From: Polyangiaceae bacterium
GTDB taxonomy: Bacteria > Myxococcota_A > Polyangia > Polyangiales > Polyangiaceae
Length of the DNA: 51,938 nt
Direction: 5' to 3'
NCBI GenBank assembly: GCA_020848455.1
Contig: JADLAB010000309.1
Coordinates: 1-51,938, forward strand
The translations under genes were made by a program, and so were the position numbers. Positions 1 to 51,938 of the stretch are shown piece after piece; the stretch's first letter is position 1, and every line of letters starts with the position of its first letter. The notes beneath the pieces are model-generated. The model made no database searches, was not told where the DNA came from, and saw nothing but the letters and a program-made list of their open reading frames with translations.

Positions 1-2049
1 GCCCGGACAGGGGTTGCCGGCGTGGTTCGCGCAGCTGCCGCTCGCGTTGCAGGTGTCGGCGCCGTTGCAGTAGAGGCTGTCGCTGCAGCTCGTGCCGCTC
101 GTGTCGAAGGCCGTGCAGTTGTCGTTCGTCTCGTTGCACGAGTCGTTGCAGTTCGGCCCCGCGTTGTGACCCGGGCAGGGGTTGCCCGCGTGGACGCTGC
201 AGGTCCCGCCGCCGCAGGTGTCGGCGCCGTTGCAGTAGGCGCCGTCGCTGCAGTTCGCGCTGTTGTTCGTGTGCTGCGGCGCGCCGCCCACGCACTGCTC
301 GGTCGTGCAGACGTTCGGCTCGTCGGGGGGCACGTCGACGTTGTTGGCCACGCTCGTGGTGCCGCCGTTCTGGCACTGCAGCTGCTGGCAGTCTCCCCCG
401 GTCTGGCAAGCCAGGGCCGCGAGCGTGCCGTTCGTCTGGTTGACGCACTGGTTCGACGCGTTGCAGACGCGGCACAGGCAGGTCGGGTCGCCGCACTGCG
501 TGCTGTTGTTGCACTGCACGCACGAGCCCGTCCCGTTGCAGTAGCTGCCACCGTTCTGGCTGCAGGCGAAGTCGATGGCCCGGTTCGGGTGCTGCGGCAC
601 GCCGTTCGAGCAGGACTCGCTCGTGCACTGGTTGCCGTCGTCCGCGGGCACGTCGGTGTTGAAGGCCACGCTCTGGATGCCGCCCGAGGCGTTGCAGCGC
701 AGCTGCTGGCAGTCGCCACCGACCTGAGGCGGGTCACCGGCGTACTGCGGCACGGACGGGAGAGCGACGTTGTTGTTGCGGTTCGTGGAGCTGCAGACGT
801 GCGTCGTCGTGTTGCAGAAGTGGTCGACGCAGAACACGTCGGAGGCGCACTGCGCGTCCTGGGTGCACCCCACGCAGGCGCCGAGGCCGTCGCAGTAGAG
901 GGTGCCGCCGACGCCGCAGGCGGTGTTCAACACGAGCGGCGGGTTGCTCGGCGTGCCGTTCACGTCACACACGTCGCTCGTGCAGTCGTTGTTGTCGAAC
1001 GGCACATCGCTCTGGAGGACGTTGTCCTTCTGGCCGCCGGCCCCGTCACAGACGCGCAGCTTGCAGTCCCCGTCCTGCTGCACGAACAGCGGGGTGTCGA
1101 CCGCCGTGAAGCTCTGGCCGCACGCATGTGCGACACAGGTGCGAGTCTGGCAGTCGTCGTTCCCCGGCAGCGCGGTGCAGTCGACGGGGTCGTTGCACGC
1201 CACGCACGCGGGGCTCGCGATGTCGTCGCTGCAGACCGTGCCGCCGTTCTCTGCGCAGGGCGTGCCGCCGGCGACCGGCTCGTTCGACGGCGTGCCCTCG
1301 GTGCAGATGTCGGTCGTGCACTGGTTGTCGTCGTCGGGGACGTCGCCGTCGTCGGTGACGTTCTGCACGACACCGGCGGCGCACATGATGAGCTGGCAGT
1401 CGCCGTCGATCTGGGAGCTCGACGGCGCCGGCTCGTTGTCGAGGGCGGTGTGGACGCAGCTGCCGCTCGCCACGTCGCAGGTGTCGAGCGTGCACGGCAG
1501 GCTGTCGTCGCAGTCCGTCGCCGCGGTCGCCGGGGTGCAGTCGACGACGCATACGCCACCGGCAGCGCAGGTACCCGCGTGGTCGTTGGCGTCGTGGCAG
1601 GCGCTCCCCGCCGGCAGCGGGAGGTTCTCGGGGCCGTTCGCGGTGCACGAGTCGGTGGTGCAGTCGTTGTCGTCGTACGGCTTGTCGGTCGCGTCGTCGA
1701 TCTCGTCGTACACGCCGGCCGCGCAGGTGCGCGTGAGGCAGTCCTGCGGTACCTGGTCCGCCATCGGACCGTCGGGCAGCGGGTCGTTGACGCAGGTACC
1801 CTCGGTCGTACAGCTGTCGTCCGTGCACGGCGTGCCGTCGTCGCACTGCGAGGCGACGGTGCACTCCTGGCTCTGGGTGCCCTCGCGGGGCAAGGAGCAA
1901 CCCGTGAAGCAGCCGTGGAGCACGAGCGACGCCAGCATGCCCACCGCGATCCACGGCATCAGGCGACGCGACCTCGTCGGCTGCGGTGCGGGCGCGCGGG
2001 ACGTAGGCGAAGCGGACGGCGTGCGGGGTGCGGGCCGAGGTGATCTCAT
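1..2049 (-). CDS. Cys-rich repeat surface lipoprotein, 3' end beyond window
   Basis: The frame is open without a stop from an ATG at 2049 to the left edge, about 683 codons, so the C-terminus is missing. The ATG has AGGA about 7 nt upstream. A hydrophobic stretch follows a basic n-region and ends in LVLHGC, a plausible lipobox, with a second Cys shortly after. The rest is Cys-, Asp-, Asn- and Thr-rich, with recurring units such as DDGTPCTDDSC, DDDNQCTTDIC, GGDCQQLRC and YCNGADTC followed by HAGNPCPG. This style of repeat is common in large exported myxobacterial proteins, where the Cys probably pair as disulfides. Function is unknown; a surface or adhesive role is inference. An alternative ATG at 1959 would remove the basic n-region. 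Downstream of glgA on the same strand but 198 bp away, so probably independently expressed. Confidence 0.8.
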   Translation of the reverse strand, partial: MRSPRPAPRTPSASPTSRAPAPQPTRSRRLMPWIAVGMLASLVLHGCFTGCSLPREGTQSQECTVASQCDDGTPCTDDSCTTEGTCVNDPLPDGPMADQVPQDCLTRTCAAGVYDEIDDATDKPYDDNDCTTDSCTANGPENLPLPAGSACHDANDHAGTCAAGGVCVVDCTPATAATDCDDSLPCTLDTCDVASGSCVHTALDNEPAPSSSQIDGDCQLIMCAAGVVQNVTDDGDVPDDDNQCTTDICTEGTPSNEPVAGGTPCAENGGTVCSDDIASPACVACNDPVDCTALPGNDDCQTRTCVAHACGQSFTAVDTPLFVQQDGDCKLRVCDGAGGQKDNVLQSDVPFDNNDCTSDVCDVNGTPSNPPLVLNTACGVGGTLYCDGLGACVGCTQDAQCASDVFCVDHFCNTTTHVCSSTNRNNNVALPSVPQYAGDPPQVGGDCQQLRCNASGGIQSVAFNTDVPADDGNQCTSESCSNGVPQHPNRAIDFACSQNGGSYCNGTGSCVQCNNSTQCGDPTCLCRVCNASNQCVNQTNGTLAALACQTGGDCQQLQCQNGGTTSVANNVDVPPDEPNVCTTEQCVGGAPQHTNNSANCSDGAYCNGADTCGGGTCSVHAGNPCPGHNAGPNCNDSCNETNDNCTAFDTSGTSCSDSLYCNGADTCNASGSCANHAGNPCPG

Positions 2050-2247
2050 CTGTGTTCCTGACAAAGCAGCGAAGAGCGCAGGTCACCGGGATTGTCTCAC
2101 GCAGGCCCGCCGAGGGCGAGCGCCGTCGGCAGCTCGGCCGGGGTCGCCGCCAGGGCAGCCCGGTGCCGGGCCCACACGGCCCCGCACCCGACCATGCCGT
2201 CCGCGACGGCGCGCACGACGGGCCGTCGCGGGCCGCTCGGCTCTGGC

Positions 2248-3744
2248 TCAGGTCGCGGGGCGCTCGGCGTACAGCTTCGCGTAGCGCCGGGCGGGCCGCT
2301 CCCAGGACAGATCGAGCCTCATCGTGCGCCGTCGCAGCGCCGCCCAGCGCGGGGTGCGCATGGCGCTGAGCGCCCGTTCCACGGCGCCCACGAGCGCGGT
2401 CGTGCTCGGCTCCTCGAAGAGGAAGCCCGTCCCGGTCGCGAGGCCGGCGTCGCAGTCCACGATGGTGTCGCACAGGCCGCCGACGGCGTGCGCGATCGGT
2501 GGCGCACCGTAGCGCTGCCCGTACTGCTGCACGAGACCGCACGGCTCGTGGCGCGAGGGGACGAGCACGGCGTCGGCGGCCGCGAGCAGGCGGTGGCTCA
2601 TCGGCTCGCTCACGCCGCCGAGGTAGCGTGCGCCGGGCTCGCCGCGCACGGCGTCGGTGAGCGCCTGGACGAGCGCCGGGTCGCCCGTGCCGGCGACGAC
2701 GACCTGGCAGCCGGCCTGGGTGAGGCGCGGTAGCGCACTCGCCAGCAGATCGCTGCCCTTCTGCGCGTCGACCCGCCCGAGTGCCACGAGCAGCGGCCGG
2801 TCCGGATCGACGGCGAGCTCGAGCTCGTTGCAGAGCGTCGCCTTGCAGCGGCCCTTGTTGCTGGGCTCCTCCGCGTCGTAGCGAGCCGGCAGGTACGGGT
2901 CGGTCGCGGGGCTCCACACGGCGTAGTCGACGCCGTTCGTGATGCCGACGAGCCGGTCACCGAAGCCCGCGAAGACGCCGTCGAGCCCGTGGCCCCTGGC
3001 TGCCGTGGCGAGCTCGCGGGCGTACGTCGGCGACACCGTCGTGACGACGTCCGCCGAGAGAGCCCCGAGCTTCAGACAGTTGAGCTTGCCGTAGAACTCG
3101 CCGAGCCCCGGGTGGAAGTCGGCCGCGTCGATCCCAAGCTCGAGCGCGGTCTCGCGCGGTGCGACGCCCTGGAAGGCGCCGTTGTGGACGGTGAGCACGC
3201 GCCGCACGCCCTTGCCCCGCAGGAAGTACGGCACGAGCGCCGCCGGCCAGTCGTGCGCATGCACCACGTCGAAGGGCTTTCCCCCCGCGCTGCGACGCAG
3301 GGCGAGCTCTGCCGCCGCGCGGGCGAAGACCCCGAAGCGGAAGACCTCCTCGGGATCGCCCTCGCCCTCACTGCCGTAGACGCCCCGGGCGGCGGCGTGG
3401 CCGGCCTCGGGCGGCTGCTCGGCTCCGCCCACGTCGGTCGCGGCCGGCCGGTCGAACAGACCCGGAACATCGATGAGGACCAGCTCCACGGCGGAGCCGA
3501 GCCGGCCGTCGTAGAGCGTTGCCTCGAGGGGCGCCCCGCCGGCGCGGCTCACGGGCAGGCGCAGCGGGGTCAGCCGTCGGGCCAGCATGGCGCCGCTCGA
3601 CTCGTCGGCACGGTAGCGCGGCATCGCGAGCGTGATCTTGTGTCCCAGACGCGAGAGGGTCTTGGCGAGTGCCGCCACCGCGTCCGCGAGCCCGCCGACC
3701 TTGGCGATCGGGCTCACCTCCGAGCTGACCATGAGTATGTCCAT
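2248..3744 (-). CDS. glgA: glycogen synthase (GT5, ADP-glucose type)
   Basis: A 498-residue protein, the normal family length. It transfers glucose from ADP-glucose to the non-reducing end of an alpha-1,4-glucan in the cytoplasm. The N-terminus MDILMVSSEVSPIAKVGGLA carries the KxGGL nucleotide-sugar motif. DVVHAHDWPAAL, TVHNGAFQG and the C-terminal PSRHEPCGLVQQYGQRYG block (with the conserved Glu of retaining GT-B enzymes) are typical of GlgA. The frame extends upstream, but homology begins at the ATG at 3744. It is divergent from the pseudouridine synthase gene across 190 bp. No clear ribosome binding site lies close to the start. No other glycogen genes are nearby, although pgi follows 1.3 kb away. 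Confidence 0.93.
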   Translation of the reverse strand: MDILMVSSEVSPIAKVGGLADAVAALAKTLSRLGHKITLAMPRYRADESSGAMLARRLTPLRLPVSRAGGAPLEATLYDGRLGSAVELVLIDVPGLFDRPAATDVGGAEQPPEAGHAAARGVYGSEGEGDPEEVFRFGVFARAAAELALRRSAGGKPFDVVHAHDWPAALVPYFLRGKGVRRVLTVHNGAFQGVAPRETALELGIDAADFHPGLGEFYGKLNCLKLGALSADVVTTVSPTYARELATAARGHGLDGVFAGFGDRLVGITNGVDYAVWSPATDPYLPARYDAEEPSNKGRCKATLCNELELAVDPDRPLLVALGRVDAQKGSDLLASALPRLTQAGCQVVVAGTGDPALVQALTDAVRGEPGARYLGGVSEPMSHRLLAAADAVLVPSRHEPCGLVQQYGQRYGAPPIAHAVGGLCDTIVDCDAGLATGTGFLFEEPSTTALVGAVERALSAMRTPRWAALRRRTMRLDLSWERPARRYAKLYAERPAT

Positions 3745-3934
3745 GCTTGCTGCCGTCGCCGCTCCTCGGCGGCCTGTTCCGTCGTGCGCCCGGTCCTGGC
3801 CGGGCCGCGCGCGGCGGCGCAGCTCTACGCCCATGCCCCCACGGCGACAAGCGGCGGCGCGCGCCGGGAGCGCGGCAGCCTTCGACAGGCGGCGCCGTCC
3901 GGGGCAGGATCGCAGCGCATCCCCGCACGGCGCA

Positions 3935-5062
3935 ATGACGACGACCCCGACGCGACCCGACGCCCGAGCCGCCGGCAGCAACGAGCTGCCCTGGCGCGAG
4001 CAGCTGCGCCGCGGTGACGTCGAGGTCGTGCGGCCCACCGAGGTTCCGGCCGACGCGATCGTGAAGCTCCTGCGCGTGCCACCGGAGTCGGCCGGGATGC
4101 GCCTGGACCGCTTCGTCCAGACCCAGCTCCGCGCGACGAGCCGGAGTCGCTCGCAGCGCATCATCGCGCGCGGCGCCTACACACCGGCCGGTGCGCGGCT
4201 GCACAAGAACCACCGGCTCAAGGCCGAGGAGCGCGTCGCCATGTGGCGCGCCCCCTGGGACGAGCTGACGCCCGACATCCCGCTCGCGTACCTCTACGAG
4301 GACGCGCACCTCTTGGCGATCGACAAGCCGCCGTTCGTGGCCGTCCACCCCACGGCGCGGCATCACCGGAGCACCGTCGTCATGCTCCTCGAGGCGCAGC
4401 GCCCCGGCGAGCACCTGACGCTCGGCCACCGCATCGACCGCGAGACGAGCGGCGTGCTCCTCTTGGCCAAGACGCGCGCGGCGGATCGCGCGCTGAAGGC
4501 GATGCTCGAGGCGAAGAGCAACGAGTCGCTCGGCGGCGCCACCCGCGGTGCCCTCGGCCCGAACGGTGTCGTGAAGCGCTACCTCGCGCTCGCGTGGGGG
4601 ACGCCCGCGTGGGACGAGCTCGGCTGCGAGCTGCCGCTCGAGCCCGACGCGGGCAACCCGCTGCGCGTGAAGATGCGCGTGGCCGAGCGCGGCACCGGTC
4701 TGCCCGCCGTGACGTGGTTCGAGACGCTCGGCCGCCGGATCGACCCCACGAGCGGGCGGCGCTACGCGCTCCTGCGGGCGACGCTCTACACCGGCCGACA
4801 GCACCAGATCCGGGTGCACCTCGCCGCGCTCGGGCTGCCGATCGTGGGCGACAAGCTCTACGGGCCCGACGAGCGCATGCTGTCACGCGCCGCCGACGGC
4901 GCGCTCACGGCCGACGATCTCGGCGCCCTCGAGCTCGACCGGCACGCCCTGCACGCGACCGCGCTCGAGCTCGATCACCCGCTCACGGGCGAGCGCGTGA
5001 CCATCGGCTCGCCGCTCCCACCCGACCTCGCGACCTTCTGGGAGCGGCTCGTGCCCGCCTGA
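3935..5062 (+). CDS. RluA-family RNA pseudouridine synthase
   Basis: A 375-residue protein. An S4-like RNA-binding segment at residues about 52-100 (SAGMRLDRFVQTQLRATSRS) precedes the RluA catalytic domain. The signature LGHRIDRETSG holds the catalytic Asp (residue 168), and RQHQIRVHLAALGLPIVGD is the conserved C-terminal motif. It isomerises specific uridines of rRNA or tRNA; the target position cannot be assigned from sequence. The start is the ATG at 3935, the first Met giving a family-like N-terminus; the longer frame upstream runs antisense into glgA. A 40-residue polar N-terminal extension precedes the S4 region. It is convergent with pgi, with only 11 bp between the stop codons. Confidence 0.9.
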   Translation: MTTTPTRPDARAAGSNELPWREQLRRGDVEVVRPTEVPADAIVKLLRVPPESAGMRLDRFVQTQLRATSRSRSQRIIARGAYTPAGARLHKNHRLKAEERVAMWRAPWDELTPDIPLAYLYEDAHLLAIDKPPFVAVHPTARHHRSTVVMLLEAQRPGEHLTLGHRIDRETSGVLLLAKTRAADRALKAMLEAKSNESLGGATRGALGPNGVVKRYLALAWGTPAWDELGCELPLEPDAGNPLRVKMRVAERGTGLPAVTWFETLGRRIDPTSGRRYALLRATLYTGRQHQIRVHLAALGLPIVGDKLYGPDERMLSRAADGALTADDLGALELDRHALHATALELDHPLTGERVTIGSPLPPDLATFWERLVPA

Positions 5063-5073
5063 CCGCGGGCGCC

Positions 5074-6699
5074 TCAGCCCGCCGCCCGGTAGCGCGCGAG
5101 CCAGGGCTCGCCGGCGTGGGCGACCGACAGCTCGCTCACCACCCTGCTGCCAGGGTCGGCCGCGAGATGGCGCAGCACGCGCCACACCGTCTCGACGTCG
5201 TCCGTGCCGAGGCGGGCCGCCAGCTCCTCGGCCGTCGCGGGCCTGCCCGGGTCGGCCGCAAGCGCCGCCCGGAGCTTTTGCTGCAGGCCGAGGATCGCGC
5301 CCGCCGCGCGCTTGCCCGCCTCGACCCCCGGCTGGTGGTAGGCGTTCACGTGCACGAGCGACGCGTACAGCCCGACCGCCCGCTCGTAGAGCGCGACGAG
5401 CGCGCCGAGACGGGCGGCATCGAGCGCCGCGAGGGTGAGCAGCATGTGCCGCCGCCCACGCTCCGAGAGCGCCTGCCGCGTGCCGTGCAGGAAACCCGAG
5501 AGGTAGTCGCCGCTCGTGACGCCCGGCTCCACGTCGAAGCGCGGCCGGCCGGCGGCGCGGTCCTCGAGCACCTCGATGAAGGTCGCGAAGTAGTTGTCGA
5601 GCCCGTCGCGGAGCTGCTGGACGTAGGCATGCTGGTCGGTCGAGCCCTTGTTGCCGAACACGCTGAGACCCTGCGGCGCCGGCCGGCCGTCGAGGTCGAG
5701 CTCCTTGCCGACCGACTCCATCACGAGCTGCTGCAGGTAGCGGCCGAAGAGCTCGAGCCTGTCCTTGTACGGCAGGACCACCATGTCGCGCCGGCCCTTG
5801 CCCTCGCCCGCGAGGTACCAGGCGGCGGCGAGCAGCGCGGCCGGATTCTGCGCGAGCGCCGGGGCGCGCGTCGCCTCGTCCATCGTCCGGGCGCCCGAAA
5901 GTAGGCCGTCGACGTCGAAGCCGGCGAGCGCCGCGGGCAGGAGACCGACGGCGCTCGTCACGCTCGTGCGCCCGCCGACCCAGTCCCACATCGGGAAGCG
6001 TGCGAGCCAGCCCGCGCCGCGCGCCAGGCGGTCGAGCTCGCTGCCGTCCTGGGTCACCGCGACGGCGTGGCGCGCCAGGCTCGAGCCGCGCGCCTCGAGC
6101 GCCGCGCCGATCTCGAGCATGCCATTGCGGGTCTCCTTCGTGCCGCCGCTCTTCGAGATGACGACGACGAGCGCGCGGCCGAGGCCGTCTCCGAGGGCGG
6201 CCGTGAGCCGGTCGATGCCGTCCGGATCGGTGTTGTCGACGAAGTGGAGCGGCAGCGGATCGGCAGCGCCCCCGAGCGCGCCCGCGAGCAGCTGCCCGCC
6301 GAGCGCGGAGCCGCCGATGCCGACGACGAGCACGCGCTCGAAGGGCTCACCCGCCTCTCCCCTACCCCCGACGCGCACCGCGCCGGCGTGCACGTCGCGC
6401 GCGAAGGCCTTCACGTCCGCGACGGCCTGCCGCACGGCCGCACCGAGCTCCGGCTCCGGTGCGAGCTCGGGCGCGCGCAGCCAGTAGTGGCCGACGCGGC
6501 GCCCCTCGTCGGGGTTCGCGACGGCGCCCCGCTCGAGCTCGGCCATGTGCGCGAACGCGCGCGCGAGCGGCGCCGCGAGCGGCGCGTACTCCTCGGGCGG
6601 CGAGCCCATGCCCGACACGTCCACGGTGAGCCCGAGCCCCGGGTGGTGGTAGCTCAGGCGCTGCAACCTCTGCCAGCGAAGGGCGGCGTTCGACGTCAT
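5074..6699 (-). CDS. pgi: glucose-6-phosphate isomerase
   Basis: A 541-residue cytoplasmic enzyme interconverting glucose 6-phosphate and fructose 6-phosphate. Two SIS-type sugar-phosphate regions are visible. [14 protein letters not shown] (about 125-138) and [14 protein letters not shown] (about 181-194) form the first; [20 protein letters not shown] (about 241-260) and [10 protein letters not shown] with [15 protein letters not shown] (about 324-366) hold the second site and catalytic residues. The last 70 residues, after the expected end of the second domain, form an Ala-rich segment containing [20 protein letters not shown] that looks like a small winged-helix-like extension. The start is the ATG at 6699. 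It is divergent from the Gre-like gene, 84 bp apart. Confidence 0.93.
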
Positions 6700-6783
6700 G
6701 GCACCGTTCTAGGCCGCGCACCGGCCGGGCGTCGAGAGCGGGCGCCGCCCGCGCCCCGCCCCGGGATGCGCTACGAGTGGTCC

Positions 6784-7230
6784 ATGTCACGAGCCTTCGT
6801 GCGCGAGGACGACGCGCGCCCCGACGAGCCCGCGCTGCCCGTCGACGAGCGCGAGGCCCCGGTGACGCCGCTCGGGCACGCGCGCCTGACGGAGCGGCTC
6901 GCCGAGCTCGCGCGCCAGCCTACCGAGGGTCGCGCGACCCGCCAGCTCGCACGCCGGCTCGAGCGGCTGCACGTCGTGCACGGTCCCCCGCCCGACCGCG
7001 AGCGCGTCGCCTTCGGCGCGCGCGTGACGGTCGAGGGCGAGGACGGCGGACGTGCGACGTTTCGCATCGTGGGGCCGGACGAGACCGCCTTCCACGAGGG
7101 CGGCGTGAGCGTCGCCTCGCCGGTCGCCCGGGCCCTGCTCGGCGCGCGCGTCGGCGACGCCGTCCGTGTGCAGCGACCGCGCGGCGCGCACGAGGTCGTG
7201 ATCTGCCAGGTCGTCTACGCCGACCCGTGA
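6784..7230 (+). CDS. GreA/GreB-like transcription elongation factor
   Basis: A 148-residue protein. The N-terminus MSRAFVREDD is typical of a short GreA/GreB subgroup. A charged helical region (about 25-68, rich in Leu, Arg and Glu) takes the place of the coiled coil, and the C-terminal FKBP-like Gre domain follows, with GARVTVEGEDGGRATFRIVG and SVASPVARALLGARVGDAV. Classical Gre factors stimulate RNA cleavage by backtracked RNA polymerase through acidic residues at the coiled-coil tip. The coiled coil here is short, so cleavage activity is uncertain and a role as a secondary-channel binder without cleavage is possible. The ATG at 6784 was chosen because it gives the family N-terminus; an upstream ATG at 6766 adds six residues. 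Confidence 0.8.
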   Translation: MSRAFVREDDARPDEPALPVDEREAPVTPLGHARLTERLAELARQPTEGRATRQLARRLERLHVVHGPPPDRERVAFGARVTVEGEDGGRATFRIVGPDETAFHEGGVSVASPVARALLGARVGDAVRVQRPRGAHEVVICQVVYADP

Positions 7231-7242
7231 CGCGCGCCGCCG

Positions 7243-7677
7243 TCAGCCGCCCCGGGGCGCGGCCGCAGGCGACGCGAGGTGCGCCGTGAAGATCGCGCGC
7301 ACGTCCTCGGGCATGTCGCAGGAGCGCACGGCCTCGAGCTTGGTCGTGACCACCTTGTGGAAGATCTCGGCCGCGAGCACGCCGTCGCTCTGGCGCAGCA
7401 TGCGGTAGTGGAGCCGCGCGCTGCGGCGGCCGAGCTCGGCGGTCGTCGTCTCGATGCGGAGGGCGTCGCCGTAGCGTAGCGGCGCGAGGAAGCGCGCCGT
7501 GAGCTCGACGGCGGGCAACCCGATGCGGCGTCGCATGATGAGGTCCGGGTAGCCGCCCGGCAGCGCGCCGAAGAAGTGCTCCATCGCCTCGTGGGCGTAG
7601 CTCGAGAAGCACGCGAAGAACACGATGCCCGCCGCATCCACCTCCTCGAACTTCACCGCGCGCAGGAACGGCACCAT
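7243..7677 (-). CDS. acyl-CoA thioesterase, 4-hydroxybenzoyl-CoA type hotdog
   Basis: A 144-residue single hotdog domain. The N-terminal motif VDAAGIVFFACFSSYAHEAM matches the 4HBT family, whose catalytic Asp would be Asp14, and AELTARF-like and SARLHYRM strands follow. These enzymes hydrolyse acyl- or aryl-CoA thioesters; the substrate cannot be predicted. It lies 8 bp after the DUF3501 gene and is the last gene of the PerR-rubrerythrin unit, so it is probably co-transcribed. Whether it belongs to the redox function or is merely carried along is open. It is convergent with the Gre-like gene, 12 bp apart. Confidence 0.85.
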   Translation of the reverse strand: MVPFLRAVKFEEVDAAGIVFFACFSSYAHEAMEHFFGALPGGYPDLIMRRRIGLPAVELTARFLAPLRYGDALRIETTTAELGRRSARLHYRMLRQSDGVLAAEIFHKVVTTKLEAVRSCDMPEDVRAIFTAHLASPAAAPRGG

Positions 7678-7685
7678 GGCGGCGC

Positions 7686-8270
7686 TCAGCTGCTCCAGCC
7701 GAGGTCCTCGGCGAGCGCCGTCAGCGTCGCCGCCGACAGCTCGGTCCGGCACTCGTAGCGCGGGTGCTTGACGACGAGCGCGGCGCTGGCCGCGCGGCTG
7801 CGCAAGCGCGCAGCCAGCGGCGCCGGGAGCGGGAGCTTCAGGTAGTGCACGGCCGTCGTGCGGTCGGGGACCGCCTCCGGGCGCTTGCCGACGGCCGGCA
7901 CGAGCTGCCCATCCACCTCGAGGCCGACGTGGTCCTCGAGCCCGGCGAGCTCGCCGAGCATGCGCTCGCGTAGCTCGCGCTCCGGTATCTCGACGAACAG
8001 CGTGAAGGACAGCTCGTCGTCGCCCGGCACGAGCTCGTTGTAGGTATCGATCTCGTGCTGCACGGCCGCCTCGCGGTTGATGCGCTCCGTGCGCAGCATC
8101 TCCTGGATCTGCAGGAGCACCGTGTCGCGGTTCTCGAACGTCGCCGACAGGTGCGCGCCGAGCGCGACGCGCCGCGGGCGCTTGTCCTCGATGACACGGA
8201 CCCGGAAACGCTCGCGCACCAGCTCGTACTCGCCGAGCGGCAGGATCTCGCTCCGTTGGATGGGTTTCAC
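7686..8270 (-). CDS. DUF3501 family protein
   Basis: About 194 residues. [22 protein letters not shown] and the segment [19 protein letters not shown] are hallmarks of DUF3501, a family with no established biochemistry that is often found beside rubrerythrin and a two-cluster Fe-S oxidoreductase, as it is here. The GTG at 8270 is preferred: GAGGGGAG lies 8 nt upstream of it, whereas the alternative GTG at 8279 would sit directly on that ribosome binding site. There is no signal peptide or membrane segment, and only one Cys (in YECRTE), so it is unlikely to carry a metal cluster by itself. A partner or regulatory subunit of the Fe-S protein is inference. The gap to the Fe-S gene is 36 bp. Confidence 0.8.
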
Positions 8271-8306
8271 GGCACACACTCCCCTCTCGTCGTTTCGTGG
8301 TCGCCG

Positions 8307-9626
8307 TCAGGACGGCAGGCCGTAGGCGCGCGCCAGCGCCTCGACCGGATGCATCGCCGGCTTCTTGCGCTCGTGCAGGAGACGCAGCGCCGAGAGCCCA
8401 CAGTCCGTGAGCACGAGGTCGGGCTCGAAGGCGTCGACGTCCGCGACGAGCTTCTGCGCGTAGCGCCGCCCCGTCTCGTAGTGCGCGGCCTTCATGCCCC
8501 AGGTGCCGTCGACGGCAGAGCACTGCTCGACGACGCGCACCTCGGTGTCGGGCACCAGGCGCCCGATGAGCTTGGCCGCCGGGAAGCCGATCTTCTGGGC
8601 GCGCAGGTGGCAGGCGGCGTGATAGGCGACGCGCCCGAGCGGCGTCTTGAAGTCGCGGTTCAGGCGCTTGTCGCGCGCGAGCCGATCGAGGAACTCCATC
8701 AGGTCGAGCGTCGCCCCGGCGACGGTGCGCACGTCGTCCTCGGGTACGTACTCGGGCCACTCGCGCTTCATCGTGTAGGCGCAGGTCGGCGCCGGCACGA
8801 GGATGGGCAGCCCCTTCTTCGCGTGCGGCAGGAGCAGCGGCACGTTGTGCCGCACCTTGGCGACGAAGCGCTCCACGTCGCCGCCGTCGAGGTTCGGCAT
8901 GCCGCAGCAGGTCTCGTCGACGGTGTGCACGCGAAAGCCGTTGTGCTCGAGCACGCGCACGGCCGCCTGCGGGACGCCGGGCGTGTTGTAGTTGCCGTAG
9001 CAGGTGGCGAAGAGCACCACCTCGCCGGCCTCCCCCGCCCGCGCCGCGGGCTCGTGGCGGCGCATCCAGGTCGGGAAGGTCTGTCGCGCCATCGGCGGCA
9101 GCGGGAACTCCGCCGAGATACCCGTCACCACCTCCTGCGCCTTGCGCACCAGCCGGTTCGCGAGCACGAGGTTCGCGATCGGCGCCGCGAAGCCGGAGCC
9201 CAGTTGGCCGACGAGCTGCGGCTCGCCGAGTGCGCGGTCGACGAACGAGACGCCGTCACGCGCCGCGCGGGCCGCCTTCTCGCGCGCCATCAGGCGCGGG
9301 AAATCGAGCAGCTCCGCGGCCTGCTCGTCCGCGGTGTACGGGCACTTGATGTAGCAGAGCTTGCACTGCCAGCACGCCTCGCTCACGACGCGCATGTCGG
9401 CGTCGTGGAGCGCCTCGGCACCGACCGCCCGGTGCGCGTCGATGTCGCGGTCGACCCGGGCGAAGAGCTCCGGGAAGCTGCCGCAGTAGTTCACGCACAT
9501 GCGGCACTCGTGGCACACCTGAAAGGTGCGCCGCAGCTCCGCCTCGAGATCGCGCGCGTCGTAGTAGCGCGGGTCGCTCGGGCTCGCTGCCGGCGGCGCG
9601 GCCGGGAATCGAGAGATCTCCTTCAT
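8307..9626 (-). CDS. two-cluster Fe-S oxidoreductase with CCG domains (GlpC/HdrD-like)
   Basis: A 439-residue soluble protein. Two ferredoxin-type [4Fe-4S] motifs are visible: Cys38, 41, 44, 48 ([11 protein letters not shown]) and Cys85, 88, 91, 95 ([11 protein letters not shown]). Two CCG-type segments follow. The first keeps a full CCG ([14 protein letters not shown]). The second is degenerate, [12 protein letters not shown], resembling GlpC-type proteins. Relatives pass electrons between flavoproteins, quinones or thiol/disulfide partners. The gene sits between rubrerythrin and DUF3501, so an electron-transfer role in peroxide reduction is a reasonable inference. The start at 9626 has GGAAGGAG about 9 nt upstream. 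Confidence 0.85.
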
Positions 9627-9712
9627 GGGCGCACGCTCCTTCCGGGGGGTCGCCCGTGCGCTCGCCACGGCGGAGCTCCGCGGCGAGCGGCAGGGCTGTT
9701 CGTGGCGGGCGG

Positions 9713-10138
9713 TCAGTACTCGCTCAGGCCCTTCAGGGCCTTCTGGAAGCGGCCGGCGTGGGACTTCTCCGCCTTCGCGAGCGTCTCGAACCACTCCGCG
9801 ATGTCCGCGAAGCCCTCGTCGCGCGCCGTCTTCGCCATGCCAGGGTACATCGTCTCGTACTCGTGGGTCTCGCCCGCGACTGCCGAGGCGAGGTTCTTGT
9901 CGGTGGCGCCGATCGGCTTGCCGGTCGCGGGGTCGCCCACCTGCTTCAGGTAGTCGAGATGGCCGTGGGCGTGGCCGGTCTCGCCGTCGGCGGTGTCCTT
10001 GAACAGGCCGGCCACCTCGGGGTAGCCCTCCACGTCCGCAACCTTGGCGAAGTAGAGGTAGCGGCGGTTGGCCTGAGACTCGCCGGCGAATGCGTCCTTC
10101 AGATTCTGGTGCGTCTTGGTTCCATCGAGCTTGGGCAT
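9713..10138 (-). CDS. rbr: rubrerythrin, di-iron domain only
   Basis: A 141-residue ferritin-like di-iron protein. Predicted iron ligands are all present: Glu20 ([10 protein letters not shown]), Glu53 (DGETGHAH), Glu90 and Glu93 ([10 protein letters not shown]), and Glu124 with His127 (AEKSHAGRF). Rubrerythrins reduce hydrogen peroxide to water in the cytoplasm. The usual C-terminal rubredoxin domain with two CxxC motifs is missing: the protein ends at ALKGLSEY just after the di-iron domain and contains no Cys. It therefore needs an external electron donor, for which the neighbouring Fe-S oxidoreductase is a candidate. A very strong ribosome binding site, AAGGAAGGAAGG, precedes the ATG, implying high expression. 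Confidence 0.92.
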
Positions 10139-10212
10139 GTCGTGCCTTCCTTCCTTGTGTCGGTTGCTCGCGTCGCGTCCGAAGGCGCGCGCGTAAACTA
10201 GCGCAGCTCCGG

Positions 10213-10229
10213 CCGGGCAAATCGCCCGG
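10213..10229 (-). terminator. small hairpin just after the Fur-family gene
   Basis: CCGGGC and GCCCGG separated by AAATC form a 6-bp stem beginning 2 nt after the regulator stop codon. There is no T tract in the direction of transcription, so it is more likely an attenuator or RNA-processing hairpin between the regulator and rubrerythrin than a full terminator. It could help rubrerythrin accumulate above the regulator. Confidence 0.35.
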
Positions 10230-10231
10230 GA

Positions 10232-10783
10232 TCAAGTCGTCGGGCGGTTCGGCTGGCGCTGCGGCCGCGCTGCGCGCCCCACCGGCGCCCGGCGGCAGGC
10301 GCCGCACTGTCCGCGGTAGACGTGCTCCACCGCCCGGACGGCGAACCCGGGTGGGGTCGTCGGCTCCGCCTCCCGAGGCCCCGGCTCGGCGCGCCTCACG
10401 TCGTACACGGCACCGCAGGCGTCGCACACGGCGTGGTCGTGGGGCTGCATGTTCGGGTCGAAGCGCGTCGCGCCGCGCGCCGCCGCGCCCGGGCGCCCGG
10501 GGCGCCCGACCGAGAACGACCGCGCCGAGCAGAGCCCCGCCGCCGCGAGGGCTGCGAGCGTGTTGTAGACGGTCGCGAAGCTCATGCCGGGCAGCTGCGG
10601 TCGCAGCCGCTCGAAGAGCTCCTGGGCGGTCGGGTGCGTGTCGTCACCGGAGAGCGCGCGCACGATCGCGAGCCGCTGCGGCGTGAGCTTCAGGCCCGCC
10701 CGACGCAGGACCGCCGGCAGCTCCGCGGCGAGCGCCGGGCCGTGGGCCGCGGCGGATGCGGAGGACGGCTGAGCGCGAGACAT
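10232..10783 (-). CDS. Fur-family repressor, PerR-like
   Basis: A 183-residue protein. The winged helix (about 22-90) contains LKLTPQRLAIVRALS and SFATVYNTLAAL. Putative regulatory metal ligands are His50, Asp109 (TRFDP), His115 and His117 (PHDHAVC); an Asp in the TRFD position is PerR-like. Structural zinc would use CDAC (120-123) and CGAC (160-163). A Pro/Ala-rich insert (about 92-106) and a basic C-terminal tail are atypical. As first gene of a rubrerythrin unit it most likely represses the unit and is inactivated by peroxide; this is family knowledge plus context. TAAGG is correctly spaced from the ATG, and a Per-box-like island overlaps the predicted -10. Confidence 0.88.
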   Translation of the reverse strand: MSRAQPSSASAAAHGPALAAELPAVLRRAGLKLTPQRLAIVRALSGDDTHPTAQELFERLRPQLPGMSFATVYNTLAALAAAGLCSARSFSVGRPGRPGAAARGATRFDPNMQPHDHAVCDACGAVYDVRRAEPGPREAEPTTPPGFAVRAVEHVYRGQCGACRRAPVGRAARPQRQPNRPTT

Positions 10784-10793
10784 GCTGGAACCT

Positions 10794-10808
10794 TAATTAG
10801 AATTATTA
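10794..10808. promoter_or_regulatory. Per-box-like operator
   Basis: TAATTAGAATTATTA is an imperfect 7-1-7 inverted repeat (5 of 7 symmetric positions) in an AT-rich island inside a very GC-rich genome. It matches the Bacillus PerR box TTATAATNATTATAA at 10 of 14 fixed positions. It overlaps the predicted -10 of the regulator gene and ends 10 bp before its ATG, consistent with autorepression. Confidence 0.65.
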
Positions 10809-10833
10809 TCCTCTGCAAGTCTATTTTACTCGA
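10805..10833 (-). promoter_or_regulatory. predicted promoter of the PerR-rubrerythrin unit
   Basis: On the minus strand, -10 GATAAT (10805-10810) matches the consensus at 5 of 6 positions, with a weak -35 TCGAGT (10828-10833) 17 bp upstream. The predicted transcription start is near 10798, giving a leader of about 15 nt. The -10 overlaps the Per-box-like repeat. Confidence 0.5.
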
Positions 10834-10938
10834 AAACGACTGCGGACAGGACCCAGCGCAGACGTGCGGCGACTTCGCCCGGCTCGAGAGGCGTGCGAGC
10901 CCGGGCGGCCCCCGGATGCGGCGTCGCGCTCGCGAGGC

Positions 10939-10967
10939 TTGCGAGGCCGGAATCTTTCTGCCATATT
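10939..10967 (+). promoter_or_regulatory. candidate rpsU promoter
   Basis: -35 TTGCGA (10939-10944), 17-bp spacer, -10 CATATT (10962-10967), each 4 of 6 to consensus. This would give a leader of about 73 nt ahead of rpsU. Evidence is sequence match only. Confidence 0.35.
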
Positions 10968-11046
10968 GCGCCGCCCGATTGGCCGGAAGCGCGCCGTGCG
11001 TCCGGCGCCCGAGAACCGAGCTTCAACGAGAAGGAATCTTCCAGCG

Positions 11047-11268
11047 ATGCCCACCGATGCGATTCAGTGCCGTCCGCTCGAGGTCGTGGTCGGCGACCGC
11101 GGAATCGAGCGCGCGATCAAGCACCTGAAGAGGAAGATGGCTTCGGAGGGCATCCTGCGCGAGCTCAAGCGCCGCCGGCACTACATGAAGCCGAGCGTGA
11201 AGCGCCGCAAGAAGCAGAGCGAGGCGGCGCGCCGTCGTCGCAAGCGTCAGAAGACGGATCTCACCTAG
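11047..11268 (+). CDS. rpsU: 30S ribosomal protein bS21
   Basis: A 73-residue basic protein. The start MPTDAIQCRPLEVVVGDRG, the central IERAIKHLKRKMASEG block and the Arg/Lys-rich tail SEAARRRRKRQK are typical of bS21, which helps the small subunit select mRNA start sites. AGAAGGAA is correctly spaced before the ATG. It is divergent from the PerR-like gene with 263 bp between starts, and the glycosyltransferase gene begins 25 bp downstream, so the two may be co-transcribed. Confidence 0.95.
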   Translation: MPTDAIQCRPLEVVVGDRGIERAIKHLKRKMASEGILRELKRRRHYMKPSVKRRKKQSEAARRRRKRQKTDLT

Positions 11269-11293
11269 CCAGGCGCGGCCGAAGGCCGCAGCC

Positions 11294-12451
11294 ATGCCTG
11301 TGCGCTCCGCGTCCCCGGGTCGGATCGCCGTCGTCACGACGTCCTACCCGTCGCGCGCTGGTGATGCCTCGGGTCATTTCGTCGCGGCGGGCGTGCGCGA
11401 GCTCGTCGCGCTCGGCCACGAGGTCGTGGTGCTCGCCGCCGGGGCGGCGCACCCCGCGACCGGGCCCGACGCGCCCGGCGGCGCCGACGTGCGCTGGTGC
11501 GGCGGCGCGGCGCTCTTCGGCTGGCCGGGCGCGGCCGAGCGGGCTCGCGCCGCACCGTGGCGGCTCGGCGCGCTCGCGCCCTTCGCCCTCGGCTTCGTCC
11601 GTGCAGCGCGGGCCCTCGGACCGCTCGAGCGGGTGGTCGCGCACTGGCTCGTGCCCGGCGGCTGGCCGCTCGGCACGTGGCTCGCCGAGCGCACCGGGGC
11701 GCCGCTCGAGCTGTGGGCCCACGGCAGCGACGTGCGCTTGCTCGTCGCGCTCCCTGCGCGCGTGCGCCACGCCCTCGTGGCGACGCTCGTCGCGCGCGCC
11801 GAGCGGATCTGCTTCGCCGCGCACACCACGCGCACGAGCCTCTGCCAGGCGCTGCCGCACGGGCTGGCCGCCACGCTCGCGGCGCGGAGCGAGGTTCGCG
11901 CTCCCAGCCTCGCGCTCGCCGTGCGCGACGCCGACGGCGCACGGCGGGCGTGGCGCGAGCTCGGGGCCGGCCCCGCCGAGCTCCGCGTCGTCGTCGCCGC
12001 GCGCCTGATTGCGGGCAAGCGCCCCGAGATGGCGGTGCGCGCGCTCGCGGCGGCCGGCGAGGGCCACTTCTTGCTGGTCCTCGGCGACGGACCGGAGCGT
12101 GCCGCGTGCGAGCAGCTCGCGCGCACGCTCGGCGTACGCGCCCGATTCGCCGGCCGCATCGAGCGCAGCCGCGCCCTCGGGCTCATCGCGACGGCCGACG
12201 TCCTCGTGCACCCGGCGGCGATCGACGCCGCGCCGAGCGCCGTCCGCGAAGCGCGCGCCTACGGCGTCCCCGTCATCGCCGCGCCGGCGGGCGATGTGCC
12301 GCGCTGGGCAGAGACGGACCCGGGCATCACGCTCGCAGGAGACGCCGTCGAGCTCGCCGCTCTGCTGCAGCGGGTGCCGCGGCGGCGGGCCCCCGAGCCG
12401 ACCGCACAAAAGGCGAACGCGGAAGCACTCCGGGTCGTGCTTCCGCGCTGA
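11294..12451 (+). CDS. GT4-like glycosyltransferase
   Basis: A 385-residue GT-B fold protein. The N-terminus RIAVVTTSYPSRAGDASGHF is typical of GT4 donor/acceptor domains. The second half contains VVVAARLIAGKRPEMAVRAL, LLVLGDGPERAACEQLA and the terminal block VHPAAIDAAPSAVREARAYG, which corresponds to the donor-binding E-x7-E region, although the first Glu is not clearly conserved. It probably transfers a sugar in cell-surface glycan or lipid synthesis; donor and acceptor are unknown. Its start lies 25 bp after rpsU. A strong hairpin covers its stop codon. It is convergent with ftsZ. Confidence 0.8.
   Translation: MPVRSASPGRIAVVTTSYPSRAGDASGHFVAAGVRELVALGHEVVVLAAGAAHPATGPDAPGGADVRWCGGAALFGWPGAAERARAAPWRLGALAPFALGFVRAARALGPLERVVAHWLVPGGWPLGTWLAERTGAPLELWAHGSDVRLLVALPARVRHALVATLVARAERICFAAHTTRTSLCQALPHGLAATLAARSEVRAPSLALAVRDADGARRAWRELGAGPAELRVVVAARLIAGKRPEMAVRALAAAGEGHFLLVLGDGPERAACEQLARTLGVRARFAGRIERSRALGLIATADVLVHPAAIDAAPSAVREARAYGVPVIAAPAGDVPRWAETDPGITLAGDAVELAALLQRVPRRRAPEPTAQKANAEALRVVLPR
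12418..12447. terminator. 11-bp hairpin at the end of the glycosyltransferase gene
   Basis: CGCGGAAGCAC and GTGCTTCCGCG pair perfectly around an 8-nt loop. The hairpin lies within the last codons of the glycosyltransferase, ending just before the stop. No T tract follows in either direction. Being symmetric and located between convergent genes, it could block read-through both ways or stabilise the mRNA 3' end. Confidence 0.5.
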
Positions 12452-12589
12452 CGGATCGGTCGAGGTCTTAGGCGGCGGGCGCGGCGGGCGCGCGACGCTC
12501 GGCGGCGCGCTCGGGTGCCCGAGCGTGCGGCGCGAGCCCACGCCCGCGGGTGGTGGAGCACCCGTCGGCGCGGGCTCGGGCCCGCGCCC

Positions 12590-13849
12590 TCACTGGCCGC
12601 GGCGCTGGTAGGCGGGCGTGTCCCAGTCGATGTCGCCGAGCGACAGCGCCGAGCGGTCGCGTCCCGCGTGGGCAGCGGGAGCGCTGCTGGCGCGCCGCAC
12701 CTGCGCGGTCGCGAAGTCCGCGGCGACCTCGAGCCGCGGGCGGCTCGTCGAAACGGGGCGGCGGGCACTCGTGGGCTGGGACGCCGGAGGCCGCGCCGTC
12801 GTGGTCGCATGGGCGCTCACGGGCGTCGCGGTCGGCCGCTCGATGGCCACCGCGGCCTCCTCGGTGCTGACGTCGATCTTGTCGTGGTCGAATCCGGTCG
12901 CGATGACGGTGACCTTGATGGTGTCGCCCATGGTCTCGTCGATCGTCGCCCCGAAGATGATGTTCGCGTCCTCGTGCGCCTGCTCCTGCACCAGGGTCGC
13001 GGCATCGCGCACCTCGCGCATCTTCATGTCGGGCCCGCCCACGACGTTGATGAGCACGCCCGTCGCGCCGTCGACCGAGAGGTCGTCGAGCAGCGGCGAC
13101 GTGATGGCGAGCTCCGCCGCGAGCCGGGCCCGGCCCTCGCCCTTGGCGCAGCCGGTGCCCATGAGCGCGCGACCCATGTTCGACATGACGGTGCGCACGT
13201 CGGCGAAGTCGACGTTGACCATCCCGCTCTGGGTGATGAGGTCGCTGATGCCCTTGACCGCCTGGAACAGCACCTCGTCGGCCTTGCGGAAGGCCTCGAC
13301 GAAGGCGAGGTCTTCGTCGGCTAGCGTGAGCAGCTTCTCGTTCGGGATCGTGACCAGCGTGTCGACCGCGGCGCTCAGCATGGCGAGGCCGCTCTCGGCG
13401 CGACGCGCACGCTGCTTGCCCTCGAAGAGGAAGGGCTTGGTGGCGACGCCGACGGTGAGCACGCCCTCTTCACGCGCCAGCTGCGCGATCACCGGAGCCG
13501 CGCCCGTCCCGGTGCCGCCGCCCATGCCCGCGGTCACGAACACCATGTCCGCGCCGGCCACGAGCTCCTTCAGGCGCGCCCCGTCCTCGAGCGCGGCCTT
13601 GCGCCCGCGCTCCGGATCGGCGCCCGCGCCGAGCCCGCGCGTCACCGTGGAGCCGATCTGGATCTTCGAGGGCGCCAGGCAGTGCGCCAGCGCTTGCGCG
13701 TCGGTGTTGACGGCGATGAACTCCACGCCTTCGAGCCCCATGGAGATCATCGTGTTGACGGCATTGCCGCCCGAGCCACCGACGCCGATGACCTTGATCT
13801 TGGCGTCGTAGGAGATGTTGTCGTCTGCGAACTCGATGGAGAAGCTCAT
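12590..13849 (-). CDS. ftsZ: cell division protein FtsZ
   Basis: A 419-residue tubulin-like GTPase that forms the Z ring at midcell. [15 protein letters not shown] (about 20-34), the GTP signature GGGTGTG (about 110-116) and the T7-loop region [13 protein letters not shown] are intact. A Pro/Ser/Thr-rich linker (about 320-395) leads to the C-terminal peptide [13 protein letters not shown], which binds FtsA and other partners. The ATG at 13849 has GGGAGGA upstream; the longer frame has no such support. It is last in the dcw cluster, 132 bp after ftsA, leaving room for an extra promoter. Confidence 0.97.
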
Positions 13850-13981
13850 GTATCCTCCCGGAAATCCAGTACCCACACCGACCCCTGCGCGGGGGTGAAA
13901 CATCGCTGGAGCGCCTCTTCTCCGCGATGCGCCGCGCCGTCGGTCATCCGTCTCTCCGTCACCAATCCCCCTCGTGCCGGC

Positions 13982-15268
13982 TCAGAACGCCGCCCTGAAC
14001 CAGCTCAGCAAGCGCGAGCCCGAACGCTTGTTCTCGGTACGCATCATGCGCTCGGCCTCGCGCAGCGACTCGGGCGGCGGCTCGATGACCGCCTTGCCCC
14101 GCACGCTGGCGAGGGCGCTCGCGCCGTAGCGCACCAGGCCCACGCCCGTGGCGTACTGCGGCCCGGCGACCAGCTGGGTGATGCCGCGCACGCCCTGCGG
14201 TACGCCGAGCCGCACGGGCATGCCCAGGATCTCCTCGGCGAACTCGCACATGCCCTCCATGAGCACGGCGCCGCCGGTGAGCACCGCGCCGGCCGACAGC
14301 TGCTCGAGCAGCCCGGTCTCCTCGATGCGCGTGCGAATGACCGCGAAGATCTCCTCGATGCGCGGCTCGATGATGTCGGAGAGCAGGCGCCGGGGCACCA
14401 CGCGCGCGGCGTGGCCGCCCACGCCCGGCACCTCGATCTCCTCGTCGTCGGCCACCATGCGCCCGAGCGCGCAGCCCACGTTGCGCTTCAGGCGCTCGGC
14501 CTCGCCCATCGGCGTGCGCAGCCCCGCGGCGACGTCGGCGGTCACGTTGTTGCCACCGACCGGGATGACGCCCACATGGCCGATGCCGCCGTCCACGTAC
14601 AGGAGCACGTCCGTGGTACCGCCGCCCACGTCGATCACCGCGACGCCGATCTCCTTCTCGTCCTCGGAGAGCACGGCGTCGGCACTGGCGAGCGGCTGCA
14701 GCACCACGTCGGCGACCGTGAGCCCACAGCGCTCGGCGCAGCGCACCACGTTCTGGACGGGGGACGCGGCTGCGGTGATGAGGTTCGCGTGGACGCCCAG
14801 CCGCACGCCGCTCATCCCGACGGGATCGCGGATGCCGTCCTGATTGTCGACCACGAACTCGTGCGGCAAGACGTGGAGGATCTGCCGGTCGGCGTCGATG
14901 GGGATGGCGCGCGCCCCCTCGAGGACGCGCTCGACGTCCTCCGGATTGACCTCGCCACCCGAGATGGCGGCCACGCCGTCCGAGTTCTGCGAGCGGATGT
15001 GGCTGCCGGACACGCCGGCGTACACCGTGCGGATCTCCACTCCCGCCATGGTCTGCGCCGCGTCGAGCGCCTCGGCGATGGAGCGCGTGGTCCACTCGAT
15101 GTTGGACACCACGCCCTTGCGCAGGCCGCGGCACGGGACGTTGCCCACGCCGAGGATGGTGATGCCGTCGCCGTCGACTTCGCCGACGACGGCGGACACC
15201 TTGGTGGTCCCGATGTCGAGGCCGACCACGATCTCGCTGTTGTCCATTCGGCTACTCATGCCGCTCAT
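13982..15268 (-). CDS. ftsA: cell division protein FtsA
   Basis: About 428 residues. An actin-like ATPase that tethers FtsZ to the membrane. Visible motifs are VVGLDIGTTKVSAVVGEV (phosphate 1), AVIDVGGGTTDVLLY (phosphate 2) and LTGGAVLMEGM (adenosine). The C-terminus SGSRLLSWFRAAF fits the amphipathic membrane-targeting helix. The start is uncertain: ATGs at 15268, 15259 and 15247 are in frame, and the only ribosome-binding-like GGGAG (15272-15276) is close to the first and 12 nt from the second. It follows ftsQ by about 105 bp that include an A/T-rich stretch. Confidence 0.95.
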   Translation of the reverse strand: MSGMSSRMDNSEIVVGLDIGTTKVSAVVGEVDGDGITILGVGNVPCRGLRKGVVSNIEWTTRSIAEALDAAQTMAGVEIRTVYAGVSGSHIRSQNSDGVAAISGGEVNPEDVERVLEGARAIPIDADRQILHVLPHEFVVDNQDGIRDPVGMSGVRLGVHANLITAAASPVQNVVRCAERCGLTVADVVLQPLASADAVLSEDEKEIGVAVIDVGGGTTDVLLYVDGGIGHVGVIPVGGNNVTADVAAGLRTPMGEAERLKRNVGCALGRMVADDEEIEVPGVGGHAARVVPRRLLSDIIEPRIEEIFAVIRTRIEETGLLEQLSAGAVLTGGAVLMEGMCEFAEEILGMPVRLGVPQGVRGITQLVAGPQYATGVGLVRYGASALASVRGKAVIEPPPESLREAERMMRTENKRSGSRLLSWFRAAF

Positions 15269-15373
15269 TTGCTCCCGGCCGACGGTCGCGCCGCGCAGCC
15301 GAGCCGAACCTGGCATGCGCCCCTCGGGCTGGCCAAATTTTCACGGCCGCAAAGTCGAAAAGAATCGCGCGCG

Positions 15374-16261
15374 TCACTGCATCCTCACGACGACGCGCTC
15401 GGGATGCGCCTCGTTGTCCAGGAACACCACGGCCGGCTTGCCCTTGCGGCGCGCCACCTCGAAGAGCACGCGCGCCGCCTTGTCGACCTTCAGCCGGTAC
15501 GGCGGCTGACCGAATGCCAGTGTCACCCCCTGACTCCCCACGACCACGGTGATGCTGTCGTCCGGTTCGAGGTGAATCTCCTGCAGGGGGTAGTTCTTCG
15601 CGAGCCCCACACGCTCGAGGTCCTCACACAGGTCGAGGGCACGGCGCAGGCGCTCCTGTACCTGGGGACGATCGCGGGCAATCTCCTCGGTGCCGATGCC
15701 GGTCACGACCGGGAGATCGCTGGGGTCGCCCGGGCCGAGCGCCTTGAAGGACATGCCCTTGCGGTCCACCAGGAGGAGCTGGCCGGCGATGGATGCCAGG
15801 GCGACGGCCTCGCGCTCGACGACGTCGATGTGCACCGTGCTCGGCAGCTCCGTCGCGACCCGCGCACTCTCGATCCACTCGTCGGCCTCGACGCCCGCCT
15901 TCGCCGCCTGCTCCTCGAATGCGAAGATGTTCTTGCCGATGTCCGCGCCGGCACGCTTGGCGATCTCCTGCGGCGTGCGGCGCGCGTTGCCGCTCACGAC
16001 CACGGTGCGAATCGCGAAGCGCTGGCTCGAGCGCAGGTAGCGGCGCAGGCCCCAGCCCACCAGGATCGACGCCGCCACGACCACGGCGACGCCCGTGAGG
16101 AGCTGCAGCCGACGCAGCCACGCGCGCGGACGCCGCGGCGCGCGCGCCACCCCTGCGGCGCCCCGCGCCGCGGGCGGCGAGGTGCTCGACGCCGCGACGT
16201 CGCGCACGGCCGGGCCGTCGCCCTCCGGCACCCGACGATTGGGCGGCGCCAGCGACGTCAT
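15374..16261 (-). CDS. ftsQ: cell division protein FtsQ/DivIB
   Basis: A 295-residue bitopic inner-membrane protein linking FtsL/FtsB to the divisome. A Pro/Arg-rich cytoplasmic N-terminus (about 50 residues) precedes one membrane segment ([19 protein letters not shown]). The POTRA domain opens with [19 protein letters not shown] and includes [17 protein letters not shown], and the FtsQ domain ends in [10 protein letters not shown]. The ATG at 16261 overlaps the murC stop by 4 nt (ATGA). In many bacteria murB and/or ddl lie between murC and ftsQ; neither is here. Confidence 0.93.
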
Positions 16262-17670
16262 GACCCGGCGGCCTCCGCGCCGGCGCGGCTGGCGATGCCC
16301 ACGCGCAGCTCGTCGAGGAGCTTGTTCACGTCGCCGGCGCCGAGGGCGATGACGACATCGCCCGGACGCACCACCTCGAGCAGCCGCGCCGGCAAGTCGA
16401 CCTTGTTCGGGACGTGCTCGACCTCTTTGAGGCCGTGCTCGCGAATGGCCGCGACCAAATGGTGCGAATCGATGCCCGGAATGGGCGACTCGCCTGCGGC
16501 ATAGATGTCGGTCACGAGCAGCACGTCGGTCTGGTTGAAGGCGCGCGTGAAGTCCTCGAAGAGGTCGCGCGTGCGCGTGAAGCGGTGCGGCTGGAACGCC
16601 ACCACGATGCGGTGCGTCTCCTCCGGGTACGCGCGCCGTGCCGCGTCCAGCGTGGCGCGGATCTCGGCGGGGTGGTGCCCGTAGTCGTCGATGAGCGTCA
16701 CGCCGCCCACCTCCGCCACCACCGTGAAGCGCCGTGCCACGCCGCCGAAGGTGGCGAGCGCCTGTTTCGTGACGTCGAGCGGCACCTCGAGCTCGTCCGC
16801 GACGGCGATCGCCGCCAGGCAGTTGAGCACGTTGTGAGCGCCCGGCATCGTGAGCTGGAAGCCGCCGAGCGGCGTGCCACGTCGATAGGCGTGGAAGACG
16901 GTCGTCAGGCCGCGGTACTGCACGCCGCGCACCGAGTAATCGGCCTGCGGCGACACGCCGTAGGTCACGTGCCGGCCCCGCACCCGCGGCAGGATGCTCT
17001 GCACGTGGGGGTGGTCCAGGCACAGCACCGAGAGGCCGTAGAACGGTACGCGCGACGAGTACTCGATGAAGGCGTCCTTGAGGCGCTCGTGGCTCCCCCA
17101 GTAGTCGAGGTGCTCGGGGTCGATGTTGGTGATGACGGCGATGGTCGGACTCAGCCGGAGGAAGCTCCCGTCGCTCTCGTCGGCCTCGGCGACCAGGAGG
17201 TCCCCGGCGCCGAGCCGTGCGTTCGAGCCGAGCGACTGCATCTTGCCGCCGACGACGACGGTGGGGTCGAGCCCGGCCGCGCGCAGGACCGTCGCAACCA
17301 GCGAGGTGGTGGTGGTCTTGCCGTGCGAGCCGGCGATGGCCACGCCGTACTTCACCCGCATCAGCTCGGCGAGCATCTCGGCGCGCCCGATGACCGGAAT
17401 GCCGAGCTCGCGGGCCTCGTCGAGCTCGGGGTTGTCGTAGCGAATCGCGCTCGAGTGCACGACCACGTCCACGCCGTGCACGTTCTCGGCGCGGTGCCCG
17501 ATCTCCACCCGCACCCCGAGCGAGCGCAACCGGTGCGTGGTGGCGCTGTCCTTCACGTCCGAGCCGCTCACCTCGAACTCGAGCGAGCGCAGGATCTCGG
17601 CGAGGCCGCTCATTCCGACGCCACCCACACCCACGAAATGCACCTGGCGCACGCGCCCACGAAACATCAT
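16258..17670 (-). CDS. murC: UDP-N-acetylmuramate-L-alanine ligase
   Basis: A 470-residue cytoplasmic ligase adding L-Ala to UDP-MurNAc with ATP. The N-terminal UDP-binding domain starts [18 protein letters not shown]. The ATP loop is [20 protein letters not shown], and [12 protein letters not shown] and [13 protein letters not shown] are typical of MurC. The C-terminal domain carries [14 protein letters not shown] and FQPHRFTRT. Two Met codons stand in tandem at 17670 and 17667. The first overlaps the murG stop (ATGA) and has GGAGAG 6 nt upstream, so it was chosen. Confidence 0.96.
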
Positions 17671-18890
17671 GTCGTGCTCTCCGCCCGCGCCCGCGCCGGG
17701 TCGCGCTCCGCACCACCTGGGAGCCGCCGGGCCGCTCCGTTCGCCGGTCCGCCCGGACGGTCGTCCCGTCGTTCCGCGCGCGCGCCCGGGCGCCCGGAGC
17801 GCGCGCGGCGCTGCTCTGCGATACCCAGGAGATCGCGCGCCACCTCGCGCGCCGCATCGGGCCGACCGCGGGTGCGCGCACGCTCGGCCATGGCCACGCG
17901 CGCGGCGCCGTCCGACGCGAGCGCGCCGAGCTCGGCCGCGAGCCGCTCGACGGTGGCCTCGCTCTGCACCAAGCAACGGGCCGCCCCGTCGCGCGCCAGG
18001 GACTCGGCGTTGCGCCGCTGGTGGTCGTCGGCCGCGTAGGGATAGGGCACGAGCAGCGCCGCGCGTCCCACGGCGCAGATCTCGCTGGTGCTCGAGGCGC
18101 CCGCGCGGCCCACGACGAGGTCGGCGGCCCCGAGCTCGCTCGCCACGTCGTCGATGAAGCCCCGCACCTCGGTGGAGCCCGCGAGCCCGAGCTCGGCGTA
18201 GAGCTCGCGCACGCCGGCCTCGCGCTCGCGACCGGTCTGGTGGACCACCTCGAGCCCCGGCACGCGCTCCGCGACGCGGGCGAGGGCTCGCGGCACGCTC
18301 TCGTTGAGCGCCTGGGCGCCCTGGCTGCCCCCGAGGACGAGCACGCGCACCCGCCCGTCTCGCACCGCGACGGGCTGCGGCTCGAAGCGCCGCCGCAGCG
18401 GCACGCCGAGCTGCCGCACGCGCTCGCGGCGGCGGCGCGGCGCCACCTCGGGGAACGCGGTGTAGACGCGCACCACGAGGGACAGGAGCAGGCGATTGGT
18501 GAAGCCGAGCACGGCGTTCGGCTCGAGCAGCGTGACCGGCACACCCAGGCTCCACGCCGCGAGGACCACCGGCCCGGCCGCGTAGCCACCCACCGAGAAG
18601 ACGACGTCGGGCGCGAGCCTCTTCACGAGCGCGCGCGCCTCCGGCAGGAGGCCGAGTGCGCGCACCGCCCCGCGCCAGAAGCCGCGGAGCCCGTGGCCGC
18701 GCAGCGGCAGCACCTCGAGGCGATGCAACACGTGGCCCTCTGCCGGCACCACGCGCGCTTCGATGCCGCGCCCCGTGCCCACGAAGTGCAGCGGCAGCGC
18801 GGGTGACTCGGCGCGCAGGGCCGCGCCGACGGCCAGCATCGGGAACACGTGACCCCCGGTGCCGCCGCCGGCGATGAGCACCCCGCTCAC
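17667..18890 (-). CDS. murG: lipid II synthase MurG
   Basis: A 407-residue peripheral membrane GT28 enzyme adding GlcNAc from UDP-GlcNAc to lipid [15 protein letters not shown] (G loop 1), [17 protein letters not shown], the UDP-site block [15 protein letters not shown] and [20 protein letters not shown] are all present. Start is GTG at 18890, overlapping the ftsW stop (GTGA) and preceded by GGAGGAGG. The protein is about 45 residues longer than usual: after [12 protein letters not shown] it ends in an Arg/Pro/Gly-rich, probably disordered tail. Confidence 0.95.
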
Positions 18891-20137
18891 GACGCCTCCT
18901 CCGCGCTCGCCGCCACCACCACCGACGCGCTCGGCTCGGGTCCGACCGCCTCCACCGACGCGCGCACCACCGAGCGGCTGCGACTCACGTTGAGCAGGAT
19001 GCCGATCGCCGCCGCGGACACGAGCAGCGACGAGCCGCCGTAGCTGATGAGCGGCAGCGTGAGCCCCTTCGTGGGGAGAATGGCCATCGCCACCGAGAGG
19101 TTGATGAGCACCTGCATGCCGAACAGCATCGACAGGCCGAAGGCGAGGTAGCTGCCGTAGTCGTCGGCGGCCTCGAACGCGATCTTGATGCCGCGGGCCA
19201 CCACGATGCCGAAGATGCCGGTGAGCGCACACACGCCCACGAACCCGAGCTCCTCGCCGATGATCGCGGCGACGAAGTCGGTATGGGCCTCCGGCAGGTA
19301 GAGCACCTGCAGGCCACGACCCAGGCCGACGCCGAAGAGCCCGCCCGAGCCGAAGCTCATCGCCGCCTGGAACGGCTGGTAGGCGAGATCCTGGCGGTGC
19401 TGCTCCATGTCGAGCCAGGACAGGTAGCGGGCGTATCGATAGCCGCTGAAGCGCACGGCGATCGTGCCGAGGACGCCGAGCACCGCCGCGAAGGACACGA
19501 TGTACGGCAGCCGCACGCCGGACACGAACATCATCGAGAACGTGAGCAGCAGGAGCACCACGGCGCTGCCGAAGTCGGGCTGCTTCAGGCACAGGGCCAT
19601 GAGCAGGCCCGCCATCAACAGGTGCGGCAGGAAGCCGACGGTGAAGGTCCGGATCCGATCCGACTTCTTCGACAGCGAGTAGGCCAGCCACAGGACGAGG
19701 GCGACCTTGGCAAGCTCCGCGGGCTGCACGTGGACCGGACCGATCGCGAGCCAGCGATAGGCGTTGCCCGCGCGGTGGCCCAGGCCGAGAATGGTGGCGA
19801 GCATGAGGCCCACGACCGCCACGATGAGCGGATAGGTGAGCACGCGCAGCCGGTGATAGTCGATGCGACTCGTGACGAACACGACCACGAGCGCGAGACC
19901 GGCATAGATGCCCTGGCGCCGAAGGTAGTACTGAGGGTCGCCGAAGCGGACCGTGCCGTCGAAGGCCGAGGCGCTGTAGACCATGACCACGCCGAAGCCG
20001 ATCAGGGCGACGACCGCGGCGCACAGCACCACGTCCATCGGGCCCGAGGCGCTCGTGGTGACGAGGCGCTTGGCGCGCTCGAGACCGCTCGCGAGGCGCG
20101 AGCGATTGCGGTTCTGCTGGGGCGCTCCCTGGCTCAC
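18887..20137 (-). CDS. ftsW: septal peptidoglycan polymerase FtsW (SEDS family)
   Basis: A 416-residue polytopic inner-membrane protein with about ten membrane segments. It polymerises lipid II together with the class B PBP encoded in the same cluster. Typical blocks are [67 protein letters not shown] and [17 protein letters not shown]. The start is GTG at 20137, overlapping the murD stop (GTGA) with AGGAGG upstream. The cytoplasmic N-terminus is about 35 residues and basic; the C-terminus is a Ser/Ala/Val-rich tail. Confidence 0.96.
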
Positions 20138-21498
20138 GACGGTCCTCCTGCCCGGGCGCCGCGGGCCGCCCCGAGGGCGCGCACGGCGGCCACGAACACC
20201 TCGCCCCGCTCCTTGTAGTCGCGGAACATGTCGTAGCTCGAGCACGCCGGGCTGAGCAGCACCGCGTCCCCGGGCCGCGCCAGCTCGGCCGCCCGCGCCA
20301 CGGCCTCGGCGAGCGTGGCGGCGCGCACCACCGGCAGCGCGTCGCCGGCTGCCGCCGCAATGCGCTCGGCGGCCTCACCGACGACCACGAGCGCGCGCCC
20401 CCGGTCGCGGAGCGCCTGCACGAGCGGCCCGTAGCTGCCCTGCTTGTCGCGACCGCCGGCGATGAGCACCGCACGCGGCTCCGCGAGACCCGACAGGGCC
20501 GCGACCGCGGCCCCGACGTTGGTGCCCTTGGAGTCGTCGTAGTAGCTCACGCCGTCGTGCTCGGCGACGAGCACCGTCCGGTGCGCGAGCCCGGCGAACC
20601 CCTCGAGCCCGCGCGCCACGGCCTCGACCGGCGCACCCATGCCGCGCGAGAGCGCCACGGCCGCCGCGGCATTCGCGAGGTTGTGGCGTCCGCGCAGCTG
20701 GAAGCGCGCCAGCGAGTAGCGCGCGCCGTCGCGGCGATCGACGATCGCGTCGCCCTCCGGCGCGACGTCGCCGCGCCCCGGCTCGGTGCCGAAGCGCACG
20801 ACGCGCGCCCGCCCGCGAGCCGCCTGGGCCGCGCACAAGGCGTCGCCCTCGGGGATCACGGCCACGTCGTCGGGCGTCTGGCGCACGAACGGGTTGCCCT
20901 TGGCGTCGGCGTAGGCCTGGAAGCTCGGGTAGCGATCGAGGTGGTCCTCGGTGACGTTCAGCAGCGCCGCCGCGCGCGCGTGCAGGGTGGGCACGCGCTC
21001 GGCCTGGAAGCTCGAGATCTCGACCACGAGGGCGTCGAAGGGCTGATCCACCGCGGCCGAGAGCGGCGTGCCGAAGTTGCCGCCCACGAACACGCGCGGC
21101 AGAGCGGCCGCGAGCATGGCGTGGGTGAGCGCCGTCACGGTGCTCTTGCCGTTCGTGCCGCCGACCAGCGCGATGGGGGCGACGAGGAAGCGCGCGGCGA
21201 GCTCGAGCTCGCTCACCACCTCGCGCCCGGCGCGCTCGGCGGCGGCGACCGCCTCGCGCGCCGGCACGCCCGGTGACACCACGACGAGCTCGGCGGCGCA
21301 CAGGAGGTCGGCCGACAGCGGTCCGCACGCGAGGCGGGCACCCGCGGCCTCGAGCCCGAGGGCCTCGGGCGGCAGCCGCTCGCGCGCCGCTTCGTCGCAG
21401 ACCGTGACCCGCGCCCCCTTGCGGAGGCACAGCGTGGCGGCCGCGATGCCGCTCTGGCCGAGCCCCACGATGGCGACGGAACGTCCACGTAGATCCAT
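20134..21498 (-). CDS. murD: UDP-N-acetylmuramoyl-L-alanine-D-glutamate ligase
   Basis: A 454-residue cytoplasmic ligase adding D-Glu to UDP-MurNAc-L-Ala. Motifs: SVAIVGLGQSGIAAATL (Rossmann-like UDP domain), ALVGGTNGKSTVTALTHAML (ATP loop), VVEISSFQAE, LNVTEDHLDRY, RGRHNLANAAAAVAL and YYDDSKGTNVGAAVAAL. Two tandem ATGs lie at 21501 and 21498. The first shares one base with the mraY stop (TGATG); the second has better spacing to the internal GAGG and was chosen. Either way the gene is translationally tied to mraY. Confidence 0.95.
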   Translation of the reverse strand: MDLRGRSVAIVGLGQSGIAAATLCLRKGARVTVCDEAARERLPPEALGLEAAGARLACGPLSADLLCAAELVVVSPGVPAREAVAAAERAGREVVSELELAARFLVAPIALVGGTNGKSTVTALTHAMLAAALPRVFVGGNFGTPLSAAVDQPFDALVVEISSFQAERVPTLHARAAALLNVTEDHLDRYPSFQAYADAKGNPFVRQTPDDVAVIPEGDALCAAQAARGRARVVRFGTEPGRGDVAPEGDAIVDRRDGARYSLARFQLRGRHNLANAAAAVALSRGMGAPVEAVARGLEGFAGLAHRTVLVAEHDGVSYYDDSKGTNVGAAVAALSGLAEPRAVLIAGGRDKQGSYGPLVQALRDRGRALVVVGEAAERIAAAAGDALPVVRAATLAEAVARAAELARPGDAVLLSPACSSYDMFRDYKERGEVFVAAVRALGAARGARAGGPS

Positions 21499-21500
21499 CA

Positions 21501-22627
21501 TCACCTCAGCTTCAGCGACGCCAGGCTCACGAGCGCGAGCAGGATCGAGATGATCCAGAAGCGCACGATCACCTTGGGCTCGGCCCAACCCTTCTTCTCG
21601 AAGTGGTGGTGGATGGGCGCCATCAGGAAGACGCGCTTGCCGGTGAGCTTGAAAGACACGACCTGCGCGATGACGCTCACGGCCTCGAGCACGAAGATAC
21701 CGCCGAGCAGCACCGTGAGCAGCTCGGTCTTGGTGAAGATCGCCAGCATGCCGAGGCCGCCGCCGAGCGCCAGCGAGCCGACGTCGCCCATGAAGACTTG
21801 CGCCGGGTAGGCGTTGTACCAGAGAAAGCCGATCCCCGCCCCCACGACCGCGCCGCAGTACACCGCGAGCTCACCTACCGAGGCGACGCGCGGGATGTCG
21901 AGGTAGTCGGCCAGCGGAAAGCGGGCGATCGTGGCGCCCGTGACGTAGGCCCAGATGAGGTACACGACGGCATTGGTCATGACCGGGCCTATGGCGAGCC
22001 CGTCGAGGCCGTCGGTGAGGTTCACCGCGTTCGACATCGCGACGACGACGAACAGCGCAAAGGCGATGTAGAGGCCGACCGGCAGGTCGAAGTTCAGCTT
22101 CGAGAAGGCCACGAACGGCAGCGCGAGACGCGTTCGAATGGCGTACCAGTCGGGAGGCAGCCGCGACTCCGGCAGGAAGGTGTAGGCAATGGCGGCCCCG
22201 CCGATGAGCACCTGTCCGAGGATCTTGTAGCGGCCGGGCAGGCCGCCCGAGCTCTTGCGCTTGATCTTCAGGTAATCGTCGAGGTAGCCGATGACGCCAT
22301 AACCTGCCGTCACCGCCGTCGTGGCCAGGACGAAGGGATTGCGCAAGTCGGCCCACAGCACGGTCGGCACGAGGAGCGACAGCAAGATGAGCGCGCCACC
22401 CATGGTGGGCGTGCCGGCCTTGATGCGGTGGCTCTCGGGCCCGTCGGCGCGAACCACCTGGCCTATCTGCTTGCGCCGCAGCTCGCGGATGAACCACGGC
22501 GCGAGCAGGAAGGTGAGCAGCATGGCCGACAGCGTGGCCATGATGGTGCGGAACGGGATGTAGCGCAGGACGTTCAGCCAGGAGAGCGCCCCGTAATGCT
22601 GCCGCAACGGGAAGAACAGCTCGTAGA

Positions 22628-22631
<4 letters not shown>
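21501..22631 (-). CDS. mraY: phospho-N-acetylmuramoyl-pentapeptide transferase
   Basis: A 376-residue integral membrane enzyme making lipid I from UDP-MurNAc-pentapeptide and undecaprenyl phosphate. Conserved blocks: KAGTPTMGGALILL, GVIGYLDDYLKIKRKSSGGL (with the catalytic Asp pair), NAVNLTDGLDGLAIGP, AQVFMGDVGSLALGG and the MAPIHHHFEKKGW loop. About ten membrane segments fit the family. The ATG at 22631 overlaps the murF stop (ATGA) and follows GAGGAGGG. Confidence 0.97.
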
Positions 22632-24175
<1,544 letters not shown>

Positions 24176-24176
24176 G

Positions 24177-25832
24177 TCAGCTCGCCTCCCCGCTTGCGCT
24201 GCGCCGCAGGGACAGCGCCCGCCGGAGCTCGACGCGATCGTCGAACGACGCCACGGTCGCGCCGATCACCTGGTACGGCTCGTGCCCCTTGCCCGCCACG
24301 AGCACCACGTCGCCCGGCCGCGCCCGCTCCACCGCCAGTGCGATGGCGCGCGCGCGATCGAGCTCCACCAGGTAGCGGGCGCCGCCGCCGGGCTCCGCGG
24401 CGAAGCTCGCGTCCGCGCGCGCGCCGCCGCGCACGAGGCCGGCCTCCACCGCCGCGGCGATGCGCTCTGGTGCCTCGCTGCGCGGGTTGTCGTTCGTGAC
24501 GATGCCGATGTCGGCGCCCCGCGCCACGGCCTCGCCCATGGGCTCGCGCTTGCCGGCATCGCGATCGCCACCGCAACCGAACACGCAGATCAGGCGCCCC
24601 ACGCACAGGGGCCGCAGGCTCGCGAGCACGCGCTCGAGGGCGTCGGGTGTGTGGGCGTAGTCGACCACGGCGACGACGTCGTCCCGGCCCGGTTCGTCGC
24701 AGCGCTCGAGCCGCCCGGGCACCGGGTCGACGGCGCCGAGGGCGCGGGCCGCGACCTCCGCGGGTACGCCGAGGGCGAGCGCGCAACCGAAGGCCACCAC
24801 GAGGTTCTCGGCATTGTGACGCCCCACGAGGGCGGATCCGAGCATGAGCGGGCCGGCGGGGGTCCGCAGCCCGAGCTCGATGCCGCGCGCCGTCGCGACC
24901 ACGCGCTCGGCGAGGACCGTGGCCGCGCTCGACGCGACGGCGCCGCCCAGCGACACGGTGAGCGCCGGCCGCCCGAGCGCGGCGAGCCGCGCCGCGAGCT
25001 CCGCGCCGTGCGGATCGTCGATGTTCACGACCGCGGCGCGGGGCCCGAAGTCGAGGAACAAGCGGTCCTTGGCGGCGGCGTAGGCGGCCATCGAGCCGTG
25101 GTAGTCGAGGTGGTCCTGGGTCAGGTTCGTGAACGCGGCGACCGCGAAGCCCACCCCCGCCACCCGCTCGGCCACGAGCGCGATCGACGACACCTCCATC
25201 ACGAGGTGCGTCGCCCCGAGCGCACGCATGCGCGCCGCGAGCCGGTGCAGCTCGTCGGCCTCGGGGCTCGTGTGGCTGCCGGGGGCGCCGTGCTCCTCGA
25301 AGCGCCACCCGAGGGTGCCGATGAGGCCCGGCCGCCGCCCCGCCGCCCCGAGGCACGCGGCCACGAGGTGGGCCACGGTCGTCTTGCCGTTCGTGCCGGT
25401 GATGCCGACCACGTCGAGGGCGCGCGTGGGATCGCCGTAGACATGGGCGGCCGCCTGCGCCATCGCCAGGCGCGCGTCGTCCACCTCCACGCACGGCAGG
25501 CCGCGCGCATCGAGAGCGCGCCCGCGCTCCACGAGCAGCGCCACGGCACCGGCACGCACGGCGGCCGGTACGAAGGCCGCCCCGTCGGAGCTCCGCCCGC
25601 GCAGCACGACGAAGAGCTCGCCCGGAGCCACGGCGCGCGAGTCCTGGCGCACGCCGACGAGCGGGAGCGCGAGGTCGGCGCCGGGCGTCACGCTGGCCCC
25701 GGGGAGCGCGCCGAGCAGGGAGCCCAGCGTGGCACCGAGCCCCGCCTGCGCCGTCCGCTCCGCGGCCTCCACGCCGACGACGCGCTTGCCAGCCGTGGGC
25801 ACGCTCCGGTCGGGGTCGCTCGGGTGGCTCAT
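24177..25832 (-). CDS. murE: UDP-MurNAc-dipeptide-meso-DAP ligase
   Basis: A 551-residue cytoplasmic ligase adding the third stem-peptide residue. Motifs: LPLVGVRQDSRAVAPGELFV, VVGITGTNGKTTVAHLVAA (ATP loop), VMEVSSIAL, FTNLTQDHLDYHGSM, VDYAHTPDALERVL and TNDNPRSEAP. The DNPR sequence is the accepted mark of meso-diaminopimelate specificity, so the wall is predicted to be DAP-type. A polar N-terminal extension of about 50 residues precedes the first domain. The ATG at 25832 lies 7 bp after the ftsI stop. Confidence 0.95.
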   Translation of the reverse strand: MSHPSDPDRSVPTAGKRVVGVEAAERTAQAGLGATLGSLLGALPGASVTPGADLALPLVGVRQDSRAVAPGELFVVLRGRSSDGAAFVPAAVRAGAVALLVERGRALDARGLPCVEVDDARLAMAQAAAHVYGDPTRALDVVGITGTNGKTTVAHLVAACLGAAGRRPGLIGTLGWRFEEHGAPGSHTSPEADELHRLAARMRALGATHLVMEVSSIALVAERVAGVGFAVAAFTNLTQDHLDYHGSMAAYAAAKDRLFLDFGPRAAVVNIDDPHGAELAARLAALGRPALTVSLGGAVASSAATVLAERVVATARGIELGLRTPAGPLMLGSALVGRHNAENLVVAFGCALALGVPAEVAARALGAVDPVPGRLERCDEPGRDDVVAVVDYAHTPDALERVLASLRPLCVGRLICVFGCGGDRDAGKREPMGEAVARGADIGIVTNDNPRSEAPERIAAAVEAGLVRGGARADASFAAEPGGGARYLVELDRARAIALAVERARPGDVVLVAGKGHEPYQVIGATVASFDDRVELRRALSLRRSASGEAS

Positions 25833-25839
25833 GGCTTCG

Positions 25840-27927
25840 TCACGTGGGCGGCTCGAAGACGAGCGTGAGCTTCGCGCCCTTCGGCACGAGCGAGCCCGCC
25901 GGCGGGTCCATGCTGTCGAGCTTGCCCGTGCCCTCGACGATCGGCACGAGCTCGAGCTCGAGCGCCTTCTGGATGGCGTCGCGCACCGGGAAGCCGGCGA
26001 GGTCGGGGAGCCGCACCTGTGTGCCGCCGCTGCGTACGGCCGGCGCCGGCACCGCGGCGGCGGGCGCCGACGACGCCGGCCTGGGGTCGAGCGCCTGGTG
26101 AGCGGCCTTGGCGGGGTCCTCCCCCTGGGCGTACGCCGCGACGTCGGCGAGCTTCGCGTTCTGGGTGCCCTCCGGCCGCACCCCGAGGTAGCGCAGCGTC
26201 TGCTCGGCCACGCGCCGGAACACCGGCGCCGCCACCGCACCGCCCGCCGTCGTGCCCGCCATCGGCTCGTCGATCACGACCGAGACGACGAGTCGCGGCT
26301 TTTCGACCGGCACGAAGCCCACGAAGGATGCCACGTAGGTCGTGTCGTTGTACCGGCCCGTCGCCGGGTCGATCTTCTGCGCCGTCGCGGTCTTGCCCGC
26401 CACCCGGAAGCCGGGCACGGCGGCTTCCTTGCCGGTGCCCTCGCCCTCGGTGACCGAGGCGATCATCTCCCCCACGAGCCGCGCCGTCTCGGCCGACACG
26501 ACGCGGCGCCGCACCGTGGTCGTCGTCTCGTTCAGCACCACCCCGGTGCCGTCGGTGATCTTGCGGACCAGCACGGGCTCGAGCAGCCGACCGCGGTTCG
26601 CCACGGCGCCGAGCGCGAGCGCGAGCTGCAGGTTCGTGACGCTCACACCCTGACCGAAGGCCGCCGAGGCGGTCTCGACGGGTACCCAGTCGCGGGCGCG
26701 CGGCCGCAGCACGCCGCTCGCCTCGTACGGCACCGGCACGCCGGAGCGCTCGCCGAACCCGAAGCGGCGGAAGCCCTCGTAGAGGCGCCGCGGCCCGAGC
26801 GCGAGCGCGATCTTGGCCATGCCGATGTTGCTCGACACCTGGAGGATCTGCGTGGGCGAGAGCCATTTCGCCGGGTGCGTGTCGTGGATGACGACGTTGT
26901 CGATCGGCATGTGCCCCTCCTCGCAGTAGATCTGCGTGGTGGGCTCCACGGACTTCTGGGCGAGCGCCGTCGCCATCGAGAAGACCTTCATGCTCGAGCC
27001 TGGCTCGAAGCGATCGGCGGTCGCGCGATTGCGGCGACCCTCGGGCTCGCTGGCGCCGTAATCGTTGGGGTTGAAGCCGGGGGCGCTCGCCATGGCCAGG
27101 ACTTCCCCGGTTCTCGGGTCGAGCACGATGACCGAGCCGCCCGCGGCCTCGTGCGTCTTCATGGCGATGCCGAGCTCGCGCTCGGCGATGAACTGGATGT
27201 TCTGGTCGATCGTGAGCTCGACGTTGTGGCCCGCGAGCGCCGCCTCGTCCTCGACGCCTTCGGAGAAGATGAGGCGGCCGGCGCGATCGCGTACGCCCCG
27301 GATCTCCTCACGCTTGCCAGTGAGCTCTTCGTTCAGCGACAGCTCGATGCCCTCGCGCCCCTGCCCGTCGTTGTCGACGAAGCCGAGCACGTTGGCCGCG
27401 AGCTCGCGCTGCGGGTAGAAGCGCTGCCCCTCGCCCTCGACGTTGAGACCCCGCACCGGGTAGCGCTCGGACGGGTCCCCGAGCGCGCGCACCGCGTCCA
27501 CCTCGTCGGGTGTCACGCGGCGCTTGAGCCAGGCGAAGCGCCGGCGCCGCGAGATCTTCTCGACCACGTCGTCGACCGGCAGGCCGAGGGCGGCGGCGAT
27601 GCGCTCGCCGTACTGCTGGATGCGCATCGGCACGTAGGCCTCGTCGATGCCGCGCAGCATCTCGATGGCGTCCACCGACACGCTCGGGACCTCGACGCTC
27701 ACGGCGAGCGGCGTGCCGTTGCGGTCGGTGACGGTGCCGCGCTTCGGGGTCACGTGCAGCCGGCGCAGGCGCTGCTTCTCGGCGAGCGCCCGCCAGCCGT
27801 CGGTGTCCCGGACCTGGATGTTGTACGCGCCGGTCAGGACCAGGCTGAGCCCGAGCGCCAGCGTTCCGCACAGGACGCCCATGCGCGTCCGGATGCCCTG
27901 CGCACGCCCGAGCTCGAGGTTCTTCAC
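25840..27927 (-). CDS. ftsI: septal class B penicillin-binding protein with PASTA domain
   Basis: A 695-residue bitopic transpeptidase that cross-links septal peptidoglycan with FtsW. Membrane anchor about 16-35; class B PBP N-terminal region (PKRGTVTDRNGTPLAVSVEV, then FYPQRELAANVLGFVDNDG); transpeptidase motifs SxxK (Ser311-Lys314 in EPGSSMKVF) and SxN (Ser365-Asn367). The third motif reads AGKTATAQK, that is KTA instead of the usual KTG. A single PASTA domain closes the protein (VRLPDLAGFPVRDAIQKAL to VPKGAKLTLVF). The start is GTG at 27927, overlapping the ftsL stop (GTGA), with GGGGAGG upstream. Confidence 0.94.
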   Translation of the reverse strand: MKNLELGRAQGIRTRMGVLCGTLALGLSLVLTGAYNIQVRDTDGWRALAEKQRLRRLHVTPKRGTVTDRNGTPLAVSVEVPSVSVDAIEMLRGIDEAYVPMRIQQYGERIAAALGLPVDDVVEKISRRRRFAWLKRRVTPDEVDAVRALGDPSERYPVRGLNVEGEGQRFYPQRELAANVLGFVDNDGQGREGIELSLNEELTGKREEIRGVRDRAGRLIFSEGVEDEAALAGHNVELTIDQNIQFIAERELGIAMKTHEAAGGSVIVLDPRTGEVLAMASAPGFNPNDYGASEPEGRRNRATADRFEPGSSMKVFSMATALAQKSVEPTTQIYCEEGHMPIDNVVIHDTHPAKWLSPTQILQVSSNIGMAKIALALGPRRLYEGFRRFGFGERSGVPVPYEASGVLRPRARDWVPVETASAAFGQGVSVTNLQLALALGAVANRGRLLEPVLVRKITDGTGVVLNETTTTVRRRVVSAETARLVGEMIASVTEGEGTGKEAAVPGFRVAGKTATAQKIDPATGRYNDTTYVASFVGFVPVEKPRLVVSVVIDEPMAGTTAGGAVAAPVFRRVAEQTLRYLGVRPEGTQNAKLADVAAYAQGEDPAKAAHQALDPRPASSAPAAAVPAPAVRSGGTQVRLPDLAGFPVRDAIQKALELELVPIVEGTGKLDSMDPPAGSLVPKGAKLTLVFEPPT

Positions 27928-28547
27928 GGCGCCTCCCCGGCGGGTGCCGCCGGCGGCGGCGCGGGGTCGTCGCGCCGCAGGGCGGCAGCGGGCACGGCCG
28001 CGTCGCCGAGCGGATCGGCGGGCGGCAGCACGACGGGCGACGGCGGCAGGCTCGGCGGCAGGGCGACGCCGGTGCTGCCCGCCGGCGCCGCGAGCGGTGC
28101 CGTGCCGGGCGCTGCGGGGTACGGCGCGAGCCCGGCCGGCAGGCTCCCGGGCGCCGCGGTCGCGGGCAGGCGCGGCGCGGCGGAGGGCGCCGGCTTGGTG
28201 GTGCTCGGCGCCGCGCTGCTCGCGCTCTCGCTGCCCGCCTGCGGATCGGGGTCCTCCTCGCCGCGCGGGAAGAAGTGGCGCACCGGCAGGATGCGCTCGG
28301 GTGCCGGGGGCGTCATGCCGAGCAGCGTGCGCGCCACCATCTCGACCCGCTGCGGGGCGCGGTGACTCGCGGCCTCGAGCTCCAGCACGCGCGTGACCTC
28401 GCGCAGGCGGGCCTGCTCGGCGCGCACGCGCCCGAGCTTGTAGCCGAGGTCGACGATGCGGCCGCGCAGGCCGAGGTGCACGACGAACGCCGCGACGGTG
28501 GCGAGCACCGCGAGCACCCAGAGCGCGAGGAAGCCGCGACCTTTCAC
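27924..28547 (-). CDS. ftsL: FtsL-like divisome protein with long Pro/Ala tail
   Basis: A 207-residue protein in the ftsL position between rsmH and ftsI. A short basic N-terminus and one membrane segment (about 6-25) lead into a heptad-like helix (about 30-75, IVDLGYKLGRVRAEQARLRE), as expected for FtsL, which binds FtsB and FtsQ and activates FtsWI. The remaining 110-120 residues are Pro/Ala/Gly/Ser-rich and probably disordered, about doubling the usual size. The start is GTG at 28547, overlapping the rsmH stop (GTGA). The assignment rests on topology and position, as FtsL sequences diverge fast. Confidence 0.8.
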   Translation of the reverse strand: MKGRGFLALWVLAVLATVAAFVVHLGLRGRIVDLGYKLGRVRAEQARLREVTRVLELEAASHRAPQRVEMVARTLLGMTPPAPERILPVRHFFPRGEEDPDPQAGSESASSAAPSTTKPAPSAAPRLPATAAPGSLPAGLAPYPAAPGTAPLAAPAGSTGVALPPSLPPSPVVLPPADPLGDAAVPAAALRRDDPAPPPAAPAGEAP

Positions 28548-29557
28548 GCGTCGGGCCCCTCCCCCGCGCGACGACCGCCGGCCGGCGCTGCGAGCGACAG
28601 CGAGAGCCGGCGCGCCGCGCGGAGCTTCGCGCTGCGGGCCCGCGGGTTGTCCTCGCACTCGGCCGCGCTCGCCATCACCGGCTTCTTGAACAGCGGCTGC
28701 CACAGCGTGCGCTCGCCGAGGGCGCGCTTGACCATCCGGTCCTCGAGCGAGTGGAACGCGATGACGGCGAGCGTGCCCCCCGGCGCCGGGCGCTCGCCGG
28801 CGGCGCGCGGTCGGGGCGCGAGGAGCCCCACGGCCGCCGCGAGCAAGGCCTCGAGCTCCGTGAGCTCCTCGTTCACCGCGATGCGCAAGGCCTGGAAGGT
28901 ACGCGTGGCCGGGTCCACGCCGCCCGTGCGATTCGGTCCCACGGCGCGGATGACCGCACGCCGGAGATCGAGCGTGGTCTCGAGCTCGCCGCGCTCGAGC
29001 GCCTGCTTGATGCAGCGCGCCACGCGCCGGGCACGCCGCTCCTCGCCGTACCGCAGGATGACCGCCGTGAGCTCCTCGTCGGAGAGGCGGGCGGCGAGCT
29101 CGCGCGCCGTCTCGCCCGCGCTCGGGTCCATGCGCATGTCGAGCGGCCCGTTCTCGCGGAACGAGAGCCCGCGCGCCGCGTCGTCGAGCTGCATCGACGA
29201 GATGCCGAGATCCGCGACGATGCCGTCGACCCGCTCGAGGCCGAGCTCCGCGAGCACGAGAGCGATCTCCGAGAAGCGCGCCTGCCGCGCGACGAAGCGC
29301 TCGCCCGCGCTCACGAGCCGTGCCCGCGCGAGCCCGAGGGCGTGCGCGTCGCGATCGATGCCCACGAGCCGGGTGCCCGGCACGGCCAGGATCGCCTCCG
29401 CGTGCCCGCCGGCTCCCAGCGTCGCGTCCACGTAGACGCCGCCGGCGCGAGGCGCGAGCGCCTCGACGACCTCGCGGCGCAACACCGAGATGTGCGGCTC
29501 GTCGCTCTGGCTAGCCATGATCCGGAAGGGCAGCGGCACGACGTTGACGACGTTCAT
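28544..29557 (-). CDS. rsmH: 16S rRNA (cytosine-1402-N4) methyltransferase
   Basis: A 337-residue SAM-dependent enzyme methylating C1402 of 16S rRNA. Motifs: PHISVLRREVVEALAPR, VDATLGAGGHAEAIL (SAM site), LVGIDRDAHAL, DGIVADLGISSMQLDDAARG, NGPLDMRMD, TFQALRIAVNEEL and VIAFHSLEDRMVKR. The ATG at 29557 overlaps the mraZ stop (ATGA) and was chosen for this coupling; an internal ATG at 29518 (MASQSDEPHISVL) gives a more family-like N-terminus and is a real alternative. Confidence 0.94.
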   Translation of the reverse strand: MNVVNVVPLPFRIMASQSDEPHISVLRREVVEALAPRAGGVYVDATLGAGGHAEAILAVPGTRLVGIDRDAHALGLARARLVSAGERFVARQARFSEIALVLAELGLERVDGIVADLGISSMQLDDAARGLSFRENGPLDMRMDPSAGETARELAARLSDEELTAVILRYGEERRARRVARCIKQALERGELETTLDLRRAVIRAVGPNRTGGVDPATRTFQALRIAVNEELTELEALLAAAVGLLAPRPRAAGERPAPGGTLAVIAFHSLEDRMVKRALGERTLWQPLFKKPVMASAAECEDNPRARSAKLRAARRLSLSLAAPAGGRRAGEGPDA

Positions 29558-30003
29558 AGCTCGAGCTTCTCCTGCACGGCCCGTTGCCAGCGCTCGAGCT
29601 CCTCGGGCGGAAGCGCCTGCGCTGCGTGGAAGCGCTCCTTCGCCCAGAGCTCCATGGTGGTGCCCACGCCGGCCCACAGGACTTCCTTGACGAGCCCCGC
29701 ACGCTCGCGCAGCTGCGCGGGCACGAGCACACGCCCGGCCTTGTCGAGCTCGCACTCGACGGCCGCCGACACGTAGGCGCGCCGGAAGCGCTGCACGTCG
29801 CGGTCCCAGCGCTTGAAGCCAGCGACCTTGGCCTCGACCTCTTCCCACGCGTGCATCGGGTACACGTCGAGGCAGGGGTCGAAGAGGTTCGGCGTGACGA
29901 CGAGGCGCGTGTCGCCGGGGTCGGGCAACGCTTGACGGAACCGCGCCGGCAGGCTCGTGCGGCCTTTCTCGTCGATCGCGTGCTCGAAGTGACCTCGAAA
30001 CAT
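29554..30003 (-). CDS. mraZ: transcriptional regulator MraZ
   Basis: A 149-residue DNA-binding protein with two AbrB-like repeats. Repeat 1: MFRGHFEHAIDEKGRTSLPA with the DxKGR motif. Repeat 2: SAAVECELDKAGRVLVPAQL. MraZ binds short GTGGG-type direct repeats upstream of its own gene and regulates the dcw cluster; such repeats are present at 30037-30051. It is the first gene of the cluster and overlaps rsmH by 4 nt. Confidence 0.95.
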   Translation of the reverse strand: MFRGHFEHAIDEKGRTSLPARFRQALPDPGDTRLVVTPNLFDPCLDVYPMHAWEEVEAKVAGFKRWDRDVQRFRRAYVSAAVECELDKAGRVLVPAQLRERAGLVKEVLWAGVGTTMELWAKERFHAAQALPPEELERWQRAVQEKLEL

Positions 30004-30036
30004 CCCGCCTCTGTCGCCTCGTGGACGCCGCTAGCT

Positions 30037-30051
30037 ACCACTTTTTCCCAC
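30037..30051 (-). promoter_or_regulatory. mraZ: MraZ box
   Basis: The minus strand reads GTGGGAAAAAGTGGT: two GTGG(G/T) repeats one helical turn apart (5-nt spacer), 34 nt before the mraZ start. A degenerate third copy (GCGGC) may continue the same period. This matches the known TGGGN-N5-TGGGN arrangement of MraZ sites. Confidence 0.75.
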
Positions 30052-30061
30052 GAGCGCAGCG

Positions 30062-30091
30062 ACGCTACGTTCGAGTGGGCAAATGAGTCAA
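30062..30091 (-). promoter_or_regulatory. candidate dcw operon promoter
   Basis: On the minus strand, -35 TTGACT (30086-30091, 5 of 6) and a weak -10 TAGCGT (30062-30067) lie 18 bp apart. The predicted start near 30055 would place the MraZ box within the first 20 transcribed bases. The region 30060-30200 is clearly more A/T-rich than its surroundings. Confidence 0.45.
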
Positions 30092-30439
30092 TAGTTCGCG
30101 AAATTTCACGGATCCAATGTAGATCATTCACGCCGATACACCCACCTATACCTACTCAAATCCTGACACGCCAGAGCGAAGTCGCGGCCGGATGGCCAAC
30201 ATGGTGGGATAAAGTGGATCGACGGCCGGCGGCACACAGGCACCCGCGCACCATGCCGGGCGCCCCACCGCCCGCCCGCTCGCGCGCGGTCGTCAGCGCG
30301 AGCCGCAGCCAGGTGCGTGGCGCGCGCCGGCCTCGAGGCGAGCGCGCCCCGCGGACGCGCGGTCAGGCGCGCTCGGGCTCGCGCGCGACGCGACCAGCGT
30401 CAGCGCTCGGGTGGTGGTGCGCCGGGGACCGAGCCCCCG
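30092..30439. other. intergenic region upstream of the dcw promoter
   Basis: About 350 bp between the candidate dcw promoter and the stop of the B12-binding gene. The part to about 30200 is A/T-rich for this genome and may hold further promoter elements; one more GTGGG on the minus strand lies near 30140 without a partner repeat. The part from 30210 is GC-rich. No gene, tRNA or clear terminator was seen. Confidence 0.5.
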
Positions 30440-30847
30440 TCACACCGCGATCGGGCGCACGTTCGCCTTCACCCACGCGACGATCTGCGACAGCGGCGTG
30501 CCGGGCGTGAAGATGCCCTTCACACCGGCGGCCTCGAGCCGCGCGCGATCGTCCTCTGGGATGATGCCACCGCCGAACACGACCACGTCGTCGGCACCCT
30601 TGGCGCGGAGCGCCTCGATCACGGCCGGAAACAGCGTGTTGTGCGCACCGCTCATGATCGACAGACCCACGCAGTCGACGTCCTCCTGCACGGCGGCGGC
30701 CGCGATCATCTCGGGCGTCTGGTGCAGGCCCGTGTAGATGACCTCGAAGCCGGCGTCGCGCAGGGCACGGGCGACGACCTTGGCGCCGCGGTCGTGACCG
30801 TCGAGCCCGGGCTTGGCAACCAACACGCGGATCCGTTGCTCGCTCAT
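30440..30847 (-). CDS. standalone B12-binding mutase subunit
   Basis: A 135-residue Rossmann-like cobalamin-binding domain equal to the C-terminal domain of methylmalonyl-CoA mutase. The B12 motif DxHxxG is present as [11 protein letters not shown] with His18 as lower cobalt ligand. [20 protein letters not shown] and [13 protein letters not shown] complete the fold. It would work with a separate catalytic subunit in acyl-CoA rearrangement, such as methylmalonyl-CoA/succinyl-CoA; no such subunit lies in the window. It is the last gene of the 34488-to-30440 minus-strand group. Confidence 0.9.
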
Positions 30848-30929
30848 GGCGGGGCCGATTCTAGTCACGAATCGCGGCGCGCGCGACCCACGGCGCGGGC
30901 GCCGTGCGAGATGGCGGCGGGCGCGGGGG

Positions 30930-31619
30930 TCAAAGGTCCACGGTCTCGGTCCCCGGCGGCGGCACGAGGGAGAACTCGCGCGCCGGGATGGTCGCGTCGA
31001 GGGTCGGCGCCGCGAAGTCGAAACGGTTGCGGTTGCCCTGCGCATCGAGCACGAGCACGCGCCGCACCCCGCCGCTGCCGAGGTCCGCGAGAAAAAGGAC
31101 GCGCACGAACGCCGGCGTGGCCTCGCGCGGGACGGCCTCGAGCACGGCGTCACCGCGCCCCAGCGCCTCCTGCGACGGCAAGGTGCGGAGCTCGAAGTCC
31201 CGCGTGAGCACCCCTTGCCCCGCGAGGAAGGCGAGCGTGGCGGGATAGGGCGAGAGCGCGAGCTTACTCACGTAGAGGAGCTTGTCCTCGGCGAGGTACG
31301 CCCGGACGGTCTTGCCGTCCGACACGACGCGGTCGCGGCTCGGCGCGGCGTAGCGGAAGGAGAGCTTGCCGGGCTTCTCGAACGCGACCCGGCCCCGGCG
31401 CACGCGCGGCGCACGGTCGACGATGAGCTGCGCCACGTGGGTGAACTCGGCCTGGTAGCTGTGGAGCGCGTCGTGGAAGAGCTGGATGCGCGCCGCGAGC
31501 GCCAGCGCGTCGTGCGGCTCGTCGGCGGCGTGCGCACCCTGCGCGCGGCCGACGAGCGCACCGAGTGCGGCCGCGCCGGCGCCCACGAGGCTCGCGCGGC
31601 GATCGAGGGTCCTGGCCAC
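30930..31619 (-). CDS. LolA-like periplasmic carrier with Tat-like signal
   Basis: About 229 residues. After a signal sequence the mature part has the LolA layout: [18 protein letters not shown]-like helix, then [31 protein letters not shown] and a C-terminal segment [14 protein letters not shown]. LolA carries lipoproteins from the inner to the outer membrane. The N-terminus has [20 protein letters not shown] ending in AHA, with twin arginines before the hydrophobic core, so Tat export is possible though LolA is normally Sec-dependent. The start (GTG at 31619) is weakly supported, with no good ribosome binding site. Confidence 0.75.
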
Positions 31620-31681
31620 GAGCGGTCGACTATCACGCGTGCGCGCGGCGGTCGCCTTTTCGGCCGGCGGTGCCGGGAGCG

Positions 31682-32182
31682 TCAGCCGCGGCGCGAGGCG
31701 CGGGCGAGCGCCTCCTCGAAGCCCGCGCTCGCCAGGTGCGTGACGGCGATGGCGAGCGCGTCGGCGGCGTCGGAGGGCGGCGGATCCGGGAGGCGCAGCA
31801 GGTTCGCGACGAGGAGCGCGACCTGCAGCTTGTCGGCCCGACCGGAGCCGACCACGGTGCGCTTGACGCGCGCCGGCGCGTACTCGTGGACGGCCATCCC
31901 GGCCGAGCGCAGGCGCAGGAGCGCGACCCCGCGTGCGTGCCCGAGCTTGCAGGCGCTTTGCGCGTCCTTCGCGAAGAAGATGCCCTCGACGGCGGAGACC
32001 TCGGGAGCGTGCTCCGCGATGACCACCGCGAGCTCGCGATCGATGACGACCAGGCGGTCGGCGAGCTCGCCGTCGCCGGCAGTGATCACGCCCCAGGCGA
32101 CGCAGCTGAGGCGGCTGCCCGAGCGATCGACCACGCCCCAGCCGAGCCGGTGCGTGCCCGGGTCGATGCCGATCACGCGCAT
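31682..32182 (-). CDS. ruvC: Holliday junction resolvase RuvC
   Basis: A 166-residue endonuclease that cuts Holliday junctions with RuvAB. MRVIGIDPGTHRLGWGVV starts the RNase H-like fold. The acidic residues fall at Asp7, Glu66, Asp138 and Asp141, as in E. coli RuvC. The ATG at 32182 was chosen for the family N-terminus; a GTG at 32206 would add eight residues. ruvA and ruvB are not in the window. It lies 30 bp after the FAD oxidase gene. Confidence 0.95.
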   Translation of the reverse strand: MRVIGIDPGTHRLGWGVVDRSGSRLSCVAWGVITAGDGELADRLVVIDRELAVVIAEHAPEVSAVEGIFFAKDAQSACKLGHARGVALLRLRSAGMAVHEYAPARVKRTVVGSGRADKLQVALLVANLLRLPDPPPSDAADALAIAVTHLASAGFEEALARASRRG

Positions 32183-32212
32183 CGCGGCCCCGCGGCGGCG
32201 GGCCACGCCGGC

Positions 32213-33640
32213 TCAGCAGCTCCCATGCCCGGTCCGCGGGAAGATCTTGCCCGGGTTGAGGATGCCTTTCGGGTCGAAGACGCGCTTCAGCTCGCGCTGC
32301 AGGCGGATGAGCTCGGGCGACTGCTCGAGCGACAGGAACTCGGCCTTGGAGCTGCCGATGCCGTGCTCGCCCGTGAGCGTCCCGCCCATGGCGAGGACGC
32401 GCGTGAACAGATCGCGCAGCGCCGCCTCCACGCGCGGCACGTCGGCGGGGTCGTCCCACAGGAAGTTCACGTGGAGGTTGCCGTCACCGGCGTGTCCGTA
32501 GCTCATCATGCGCACCCCACGCGCTTGCCCGATGCGGCCGACGTCCATCACGAGCTCGCTCATGCGCGTGCGCGGCACGACCACGTCCTCGGCAACCTTG
32601 TAGCGCGCCATCTTGCGCAGCGTGTGCGAGAGATCGCTTCGCACACGCCACAGTCGCTCGCGCTGCGCGCCGTCCTGGGCCACGAGCACGTCGAGCGCGC
32701 CGGCCGCGTCGAGCCGCGCACCCACCGCCTCGAGGCCGCGCTCGCAGGCCGGCTCGTCGCCGTCGACCTCGACGATGAGCATGGCGCCCGCGCGCTCGTC
32801 GACGCCGACGCCCTCGCGGCGCATCGCGCCGAGGCACGCCTCGTCGACGAGCTCGAGGCAGCGCGGCACCAGCCCCGCGGCGACGATGTCCGCGACGGCG
32901 CGCGCCGAGCCGCTGCCGTCCGCGAAGAGGCCGAGCACGGTGTAGACCTGCTCGGGCTTGGGCACGAGCCTGAGCGTCGCCTCGACCGTGACTGCGAGCG
33001 TGCCCTCGCTGCCCACGAGCAGCGAGGTCACGTCGTAGCCGGTGACGCCCTTCTTCGTGCGGCGGCCGGTGCGCAGGCGGGCACCGGTGGGCGTCACGAC
33101 GTCGAGCCCGAGCACGTAGTCGCGCGTCGCGCCGTACTTGAAGGCCCGGGGCCCCGCGGCGTTCTCGGCGATGTTGCCGCCGAGGGCGGCGGCGGCGCGC
33201 GAGTTGGGATCGGGCGGGAAGAAGAGGCCCTCGCTCTCCACCGCGTGCTGCAGATCCGCCAGGATGATGCCGGGCTCGACGACGGCGAGGTGCTCGCGCC
33301 GGTCGATGTCCTTCAGGGCGCGCATGCCGAGCGTGGCGAGCACGATCCCGCCCGCCACCGGCACGCAGCCGCCGCTCTTGCCGCTGCCCGCGGCGCGGGG
33401 CGTCACGGGCACGCCGTGCTCGCTCGCGACGGCGAAGGTGGCCGCGACGTCGTCGGCGCTCGCGGCGAGCACGACCGCGTCGGGCAGCACGGGCTCCTGA
33501 TCCGACTCGTCGCCGGCGTAGGCGCCCATGGCGTCGGGGTCGGTCACGAGCTTGCTCGGTCCGACGGCACGGCCGAGCGCACGCCGCACGGCGTCGACGG
33601 TGGCCGCCGAGGGGCGGGGCCAGGGCTCACGGGGCAACAT
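32213..33640 (-). CDS. FAD-linked oxidase, GlcD/D-lactate dehydrogenase type
   Basis: A 475-residue flavoprotein. The FAD-binding type 4 domain includes VTPRAAGSGKSGGCVPVAGG, VEPGIILADLQHAVE, FPPDPNSRAAAALGGNIAEN and YDVTSLLVGSEGTLAV. The C-terminal FAD-oxidase domain contains SYGHAGDGNLHVNFLW and LTGEHGIGSSKAEFL, ending in DPKGILNPGKIFP. It oxidises a 2-hydroxy acid such as glycolate or D-lactate to the 2-oxo acid; the substrate cannot be fixed. No glcE/glcF partners follow, so the electron acceptor is unknown. Confidence 0.9.
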   Translation of the reverse strand: MLPREPWPRPSAATVDAVRRALGRAVGPSKLVTDPDAMGAYAGDESDQEPVLPDAVVLAASADDVAATFAVASEHGVPVTPRAAGSGKSGGCVPVAGGIVLATLGMRALKDIDRREHLAVVEPGIILADLQHAVESEGLFFPPDPNSRAAAALGGNIAENAAGPRAFKYGATRDYVLGLDVVTPTGARLRTGRRTKKGVTGYDVTSLLVGSEGTLAVTVEATLRLVPKPEQVYTVLGLFADGSGSARAVADIVAAGLVPRCLELVDEACLGAMRREGVGVDERAGAMLIVEVDGDEPACERGLEAVGARLDAAGALDVLVAQDGAQRERLWRVRSDLSHTLRKMARYKVAEDVVVPRTRMSELVMDVGRIGQARGVRMMSYGHAGDGNLHVNFLWDDPADVPRVEAALRDLFTRVLAMGGTLTGEHGIGSSKAEFLSLEQSPELIRLQRELKRVFDPKGILNPGKIFPRTGHGSC

Positions 33641-33671
33641 CGTGACGAAGCATAGAGACGCGCGGGCCTCG

Positions 33672-33690
33672 GCGCACGTCGCCCGTGCGC
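33672..33690. terminator. hairpin between crotonase and FAD oxidase genes
   Basis: GCGCACG and CGTGCGC pair around a 5-nt loop in the 59-bp gap. There is no T tract. It may be a weak terminator or processing site. Confidence 0.3.
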
Positions 33691-33699
33691 AAGCGTCGG

Positions 33700-34488
33700 T
33701 CAGGCACCGGCGGGGTCCTCGGGCTCGGCCTCAGCCGACGGCGCCGGCGCACCCGCAGCGAAGGCCCCGGCCGCGTCGAGCGCGTCGGGACGCGTGAGCG
33801 TACCGACGCCGTGCCGGAGCTCGTTCTGCATGGCCTCGGCGAACGGCAGCGCCCACTGCTCGTGGACCGAGCGGCGGTCGCTCCGCAGGCACGCCTGCGG
33901 CAGGGCTGCGAGCTCGGTCGCGAGGGCGCGCGCGGCAGCGAGCGCGCGCCCCGGCTCGGTCAGGCGGTTGCAGAGGCCGATCGCGAGCGCCTCCTCGGCC
34001 GAAACGGCGCGCCCGGTGAGGATGAGGTCGAGGGCGCGGCTCATGCCCACGAGGCGCGGCAGCCGGACGGTGCCGCCGTCGATGAGCGGGATGCCGACGC
34101 GCCGGCAGAACACACCGAAGACGGCGTCGGCGGCCGCGACGCGGAGATCGCACCAGCACGCGAGCTCGAGCCCACCGGCGACGCAGTGGCCCTCGATGGC
34201 CGCGATGACGGGCTTGTCGAGCTCGAAGCGCGTCGGACCCATGGGGCCGTCGCCGTCGGGCGCGATGCGGTTGGGCGCGCCGGCCGCGATGGCCTTGAGA
34301 TCGGCGCCGCTGCAGAAGGTGCCCCCGGCGCCCGTCAGGATCGCGACCGCGAGGGTCGGATCGGCCTCGAAGCGCCGGAACGCGGTCGCCAGCGACTCGG
34401 CCGTCGCTCGATCGACGGCGTTCCTGCGGTCCGGGCGGTCGAGGGTGACGATCGCCACCCTGCCGTCGGTCTCGTAGCGCACGCTCAT
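33700..34488 (-). CDS. crotonase (enoyl-CoA hydratase/isomerase) family protein
   Basis: A 262-residue crotonase fold. The oxyanion-hole segments are GTFCSGADLKAIA and IEGHCVAGGLELACWCDLRV. The first catalytic Glu of enoyl-CoA hydratase is kept (Glu108 in GLELA). The position of the second (PEI in classic hydratases) aligns with Cys128 in VFCRRVGIPLIDGGT, so simple hydratase activity is doubtful; this GIPLIDGGT form is a recognised crotonase subgroup. The C-terminus is a disordered Ala/Pro/Glu-rich tail. The start MSVRYETDG at 34488 was preferred over an ATG 18 nt upstream. Confidence 0.87.
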   Translation of the reverse strand: MSVRYETDGRVAIVTLDRPDRRNAVDRATAESLATAFRRFEADPTLAVAILTGAGGTFCSGADLKAIAAGAPNRIAPDGDGPMGPTRFELDKPVIAAIEGHCVAGGLELACWCDLRVAAADAVFGVFCRRVGIPLIDGGTVRLPRLVGMSRALDLILTGRAVSAEEALAIGLCNRLTEPGRALAAARALATELAALPQACLRSDRRSVHEQWALPFAEAMQNELRHGVGTLTRPDALDAAGAFAAGAPAPSAEAEPEDPAGA

Positions 34489-34542
34489 GACCTCGACATA
34501 CACCATCGGCCGCGCGCACCGGGGCAAGGATCGCTCGAACCT

Positions 34543-34551
34543 TGGTATAGT
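34543..34551 (+). promoter_or_regulatory. extended -10 promoter of the M20 amidohydrolase gene
   Basis: TGGTATAGT is an extended -10 (TGn plus TATAGT, 5 of 6). No good -35 is present. The predicted start near 34558 gives a leader of about 11 nt that holds the GAGGTGA ribosome binding site of the ATG at 34569. Confidence 0.55.
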
Positions 34552-34568
34552 CGCGCCCGAGGTGAGCC

Positions 34569-35816
34569 ATGGGTGACGCACGGCGGGTGATTTCGGACTT
34601 GCGCGAGCTCGCGGCGCGGACTTCGACACCAGCGGGCGCGCAGCGCGTCGCGTGGGGCCCCACGTGGCGCGACGCGCGTGCCTGGTTCCGCGCCAAGGTC
34701 GGCGAGCTCGGGCTCGACGTCACGACCGACGCGGCCGGCAACAACTGGGTCACGCTGCCGGGCGAGTCGCCGAAGAGCGTGCTCATGGGCAGCCACATCG
34801 ACTGCGTGCCGAACGGCGGCTGGCTCGACGGCTGCTTCGGCGTCGTGGCGGGCATCGAGGCCCTGCGCAGCTACGCGGGCGGCAAGCGGCCCCCGGTGAC
34901 CCTGCGCCTCGTGGACTGGGCCGACGAGGAAGGCGCGCGTTTCGGGCGCAGCCTGTTCGGCTCCTCGGCCGCCGCCGGCACGCTCGAGCTCGACGACGTA
35001 CGTGGGCTCAAGGACCGCCAGGGCACGGCGCTCGTCGACGCCCTACGCGAGAACGGCGTCGAGCTCGAGGGCGTCGGGCGCGCGCACCGAGAGCTCCGCG
35101 CCACCGACGGCCGCGCCTACCTCGAGGTGCACATCGAGCAGGGCCCGGTGCTCGAGGCGGCGGGGAAATCGACGGGCGTCGTCATCGGCACCTTCGGGGT
35201 CGAGCGCCACATGATGCGCTTCACGGGGCAGGCAGCGCACTCCGGCTCGACCCCGATCCCGATGCGGCGCGACGCCTTTCTCGCGGCTGCCGAGACGGCG
35301 CTCGCTTGCCGCGAGATCGGTCTACGCCACTCGAAGCCGGGCGCCGGCGTCGTGTGCACGGTCGGCGTCGTCAACGTCGAGCCCAAGATCGTCACGGCCG
35401 TGCCGGGCGTGTGCGAGATCTCGCTCGATCAGCGCGCGCTCGATGCCACGGTGCTCGCGGCGATGAACCGCGAGGCGCGCGAGGCGTCGGAGCGCGCGGC
35501 GCGGGCCAACGACGTCACGGTCGAGTGGCGGCACCTCTGGCGCATCGACCCGCGCCCCTTCGACCCGGCGCTCCTCGCCCTGTGCGCCGAGGCCGTGAAG
35601 GAGGAGACCGGGGAAGCACCGCACCTGCCGTCCGGCCCGCTGCACGACGCGGCCGAGATGGCGCTCCACATGCCGACCGTGATGATGTTCTCGTCCTCGT
35701 CCCGCGGCCTGTCGCACTGCAAGGAAGAGGACACGCCCGAGCCCCACCTCGAGCGCACCATTCGCGCGTTTCTCAGGCTCGTCGACAAGACCGTCGCGCA
35801 CGTCGCGGCCAGCTGA
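34569..35816 (+). CDS. M20 amidohydrolase (N-carbamoyl-amino acid/allantoate type)
   Basis: A 415-residue di-metal hydrolase. Metal ligands can be placed: His76 (GSHIDCVP), Asp87 (GWLDGCFG), Glu120/Glu121 (DEEGARF), His188 (EVHIEQGPVLE) and a C-terminal His in LSHCKEED. The dimerisation domain holds TGQAAHSGSTPIPMRRDA. EVHIEQG and the PMRRDA block are typical of the hydantoinase/carbamoylase and allantoate amidohydrolase branch, which removes carbamoyl or related groups from amino-acid or ureide nitrogen. The substrate is not predictable. It is divergent from the crotonase gene (80 bp) and convergent with the giant activase gene. Confidence 0.9.
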   Translation: MGDARRVISDLRELAARTSTPAGAQRVAWGPTWRDARAWFRAKVGELGLDVTTDAAGNNWVTLPGESPKSVLMGSHIDCVPNGGWLDGCFGVVAGIEALRSYAGGKRPPVTLRLVDWADEEGARFGRSLFGSSAAAGTLELDDVRGLKDRQGTALVDALRENGVELEGVGRAHRELRATDGRAYLEVHIEQGPVLEAAGKSTGVVIGTFGVERHMMRFTGQAAHSGSTPIPMRRDAFLAAAETALACREIGLRHSKPGAGVVCTVGVVNVEPKIVTAVPGVCEISLDQRALDATVLAAMNREAREASERAARANDVTVEWRHLWRIDPRPFDPALLALCAEAVKEETGEAPHLPSGPLHDAAEMALHMPTVMMFSSSSRGLSHCKEEDTPEPHLERTIRAFLRLVDKTVAHVAAS

Positions 35817-35824
35817 GCCAGAGG

Positions 35825-35842
35825 CCGGGCTCCGGAGCTCGG
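35825..35842. repeat. near-palindrome between convergent genes
   Basis: CCGGGCTCCGGAGCTCGG is an 18-bp palindrome with one mismatched pair, lying in the 92-bp gap between the M20 and giant activase stop codons. It could fold as a short bidirectional terminator stem, but no T tract follows. Confidence 0.3.
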
Positions 35843-35908
35843 ACTCGTGCCTCGCCCTTTGCCCGAAGCCCGTAGCCTGAAGCCCCCGGCCTGCTGGAGT
35901 CGAGCCCT

Positions 35909-38900
35909 CTAGACCTCGGCCCGCTCGCCCTCGACCGCCCTCGGCCTCGGGGGCGCGACCGCGGCCTCGCCGCGGCGCCTCTGGAAGCGCTCCTTCACGT
36001 CGAAGGCGAAGGTGTCGAGGATCGCCGGATCGATGGGGTCGCCGTTGAGGGGCAGGGTGAGCGACAGCAGCCCTTCCTTCTCGGCAACGTGGAAGAACTG
36101 GGACTCGGCGATCTTGTTCGGCATGCACTCGTGCGGGCCGACGCTGACGACGCCGTCGATGTGCCCGTGGCGCCATTCGTGGATCGGCCCGCCGAGCGTG
36201 AGCACCGCCTCGCCGCACAGGTCGGCGCGGAGGTAGCCCGACGAAGCGTCGAGCGCGTCCTTGACCGTGGTCCGCTCGTGCCAGCCGAGCGCCGCGGCCA
36301 TCACGGCGTAGGTCTTGTTCTGGATGCGCCTCTGCACGAGGCTCGAGAGCTCTGCCGACAGACCCACGCGCGAGCCGCGCAGGCGCGTCACCCAGTCCGA
36401 GTACTCGAGCCACTCGCTGAACGGGGCGAAGCGCGCCCGGATGCCGCGGCGCTCGAGCTTCTCGATGACGAAGTCGTTCGCGAACGGGTCGCAGCGCACG
36501 TAGATCTCCCCGACGACGAGCACGGTCGGGACCCGGCGCCCCGAGCGCGCCCGCGCGAGCTCGGCGCCAGCGCGGCGCAGCAGATCGGCGCACCCGAAGA
36601 GCCGCCCGCTCGCCGCCTGCACGAAGGCATTCGGCAGCGACAGATCCCCGCTGCCCGCCGACTCGAGCAAGCGGCAGAGCTCGCGCCGGTAGCGCTCGAA
36701 GATGGCGTCGGCCGCGCCGGGCGTGCGCTCGACGGGGCGCACGTCGTAGAGCGCCTCCTGGAGCACGTCGAAGGCCGCGAAGCCCGTCATGACGAGGGCC
36801 GCGAAGCCGCCGGGCACCCCCTCGAAGTAGTCGCTGTCGGCGGGCGACCAGATCGACACGCGCTCGCCCTGCCCCACCCGCTCGAGGATCAGCCGGTGGA
36901 GCATGTTGTAGGCGCCGAAGCGGCACGGTCCGTCGGCCGTGGGCATGAAGAAGGCGAAGCGCGCCTTCGGATCGGGCTCCTTCGCGAGCCGCGCCAGCAG
37001 GCTCCCCGCCGTGATGCTCATCGGCAGGCACTCCTTGCCCGAGGTGTGGCGCCGGCCGAGGCGCAGAGCCTCGCGATCGGGCAGCGGCAAGGTCTCGGCG
37101 CGAACGCCGATGCCGCGCAGGCACGCGGCCATGGCCTCGGCCCCGGCGCCCATGCGGGGCACGAGCAGCGTCTCGCCCCGCGCGCGGATCTCGCGCAGGC
37201 CGTGCACGCGCCGGTCGATGCGCGCGAGCTCCTGCGCCGCCCCGGCCTCGGCTGCGCGTGCCTCGGCTGCGAGGTGCTCGCGCACGCAATGCAGGAAGGC
37301 CTCGACCCGGGTCTTCGTACCGGCGTCGCCGGAGTGCCCGTCCGTCTCGACGATGGCGAAGGGCTTGCCCGCCATGGCGTAGGCGTAAAAGTGCAGGTTG
37401 AAGCTGTCGGGGCCGCACGAGTAGTTGCTGCACCACAGGCTGTAGACCCCGGGCATGCGGCGGATCTGGTGGGCGGCTCGCAGGTTGCGCTGTCCCTGCC
37501 CCCAGTACATGCCCTCGACGCCCGGCACCTCGTCGGCCACCGGGTAGCAGTCGACCGGGATCGCGAGCGCCCCCTGCTCGCGCAGCAGCGGCGGCACGTG
37601 CGAGTTGAGGACGTCGTTGTAGATCGTGTAGGGGCGCCCGAGCACGACCACCGGCACGATGCCGGTCTCGACCGCGAAGGCGAGCGCGCGCCGCCCGATC
37701 TCGAGGCACTGCCGGTCGAAGGCGAGCTGCGCGTGGCGCGCGCGGCGCAGGGCCTGCGCCACCGTCACCGGGCTCGCGCCGAGCTCCGCGCCGAGCTTCT
37801 CGCAGGCCGCGCGGAGCGGCGCCGCGTCGAGGTTCTCGGGCCCGAAGTCGATGACCGGCGAGAGGATCTTCGCCCCGGCCACCGCGCCGAGGTCGTGCCG
37901 CAGGAGATCCGGGCTCGCCTGCACGATGGGACAGACGACCGCGTGGCGCTCCTTGGCCACGCGCGGCATCTCGCGCACCATGGGCGCGAACACGAAGGCG
38001 ACGTCCTCGGCCGCCATGGCGGACACGAGCCCGTGGTAGTGCTGCATCGGCGCGCAGAAGGGCACGTTGGCCTTCTCGATGCCGCGCTTCAGGGTCTTGC
38101 CGCCGGCACTCGTCACCAGCGTGACGTCGAGGCCGAGCTCGTAGAGCAGCGTGGCGAAGAAGGGGAAGGTGCCCTTCAGCTGGAACTCGTCCGTCATGGC
38201 GACGCGGCGCCGTCCGCGCGAGGTGGTCACGCGCCGCACGATGGCGTGCACGAGCGCTTCCCGCTCGCGGAACGGATCGGGCGCGCGATCGGGGAGCTTC
38301 TTCTTGCCGGTGCCGCCGTCCCACAAGGAGCAGCCGCCGCCCCAGGTGAAGCGCCCCCGCTCGGAAGCGACGCGGGTCGCGATGCGATCGATGCGGCAGC
38401 GGTTGCCGGCCCCACCGCAGCCCTTCGTCGACTTGCACACGAAGGTGTCCTTTTCTACGACGGTGGCCTCGAGGAAGCGCGCCGGGGCGAGCGCCGCCTG
38501 GTCCGCGACGGGGAGCGCCTTGCGGCACAGGAGCGCGATGCCGAGCGCCCCCATGATCCCGGGGCTCGGCGGCACCACCACCTCGCTGCCGGTCTGGCGC
38601 GCGACGGCCGCCGCGAGCGCGTCGGCCGCGAAGGGCATGCCCTGGCAGAACACCACCTGCCCGACCGGACGGCTGCCCTTCACGCGGTTCAGGTAGTTCT
38701 GCACGATGGAGTCGTAGATGCCGGCGATGACCGCGCGGTTGTCGACGCCCGCGGCGACCGCCTCGTCGATGATCTCGGCCATGAACACCGAGCAGTGCTG
38801 CCCGAGCGACACGCCGCCGGTCGCGCACAGGGCCTCAGCTCCGAGCTCGGCCACGCTCCCGATGCCGGCGAATTTCCGCCCCTGCTCCTCGATGAACGAG

Positions 38901-40237
38901 CCCGTGCCCGCGCTGCACGCCTCGTTCATGGCGGCGTCGACCACGCGCCCCTCGGCGAGGCGGATGTACTTCGCGTCCTGGCCGCCGATCTCGAAGATGG
39001 TGTCGACGCGCGGGTCGCACGCGAGCGCCCCCTCGGCGTGCGCGGCGATCTCGTTGAGCACGTACACCCGCTCCGAGCCGAAGGTGCTCGCGAGCAGCGA
39101 CCCCACGATCTCGCGACCGCTGCCCGTCACGCCGAAGCCGACCACCGGTCGACGGGCGAGCGGGCTCGCCACGAACTGGCGCATGAGCCCCTGGGCCGCT
39201 CCGACCGGATCGCCGTTCGTGTACAGGTAGGCGTCCCACGCGGCCTCGCCCCGCGCGGCGTCGAGCGCGACCACCTTCGAGCCCGTGGAGCCGATGTCGA
39301 AGCCGAGAATGACCGGCGCGTCAGTCGCGAGCGCCTCCGGCGCCGCCGCGCGCCGCGGCAGGCGCCGCACCCGGGGCAGGTAGCTCGCCAGGGCCGGCAA
39401 GCGCTCCAGGTGCGCCTCCTCCGGCGCGCACAAGAGGCGGTCGAGCGGCGGCACCCGTAGCGCGCTCGTGGCGGCCGTCGCCGCGCAGCCGAGCGCCTCG
39501 AGGAAGAGCGCGTCGTCGTCGCTATAGGGCAAGAGCGTCATGCCGTGCCGCTCGCAGAAGCGGCGGAAGCTCGCCTGCACGCGTGCCGCGCGCATCACGC
39601 CGCCGATGAGCAGCATCGCGGGCGGGCTCGCCTCGGGCTTCACGAGCACCTGCACGTTGTCGCACACGGCGTCGTAGAGGCCGGCGAGGATGCGCGCCCG
39701 GCTCTCGCCGCGGTTCGCGAGGTGGGTCATGTCGGTCTTCAGGATGACGGGGCAGCGGCCCGAGAGCGCCGCCGGATCGGGCACGTCGGCCGCAAGGGCG
39801 CTCGCCGCGGCGATGTCGAGGTCGAAGCGCTCGACGAGCTGCCGCAGGAAGTTGCCGGTGCCCTGCGAACAGCGCGAGTTCTCGCGCAGCACCTCGGCGC
39901 CGCTCGGGCGCAGCTCGAGCACGGAGAAGCCGTGCGAGCCGATCGACACGATCGTGGCGGTCCCTGGCCCGTGCCGCCACGCGAAGCCGGCCGCCTGCGC
40001 GCGCTTGCCCGGCACGCGCGGCAGATCGACCAGGCGACCGAGACGGCCCGCCACGGCGGCGCCCGCGACGCCGGCGAAATCCCAGTCCGCGAGCGCGCGC
40101 GTGACGACCGCCCCGGGCTCCTTGTGGTGCTCGTAGAGCGCTCGCCTCGTCCACATGAGCTCGGCGCCTCGGCGCTCGAGCTCCACCAGCTTGACCGTCT
40201 CCGCCCCGATGTCGATCCCGACGTACCGCTTCGCCAT
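35909..40237 (-). CDS. giant tandem acyl-CoA dehydratase activase fused to DUF2229/HgdB-like regions
   Basis: A 1442-residue protein. Two BadF/BcrA/HgdC ASKHA ATPase domains lie in tandem. Domain 1 (about 1-265) has GIDIGAETVKLVEL with Cys123 (SRCSQGTGNF) and Cys162. Domain 2 (about 308-580) has LGFDIGSTGSKVVAL, FEIGGQDAKYI, Cys441 (ACSAGTGSF) and Cys482. In HgdC the equivalent Cys pair, one per subunit of the dimer, holds a [4Fe-4S] cluster at the interface. A Cys-rich link follows (Cys601, 607, 614, 636), then DUF2229 and HgdB-like regions (about 690-1420) with further conserved Cys such as WCSNYSCGPD (936, 941) and SGKECLPM (1070). Activases use ATP to inject low-potential electrons into a 2-hydroxyacyl-CoA dehydratase or double-cubane reductase. 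No partner gene is adjacent. Function of this fused class is unproven. Confidence 0.88.
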   Translation of the reverse strand: MAKRYVGIDIGAETVKLVELERRGAELMWTRRALYEHHKEPGAVVTRALADWDFAGVAGAAVAGRLGRLVDLPRVPGKRAQAAGFAWRHGPGTATIVSIGSHGFSVLELRPSGAEVLRENSRCSQGTGNFLRQLVERFDLDIAAASALAADVPDPAALSGRCPVILKTDMTHLANRGESRARILAGLYDAVCDNVQVLVKPEASPPAMLLIGGVMRAARVQASFRRFCERHGMTLLPYSDDDALFLEALGCAATAATSALRVPPLDRLLCAPEEAHLERLPALASYLPRVRRLPRRAAAPEALATDAPVILGFDIGSTGSKVVALDAARGEAAWDAYLYTNGDPVGAAQGLMRQFVASPLARRPVVGFGVTGSGREIVGSLLASTFGSERVYVLNEIAAHAEGALACDPRVDTIFEIGGQDAKYIRLAEGRVVDAAMNEACSAGTGSFIEEQGRKFAGIGSVAELGAEALCATGGVSLGQHCSVFMAEIIDEAVAAGVDNRAVIAGIYDSIVQNYLNRVKGSRPVGQVVFCQGMPFAADALAAAVARQTGSEVVVPPSPGIMGALGIALLCRKALPVADQAALAPARFLEATVVEKDTFVCKSTKGCGGAGNRCRIDRIATRVASERGRFTWGGGCSLWDGGTGKKKLPDRAPDPFREREALVHAIVRRVTTSRGRRRVAMTDEFQLKGTFPFFATLLYELGLDVTLVTSAGGKTLKRGIEKANVPFCAPMQHYHGLVSAMAAEDVAFVFAPMVREMPRVAKERHAVVCPIVQASPDLLRHDLGAVAGAKILSPVIDFGPENLDAAPLRAACEKLGAELGASPVTVAQALRRARHAQLAFDRQCLEIGRRALAFAVETGIVPVVVLGRPYTIYNDVLNSHVPPLLREQGALAIPVDCYPVADEVPGVEGMYWGQGQRNLRAAHQIRRMPGVYSLWCSNYSCGPDSFNLHFYAYAMAGKPFAIVETDGHSGDAGTKTRVEAFLHCVREHLAAEARAAEAGAAQELARIDRRVHGLREIRARGETLLVPRMGAGAEAMAACLRGIGVRAETLPLPDREALRLGRRHTSGKECLPMSITAGSLLARLAKEPDPKARFAFFMPTADGPCRFGAYNMLHRLILERVGQGERVSIWSPADSDYFEGVPGGFAALVMTGFAAFDVLQEALYDVRPVERTPGAADAIFERYRRELCRLLESAGSGDLSLPNAFVQAASGRLFGCADLLRRAGAELARARSGRRVPTVLVVGEIYVRCDPFANDFVIEKLERRGIRARFAPFSEWLEYSDWVTRLRGSRVGLSAELSSLVQRRIQNKTYAVMAAALGWHERTTVKDALDASSGYLRADLCGEAVLTLGGPIHEWRHGHIDGVVSVGPHECMPNKIAESQFFHVAEKEGLLSLTLPLNGDPIDPAILDTFAFDVKERFQRRRGEAAVAPPRPRAVEGERAEV

Positions 40238-40268
40238 GCCCGCCTCGCGAGGTGGGCGTTCCCCTGCA

Positions 40269-40294
40269 GACTCCCCTGACTGACTCCCCAGTCA
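40269..40294. promoter_or_regulatory. direct repeat plus inverted repeat upstream of the giant activase
   Basis: GACTCCCC occurs at 40269-40276 and 40282-40289 (13-bp period), and TGACT-CCCC-AGTCA is an inverted repeat at 40281-40294. The cluster begins 32 bp before the ATG and is a candidate operator. No regulator gene is adjacent. Confidence 0.4.
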
Positions 40295-40377
40295 TGATGG
40301 CAGCCCTCGGGCCTCGACACCAGCGGAACCGACCGCATTGACGGGCCCAAATGATGACCCACGCGTCAGTCTATCCG

Positions 40378-40404
40378 CCGGTGCCGCGCGCCGCGCGGCA
40401 CCGG
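40378..40404. terminator. perfect 13-bp inverted repeat downstream of pheT
   Basis: CCGGTGCCGCGCG and CGCGCGGCACCGG flank a single central base. It would form a very stable hairpin about 110 nt after the pheT stop. No T tract follows on the minus strand, so it may end transcription by a Rho-assisted route or serve another role. Together with the operator-like repeats it fills most of the recognisable content of the 275-bp gap 40238-40512. Confidence 0.5.
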
Positions 40405-40512
40405 GATCCCGAGCCCCGTGCGCGAGCCGCCACGCGTCCGTCACCACGTGGTGATCGGCTGCGGTCCTGTGGGCCGCCGCGCTCCGCGCGCAGAGCCCGA
40501 GGCCCGAGCGGC

Positions 40513-43056
40513 TCAGCCGCGCTGCACCGCGCCGACGTCGCGGCCGAGCGCCGCGAGCATGCGCGCGTAGGCGGCGTCGACCTCGGCGTCGGTGAGGGTG
40601 CGCGCCGCCTCGGGCGCGCTCGCGGCCTTGGGATCGCGGAACACGATGTGGAAGGCGAGCGAGCGGTGGCCGTCGGGGATGCCCTGCCCGCGGAATAGGT
40701 CGAAGAGCTCGACCGACTCGCAGAGCTCGCCGCTCGCCTGCCGGATGCGCGTGGCGACCTCGCCCGCGGTCACCGCGTCGCGCACCACCAGGGCGACGTC
40801 GCGGCTCACGGCCGGCAGGGTGGGAATGGGCCGGAAACGCGGCCGCGGGCGCCCCGCCGCAGCGAGGGCACACACGTCGATCTCGGCGAGGACGACGCTC
40901 CCGGTGAGGCCGAGCTTCTCGGCTAGCTCGGGGTGGAGCTCGCCGAAGCGCGCGACCGCGCGGTCCGCGAGGTACACGCCGCCCGCGGCCCGCGGGTGCA
41001 GGTGGCGCGGACGCACCTCGGCGGCGAGCGCGCGCACCGTGGCGGGCTGGCGGCTCACGCGCTCGACGATCTCGAGCACCGCCCCCTTGGCGTCGTAGAC
41101 GTCGACCGGCACGCTCTGGCCGAGCGCGTCGCGGCGCTCGCCCGCGATGACGAGCGCGAGCTCGTGCCGCTCGAAGGGCAGCATCGCAAGGTCGCTCGGC
41201 ATGTCGCCCGCGGGCCGGCCCCAGGCGGCGACCGGGGCGGCGTCGCCCGCGGCCTCGCGCCCGAGGAAGAGGCGCCCGAGCGTGAAGAGCCGCACGTCGC
41301 CGACGCCGTGACGCCGCGCGCGCGCCACGGCCGCGAACAGCCCCGGCAGGAGCGAGGTACGCATGACGCTGCGCTCTTCGCCGAGGGGGTTCACGATCCG
41401 CACCGTCGCCGGTGGGGCGCCGTAGAGCTCGAGCTCGGCCGGCGCGACGAAGCCGAAGGTCAAGGCCTCCGAGGACCCGAGCTCGAGCGCCGCCTGGCGC
41501 GCCCGCGCGGTGCTCGTGGGCTCGCTGCGGCCGAGCTCGGGCAGGAGCGGCCGGCGGTCGGTCGGCACCTCGTCGATGCCGTGGAGGCGCATGACCTCCT
41601 CGACGAGATCCGCCTCGCGATGGAGATCGAAGCGATGGCTCGGGACCTCGACCGTGAGCTCGGCCGCGCCCGCGGCGGCGCCGTGAACGACGCAGCCGAG
41701 CCGCCCGAGCAGCGCCCCGGCGCGCGGCATGGCCACGTCGATGCCGAGCAGGCGCCGCATGTAGCCCGCCCGCAGGCGCAGGCTCGTGGCGGGCGCCGGC
41801 GCGACCCCCGCGACGATCATGCCCGGCACGGCGGCGGCGCCGCACAGCTGGGTGAGGAGCGAGGCCGTGTGTCCGAGCACGTCCGGCACGCCGCGCGGAT
41901 CGACGCCGCGCTCGAAGCGATGGCTGGCCTCGCTCGCGAGGCCGTGACGGCGCGAGGTGCGGCGGATGCCGCGCGGGAAGAAATGCGCGCACTCGACCAG
42001 GATGCGGCGCGTGCTGTCGGTGATCTCGCTGTCCGCGCCGCCCATCACACCCGCGAGAGCCACCGGGCGGTCGCGGTCGGCGATGACGAGGTCGTCGCCG
42101 TCGAGCTTGCGCACGATGCCGTCGAGCGTGCGCAGCTCCTCGCCGGCGCGCGCGCGGCGCACGACCACCTGGCGCGGGGACGGCGGGCTCAGCTTGTCGA
42201 GATCGAAGCAGTGGATGGGCTGGCCGAACTCGAGCAGGACGAGGTTCGAGACGTCGACCGCGTTCGAGATGGCGCGCACGCCGAGGCTCTCGAGCCGGTA
42301 GCGCAGCCACGCCGGAGACGGGCCGACCTTCACGTCGACGACCGCCGCCGCGCCGTAGTGGGGGCAGCGCTCGGTGTCCTCGACGGTGACCGCCGCGAGC
42401 GCCGCGAGCGCCTCGGCGGTCGCCACGCGCGCCGGTGCCTCGGGCGCGGGCGCGGCGAAGCCGAGACCGAGCACGGCACACACCTCGCGCGCGAGGCCCA
42501 CGTGCGAGAGCACGTCGGCCCGATTGGGCGTCACGTCGAGCGTGAGCACGAAGTCGTGGCAGCCGGGCAGCGCCTGCGCGAGCGGCTTGCCCGGCGCGGC
42601 GGCGTCCGGCGCGAGCACCAGGATGCCCTCGCCCTTGCCGCTGCCGCCCACGAGCCCGAGCTCGCGCTCGGACACGAGGATACCGGGGCTCACGACGCCG
42701 CCGATCTCGCGCTCGCCGACGGTGATGCCGAGGCCCGGCAGCGTGGTTCCGGGCAGGGCCAGCACCACGAGGCCTGCGCCCGGCTCGGGGACGTTGGGCG
42801 CACCGCACACGACGCGGCGCTCGCCGGCCGCACCGGCCGCGACCGTCACGAGGCGCAGCCCCGAGCGCGTCGGGTGCGGCTCGACGCGCGTCACCGCCGC
42901 GACGAGCACGTGCGGACAGGCCGCGCCGTACTCGCTCACCTCGTCGACCGCGACGCCCGCCCGCGTGAGCCGCTCGGCGAGCTCGTGCGGGCTCGCCTCG
43001 AGCGCCTGGCCCGCGGCGCCGCACAGGCTCCGGAGCCAGCCGTACGAAGCTCTCAT
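40513..43056 (-). CDS. pheT: phenylalanyl-tRNA synthetase beta subunit
   Basis: An 847-residue subunit. The N-terminal tRNA-binding (EMAP-like) domain contains VLVAAVTRVEPHPTRSGLRL; the B3/B4 editing region covers CPHYGAAAVVDVKVGPSP; the B5 DNA-binding-like domain and the catalytic-like core (IVNPLGEERSVMRTSLLPGL) follow; the anticodon-binding FDX-ACB domain closes with FRPIPTLPAVSRDVALVV. It charges tRNA-Phe as an alpha2beta2 enzyme with PheS. pheS normally lies directly upstream but is absent here; instead the ATG at 43056 overlaps the stop of a DUF4340 gene by 4 nt (ATGA). Confidence 0.96.
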   Translation of the reverse strand: MRASYGWLRSLCGAAGQALEASPHELAERLTRAGVAVDEVSEYGAACPHVLVAAVTRVEPHPTRSGLRLVTVAAGAAGERRVVCGAPNVPEPGAGLVVLALPGTTLPGLGITVGEREIGGVVSPGILVSERELGLVGGSGKGEGILVLAPDAAAPGKPLAQALPGCHDFVLTLDVTPNRADVLSHVGLAREVCAVLGLGFAAPAPEAPARVATAEALAALAAVTVEDTERCPHYGAAAVVDVKVGPSPAWLRYRLESLGVRAISNAVDVSNLVLLEFGQPIHCFDLDKLSPPSPRQVVVRRARAGEELRTLDGIVRKLDGDDLVIADRDRPVALAGVMGGADSEITDSTRRILVECAHFFPRGIRRTSRRHGLASEASHRFERGVDPRGVPDVLGHTASLLTQLCGAAAVPGMIVAGVAPAPATSLRLRAGYMRRLLGIDVAMPRAGALLGRLGCVVHGAAAGAAELTVEVPSHRFDLHREADLVEEVMRLHGIDEVPTDRRPLLPELGRSEPTSTARARQAALELGSSEALTFGFVAPAELELYGAPPATVRIVNPLGEERSVMRTSLLPGLFAAVARARRHGVGDVRLFTLGRLFLGREAAGDAAPVAAWGRPAGDMPSDLAMLPFERHELALVIAGERRDALGQSVPVDVYDAKGAVLEIVERVSRQPATVRALAAEVRPRHLHPRAAGGVYLADRAVARFGELHPELAEKLGLTGSVVLAEIDVCALAAAGRPRPRFRPIPTLPAVSRDVALVVRDAVTAGEVATRIRQASGELCESVELFDLFRGQGIPDGHRSLAFHIVFRDPKAASAPEAARTLTDAEVDAAYARMLAALGRDVGAVQRG

Positions 43057-44204
43057 GGCTCCTCGTCGGGGGGACCCTCGTCGTCGTCCTCACCGTGCGG
43101 CGGCCCGCCCGGGGGGCCGCCCGGCGGACCACCCGGGGGCGGCTTGCCGTCGTCCTCGAAGCTCTTCTGGTCGGCCGTCGCCCACTTGCCGGCCCAGCTG
43201 CCGAGCACGAACACCGTGCCGTCGCCGCCTTCCGCCACGACGTAGCGGCTCTCGCCCTTGCTCGGCTTTCCGACCTTGAGCGTGTGGGTGCCCGCGTCGT
43301 CCTTGAGCTTGATGCGCACCACGCCGCCGTTCGTCACGGCGTCGTCGAGGCCGGTGTCGGCGCCCTCGGCGCCGAAGTCCTCGGCGTTCAGGGTCTGCAT
43401 GGCGCGCACCATGTCCTTGACCTTGTCGCCCTTGAACTTCTCCCACTTGTCGAGCGGCTTGTCGGCGAGCTTGCCCTTGTCGTCGCGCTTCTTGAAGCTC
43501 TGCGACCACTTGTCGTCGTTCTTCGAGAAGCTGAACAGGCCGTGCTTGTTCTCGACCTCGACCGCGATGGCGTTGTCGGCCTCGAACTTCCAGATCTTCG
43601 TCTCGCGCCAGCTCTTGAGGTCGCGCTTCAACTGGAACTCGGAGTAGCCCTTCACGATGAAGGCGCCGTCCTCGGCCCCGACGCGCAGCAGGCGCCCGCG
43701 GGTGCCCTGCTTGCCGAAGTAGAGGTCGAGGAACTTCTCGTCGCCCTTGTACGCGACGAAGTGGACGGCCTTGTCTTCGCCGAGGTCGTACTTGTCGTAG
43801 CTGTCGGCGCGGCTCGTCACCGCCTCGGTCAGCTCGAGCTTGTCGAGGCTGTCGAGCATGCTCTTGACGTTGGCGGCGTTCGCGGGCGCCTTCAGCGGGG
43901 CCGTGAGCGCCCACTCGTCGACGTCCTTGTCGCCCTCCTTCTTCGTGCCCTTCTTCTCGAGCGCGACGTCGCCCTTCTCCTTGTTCTTCACCTCGAAGCG
44001 GGTGATGGCGGCGATGTCGTCCTTCGTCACCTTCAGCTTCGGCAGCGCGCTCGGCGCCGCGGCGCTGCTCGAGCCGCTTGCCGCGGGCCGCTCGCGCGAC
44101 GCGGAGGTGCGGCTGTCGCCCCTCAACACGAAGTAGGTGGCGCCTGCGAGCGCGGCCAGGAGGGCTGCCGCGATGTAGACCTTGTGCTCCGTTTTCATGG
44201 CCAT
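43053..44204 (-). CDS. DUF4340 membrane-anchored protein
   Basis: A 383-residue protein. One N-terminal membrane segment (about 9-28, VYIAAALLAALAGATYFVL), a Ser/Ala-rich linker, then a Lys/Asp/Glu-rich DUF4340 region containing WALTAPLKAPANAANVKSML, YDLGEDKAVHFV and ETKIWKFEADNAIAVEV. The C-terminus is a Pro/Gly repeat (PPGG units) with an acidic end. DUF4340 proteins often accompany GldG-type ABC transporters, as here, and are predicted extracytoplasmic. The precise role is unknown. The ATG at 44204 lacks a ribosome binding site but follows TGATATT closely, so a separate near-leaderless transcript is conceivable. It overlaps pheT. Confidence 0.82.
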   Translation of the reverse strand: MAMKTEHKVYIAAALLAALAGATYFVLRGDSRTSASRERPAASGSSSAAAPSALPKLKVTKDDIAAITRFEVKNKEKGDVALEKKGTKKEGDKDVDEWALTAPLKAPANAANVKSMLDSLDKLELTEAVTSRADSYDKYDLGEDKAVHFVAYKGDEKFLDLYFGKQGTRGRLLRVGAEDGAFIVKGYSEFQLKRDLKSWRETKIWKFEADNAIAVEVENKHGLFSFSKNDDKWSQSFKKRDDKGKLADKPLDKWEKFKGDKVKDMVRAMQTLNAEDFGAEGADTGLDDAVTNGGVVRIKLKDDAGTHTLKVGKPSKGESRYVVAEGGDGTVFVLGSWAGKWATADQKSFEDDGKPPPGGPPGGPPGGPPHGEDDDEGPPDEEP

Positions 44205-44329
44205 GGCGAATATCAACCGGCACTGGGGCTGTGCGATCTCGCGCACTCCGACCCCGTTCGAGCGTGGAGAAACGGGTGCGAGCGAGGCGCCGTCCGGCGA
44301 ACCGAGCGACGCCTCGACGCGGCGACGGG

Positions 44330-46213
44330 CTAGAACACGACGGCGCGCTTGCGGCGCATCGAGCGCAGCCACCAGCGGAGCAGCCCGAGCGCGGCGAAGA
44401 GCAGCGGCGGCACCGCGATGACGGCCGCCGTGACCTTGTTCTTCAGGGACTCGCGCGCGTTCGTGTACTCGTCCTTCTTGCGCTGAGCCTCTTCGGCGCT
44501 TTCGTTCGGGTCGCTCACCGGCTGCTCGAGGTCACCGTAGGTGAGCGGGCTCGAGCTGATGAGCTTGGCGCTCACCGCGACGAGGTCGCTGTCGCCGGAC
44601 ATCCAGTCCACGATGTTCTTGAAGGCGAGGATGGTGGGCGTCAGGTACTCCTGCGCGTACGGCAAGGACAGCTGCTGGAGCTGCTTGTCGCCGCCGATGG
44701 AGCCCATCATCTGCATCTGGGGCGGCATCGGGGGCGGATTGCCCGCGCGCGCCAGCGGATTGGCGAGGAACTGCCCGCTCGCGACGACGAGCAAGCGCGC
44801 GCGCGCCGCCGCATTCGGGGGCTTGATGTGCTCGTCGTCCTTGCCCGTGAACGCGCTCTTGAAGTTGCCCTCGCCCGACACGGCGATGGCACGCATGCCG
44901 CGGTCGCCCTTCGGCTGCATGCCGTGGCCCTGGAGGGCGGCCACGACGTCGAACTGCACGTCGCTGCCGTCGTCGACGGTGGCGTTCTTGCTCGACCGGG
45001 CGACGACCTTGAACTCGACCTCGGGCTGCGCCTCGTCGTGGAGGGCGAGGCTCGAGGGATAGGGGAAGGCGAGCGCCTCCATGCGGAAGAAGCCCACGAA
45101 GCTCGCGTCGAGCGCCTGCTCCTCGTCGCGGGCGCCGGCCTGGTGCTGCGCCAGGGTCACGCCGACGAGCGGCACCGCGAGCACGCGACCTCCCATGCGC
45201 AGCCCGACCTGCGCCGGCCGGCCCCAGTCGATGATGGCCTCGTTCTTCATCTCGACGCCGTAGCCCGTGAGGAGCTTGTCGAGGCCGTGCAGGTTGAGCT
45301 CGGCCTTCATGCTCGCCTCGGAGGACTTCATGTTGACGGCGCCGGCGAACAGCACGAGCGACTTGTCACCGCGCATCAGGAACTCGTCGATGCGGCGCAG
45401 CTCCTTCTCGGTGTAGTCCTTGCCCGGCTGGGTCACGATGACGCCCTTGAGCTCGGGGTCGATGGTGGCGTCGCCGTTCTGCAGGTCCACCTCGGCGATC
45501 TCGTAGAACGGGAAGGCGCGCTCGAGGATGCCCTTCATGTTGTGCTGGCCCTGCTCGGGCGGCACGAGGTTGGCGTCGGAGAGCTTGATCTCCTCCTTGC
45601 CCGTGATCACGCCGACCTTCTGCTTCAGGCCGTCGGCGTTGTCGCGCACCTCGCGGATCTTGTTCGTGATCCAGAACTCCAGGCCCTGGTCCGCCTGCCC
45701 CGGCGCGAGCAGCGGGATCTGGTCCTTGCCCGCGCCGTAGCGGAACACGATGCCCATGAAGTCGCCCTTGAGCGCCTCGGGACCGGTGAGCTCCTTCGGC
45801 TTCAGGGGATAGGGCGAGAGCTGCTCCTCCTCGGCCTTCTTGCGGTCGTCCTCGGTCTTGGCTTCCTTGATCTCGAACTTGAAGCACGGCTCGTTGGCCG
45901 TGGGGCGGCGCTGGTCGGGGCCGCAGTTCTGCTGGCTGGCGGCCTCGTACTCGCGCAGCAGGTTGGTGACGTCGTCGACGAAGGTGTTGAGCTCGGGCGT
46001 CCCGCGCGTCACCCAGAAGTCGACGTCCATGGGCTGCGACAGGCCCTCGTGCACCAGGTTCTTCGACCCCTTGGAGAGCGTGAAGCGCTCTTCCTTGGTC
46101 ATGTCGATGCGCTTGTTGGTCGCGAAGGCGAGCAGGTTGACGACGACGACGATCGCCGCAACCACCACCAGGTAGACCCAGGAGAGGGCGGCCGTTCTCG
46201 ATTTGCGTTCCAT
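44330..46213 (-). CDS. GldG-like ABC transporter auxiliary protein
   Basis: A 627-residue protein. Membrane segment about 10-31 (SWVYLVVVAAIVVVVNLLAF), a large extracytoplasmic region (FTLSKGSKNLVHEGL, KGVIVTQPGKDYTEKELRRI and RIDEFLMRGDKSLVLFAG), and a C-terminal membrane segment (IAVPPLLFAALGLLRWWL) with a basic tail. This is the GldG/ABC_transp_aux architecture, which works with a GldA ATPase and GldF permease. In Bacteroidetes these are linked to gliding, elsewhere to envelope functions. GAGGAGAT lies 9 nt before the ATG. The gap to the permease is 14 bp, so they are co-transcribed. Confidence 0.87.
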   Translation of the reverse strand: MERKSRTAALSWVYLVVVAAIVVVVNLLAFATNKRIDMTKEERFTLSKGSKNLVHEGLSQPMDVDFWVTRGTPELNTFVDDVTNLLREYEAASQQNCGPDQRRPTANEPCFKFEIKEAKTEDDRKKAEEEQLSPYPLKPKELTGPEALKGDFMGIVFRYGAGKDQIPLLAPGQADQGLEFWITNKIREVRDNADGLKQKVGVITGKEEIKLSDANLVPPEQGQHNMKGILERAFPFYEIAEVDLQNGDATIDPELKGVIVTQPGKDYTEKELRRIDEFLMRGDKSLVLFAGAVNMKSSEASMKAELNLHGLDKLLTGYGVEMKNEAIIDWGRPAQVGLRMGGRVLAVPLVGVTLAQHQAGARDEEQALDASFVGFFRMEALAFPYPSSLALHDEAQPEVEFKVVARSSKNATVDDGSDVQFDVVAALQGHGMQPKGDRGMRAIAVSGEGNFKSAFTGKDDEHIKPPNAAARARLLVVASGQFLANPLARAGNPPPMPPQMQMMGSIGGDKQLQQLSLPYAQEYLTPTILAFKNIVDWMSGDSDLVAVSAKLISSSPLTYGDLEQPVSDPNESAEEAQRKKDEYTNARESLKNKVTAAVIAVPPLLFAALGLLRWWLRSMRRKRAVVF

Positions 46214-46227
46214 GGCTGTCTATCTCC

Positions 46228-46971
46228 TCAGGCCCACTTGCGCCGCTCGAGGGCGAAGAACGCGCCGATGAGGCAGCCTCCCCCGATGCTCAGGAAGTAC
46301 ACGACGTCGTGCGTGTTGATCATGCCCTTGCGGAAGCTCTCGAGCCGCCCGTCGAAGCTGATGAGCGAGGCCGCCCGCTGGGCGCCCTCGGGCAGCCAGT
46401 CGACGGACAGGTCGCCGCCGAACAGGTGCAGGAGGAAGAGCAGCGAGACCGTGACGAGCAGGGCGATCATCTGGCTCTCGGTGATCGACGAGATGAGCAG
46501 GCCGAGCGCGACCGCCGCCGTCGAGTGCACCACGAGGCCGAGGTAGCCGCTCAGCACCGGCCGCCAGTCGAGCGCGCCGAGCTTCCACGGGAACACGAAC
46601 ATCATGATGGGGTAGAGCGCCGAGGCCGCGATGAGCGCGAGCACGAGGCTCCAGGCCCCGAGGAACTTGCCGAGGATGACCTCGCGGTCGCGCACCGGGA
46701 GCGTGATCAGCATCTCGAGGGTGCCGCTGCGCTTCTCCTCGGCCACGAGGCGCATCGTGATGACCGGCACGATCAGCCAGGCCAGGCCGCGCGCGGTCCA
46801 CTTGAACATGTTGGTCAGGTCCGCGCGGTTGACCTTGAAAAAGGTGAGGTCACCGACGAGGAACACCGCGAAGCCCAGCATCACGAGCGAGAGACAGATG
46901 ACGATGTAGGCGAGCGGAGCGTCGAAGTAGGAGCGAAACTCGCGTTTCGCGATGGTCAGTGTGGAGCGCAT
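46228..46971 (-). CDS. GldF-like ABC transporter permease
   Basis: A 247-residue ABC-2 type permease with about six membrane segments. KREFRSYFDAPLAYIVICL opens the protein, the cytoplasmic loop RLVAEEKRSGTLEMLITLPV is typical of ABC-2 permeases, and LGLLISSITESQMIALLVTV and a final FLSIGGGCLIGAFFALERRKW helix follow. It pairs with the upstream ATPase and the downstream GldG-like protein. The exported substrate is unknown. Confidence 0.9.
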   Translation of the reverse strand: MRSTLTIAKREFRSYFDAPLAYIVICLSLVMLGFAVFLVGDLTFFKVNRADLTNMFKWTARGLAWLIVPVITMRLVAEEKRSGTLEMLITLPVRDREVILGKFLGAWSLVLALIAASALYPIMMFVFPWKLGALDWRPVLSGYLGLVVHSTAAVALGLLISSITESQMIALLVTVSLLFLLHLFGGDLSVDWLPEGAQRAASLISFDGRLESFRKGMINTHDVVYFLSIGGGCLIGAFFALERRKWA

Positions 46972-47107
46972 GGTGGGGTCGCTTCTGGTCCTTGATGAGT
47001 GTCGGAGAGAGGGCGCGACCGCCGGCGGGTAGCGCCGCGGTCAGCCGGGCCGCGGGGGCATGCGCGCCGGGCTCACCCCCGGGACACCGCACCCACGGCC
47101 GTCGAGG

Positions 47108-48412
<1,305 letters not shown>

Positions 48413-48417
48413 TCGAA

Positions 48418-48422
48418 CCTCC
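48418..48422 (-). promoter_or_regulatory. ribosome binding site fixing a TTG start
   Basis: GGAGG on the minus strand, 5 nt upstream of TTG at 48412, is the only strong site near the start of the ABC ATPase gene and decides the start. Confidence 0.7.
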
Positions 48423-48525
48423 GAATGCACCGTCACGCCTGCCGAGACGTGCTCGAGCCGACCGCCAGAGCGGCACCCGCGCCGCGTGGGGCGTCCTGCC
48501 CCTCCCAAGAGCGGGCGGTGCCGAC

Positions 48526-48545
48526 GTGGATCGAACACGATCCAC
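48526..48545. promoter_or_regulatory. perfect inverted repeat in the ABC operon leader
   Basis: GTGGATCG and CGATCCAC flank AACA. It lies about 7-26 nt after the predicted transcription start of the ABC operon, the classic place for a repressor operator; it could alternatively act as an RNA hairpin in the 5' leader. Confidence 0.55.
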
Positions 48546-48558
48546 TCCGGCGGCGCGC

Positions 48559-48586
48559 ATCGTATACATCATGGCGGTGCTGTCAA
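48559..48586 (-). promoter_or_regulatory. promoter of the ABC transporter-pheT unit
   Basis: On the minus strand a consensus -35 TTGACA (48581-48586) is followed after 16 bp by -10 TACGAT (48559-48564, 4 of 6). The predicted start near 48552 gives a leader of about 140 nt. It lies in the 354-bp divergent gap to lysC, which has no gene. Confidence 0.6.
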
Positions 48587-48729
48587 CGGGAGGACCGGGC
48601 ACCCGGCACCCGGTCGACCCCGCGCGCGGCACCTGGCCGAGCGGGGACGGCGCAGGGAACCCGTCGAACGGCGTGATTATTCCGTGCCTGCGTCGGCGCC
48701 CGCGGGCGGGCCGTGCGCGGCGCCCGGCG

Positions 48730-48758
48730 TTGACCCGCGCCGGGGCCGGGACTACGTG
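48730..48758 (+). promoter_or_regulatory. candidate lysC promoter
   Basis: -35 TTGACC (5 of 6), 17-bp spacer, -10 TACGTG (3 of 6), ending 8 bp before the GTG start. If used, the transcript would be nearly leaderless, which fits the lack of a ribosome binding site. Weak evidence. Confidence 0.3.
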
Positions 48759-48766
48759 CGGCGGTC

Positions 48767-50002
48767 GTGAGCCTCGTGGTCCAGAAGTACGGCGGCACGT
48801 CCGTCGGTTCGGTCGACCGCATCCACAACGTGGCGGCGCGCGCGGTCGCGGCGCAGGCGGCGGGCAACGAGGTCGTGCTCATCGTGAGCGCCATGGCGGG
48901 CGAGACCAACCGCCTGCTCGACCTGGCGCGGCGCGTGACCGAGCTGCCCGACCGACGCGAGCTCGACGTCATCGCCGCGACGGGCGAGCAGGTGTCGTCG
49001 GCGCTCGTGGCGCTGGCGATCCAGTCGCAGGGCGGCAAGGCGCGGAGCTTCCTCGGCCACCAGCTCAAGATCCGCACCGACAGCGCCTTCACCTCGGCGC
49101 GCATCCTCGCCATCGACGCCGAGGCGCTGCGCCAGAGCCTGAAGCACGGCTCGATCGCCGTCGTCGCGGGCTTCCAGGGCGTGGACGACGCCGGCAACAT
49201 CACGACCCTGGGGCGCGGCGGCAGCGATACCAGCGCCGTCGCGGTCGCGGCCGCCATCCGCGCCGACGTGTGCGAGATCTACACCGACGTCGACGGCGTC
49301 TACACCGCCGACCCCAACGTGTGCCCGGGCGCTCGCAAGATCGAGCGCATCAGCTACGAAGAGATGCTCGAGCTCGCCGCGCTCGGCGCCAAGGTGCTGC
49401 AGCGGCGGAGCGTGGAGGTAGCGATGAAGTACGGAGTCCCCATCCACGTGCGCTCGTCCTTCTCGGACGCGCCCGGGACCTGGGTGGTCGGCGAGGAGGC
49501 CGGGCTCGAGAGCGTCGTCGTGACCGGCGTGACGAGCGACAAGAGCGAGGCGCGCGTGATGCTGGTCGCGGTGGAGGACCGGCCCGGGGTGGTGGCGACC
49601 ATCTTCGGCGCGCTGGCGGCCGAGAACATCTCGGTCGACATGATCATCCAGAACGCCTCGAGCGACGCGGCCGGGCGCACCGACGTCACGTTCACCGCCG
49701 CCAAGAGCGAGCTCGACCGCGTCGAGAAGGTCGTGCAGGCGGTCGCCGAGAGGGTCGGCGCGCGCGAGGTGCGCTTCGAGCGCGACATCGCCAAGGTCAG
49801 CATCGTGGGCCTGGGCATGCGCTCGCACGCCGGCGTCGCCGCGCGGATGTTCGACATCCTCTTCCGGGAGGGCATCAACATCCAGGCCATCGCGACGAGC
49901 GAGATCAAGGTGAGCTGCATCGTGGCGGCGAAGTACGCGGAGCTCGCCGTCCGCGCCCTCCACGACGGCTTCGGCCTCGATCGGCCGACGACCACCGGCT
50001 GA
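48767..50002 (+). CDS. lysC: aspartate kinase
   Basis: A 411-residue enzyme phosphorylating L-aspartate, the first step to lysine, meso-DAP, threonine and methionine. The kinase domain starts VVQKYGGTSVGSVDRI and includes VSAMAGETNRLL, TLGRGGSDTSAVAVAAAI and IYTDVDGVYTADPNV. Two ACT domains follow (VEDRPGVVATIFGALAAENI and VGLGMRSHAGVAARMFDIL), typical of lysine- or threonine-inhibited forms. The start is GTG at 48767 with no clear ribosome binding site. Its DAP branch supplies the MurE substrate encoded elsewhere in the window. Confidence 0.96.
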   Translation: MSLVVQKYGGTSVGSVDRIHNVAARAVAAQAAGNEVVLIVSAMAGETNRLLDLARRVTELPDRRELDVIAATGEQVSSALVALAIQSQGGKARSFLGHQLKIRTDSAFTSARILAIDAEALRQSLKHGSIAVVAGFQGVDDAGNITTLGRGGSDTSAVAVAAAIRADVCEIYTDVDGVYTADPNVCPGARKIERISYEEMLELAALGAKVLQRRSVEVAMKYGVPIHVRSSFSDAPGTWVVGEEAGLESVVVTGVTSDKSEARVMLVAVEDRPGVVATIFGALAAENISVDMIIQNASSDAAGRTDVTFTAAKSELDRVEKVVQAVAERVGAREVRFERDIAKVSIVGLGMRSHAGVAARMFDILFREGINIQAIATSEIKVSCIVAAKYAELAVRALHDGFGLDRPTTTG

Positions 50003-50205
50003 GCGACGCCGCGAGCCGCGTGCGCCGCCGAGTCGCCCGCTGCGCCCGCGCGCACGCGTGCAAGCGGAAGCACACAGTGCTACAGGGGCGCGGCCGCCTG
50101 AGTTACGCTAGCGCAAGCGTGCCCGCTTCGTTCGATGCCGCCGGCGGATGGACCGCCCGGCGGGCGTCACGCGCGAGCCGCGCTTGGCATCGCTTGGAGG
50201 AACCC

Positions 50206-51273
50206 ATGACCCGAACCCGCATCCTGTATCTGCTCGGCGCCCTCGGCGCCGCTCCTTCCCTCTTCGCGGCCGCGGCGAGCGGCTGCGCCAGCAAGAACGA
50301 GGGCACCGGCGGCACCGGCGGCTCGACGCACACGACGAGCTCCACCACGACGACCGGCACCGGGGGCAGCGGGACGGGCGGCACGGGCACGGGCGGGGAC
50401 ATCACCTGCGGGGTCGGAGCGGTCAGCGCCACGATCCAGGACGTCACCCAGGGCACCGTGGGCGTCGGCGTCGACGTGAGCATCACGGGCGCGGTCGTGA
50501 TGTCGCAGAAGTTCGTGATCGACGGCACCCTGAGCGCTGGACAGCCGTGCCTGTGGGCCGTCTTCGTGTCGGCGCCCGGGCTCACGACGACCGCGCCGAA
50601 CACGGGCATCCTCGTGCTGTCCTACGGCAACCCGGCCACGGTGCCGGACGGCGGCACGCAGGCCTACTGCCCGCTCCTCGAGCAGGCGCCCGCGGGCGAC
50701 GCGATCCCGGACGACATCCAGCCCGGCGACGTCGTCGACATCGTCGGCGAGACGGACTACCACCTCCTGCAGAACTGCGCGAGCGAGCCCAACGGCTCGC
50801 AGGTCGAGCAGTTCCAGATCGCCAAGGCCTGCAGGTTCCAGAAGACCGGCGTGGCCACACCGCCCACGCCGGCGGTGGTGTCCGCCGCCGACTACGCGGC
50901 CTTCGCCGACCAGACGACCGCGGCCCGGGCGTTCCACGACGACTGGGGCGGCGTCAAGGTGCGCCTCGCGAACGTGAACGCGACGGACACCGGCAACACC
51001 GGCAGCGCCGTCGGCCAGTACGGCGTCATCACGCTCGACGAGGCCGGCATGTCGGTCGGCGACATCTACTACGAGGGCTACTACGCGCCCTTCGAGCCCT
51101 GCAAGGCGAGCGCCATCTTCGACGTCACGCCGGGTGCCACGCAGAACTTCGCGTACATCGAGGGCTTCCACCACATGGACTACTGCACCTGGGGCCTCTC
51201 GGTGAACGACAAGTGCTCCGACTTCAGCCCGCAGAGCAACGACTGCACCGCGGCGAGCTGCGCGCCGTACTGA
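50206..51273 (+). CDS. predicted lipoprotein, function unknown
   Basis: A 355-residue protein. Signal sequence MTRTRILYLLGALGAAPSLF with lipobox ASGC (Cys27), followed by a Gly/Ser/Thr linker (about 28-65) common in Polyangiales lipoproteins. The folded part starts at ITCGVGAVSATIQDVTQGTV and has several Cys (for example PCLWAVF, YCPLLEQA, NCASEP, ACRFQK, CTWG, CAPY) suited to disulfides, and resembles secreted beta-rich binding domains with no assignable family. The ATG at 50206 follows GGAGG. The lysC gene lies 203 bp upstream with nothing recognisable between; a strong terminator follows. Confidence 0.85.
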   Translation: MTRTRILYLLGALGAAPSLFAAAASGCASKNEGTGGTGGSTHTTSSTTTTGTGGSGTGGTGTGGDITCGVGAVSATIQDVTQGTVGVGVDVSITGAVVMSQKFVIDGTLSAGQPCLWAVFVSAPGLTTTAPNTGILVLSYGNPATVPDGGTQAYCPLLEQAPAGDAIPDDIQPGDVVDIVGETDYHLLQNCASEPNGSQVEQFQIAKACRFQKTGVATPPTPAVVSAADYAAFADQTTAARAFHDDWGGVKVRLANVNATDTGNTGSAVGQYGVITLDEAGMSVGDIYYEGYYAPFEPCKASAIFDVTPGATQNFAYIEGFHHMDYCTWGLSVNDKCSDFSPQSNDCTAASCAPY

Positions 51274-51315
51274 CGCACGCGCAGCGCCGCGCGAGCGGCG
51301 CGAGCTGATGGATGT

Positions 51316-51352
51316 CACGAGCCGCGGGCCGTCCCGCGGCTCGTGGCTTTTT
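51316..51352 (+). terminator. Rho-independent terminator
   Basis: CACGAGCCGCGGG and CCCGCGGCTCGTG form a perfect 13-bp stem with loop CCGT, followed by GCTTTTT. It lies 43 nt after the lipoprotein stop and is the only canonical intrinsic terminator seen in the window. Confidence 0.9.
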
Positions 51353-51372
51353 GTGCTTGTGCCGGGGCGCCT

Positions 51373-51382
51373 TTATCGATAA
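51373..51382. promoter_or_regulatory. TTATCGATAA palindrome near the last gene's start
   Basis: A perfect 10-bp palindrome 11 bp before the ATG at 51394, in the short gap after the terminator. It overlaps the only -10-like sequence (GATAAC), so it is a candidate operator or promoter core. Confidence 0.35.
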
Positions 51383-51393
51383 CGACTTTCATC

Positions 51394-51938
51394 ATGAATA
51401 TCACCAAGGCCCTGCACCGGTCCCTCGCGACCGCGTGCGGCGGCGCCGCGCTGCTCGGCGCCGCCAGCGCGAGCGCCAACGAGCGCCACTTCACCTACAC
51501 CTACGAGAGCGCCGCCCTGCCCGAGGACGCGCTCGAGCTCGAGCTCTGGACGACCAGCCGCATCGGCCGCGAGGAGCGCTACGTGCGCTTCGACAACCGC
51601 CTGGAGCTCGAGATCGGCCTGAGCGACCGGCTGCTCACGGCGTTCTACGTCAACACCGAGGCCAAGGTGTCGGGGACCGGGGACGCGACGGAGACCGAGT
51701 ACGCCTTCGCGGGCGTGTCGTCCGAGTGGAAATACAAGCTGAGCGACGCCTCGGCGGACGCGCTCGGGAGCGCGCTCTACGGCGAGGTGAGCTTCGGGCC
51801 CGAGGAGCTCGAGCTCGAGGCGAAGCTCATCCTCGACAAGCGCGCGGGCGACGTCCTGCTCGCGCTCAACGCCGTCGGCGAGCTCGAGGTGAAGGACCTC
51901 GGCGACGCGAACGAGCTCGAGCCCATCGTCGAGGTCGA
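51394..51938 (+). CDS. secreted/outer-membrane barrel-like protein, 3' end beyond window
   Basis: 181 codons are visible before the right edge, with no stop. Signal sequence: MNITKALHRS, hydrophobic core ATACGGAALLGAA, cleavage after SASA. The mature start NERHFTYTYES and alternating segments such as LELELWTTSRIG, RLELEIGLSDRLLTAFYVN and ALYGEVSFGPEELELEAKL have the aromatic/polar alternation of outer-membrane beta strands. No family was firmly recognised. There is no ribosome binding site before the ATG, so translation may be near-leaderless or the start slightly different. Confidence 0.7.
   Translation, partial: MNITKALHRSLATACGGAALLGAASASANERHFTYTYESAALPEDALELELWTTSRIGREERYVRFDNRLELEIGLSDRLLTAFYVNTEAKVSGTGDATETEYAFAGVSSEWKYKLSDASADALGSALYGEVSFGPEELELEAKLILDKRAGDVLLALNAVGELEVKDLGDANELEPIVEV

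Follow-up and report, generated by a model that had tools for sequence, protein, structure and literature searches.

A minus-strand gene in the window, the whole 51,938-nucleotide stretch of Polyangiaceae DNA that was analysed, encodes a protein that by its architecture, length, cysteine pattern and phylogeny is almost certainly a member of the PlsA/Ger family of anaerobic plasmalogen synthases and glycerol ester reductases. The branch to which it belongs probably makes lipid ethers, each protein acting as a self-contained glycerolipid ester reductase; we infer this chemistry and substrate from those of the PlsA/Ger family. This branch is distinct and little studied, but it belongs to a known enzyme family. 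The earlier note had proposed that the protein may drive an undescribed low-potential reduction. That idea is not supported: studies of PlsA and Ger from 2021-2026 have published an ester-to-ether activity for the same architecture.

The open reading frame of the earlier note is real and lies on the minus strand (Table 1). It encodes a pair of activase (ASKHA) domains, followed by a Cys-rich link and a pair of HgdB-like domains; the plus-strand reading of the same interval is not the gene. The orthologue in a genome of the same genus is 95% identical with a dN/dS of 0.13, and the gene is under purifying selection. Its third-position GC is 0.96. Fourteen cysteines are invariant in all 64 full-length homologues among the matches listed and follow a 4+4+3+3 pattern: residues 123, 162, 441 and 482 in the activase, 601, 607, 614 and 636 in the link, 728, 769 and 941 in Red1, and 1070, 1105 and 1371 in Red2. 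Such invariance excludes a chance explanation. The further cluster ligands that had been suspected beyond the activase domains are thus present.

Table 1. Features of the 1442-residue protein and their positions in the window.
Feature	Position	Strand	Description	Basis
Whole gene	35909..40237	(-)	1442 aa; predicted single-chain Ger/PlsA-type ATP-driven Fe-S reductase	Homologues, dN/dS
Act1, residues 1-262	39452..40237	(-)	ASKHA activase, Cys pair, degenerate phosphate motifs	Pfam, motif table
C123 + C162	39752..39871	(-)	First cluster Cys pair	Invariant 64/64
Act2, residues 306-575	38513..39322	(-)	ASKHA activase, DIGSTGSK and IGGQDAK intact	Pfam, structure match
C441 + C482	38792..38917	(-)	Second cluster Cys pair	Invariant 64/64
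Cys-rich link, residues 596-640	38318..38452	(-)	C601/C607/C614/C636	Invariant 64/64; kept in PlsA-type references
Red1, residues 645-1000	37238..38305	(-)	HadC/BzdN/DCCP-like; C728/C769/C941	Pfam DUF2229, structure, Cys 64/64
Red2, residues 1001-1430	35948..37237	(-)	Second HgdB-like domain; C1070/C1105/C1371	Profile homology to Red1

Both ATPase domains are recognised by Pfam BcrAD_BadFG (PF01869), with 50.2 bits for Act1 and 72.3 bits for Act2 at a cut-off of 31.5, and a sequence search of the PDB with the N-terminal half matched activases only. The Act2 model superposes on the solved activases 4ehu, 4eht and 9gai_D over ~258 residues (VIA-align Z 28-29, rmsd 2.0-2.2). The spacing of the two Cys pairs is as previously noted, 39 for C123/C162 and 41 for C441/C482; the solved activase 4eht (HadI) also has 39. 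In HgdC-type activases, the two Cys of each protomer meet in one cluster between the protomers; here both pairs are present in the part of the protein covered by an AlphaFold model of residues 1-1000, built on homologues (pLDDT 89.5, pTM 0.89). The proposal that one chain may mimic the activase dimer is consistent with this, and the chain as a whole carries a putative activase pseudo-dimer together with a reductase-like pair. Throughout the branch, Act1 has GAETVK in place of GSTxxK at phosphate-1 and SIGSHGFSV in place of IGGQDAK at phosphate-2. With the phosphate-binding motifs of Act1 gone, the activase is predicted to be asymmetric, and this degenerate Act1 is the new detail. When the ATPase domains were placed individually in a tree, the Act2 domains all formed one clade (0.94), separated by one branch from all Act1 domains. 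Such a split suggests that the two domains were joined once, long ago, and did not arise by a recent duplication.

The four cysteines of the link probably form an extra [4Fe-4S] site. In the reductase half, Pfam DUF2229 is found at residues 681-897, and an AlphaFold model of residues 590-1442, likewise built on homologues, has a pLDDT of 91.0 and a pTM of 0.89. Red1 aligns with HadC, DCCP, BzdN and MbdN-type chains in VIA-align (Z 12.8-15.1, rmsd ~4.2-4.5, 268-285 residues). Its best match is 3o3n_B (Z 15.1); the top ten rows are all HAD/BCR/DCCP and the next rows are at 8.8. The direct structure match of Red2 is weak, limited to its C-terminal alpha/beta part and to other families with Z up to 8.8, and the domain is therefore assigned through its homology with Red1 (hhalign probability 96.8, E 2.3e-10, 293 columns, three Cys in register). 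The HgdB-like regions of the earlier note are in this way backed by structure for the DUF2229 domain and by profile comparison for the C-terminal domain. Their HgdB-like sequence score is weak, as Pfam HGD-D (PF06050) gives 12.7 bits on the window protein, under its cut-off of 28.4. In a PDB profile search, the C-terminal half gave only marginal DCCP matches, such as a weak one of the C1371 region (E 0.049).

The Act1-Act2-Red1-Red2 plan is that of PlsA. A single gene of 4.2-4.9 kb is reported to encode it in Enterococcus, Lactococcus and Bifidobacterium, and a pair of genes, plsA-plsR, in Clostridium perfringens; expression of PlsA in E. coli leads to plasmalogens (PMC12838417). Related papers describe the formation of alkyl ethers in E. 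coli by the Ger proteins of T. maritima and D. alkenivorans (PMC11150832), name one plsA homologue, Tmari_0479, in T. maritima (PMC8788747), and present Ger and PlsA as inseparable by sequence (PMC13274423, PMC11868695). The window protein has the same plan in one chain of ~1400 residues, with two PF01869 activation domains and all 14 shared Fe-S cysteines, C607 being offset in the alignment with the Thermotoga protein. By BLASTP it matches the Thermotoga homologue over the full length (573 bits, 30% over 1410 residues), and in a multiple alignment the same pair is 29.1% identical, so that it reaches the published threshold for Ger homologues, an E-value of up to 1e-30 with an identity of 30% or more, with borderline identity. 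The 1,860,725-bp Thermotogota genome that gave the 573-bit match is presumably that of T. maritima MSB8. The protein, encoded at 0.51 Mb, is the sole strong homologue there, and as the only full-length one in that genome it would be Tmari_0479, the tested protein. In our tree, the window protein and proteins of Thermotoga, Clostridia and Desulfobacterales form a clade with full support. The PlsA-type proteins of Listeria, Collinsella, Fusobacterium and Acetoanaerobium lie outside that clade; they also keep 14/14 Cys.

The window protein resembles the Ger proteins of T. maritima and D. alkenivorans in domain order, similar length, two activation domains and 14 cluster Cys; the sequence comparison was with the Thermotoga protein. 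Act1 of the Thermotoga protein is degenerate too (GVCIGSSSVSFY, VSAGGENTIL). The differences from Ger are the identity of ~30%, the Polyangiaceae host and the separate, well-supported branch of the window protein, with GAETxK and SIGSHGFSV in Act1. PlsA of Enterococcus, Lactococcus and Bifidobacterium and PlsA-PlsR of C. perfringens share its domain plan, whereas the PlsA-type references are only 20-24% identical to it, form a separate clade and have near-canonical phosphate motifs in both ATPase domains (GST, GGEDAK). The systems HadBC/HgdAB with HadI/HgdC share the fold of the activase and the spacing of 39 between its Cys, and BzdO and HadB also have three Cys per reductase domain, where they hold a [4Fe-4S] cluster with an open site. 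Unlike HadBC/HgdAB, the window protein is a single chain with a sub-threshold PF06050 score, a four-Cys link and, as predicted, asymmetric ATPases. The asymmetry recalls BcrD of the same genome, in which the phosphate-2 motif is also lost (MGALHARA). Class I benzoyl-CoA reductases (BcrCBAD, BzdNOPQ, MbdONPQ) and DCCP share the Red1 fold and the activase pair. However, they consist of separate subunits, four in the class I enzymes, and their double-cubane subunits have six Cys where each half of the window protein's reductase has three.

To our knowledge, the mechanism of the PlsA/Ger family is largely unstudied. For the window protein, we infer the cluster types, the order of electron transfer and the use of ATP at a single site purely as a working scheme. 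Act1 and Act2 would pack together as the two protomers of HgdC do, with one [4Fe-4S] cluster shared by C123, C162, C441 and C482, and the activase would be loaded by a low-potential ferredoxin, for instance one reduced by PFOR. Hydrolysis of ATP would then push the electron to the three-Cys [4Fe-4S] clusters of Red1 and Red2; it probably occurs at Act2 only, since the phosphate motifs of Act1 are lost. The four-Cys link could possibly be the electron entry point or a relay. Red1 and Red2 would reduce the ester carbonyl at the sn-1 (perhaps sn-2) position of a phospholipid to an ether, an alkyl ether being likelier than a vinyl ether.

With its own activase pair and reductase pair and no conserved partner gene, the protein retains the character of a self-contained ATP-driven reductase that it was first given. 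Neither the window nor the 8 kb around the gene at ~80 homologous loci offers a partner: no neighbour is common to the wider branch or to the 80 loci, only generic genes being found. The window gene is surrounded by pheT and by genes for an M20 amidohydrolase, an enoyl-CoA hydratase and a GlcD-like oxidase. These give no hint of a pathway, and no lipid-synthesis gene adjoins the window gene. The region is syntenic in the same-genus genome. Two candidates were rejected. The FAD oxidase, 2.3 kb away, was considered as an alkylglycerone-phosphate synthase but is GlcD-like, and a neighbourhood match at five loci is a Ser/Thr kinase. A leuD-like gene 14-78 bases after the homologue was seen only in four planctomycete/anammox-type loci (L141, L101, L104, L118).

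Among the matches listed, the branch (at least 46% identity) includes proteins of Myxococcota, Verrucomicrobiota and Acidobacteriota, with Geothrix terrae and Anaeromyxobacter oryzae among the carriers, as well as single MAGs labelled Riflebacteria and Omnitrophota. In the Geothrix genome, the orthologue is the sole strong full-length match. A Black Sea survey gives Ger homologues, by the homology threshold named above, in 61 of 347 Myxococcota MAGs (PMC11868695). The analysis of co-occurrence covered 60 genomes of Polyangiaceae, the family to which the window belongs, and 14 of them have the branch protein. Full-length PFOR is encoded in 13 of these 14 carriers and in 7 of the 46 other genomes (p 1.8e-7; p 8e-5 in the better genomes). 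None of the 14 carriers has a member of PF10520, the family of O2-dependent plasmalogen desaturases, against 15 of the 46 others (p 0.013); this exclusion loses its significance when only the better genomes are counted (p 0.16), and a difference in lifestyle alone could account for it. As the genomes are related, these p-values are not independent tests. Class III ribonucleotide reductase, an anaerobe marker, is nearly absent in the family and hence uninformative.

The same genome has several related systems. Contig C145 (L011, ~7900-15500) carries bcrC-bcrB-bcrA-bcrD-like genes of a class I benzoyl-CoA reductase beside enoyl-CoA hydratase and oxo-hydrolase-like genes, which suggests anaerobic aromatic degradation in this Polyangiaceae bacterium, and contig C22 (L012, 1-3200) carries an HgdA/HgdB-like pair with a single activase. 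The earlier note had allowed that an unfused dehydratase/activase pair elsewhere might account for the activity. Such systems do exist here, but they do not explain the window protein away. A second fused paralogue on contig C430 (L010, 8337-12611) is 33-36% identical and has the 4+4+3+3 Cys plan; magnesium-chelatase-like genes lie upstream of it. On contig C9 (L009, 11202-16938), a split relative consists of a 1220-aa double activase with DUF2229, both of whose ATPase sites are intact, followed by a 674-aa protein that has no significant Pfam match and carries the Red2-type Cys. The split relative is widespread in the window's family, including large complete genomes. DUF2229 matches also occur in Thermus and Deinobacterium, and a related system therefore exists in aerobes.

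Identity to the tested enzyme of only ~29-30% speaks against the lipid-ether reading, and with both a fused paralogue and a split relative in the genome at least one of these proteins may have another job. The protein could be a Ger/PlsA paralogue whose branch has shifted to another carboxyl ester, a thioester or an aromatic with the same ATP-driven machinery. We consider this unlikely while giving it some weight: its distance from the tested enzymes and the occurrence of several fused paralogues within one genome would fit such a shift, as would the inactivity in E. coli of D. alkenivorans Ger2, a close paralogue, described in the Ger study (PMC11150832). However, the 14 cluster Cys and the full domain plan are unaltered, the branch is nested in one clade with the Thermotoga protein, and no substrate-specific neighbour gene is conserved. 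Also unlikely is the idea that the branch, as found in Myxococcota, Acidobacteriota and Verrucomicrobiota, serves a separate function together with an asymmetric activase that hydrolyses ATP at only one of its two sites; that function may be on another ester or thioester, or may be specific to one position or one kind of ether lipid. Overlapping with the main reading is the sub-case of a plasmalogen synthase, with a vinyl-ether product, instead of an alkyl-ether Ger. As the two activities are inseparable by sequence it has to be considered, but the grouping with Thermotoga and Desulfobacterales, and not with the PlsA-type proteins of Listeria, Collinsella, Fusobacterium and Acetoanaerobium, makes it rather unlikely, as do the two activation domains reported for validated Ger (PMC13274423).

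The other two explanations are far less probable than these. The protein might be an alternative activator of the HgdAB- or BcrBC-type enzymes encoded in the same genome, and PF06050 does co-occur with the branch (10/14 carriers, 5/46 others). However, four carriers (G042, G057, G058, G060), one of them 99% complete, are without any PF06050, and the window protein is therefore neither dependent on nor an accessory of these enzymes. With activases of their own at the bcr and HgdAB loci, and reductase domains in the window protein itself, the activator role is mostly refuted. A single-chain DCCP-like double-cubane reductase of small molecules would agree with the match of the Red1 fold to DCCP (Z 14-14.6) and with the weak resemblance in sequence between the C1371 region and DCCP. 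In BzdN and DCCP, however, six cysteine thiolates bind the double cubane (PMC11971306), and Red1 and Red2 have three invariant Cys each; no double cubane is therefore expected in either, and a function of this kind is very improbable.

An aerobic Elb/Agps route to ether lipids is known in Myxococcus. The preferred reading, a glycerolipid ester reductase, suggests that beside it an O2-independent route to ether membrane lipids exists in anaerobic or facultative Polyangiaceae-like myxobacteria, which bears on the source organisms of ether lipids that serve as environmental markers. For the whole enzyme family, the degenerate Act1 and the invariant Cys in their 4+4+3+3 arrangement offer targets for mutagenesis and spectroscopy. 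Two other homologues depart from the common plan. In the L075 protein (1365-6191), the N-terminal ATPase domain falls in a different clade of paralogues and the remainder in the window's branch, possibly a domain swap. A homologue on a Paraclostridium plasmid (L161, 2638-6486) has neither the link Cys nor the three Red2 Cys and may be a truncated activase-plus-Red1 form.
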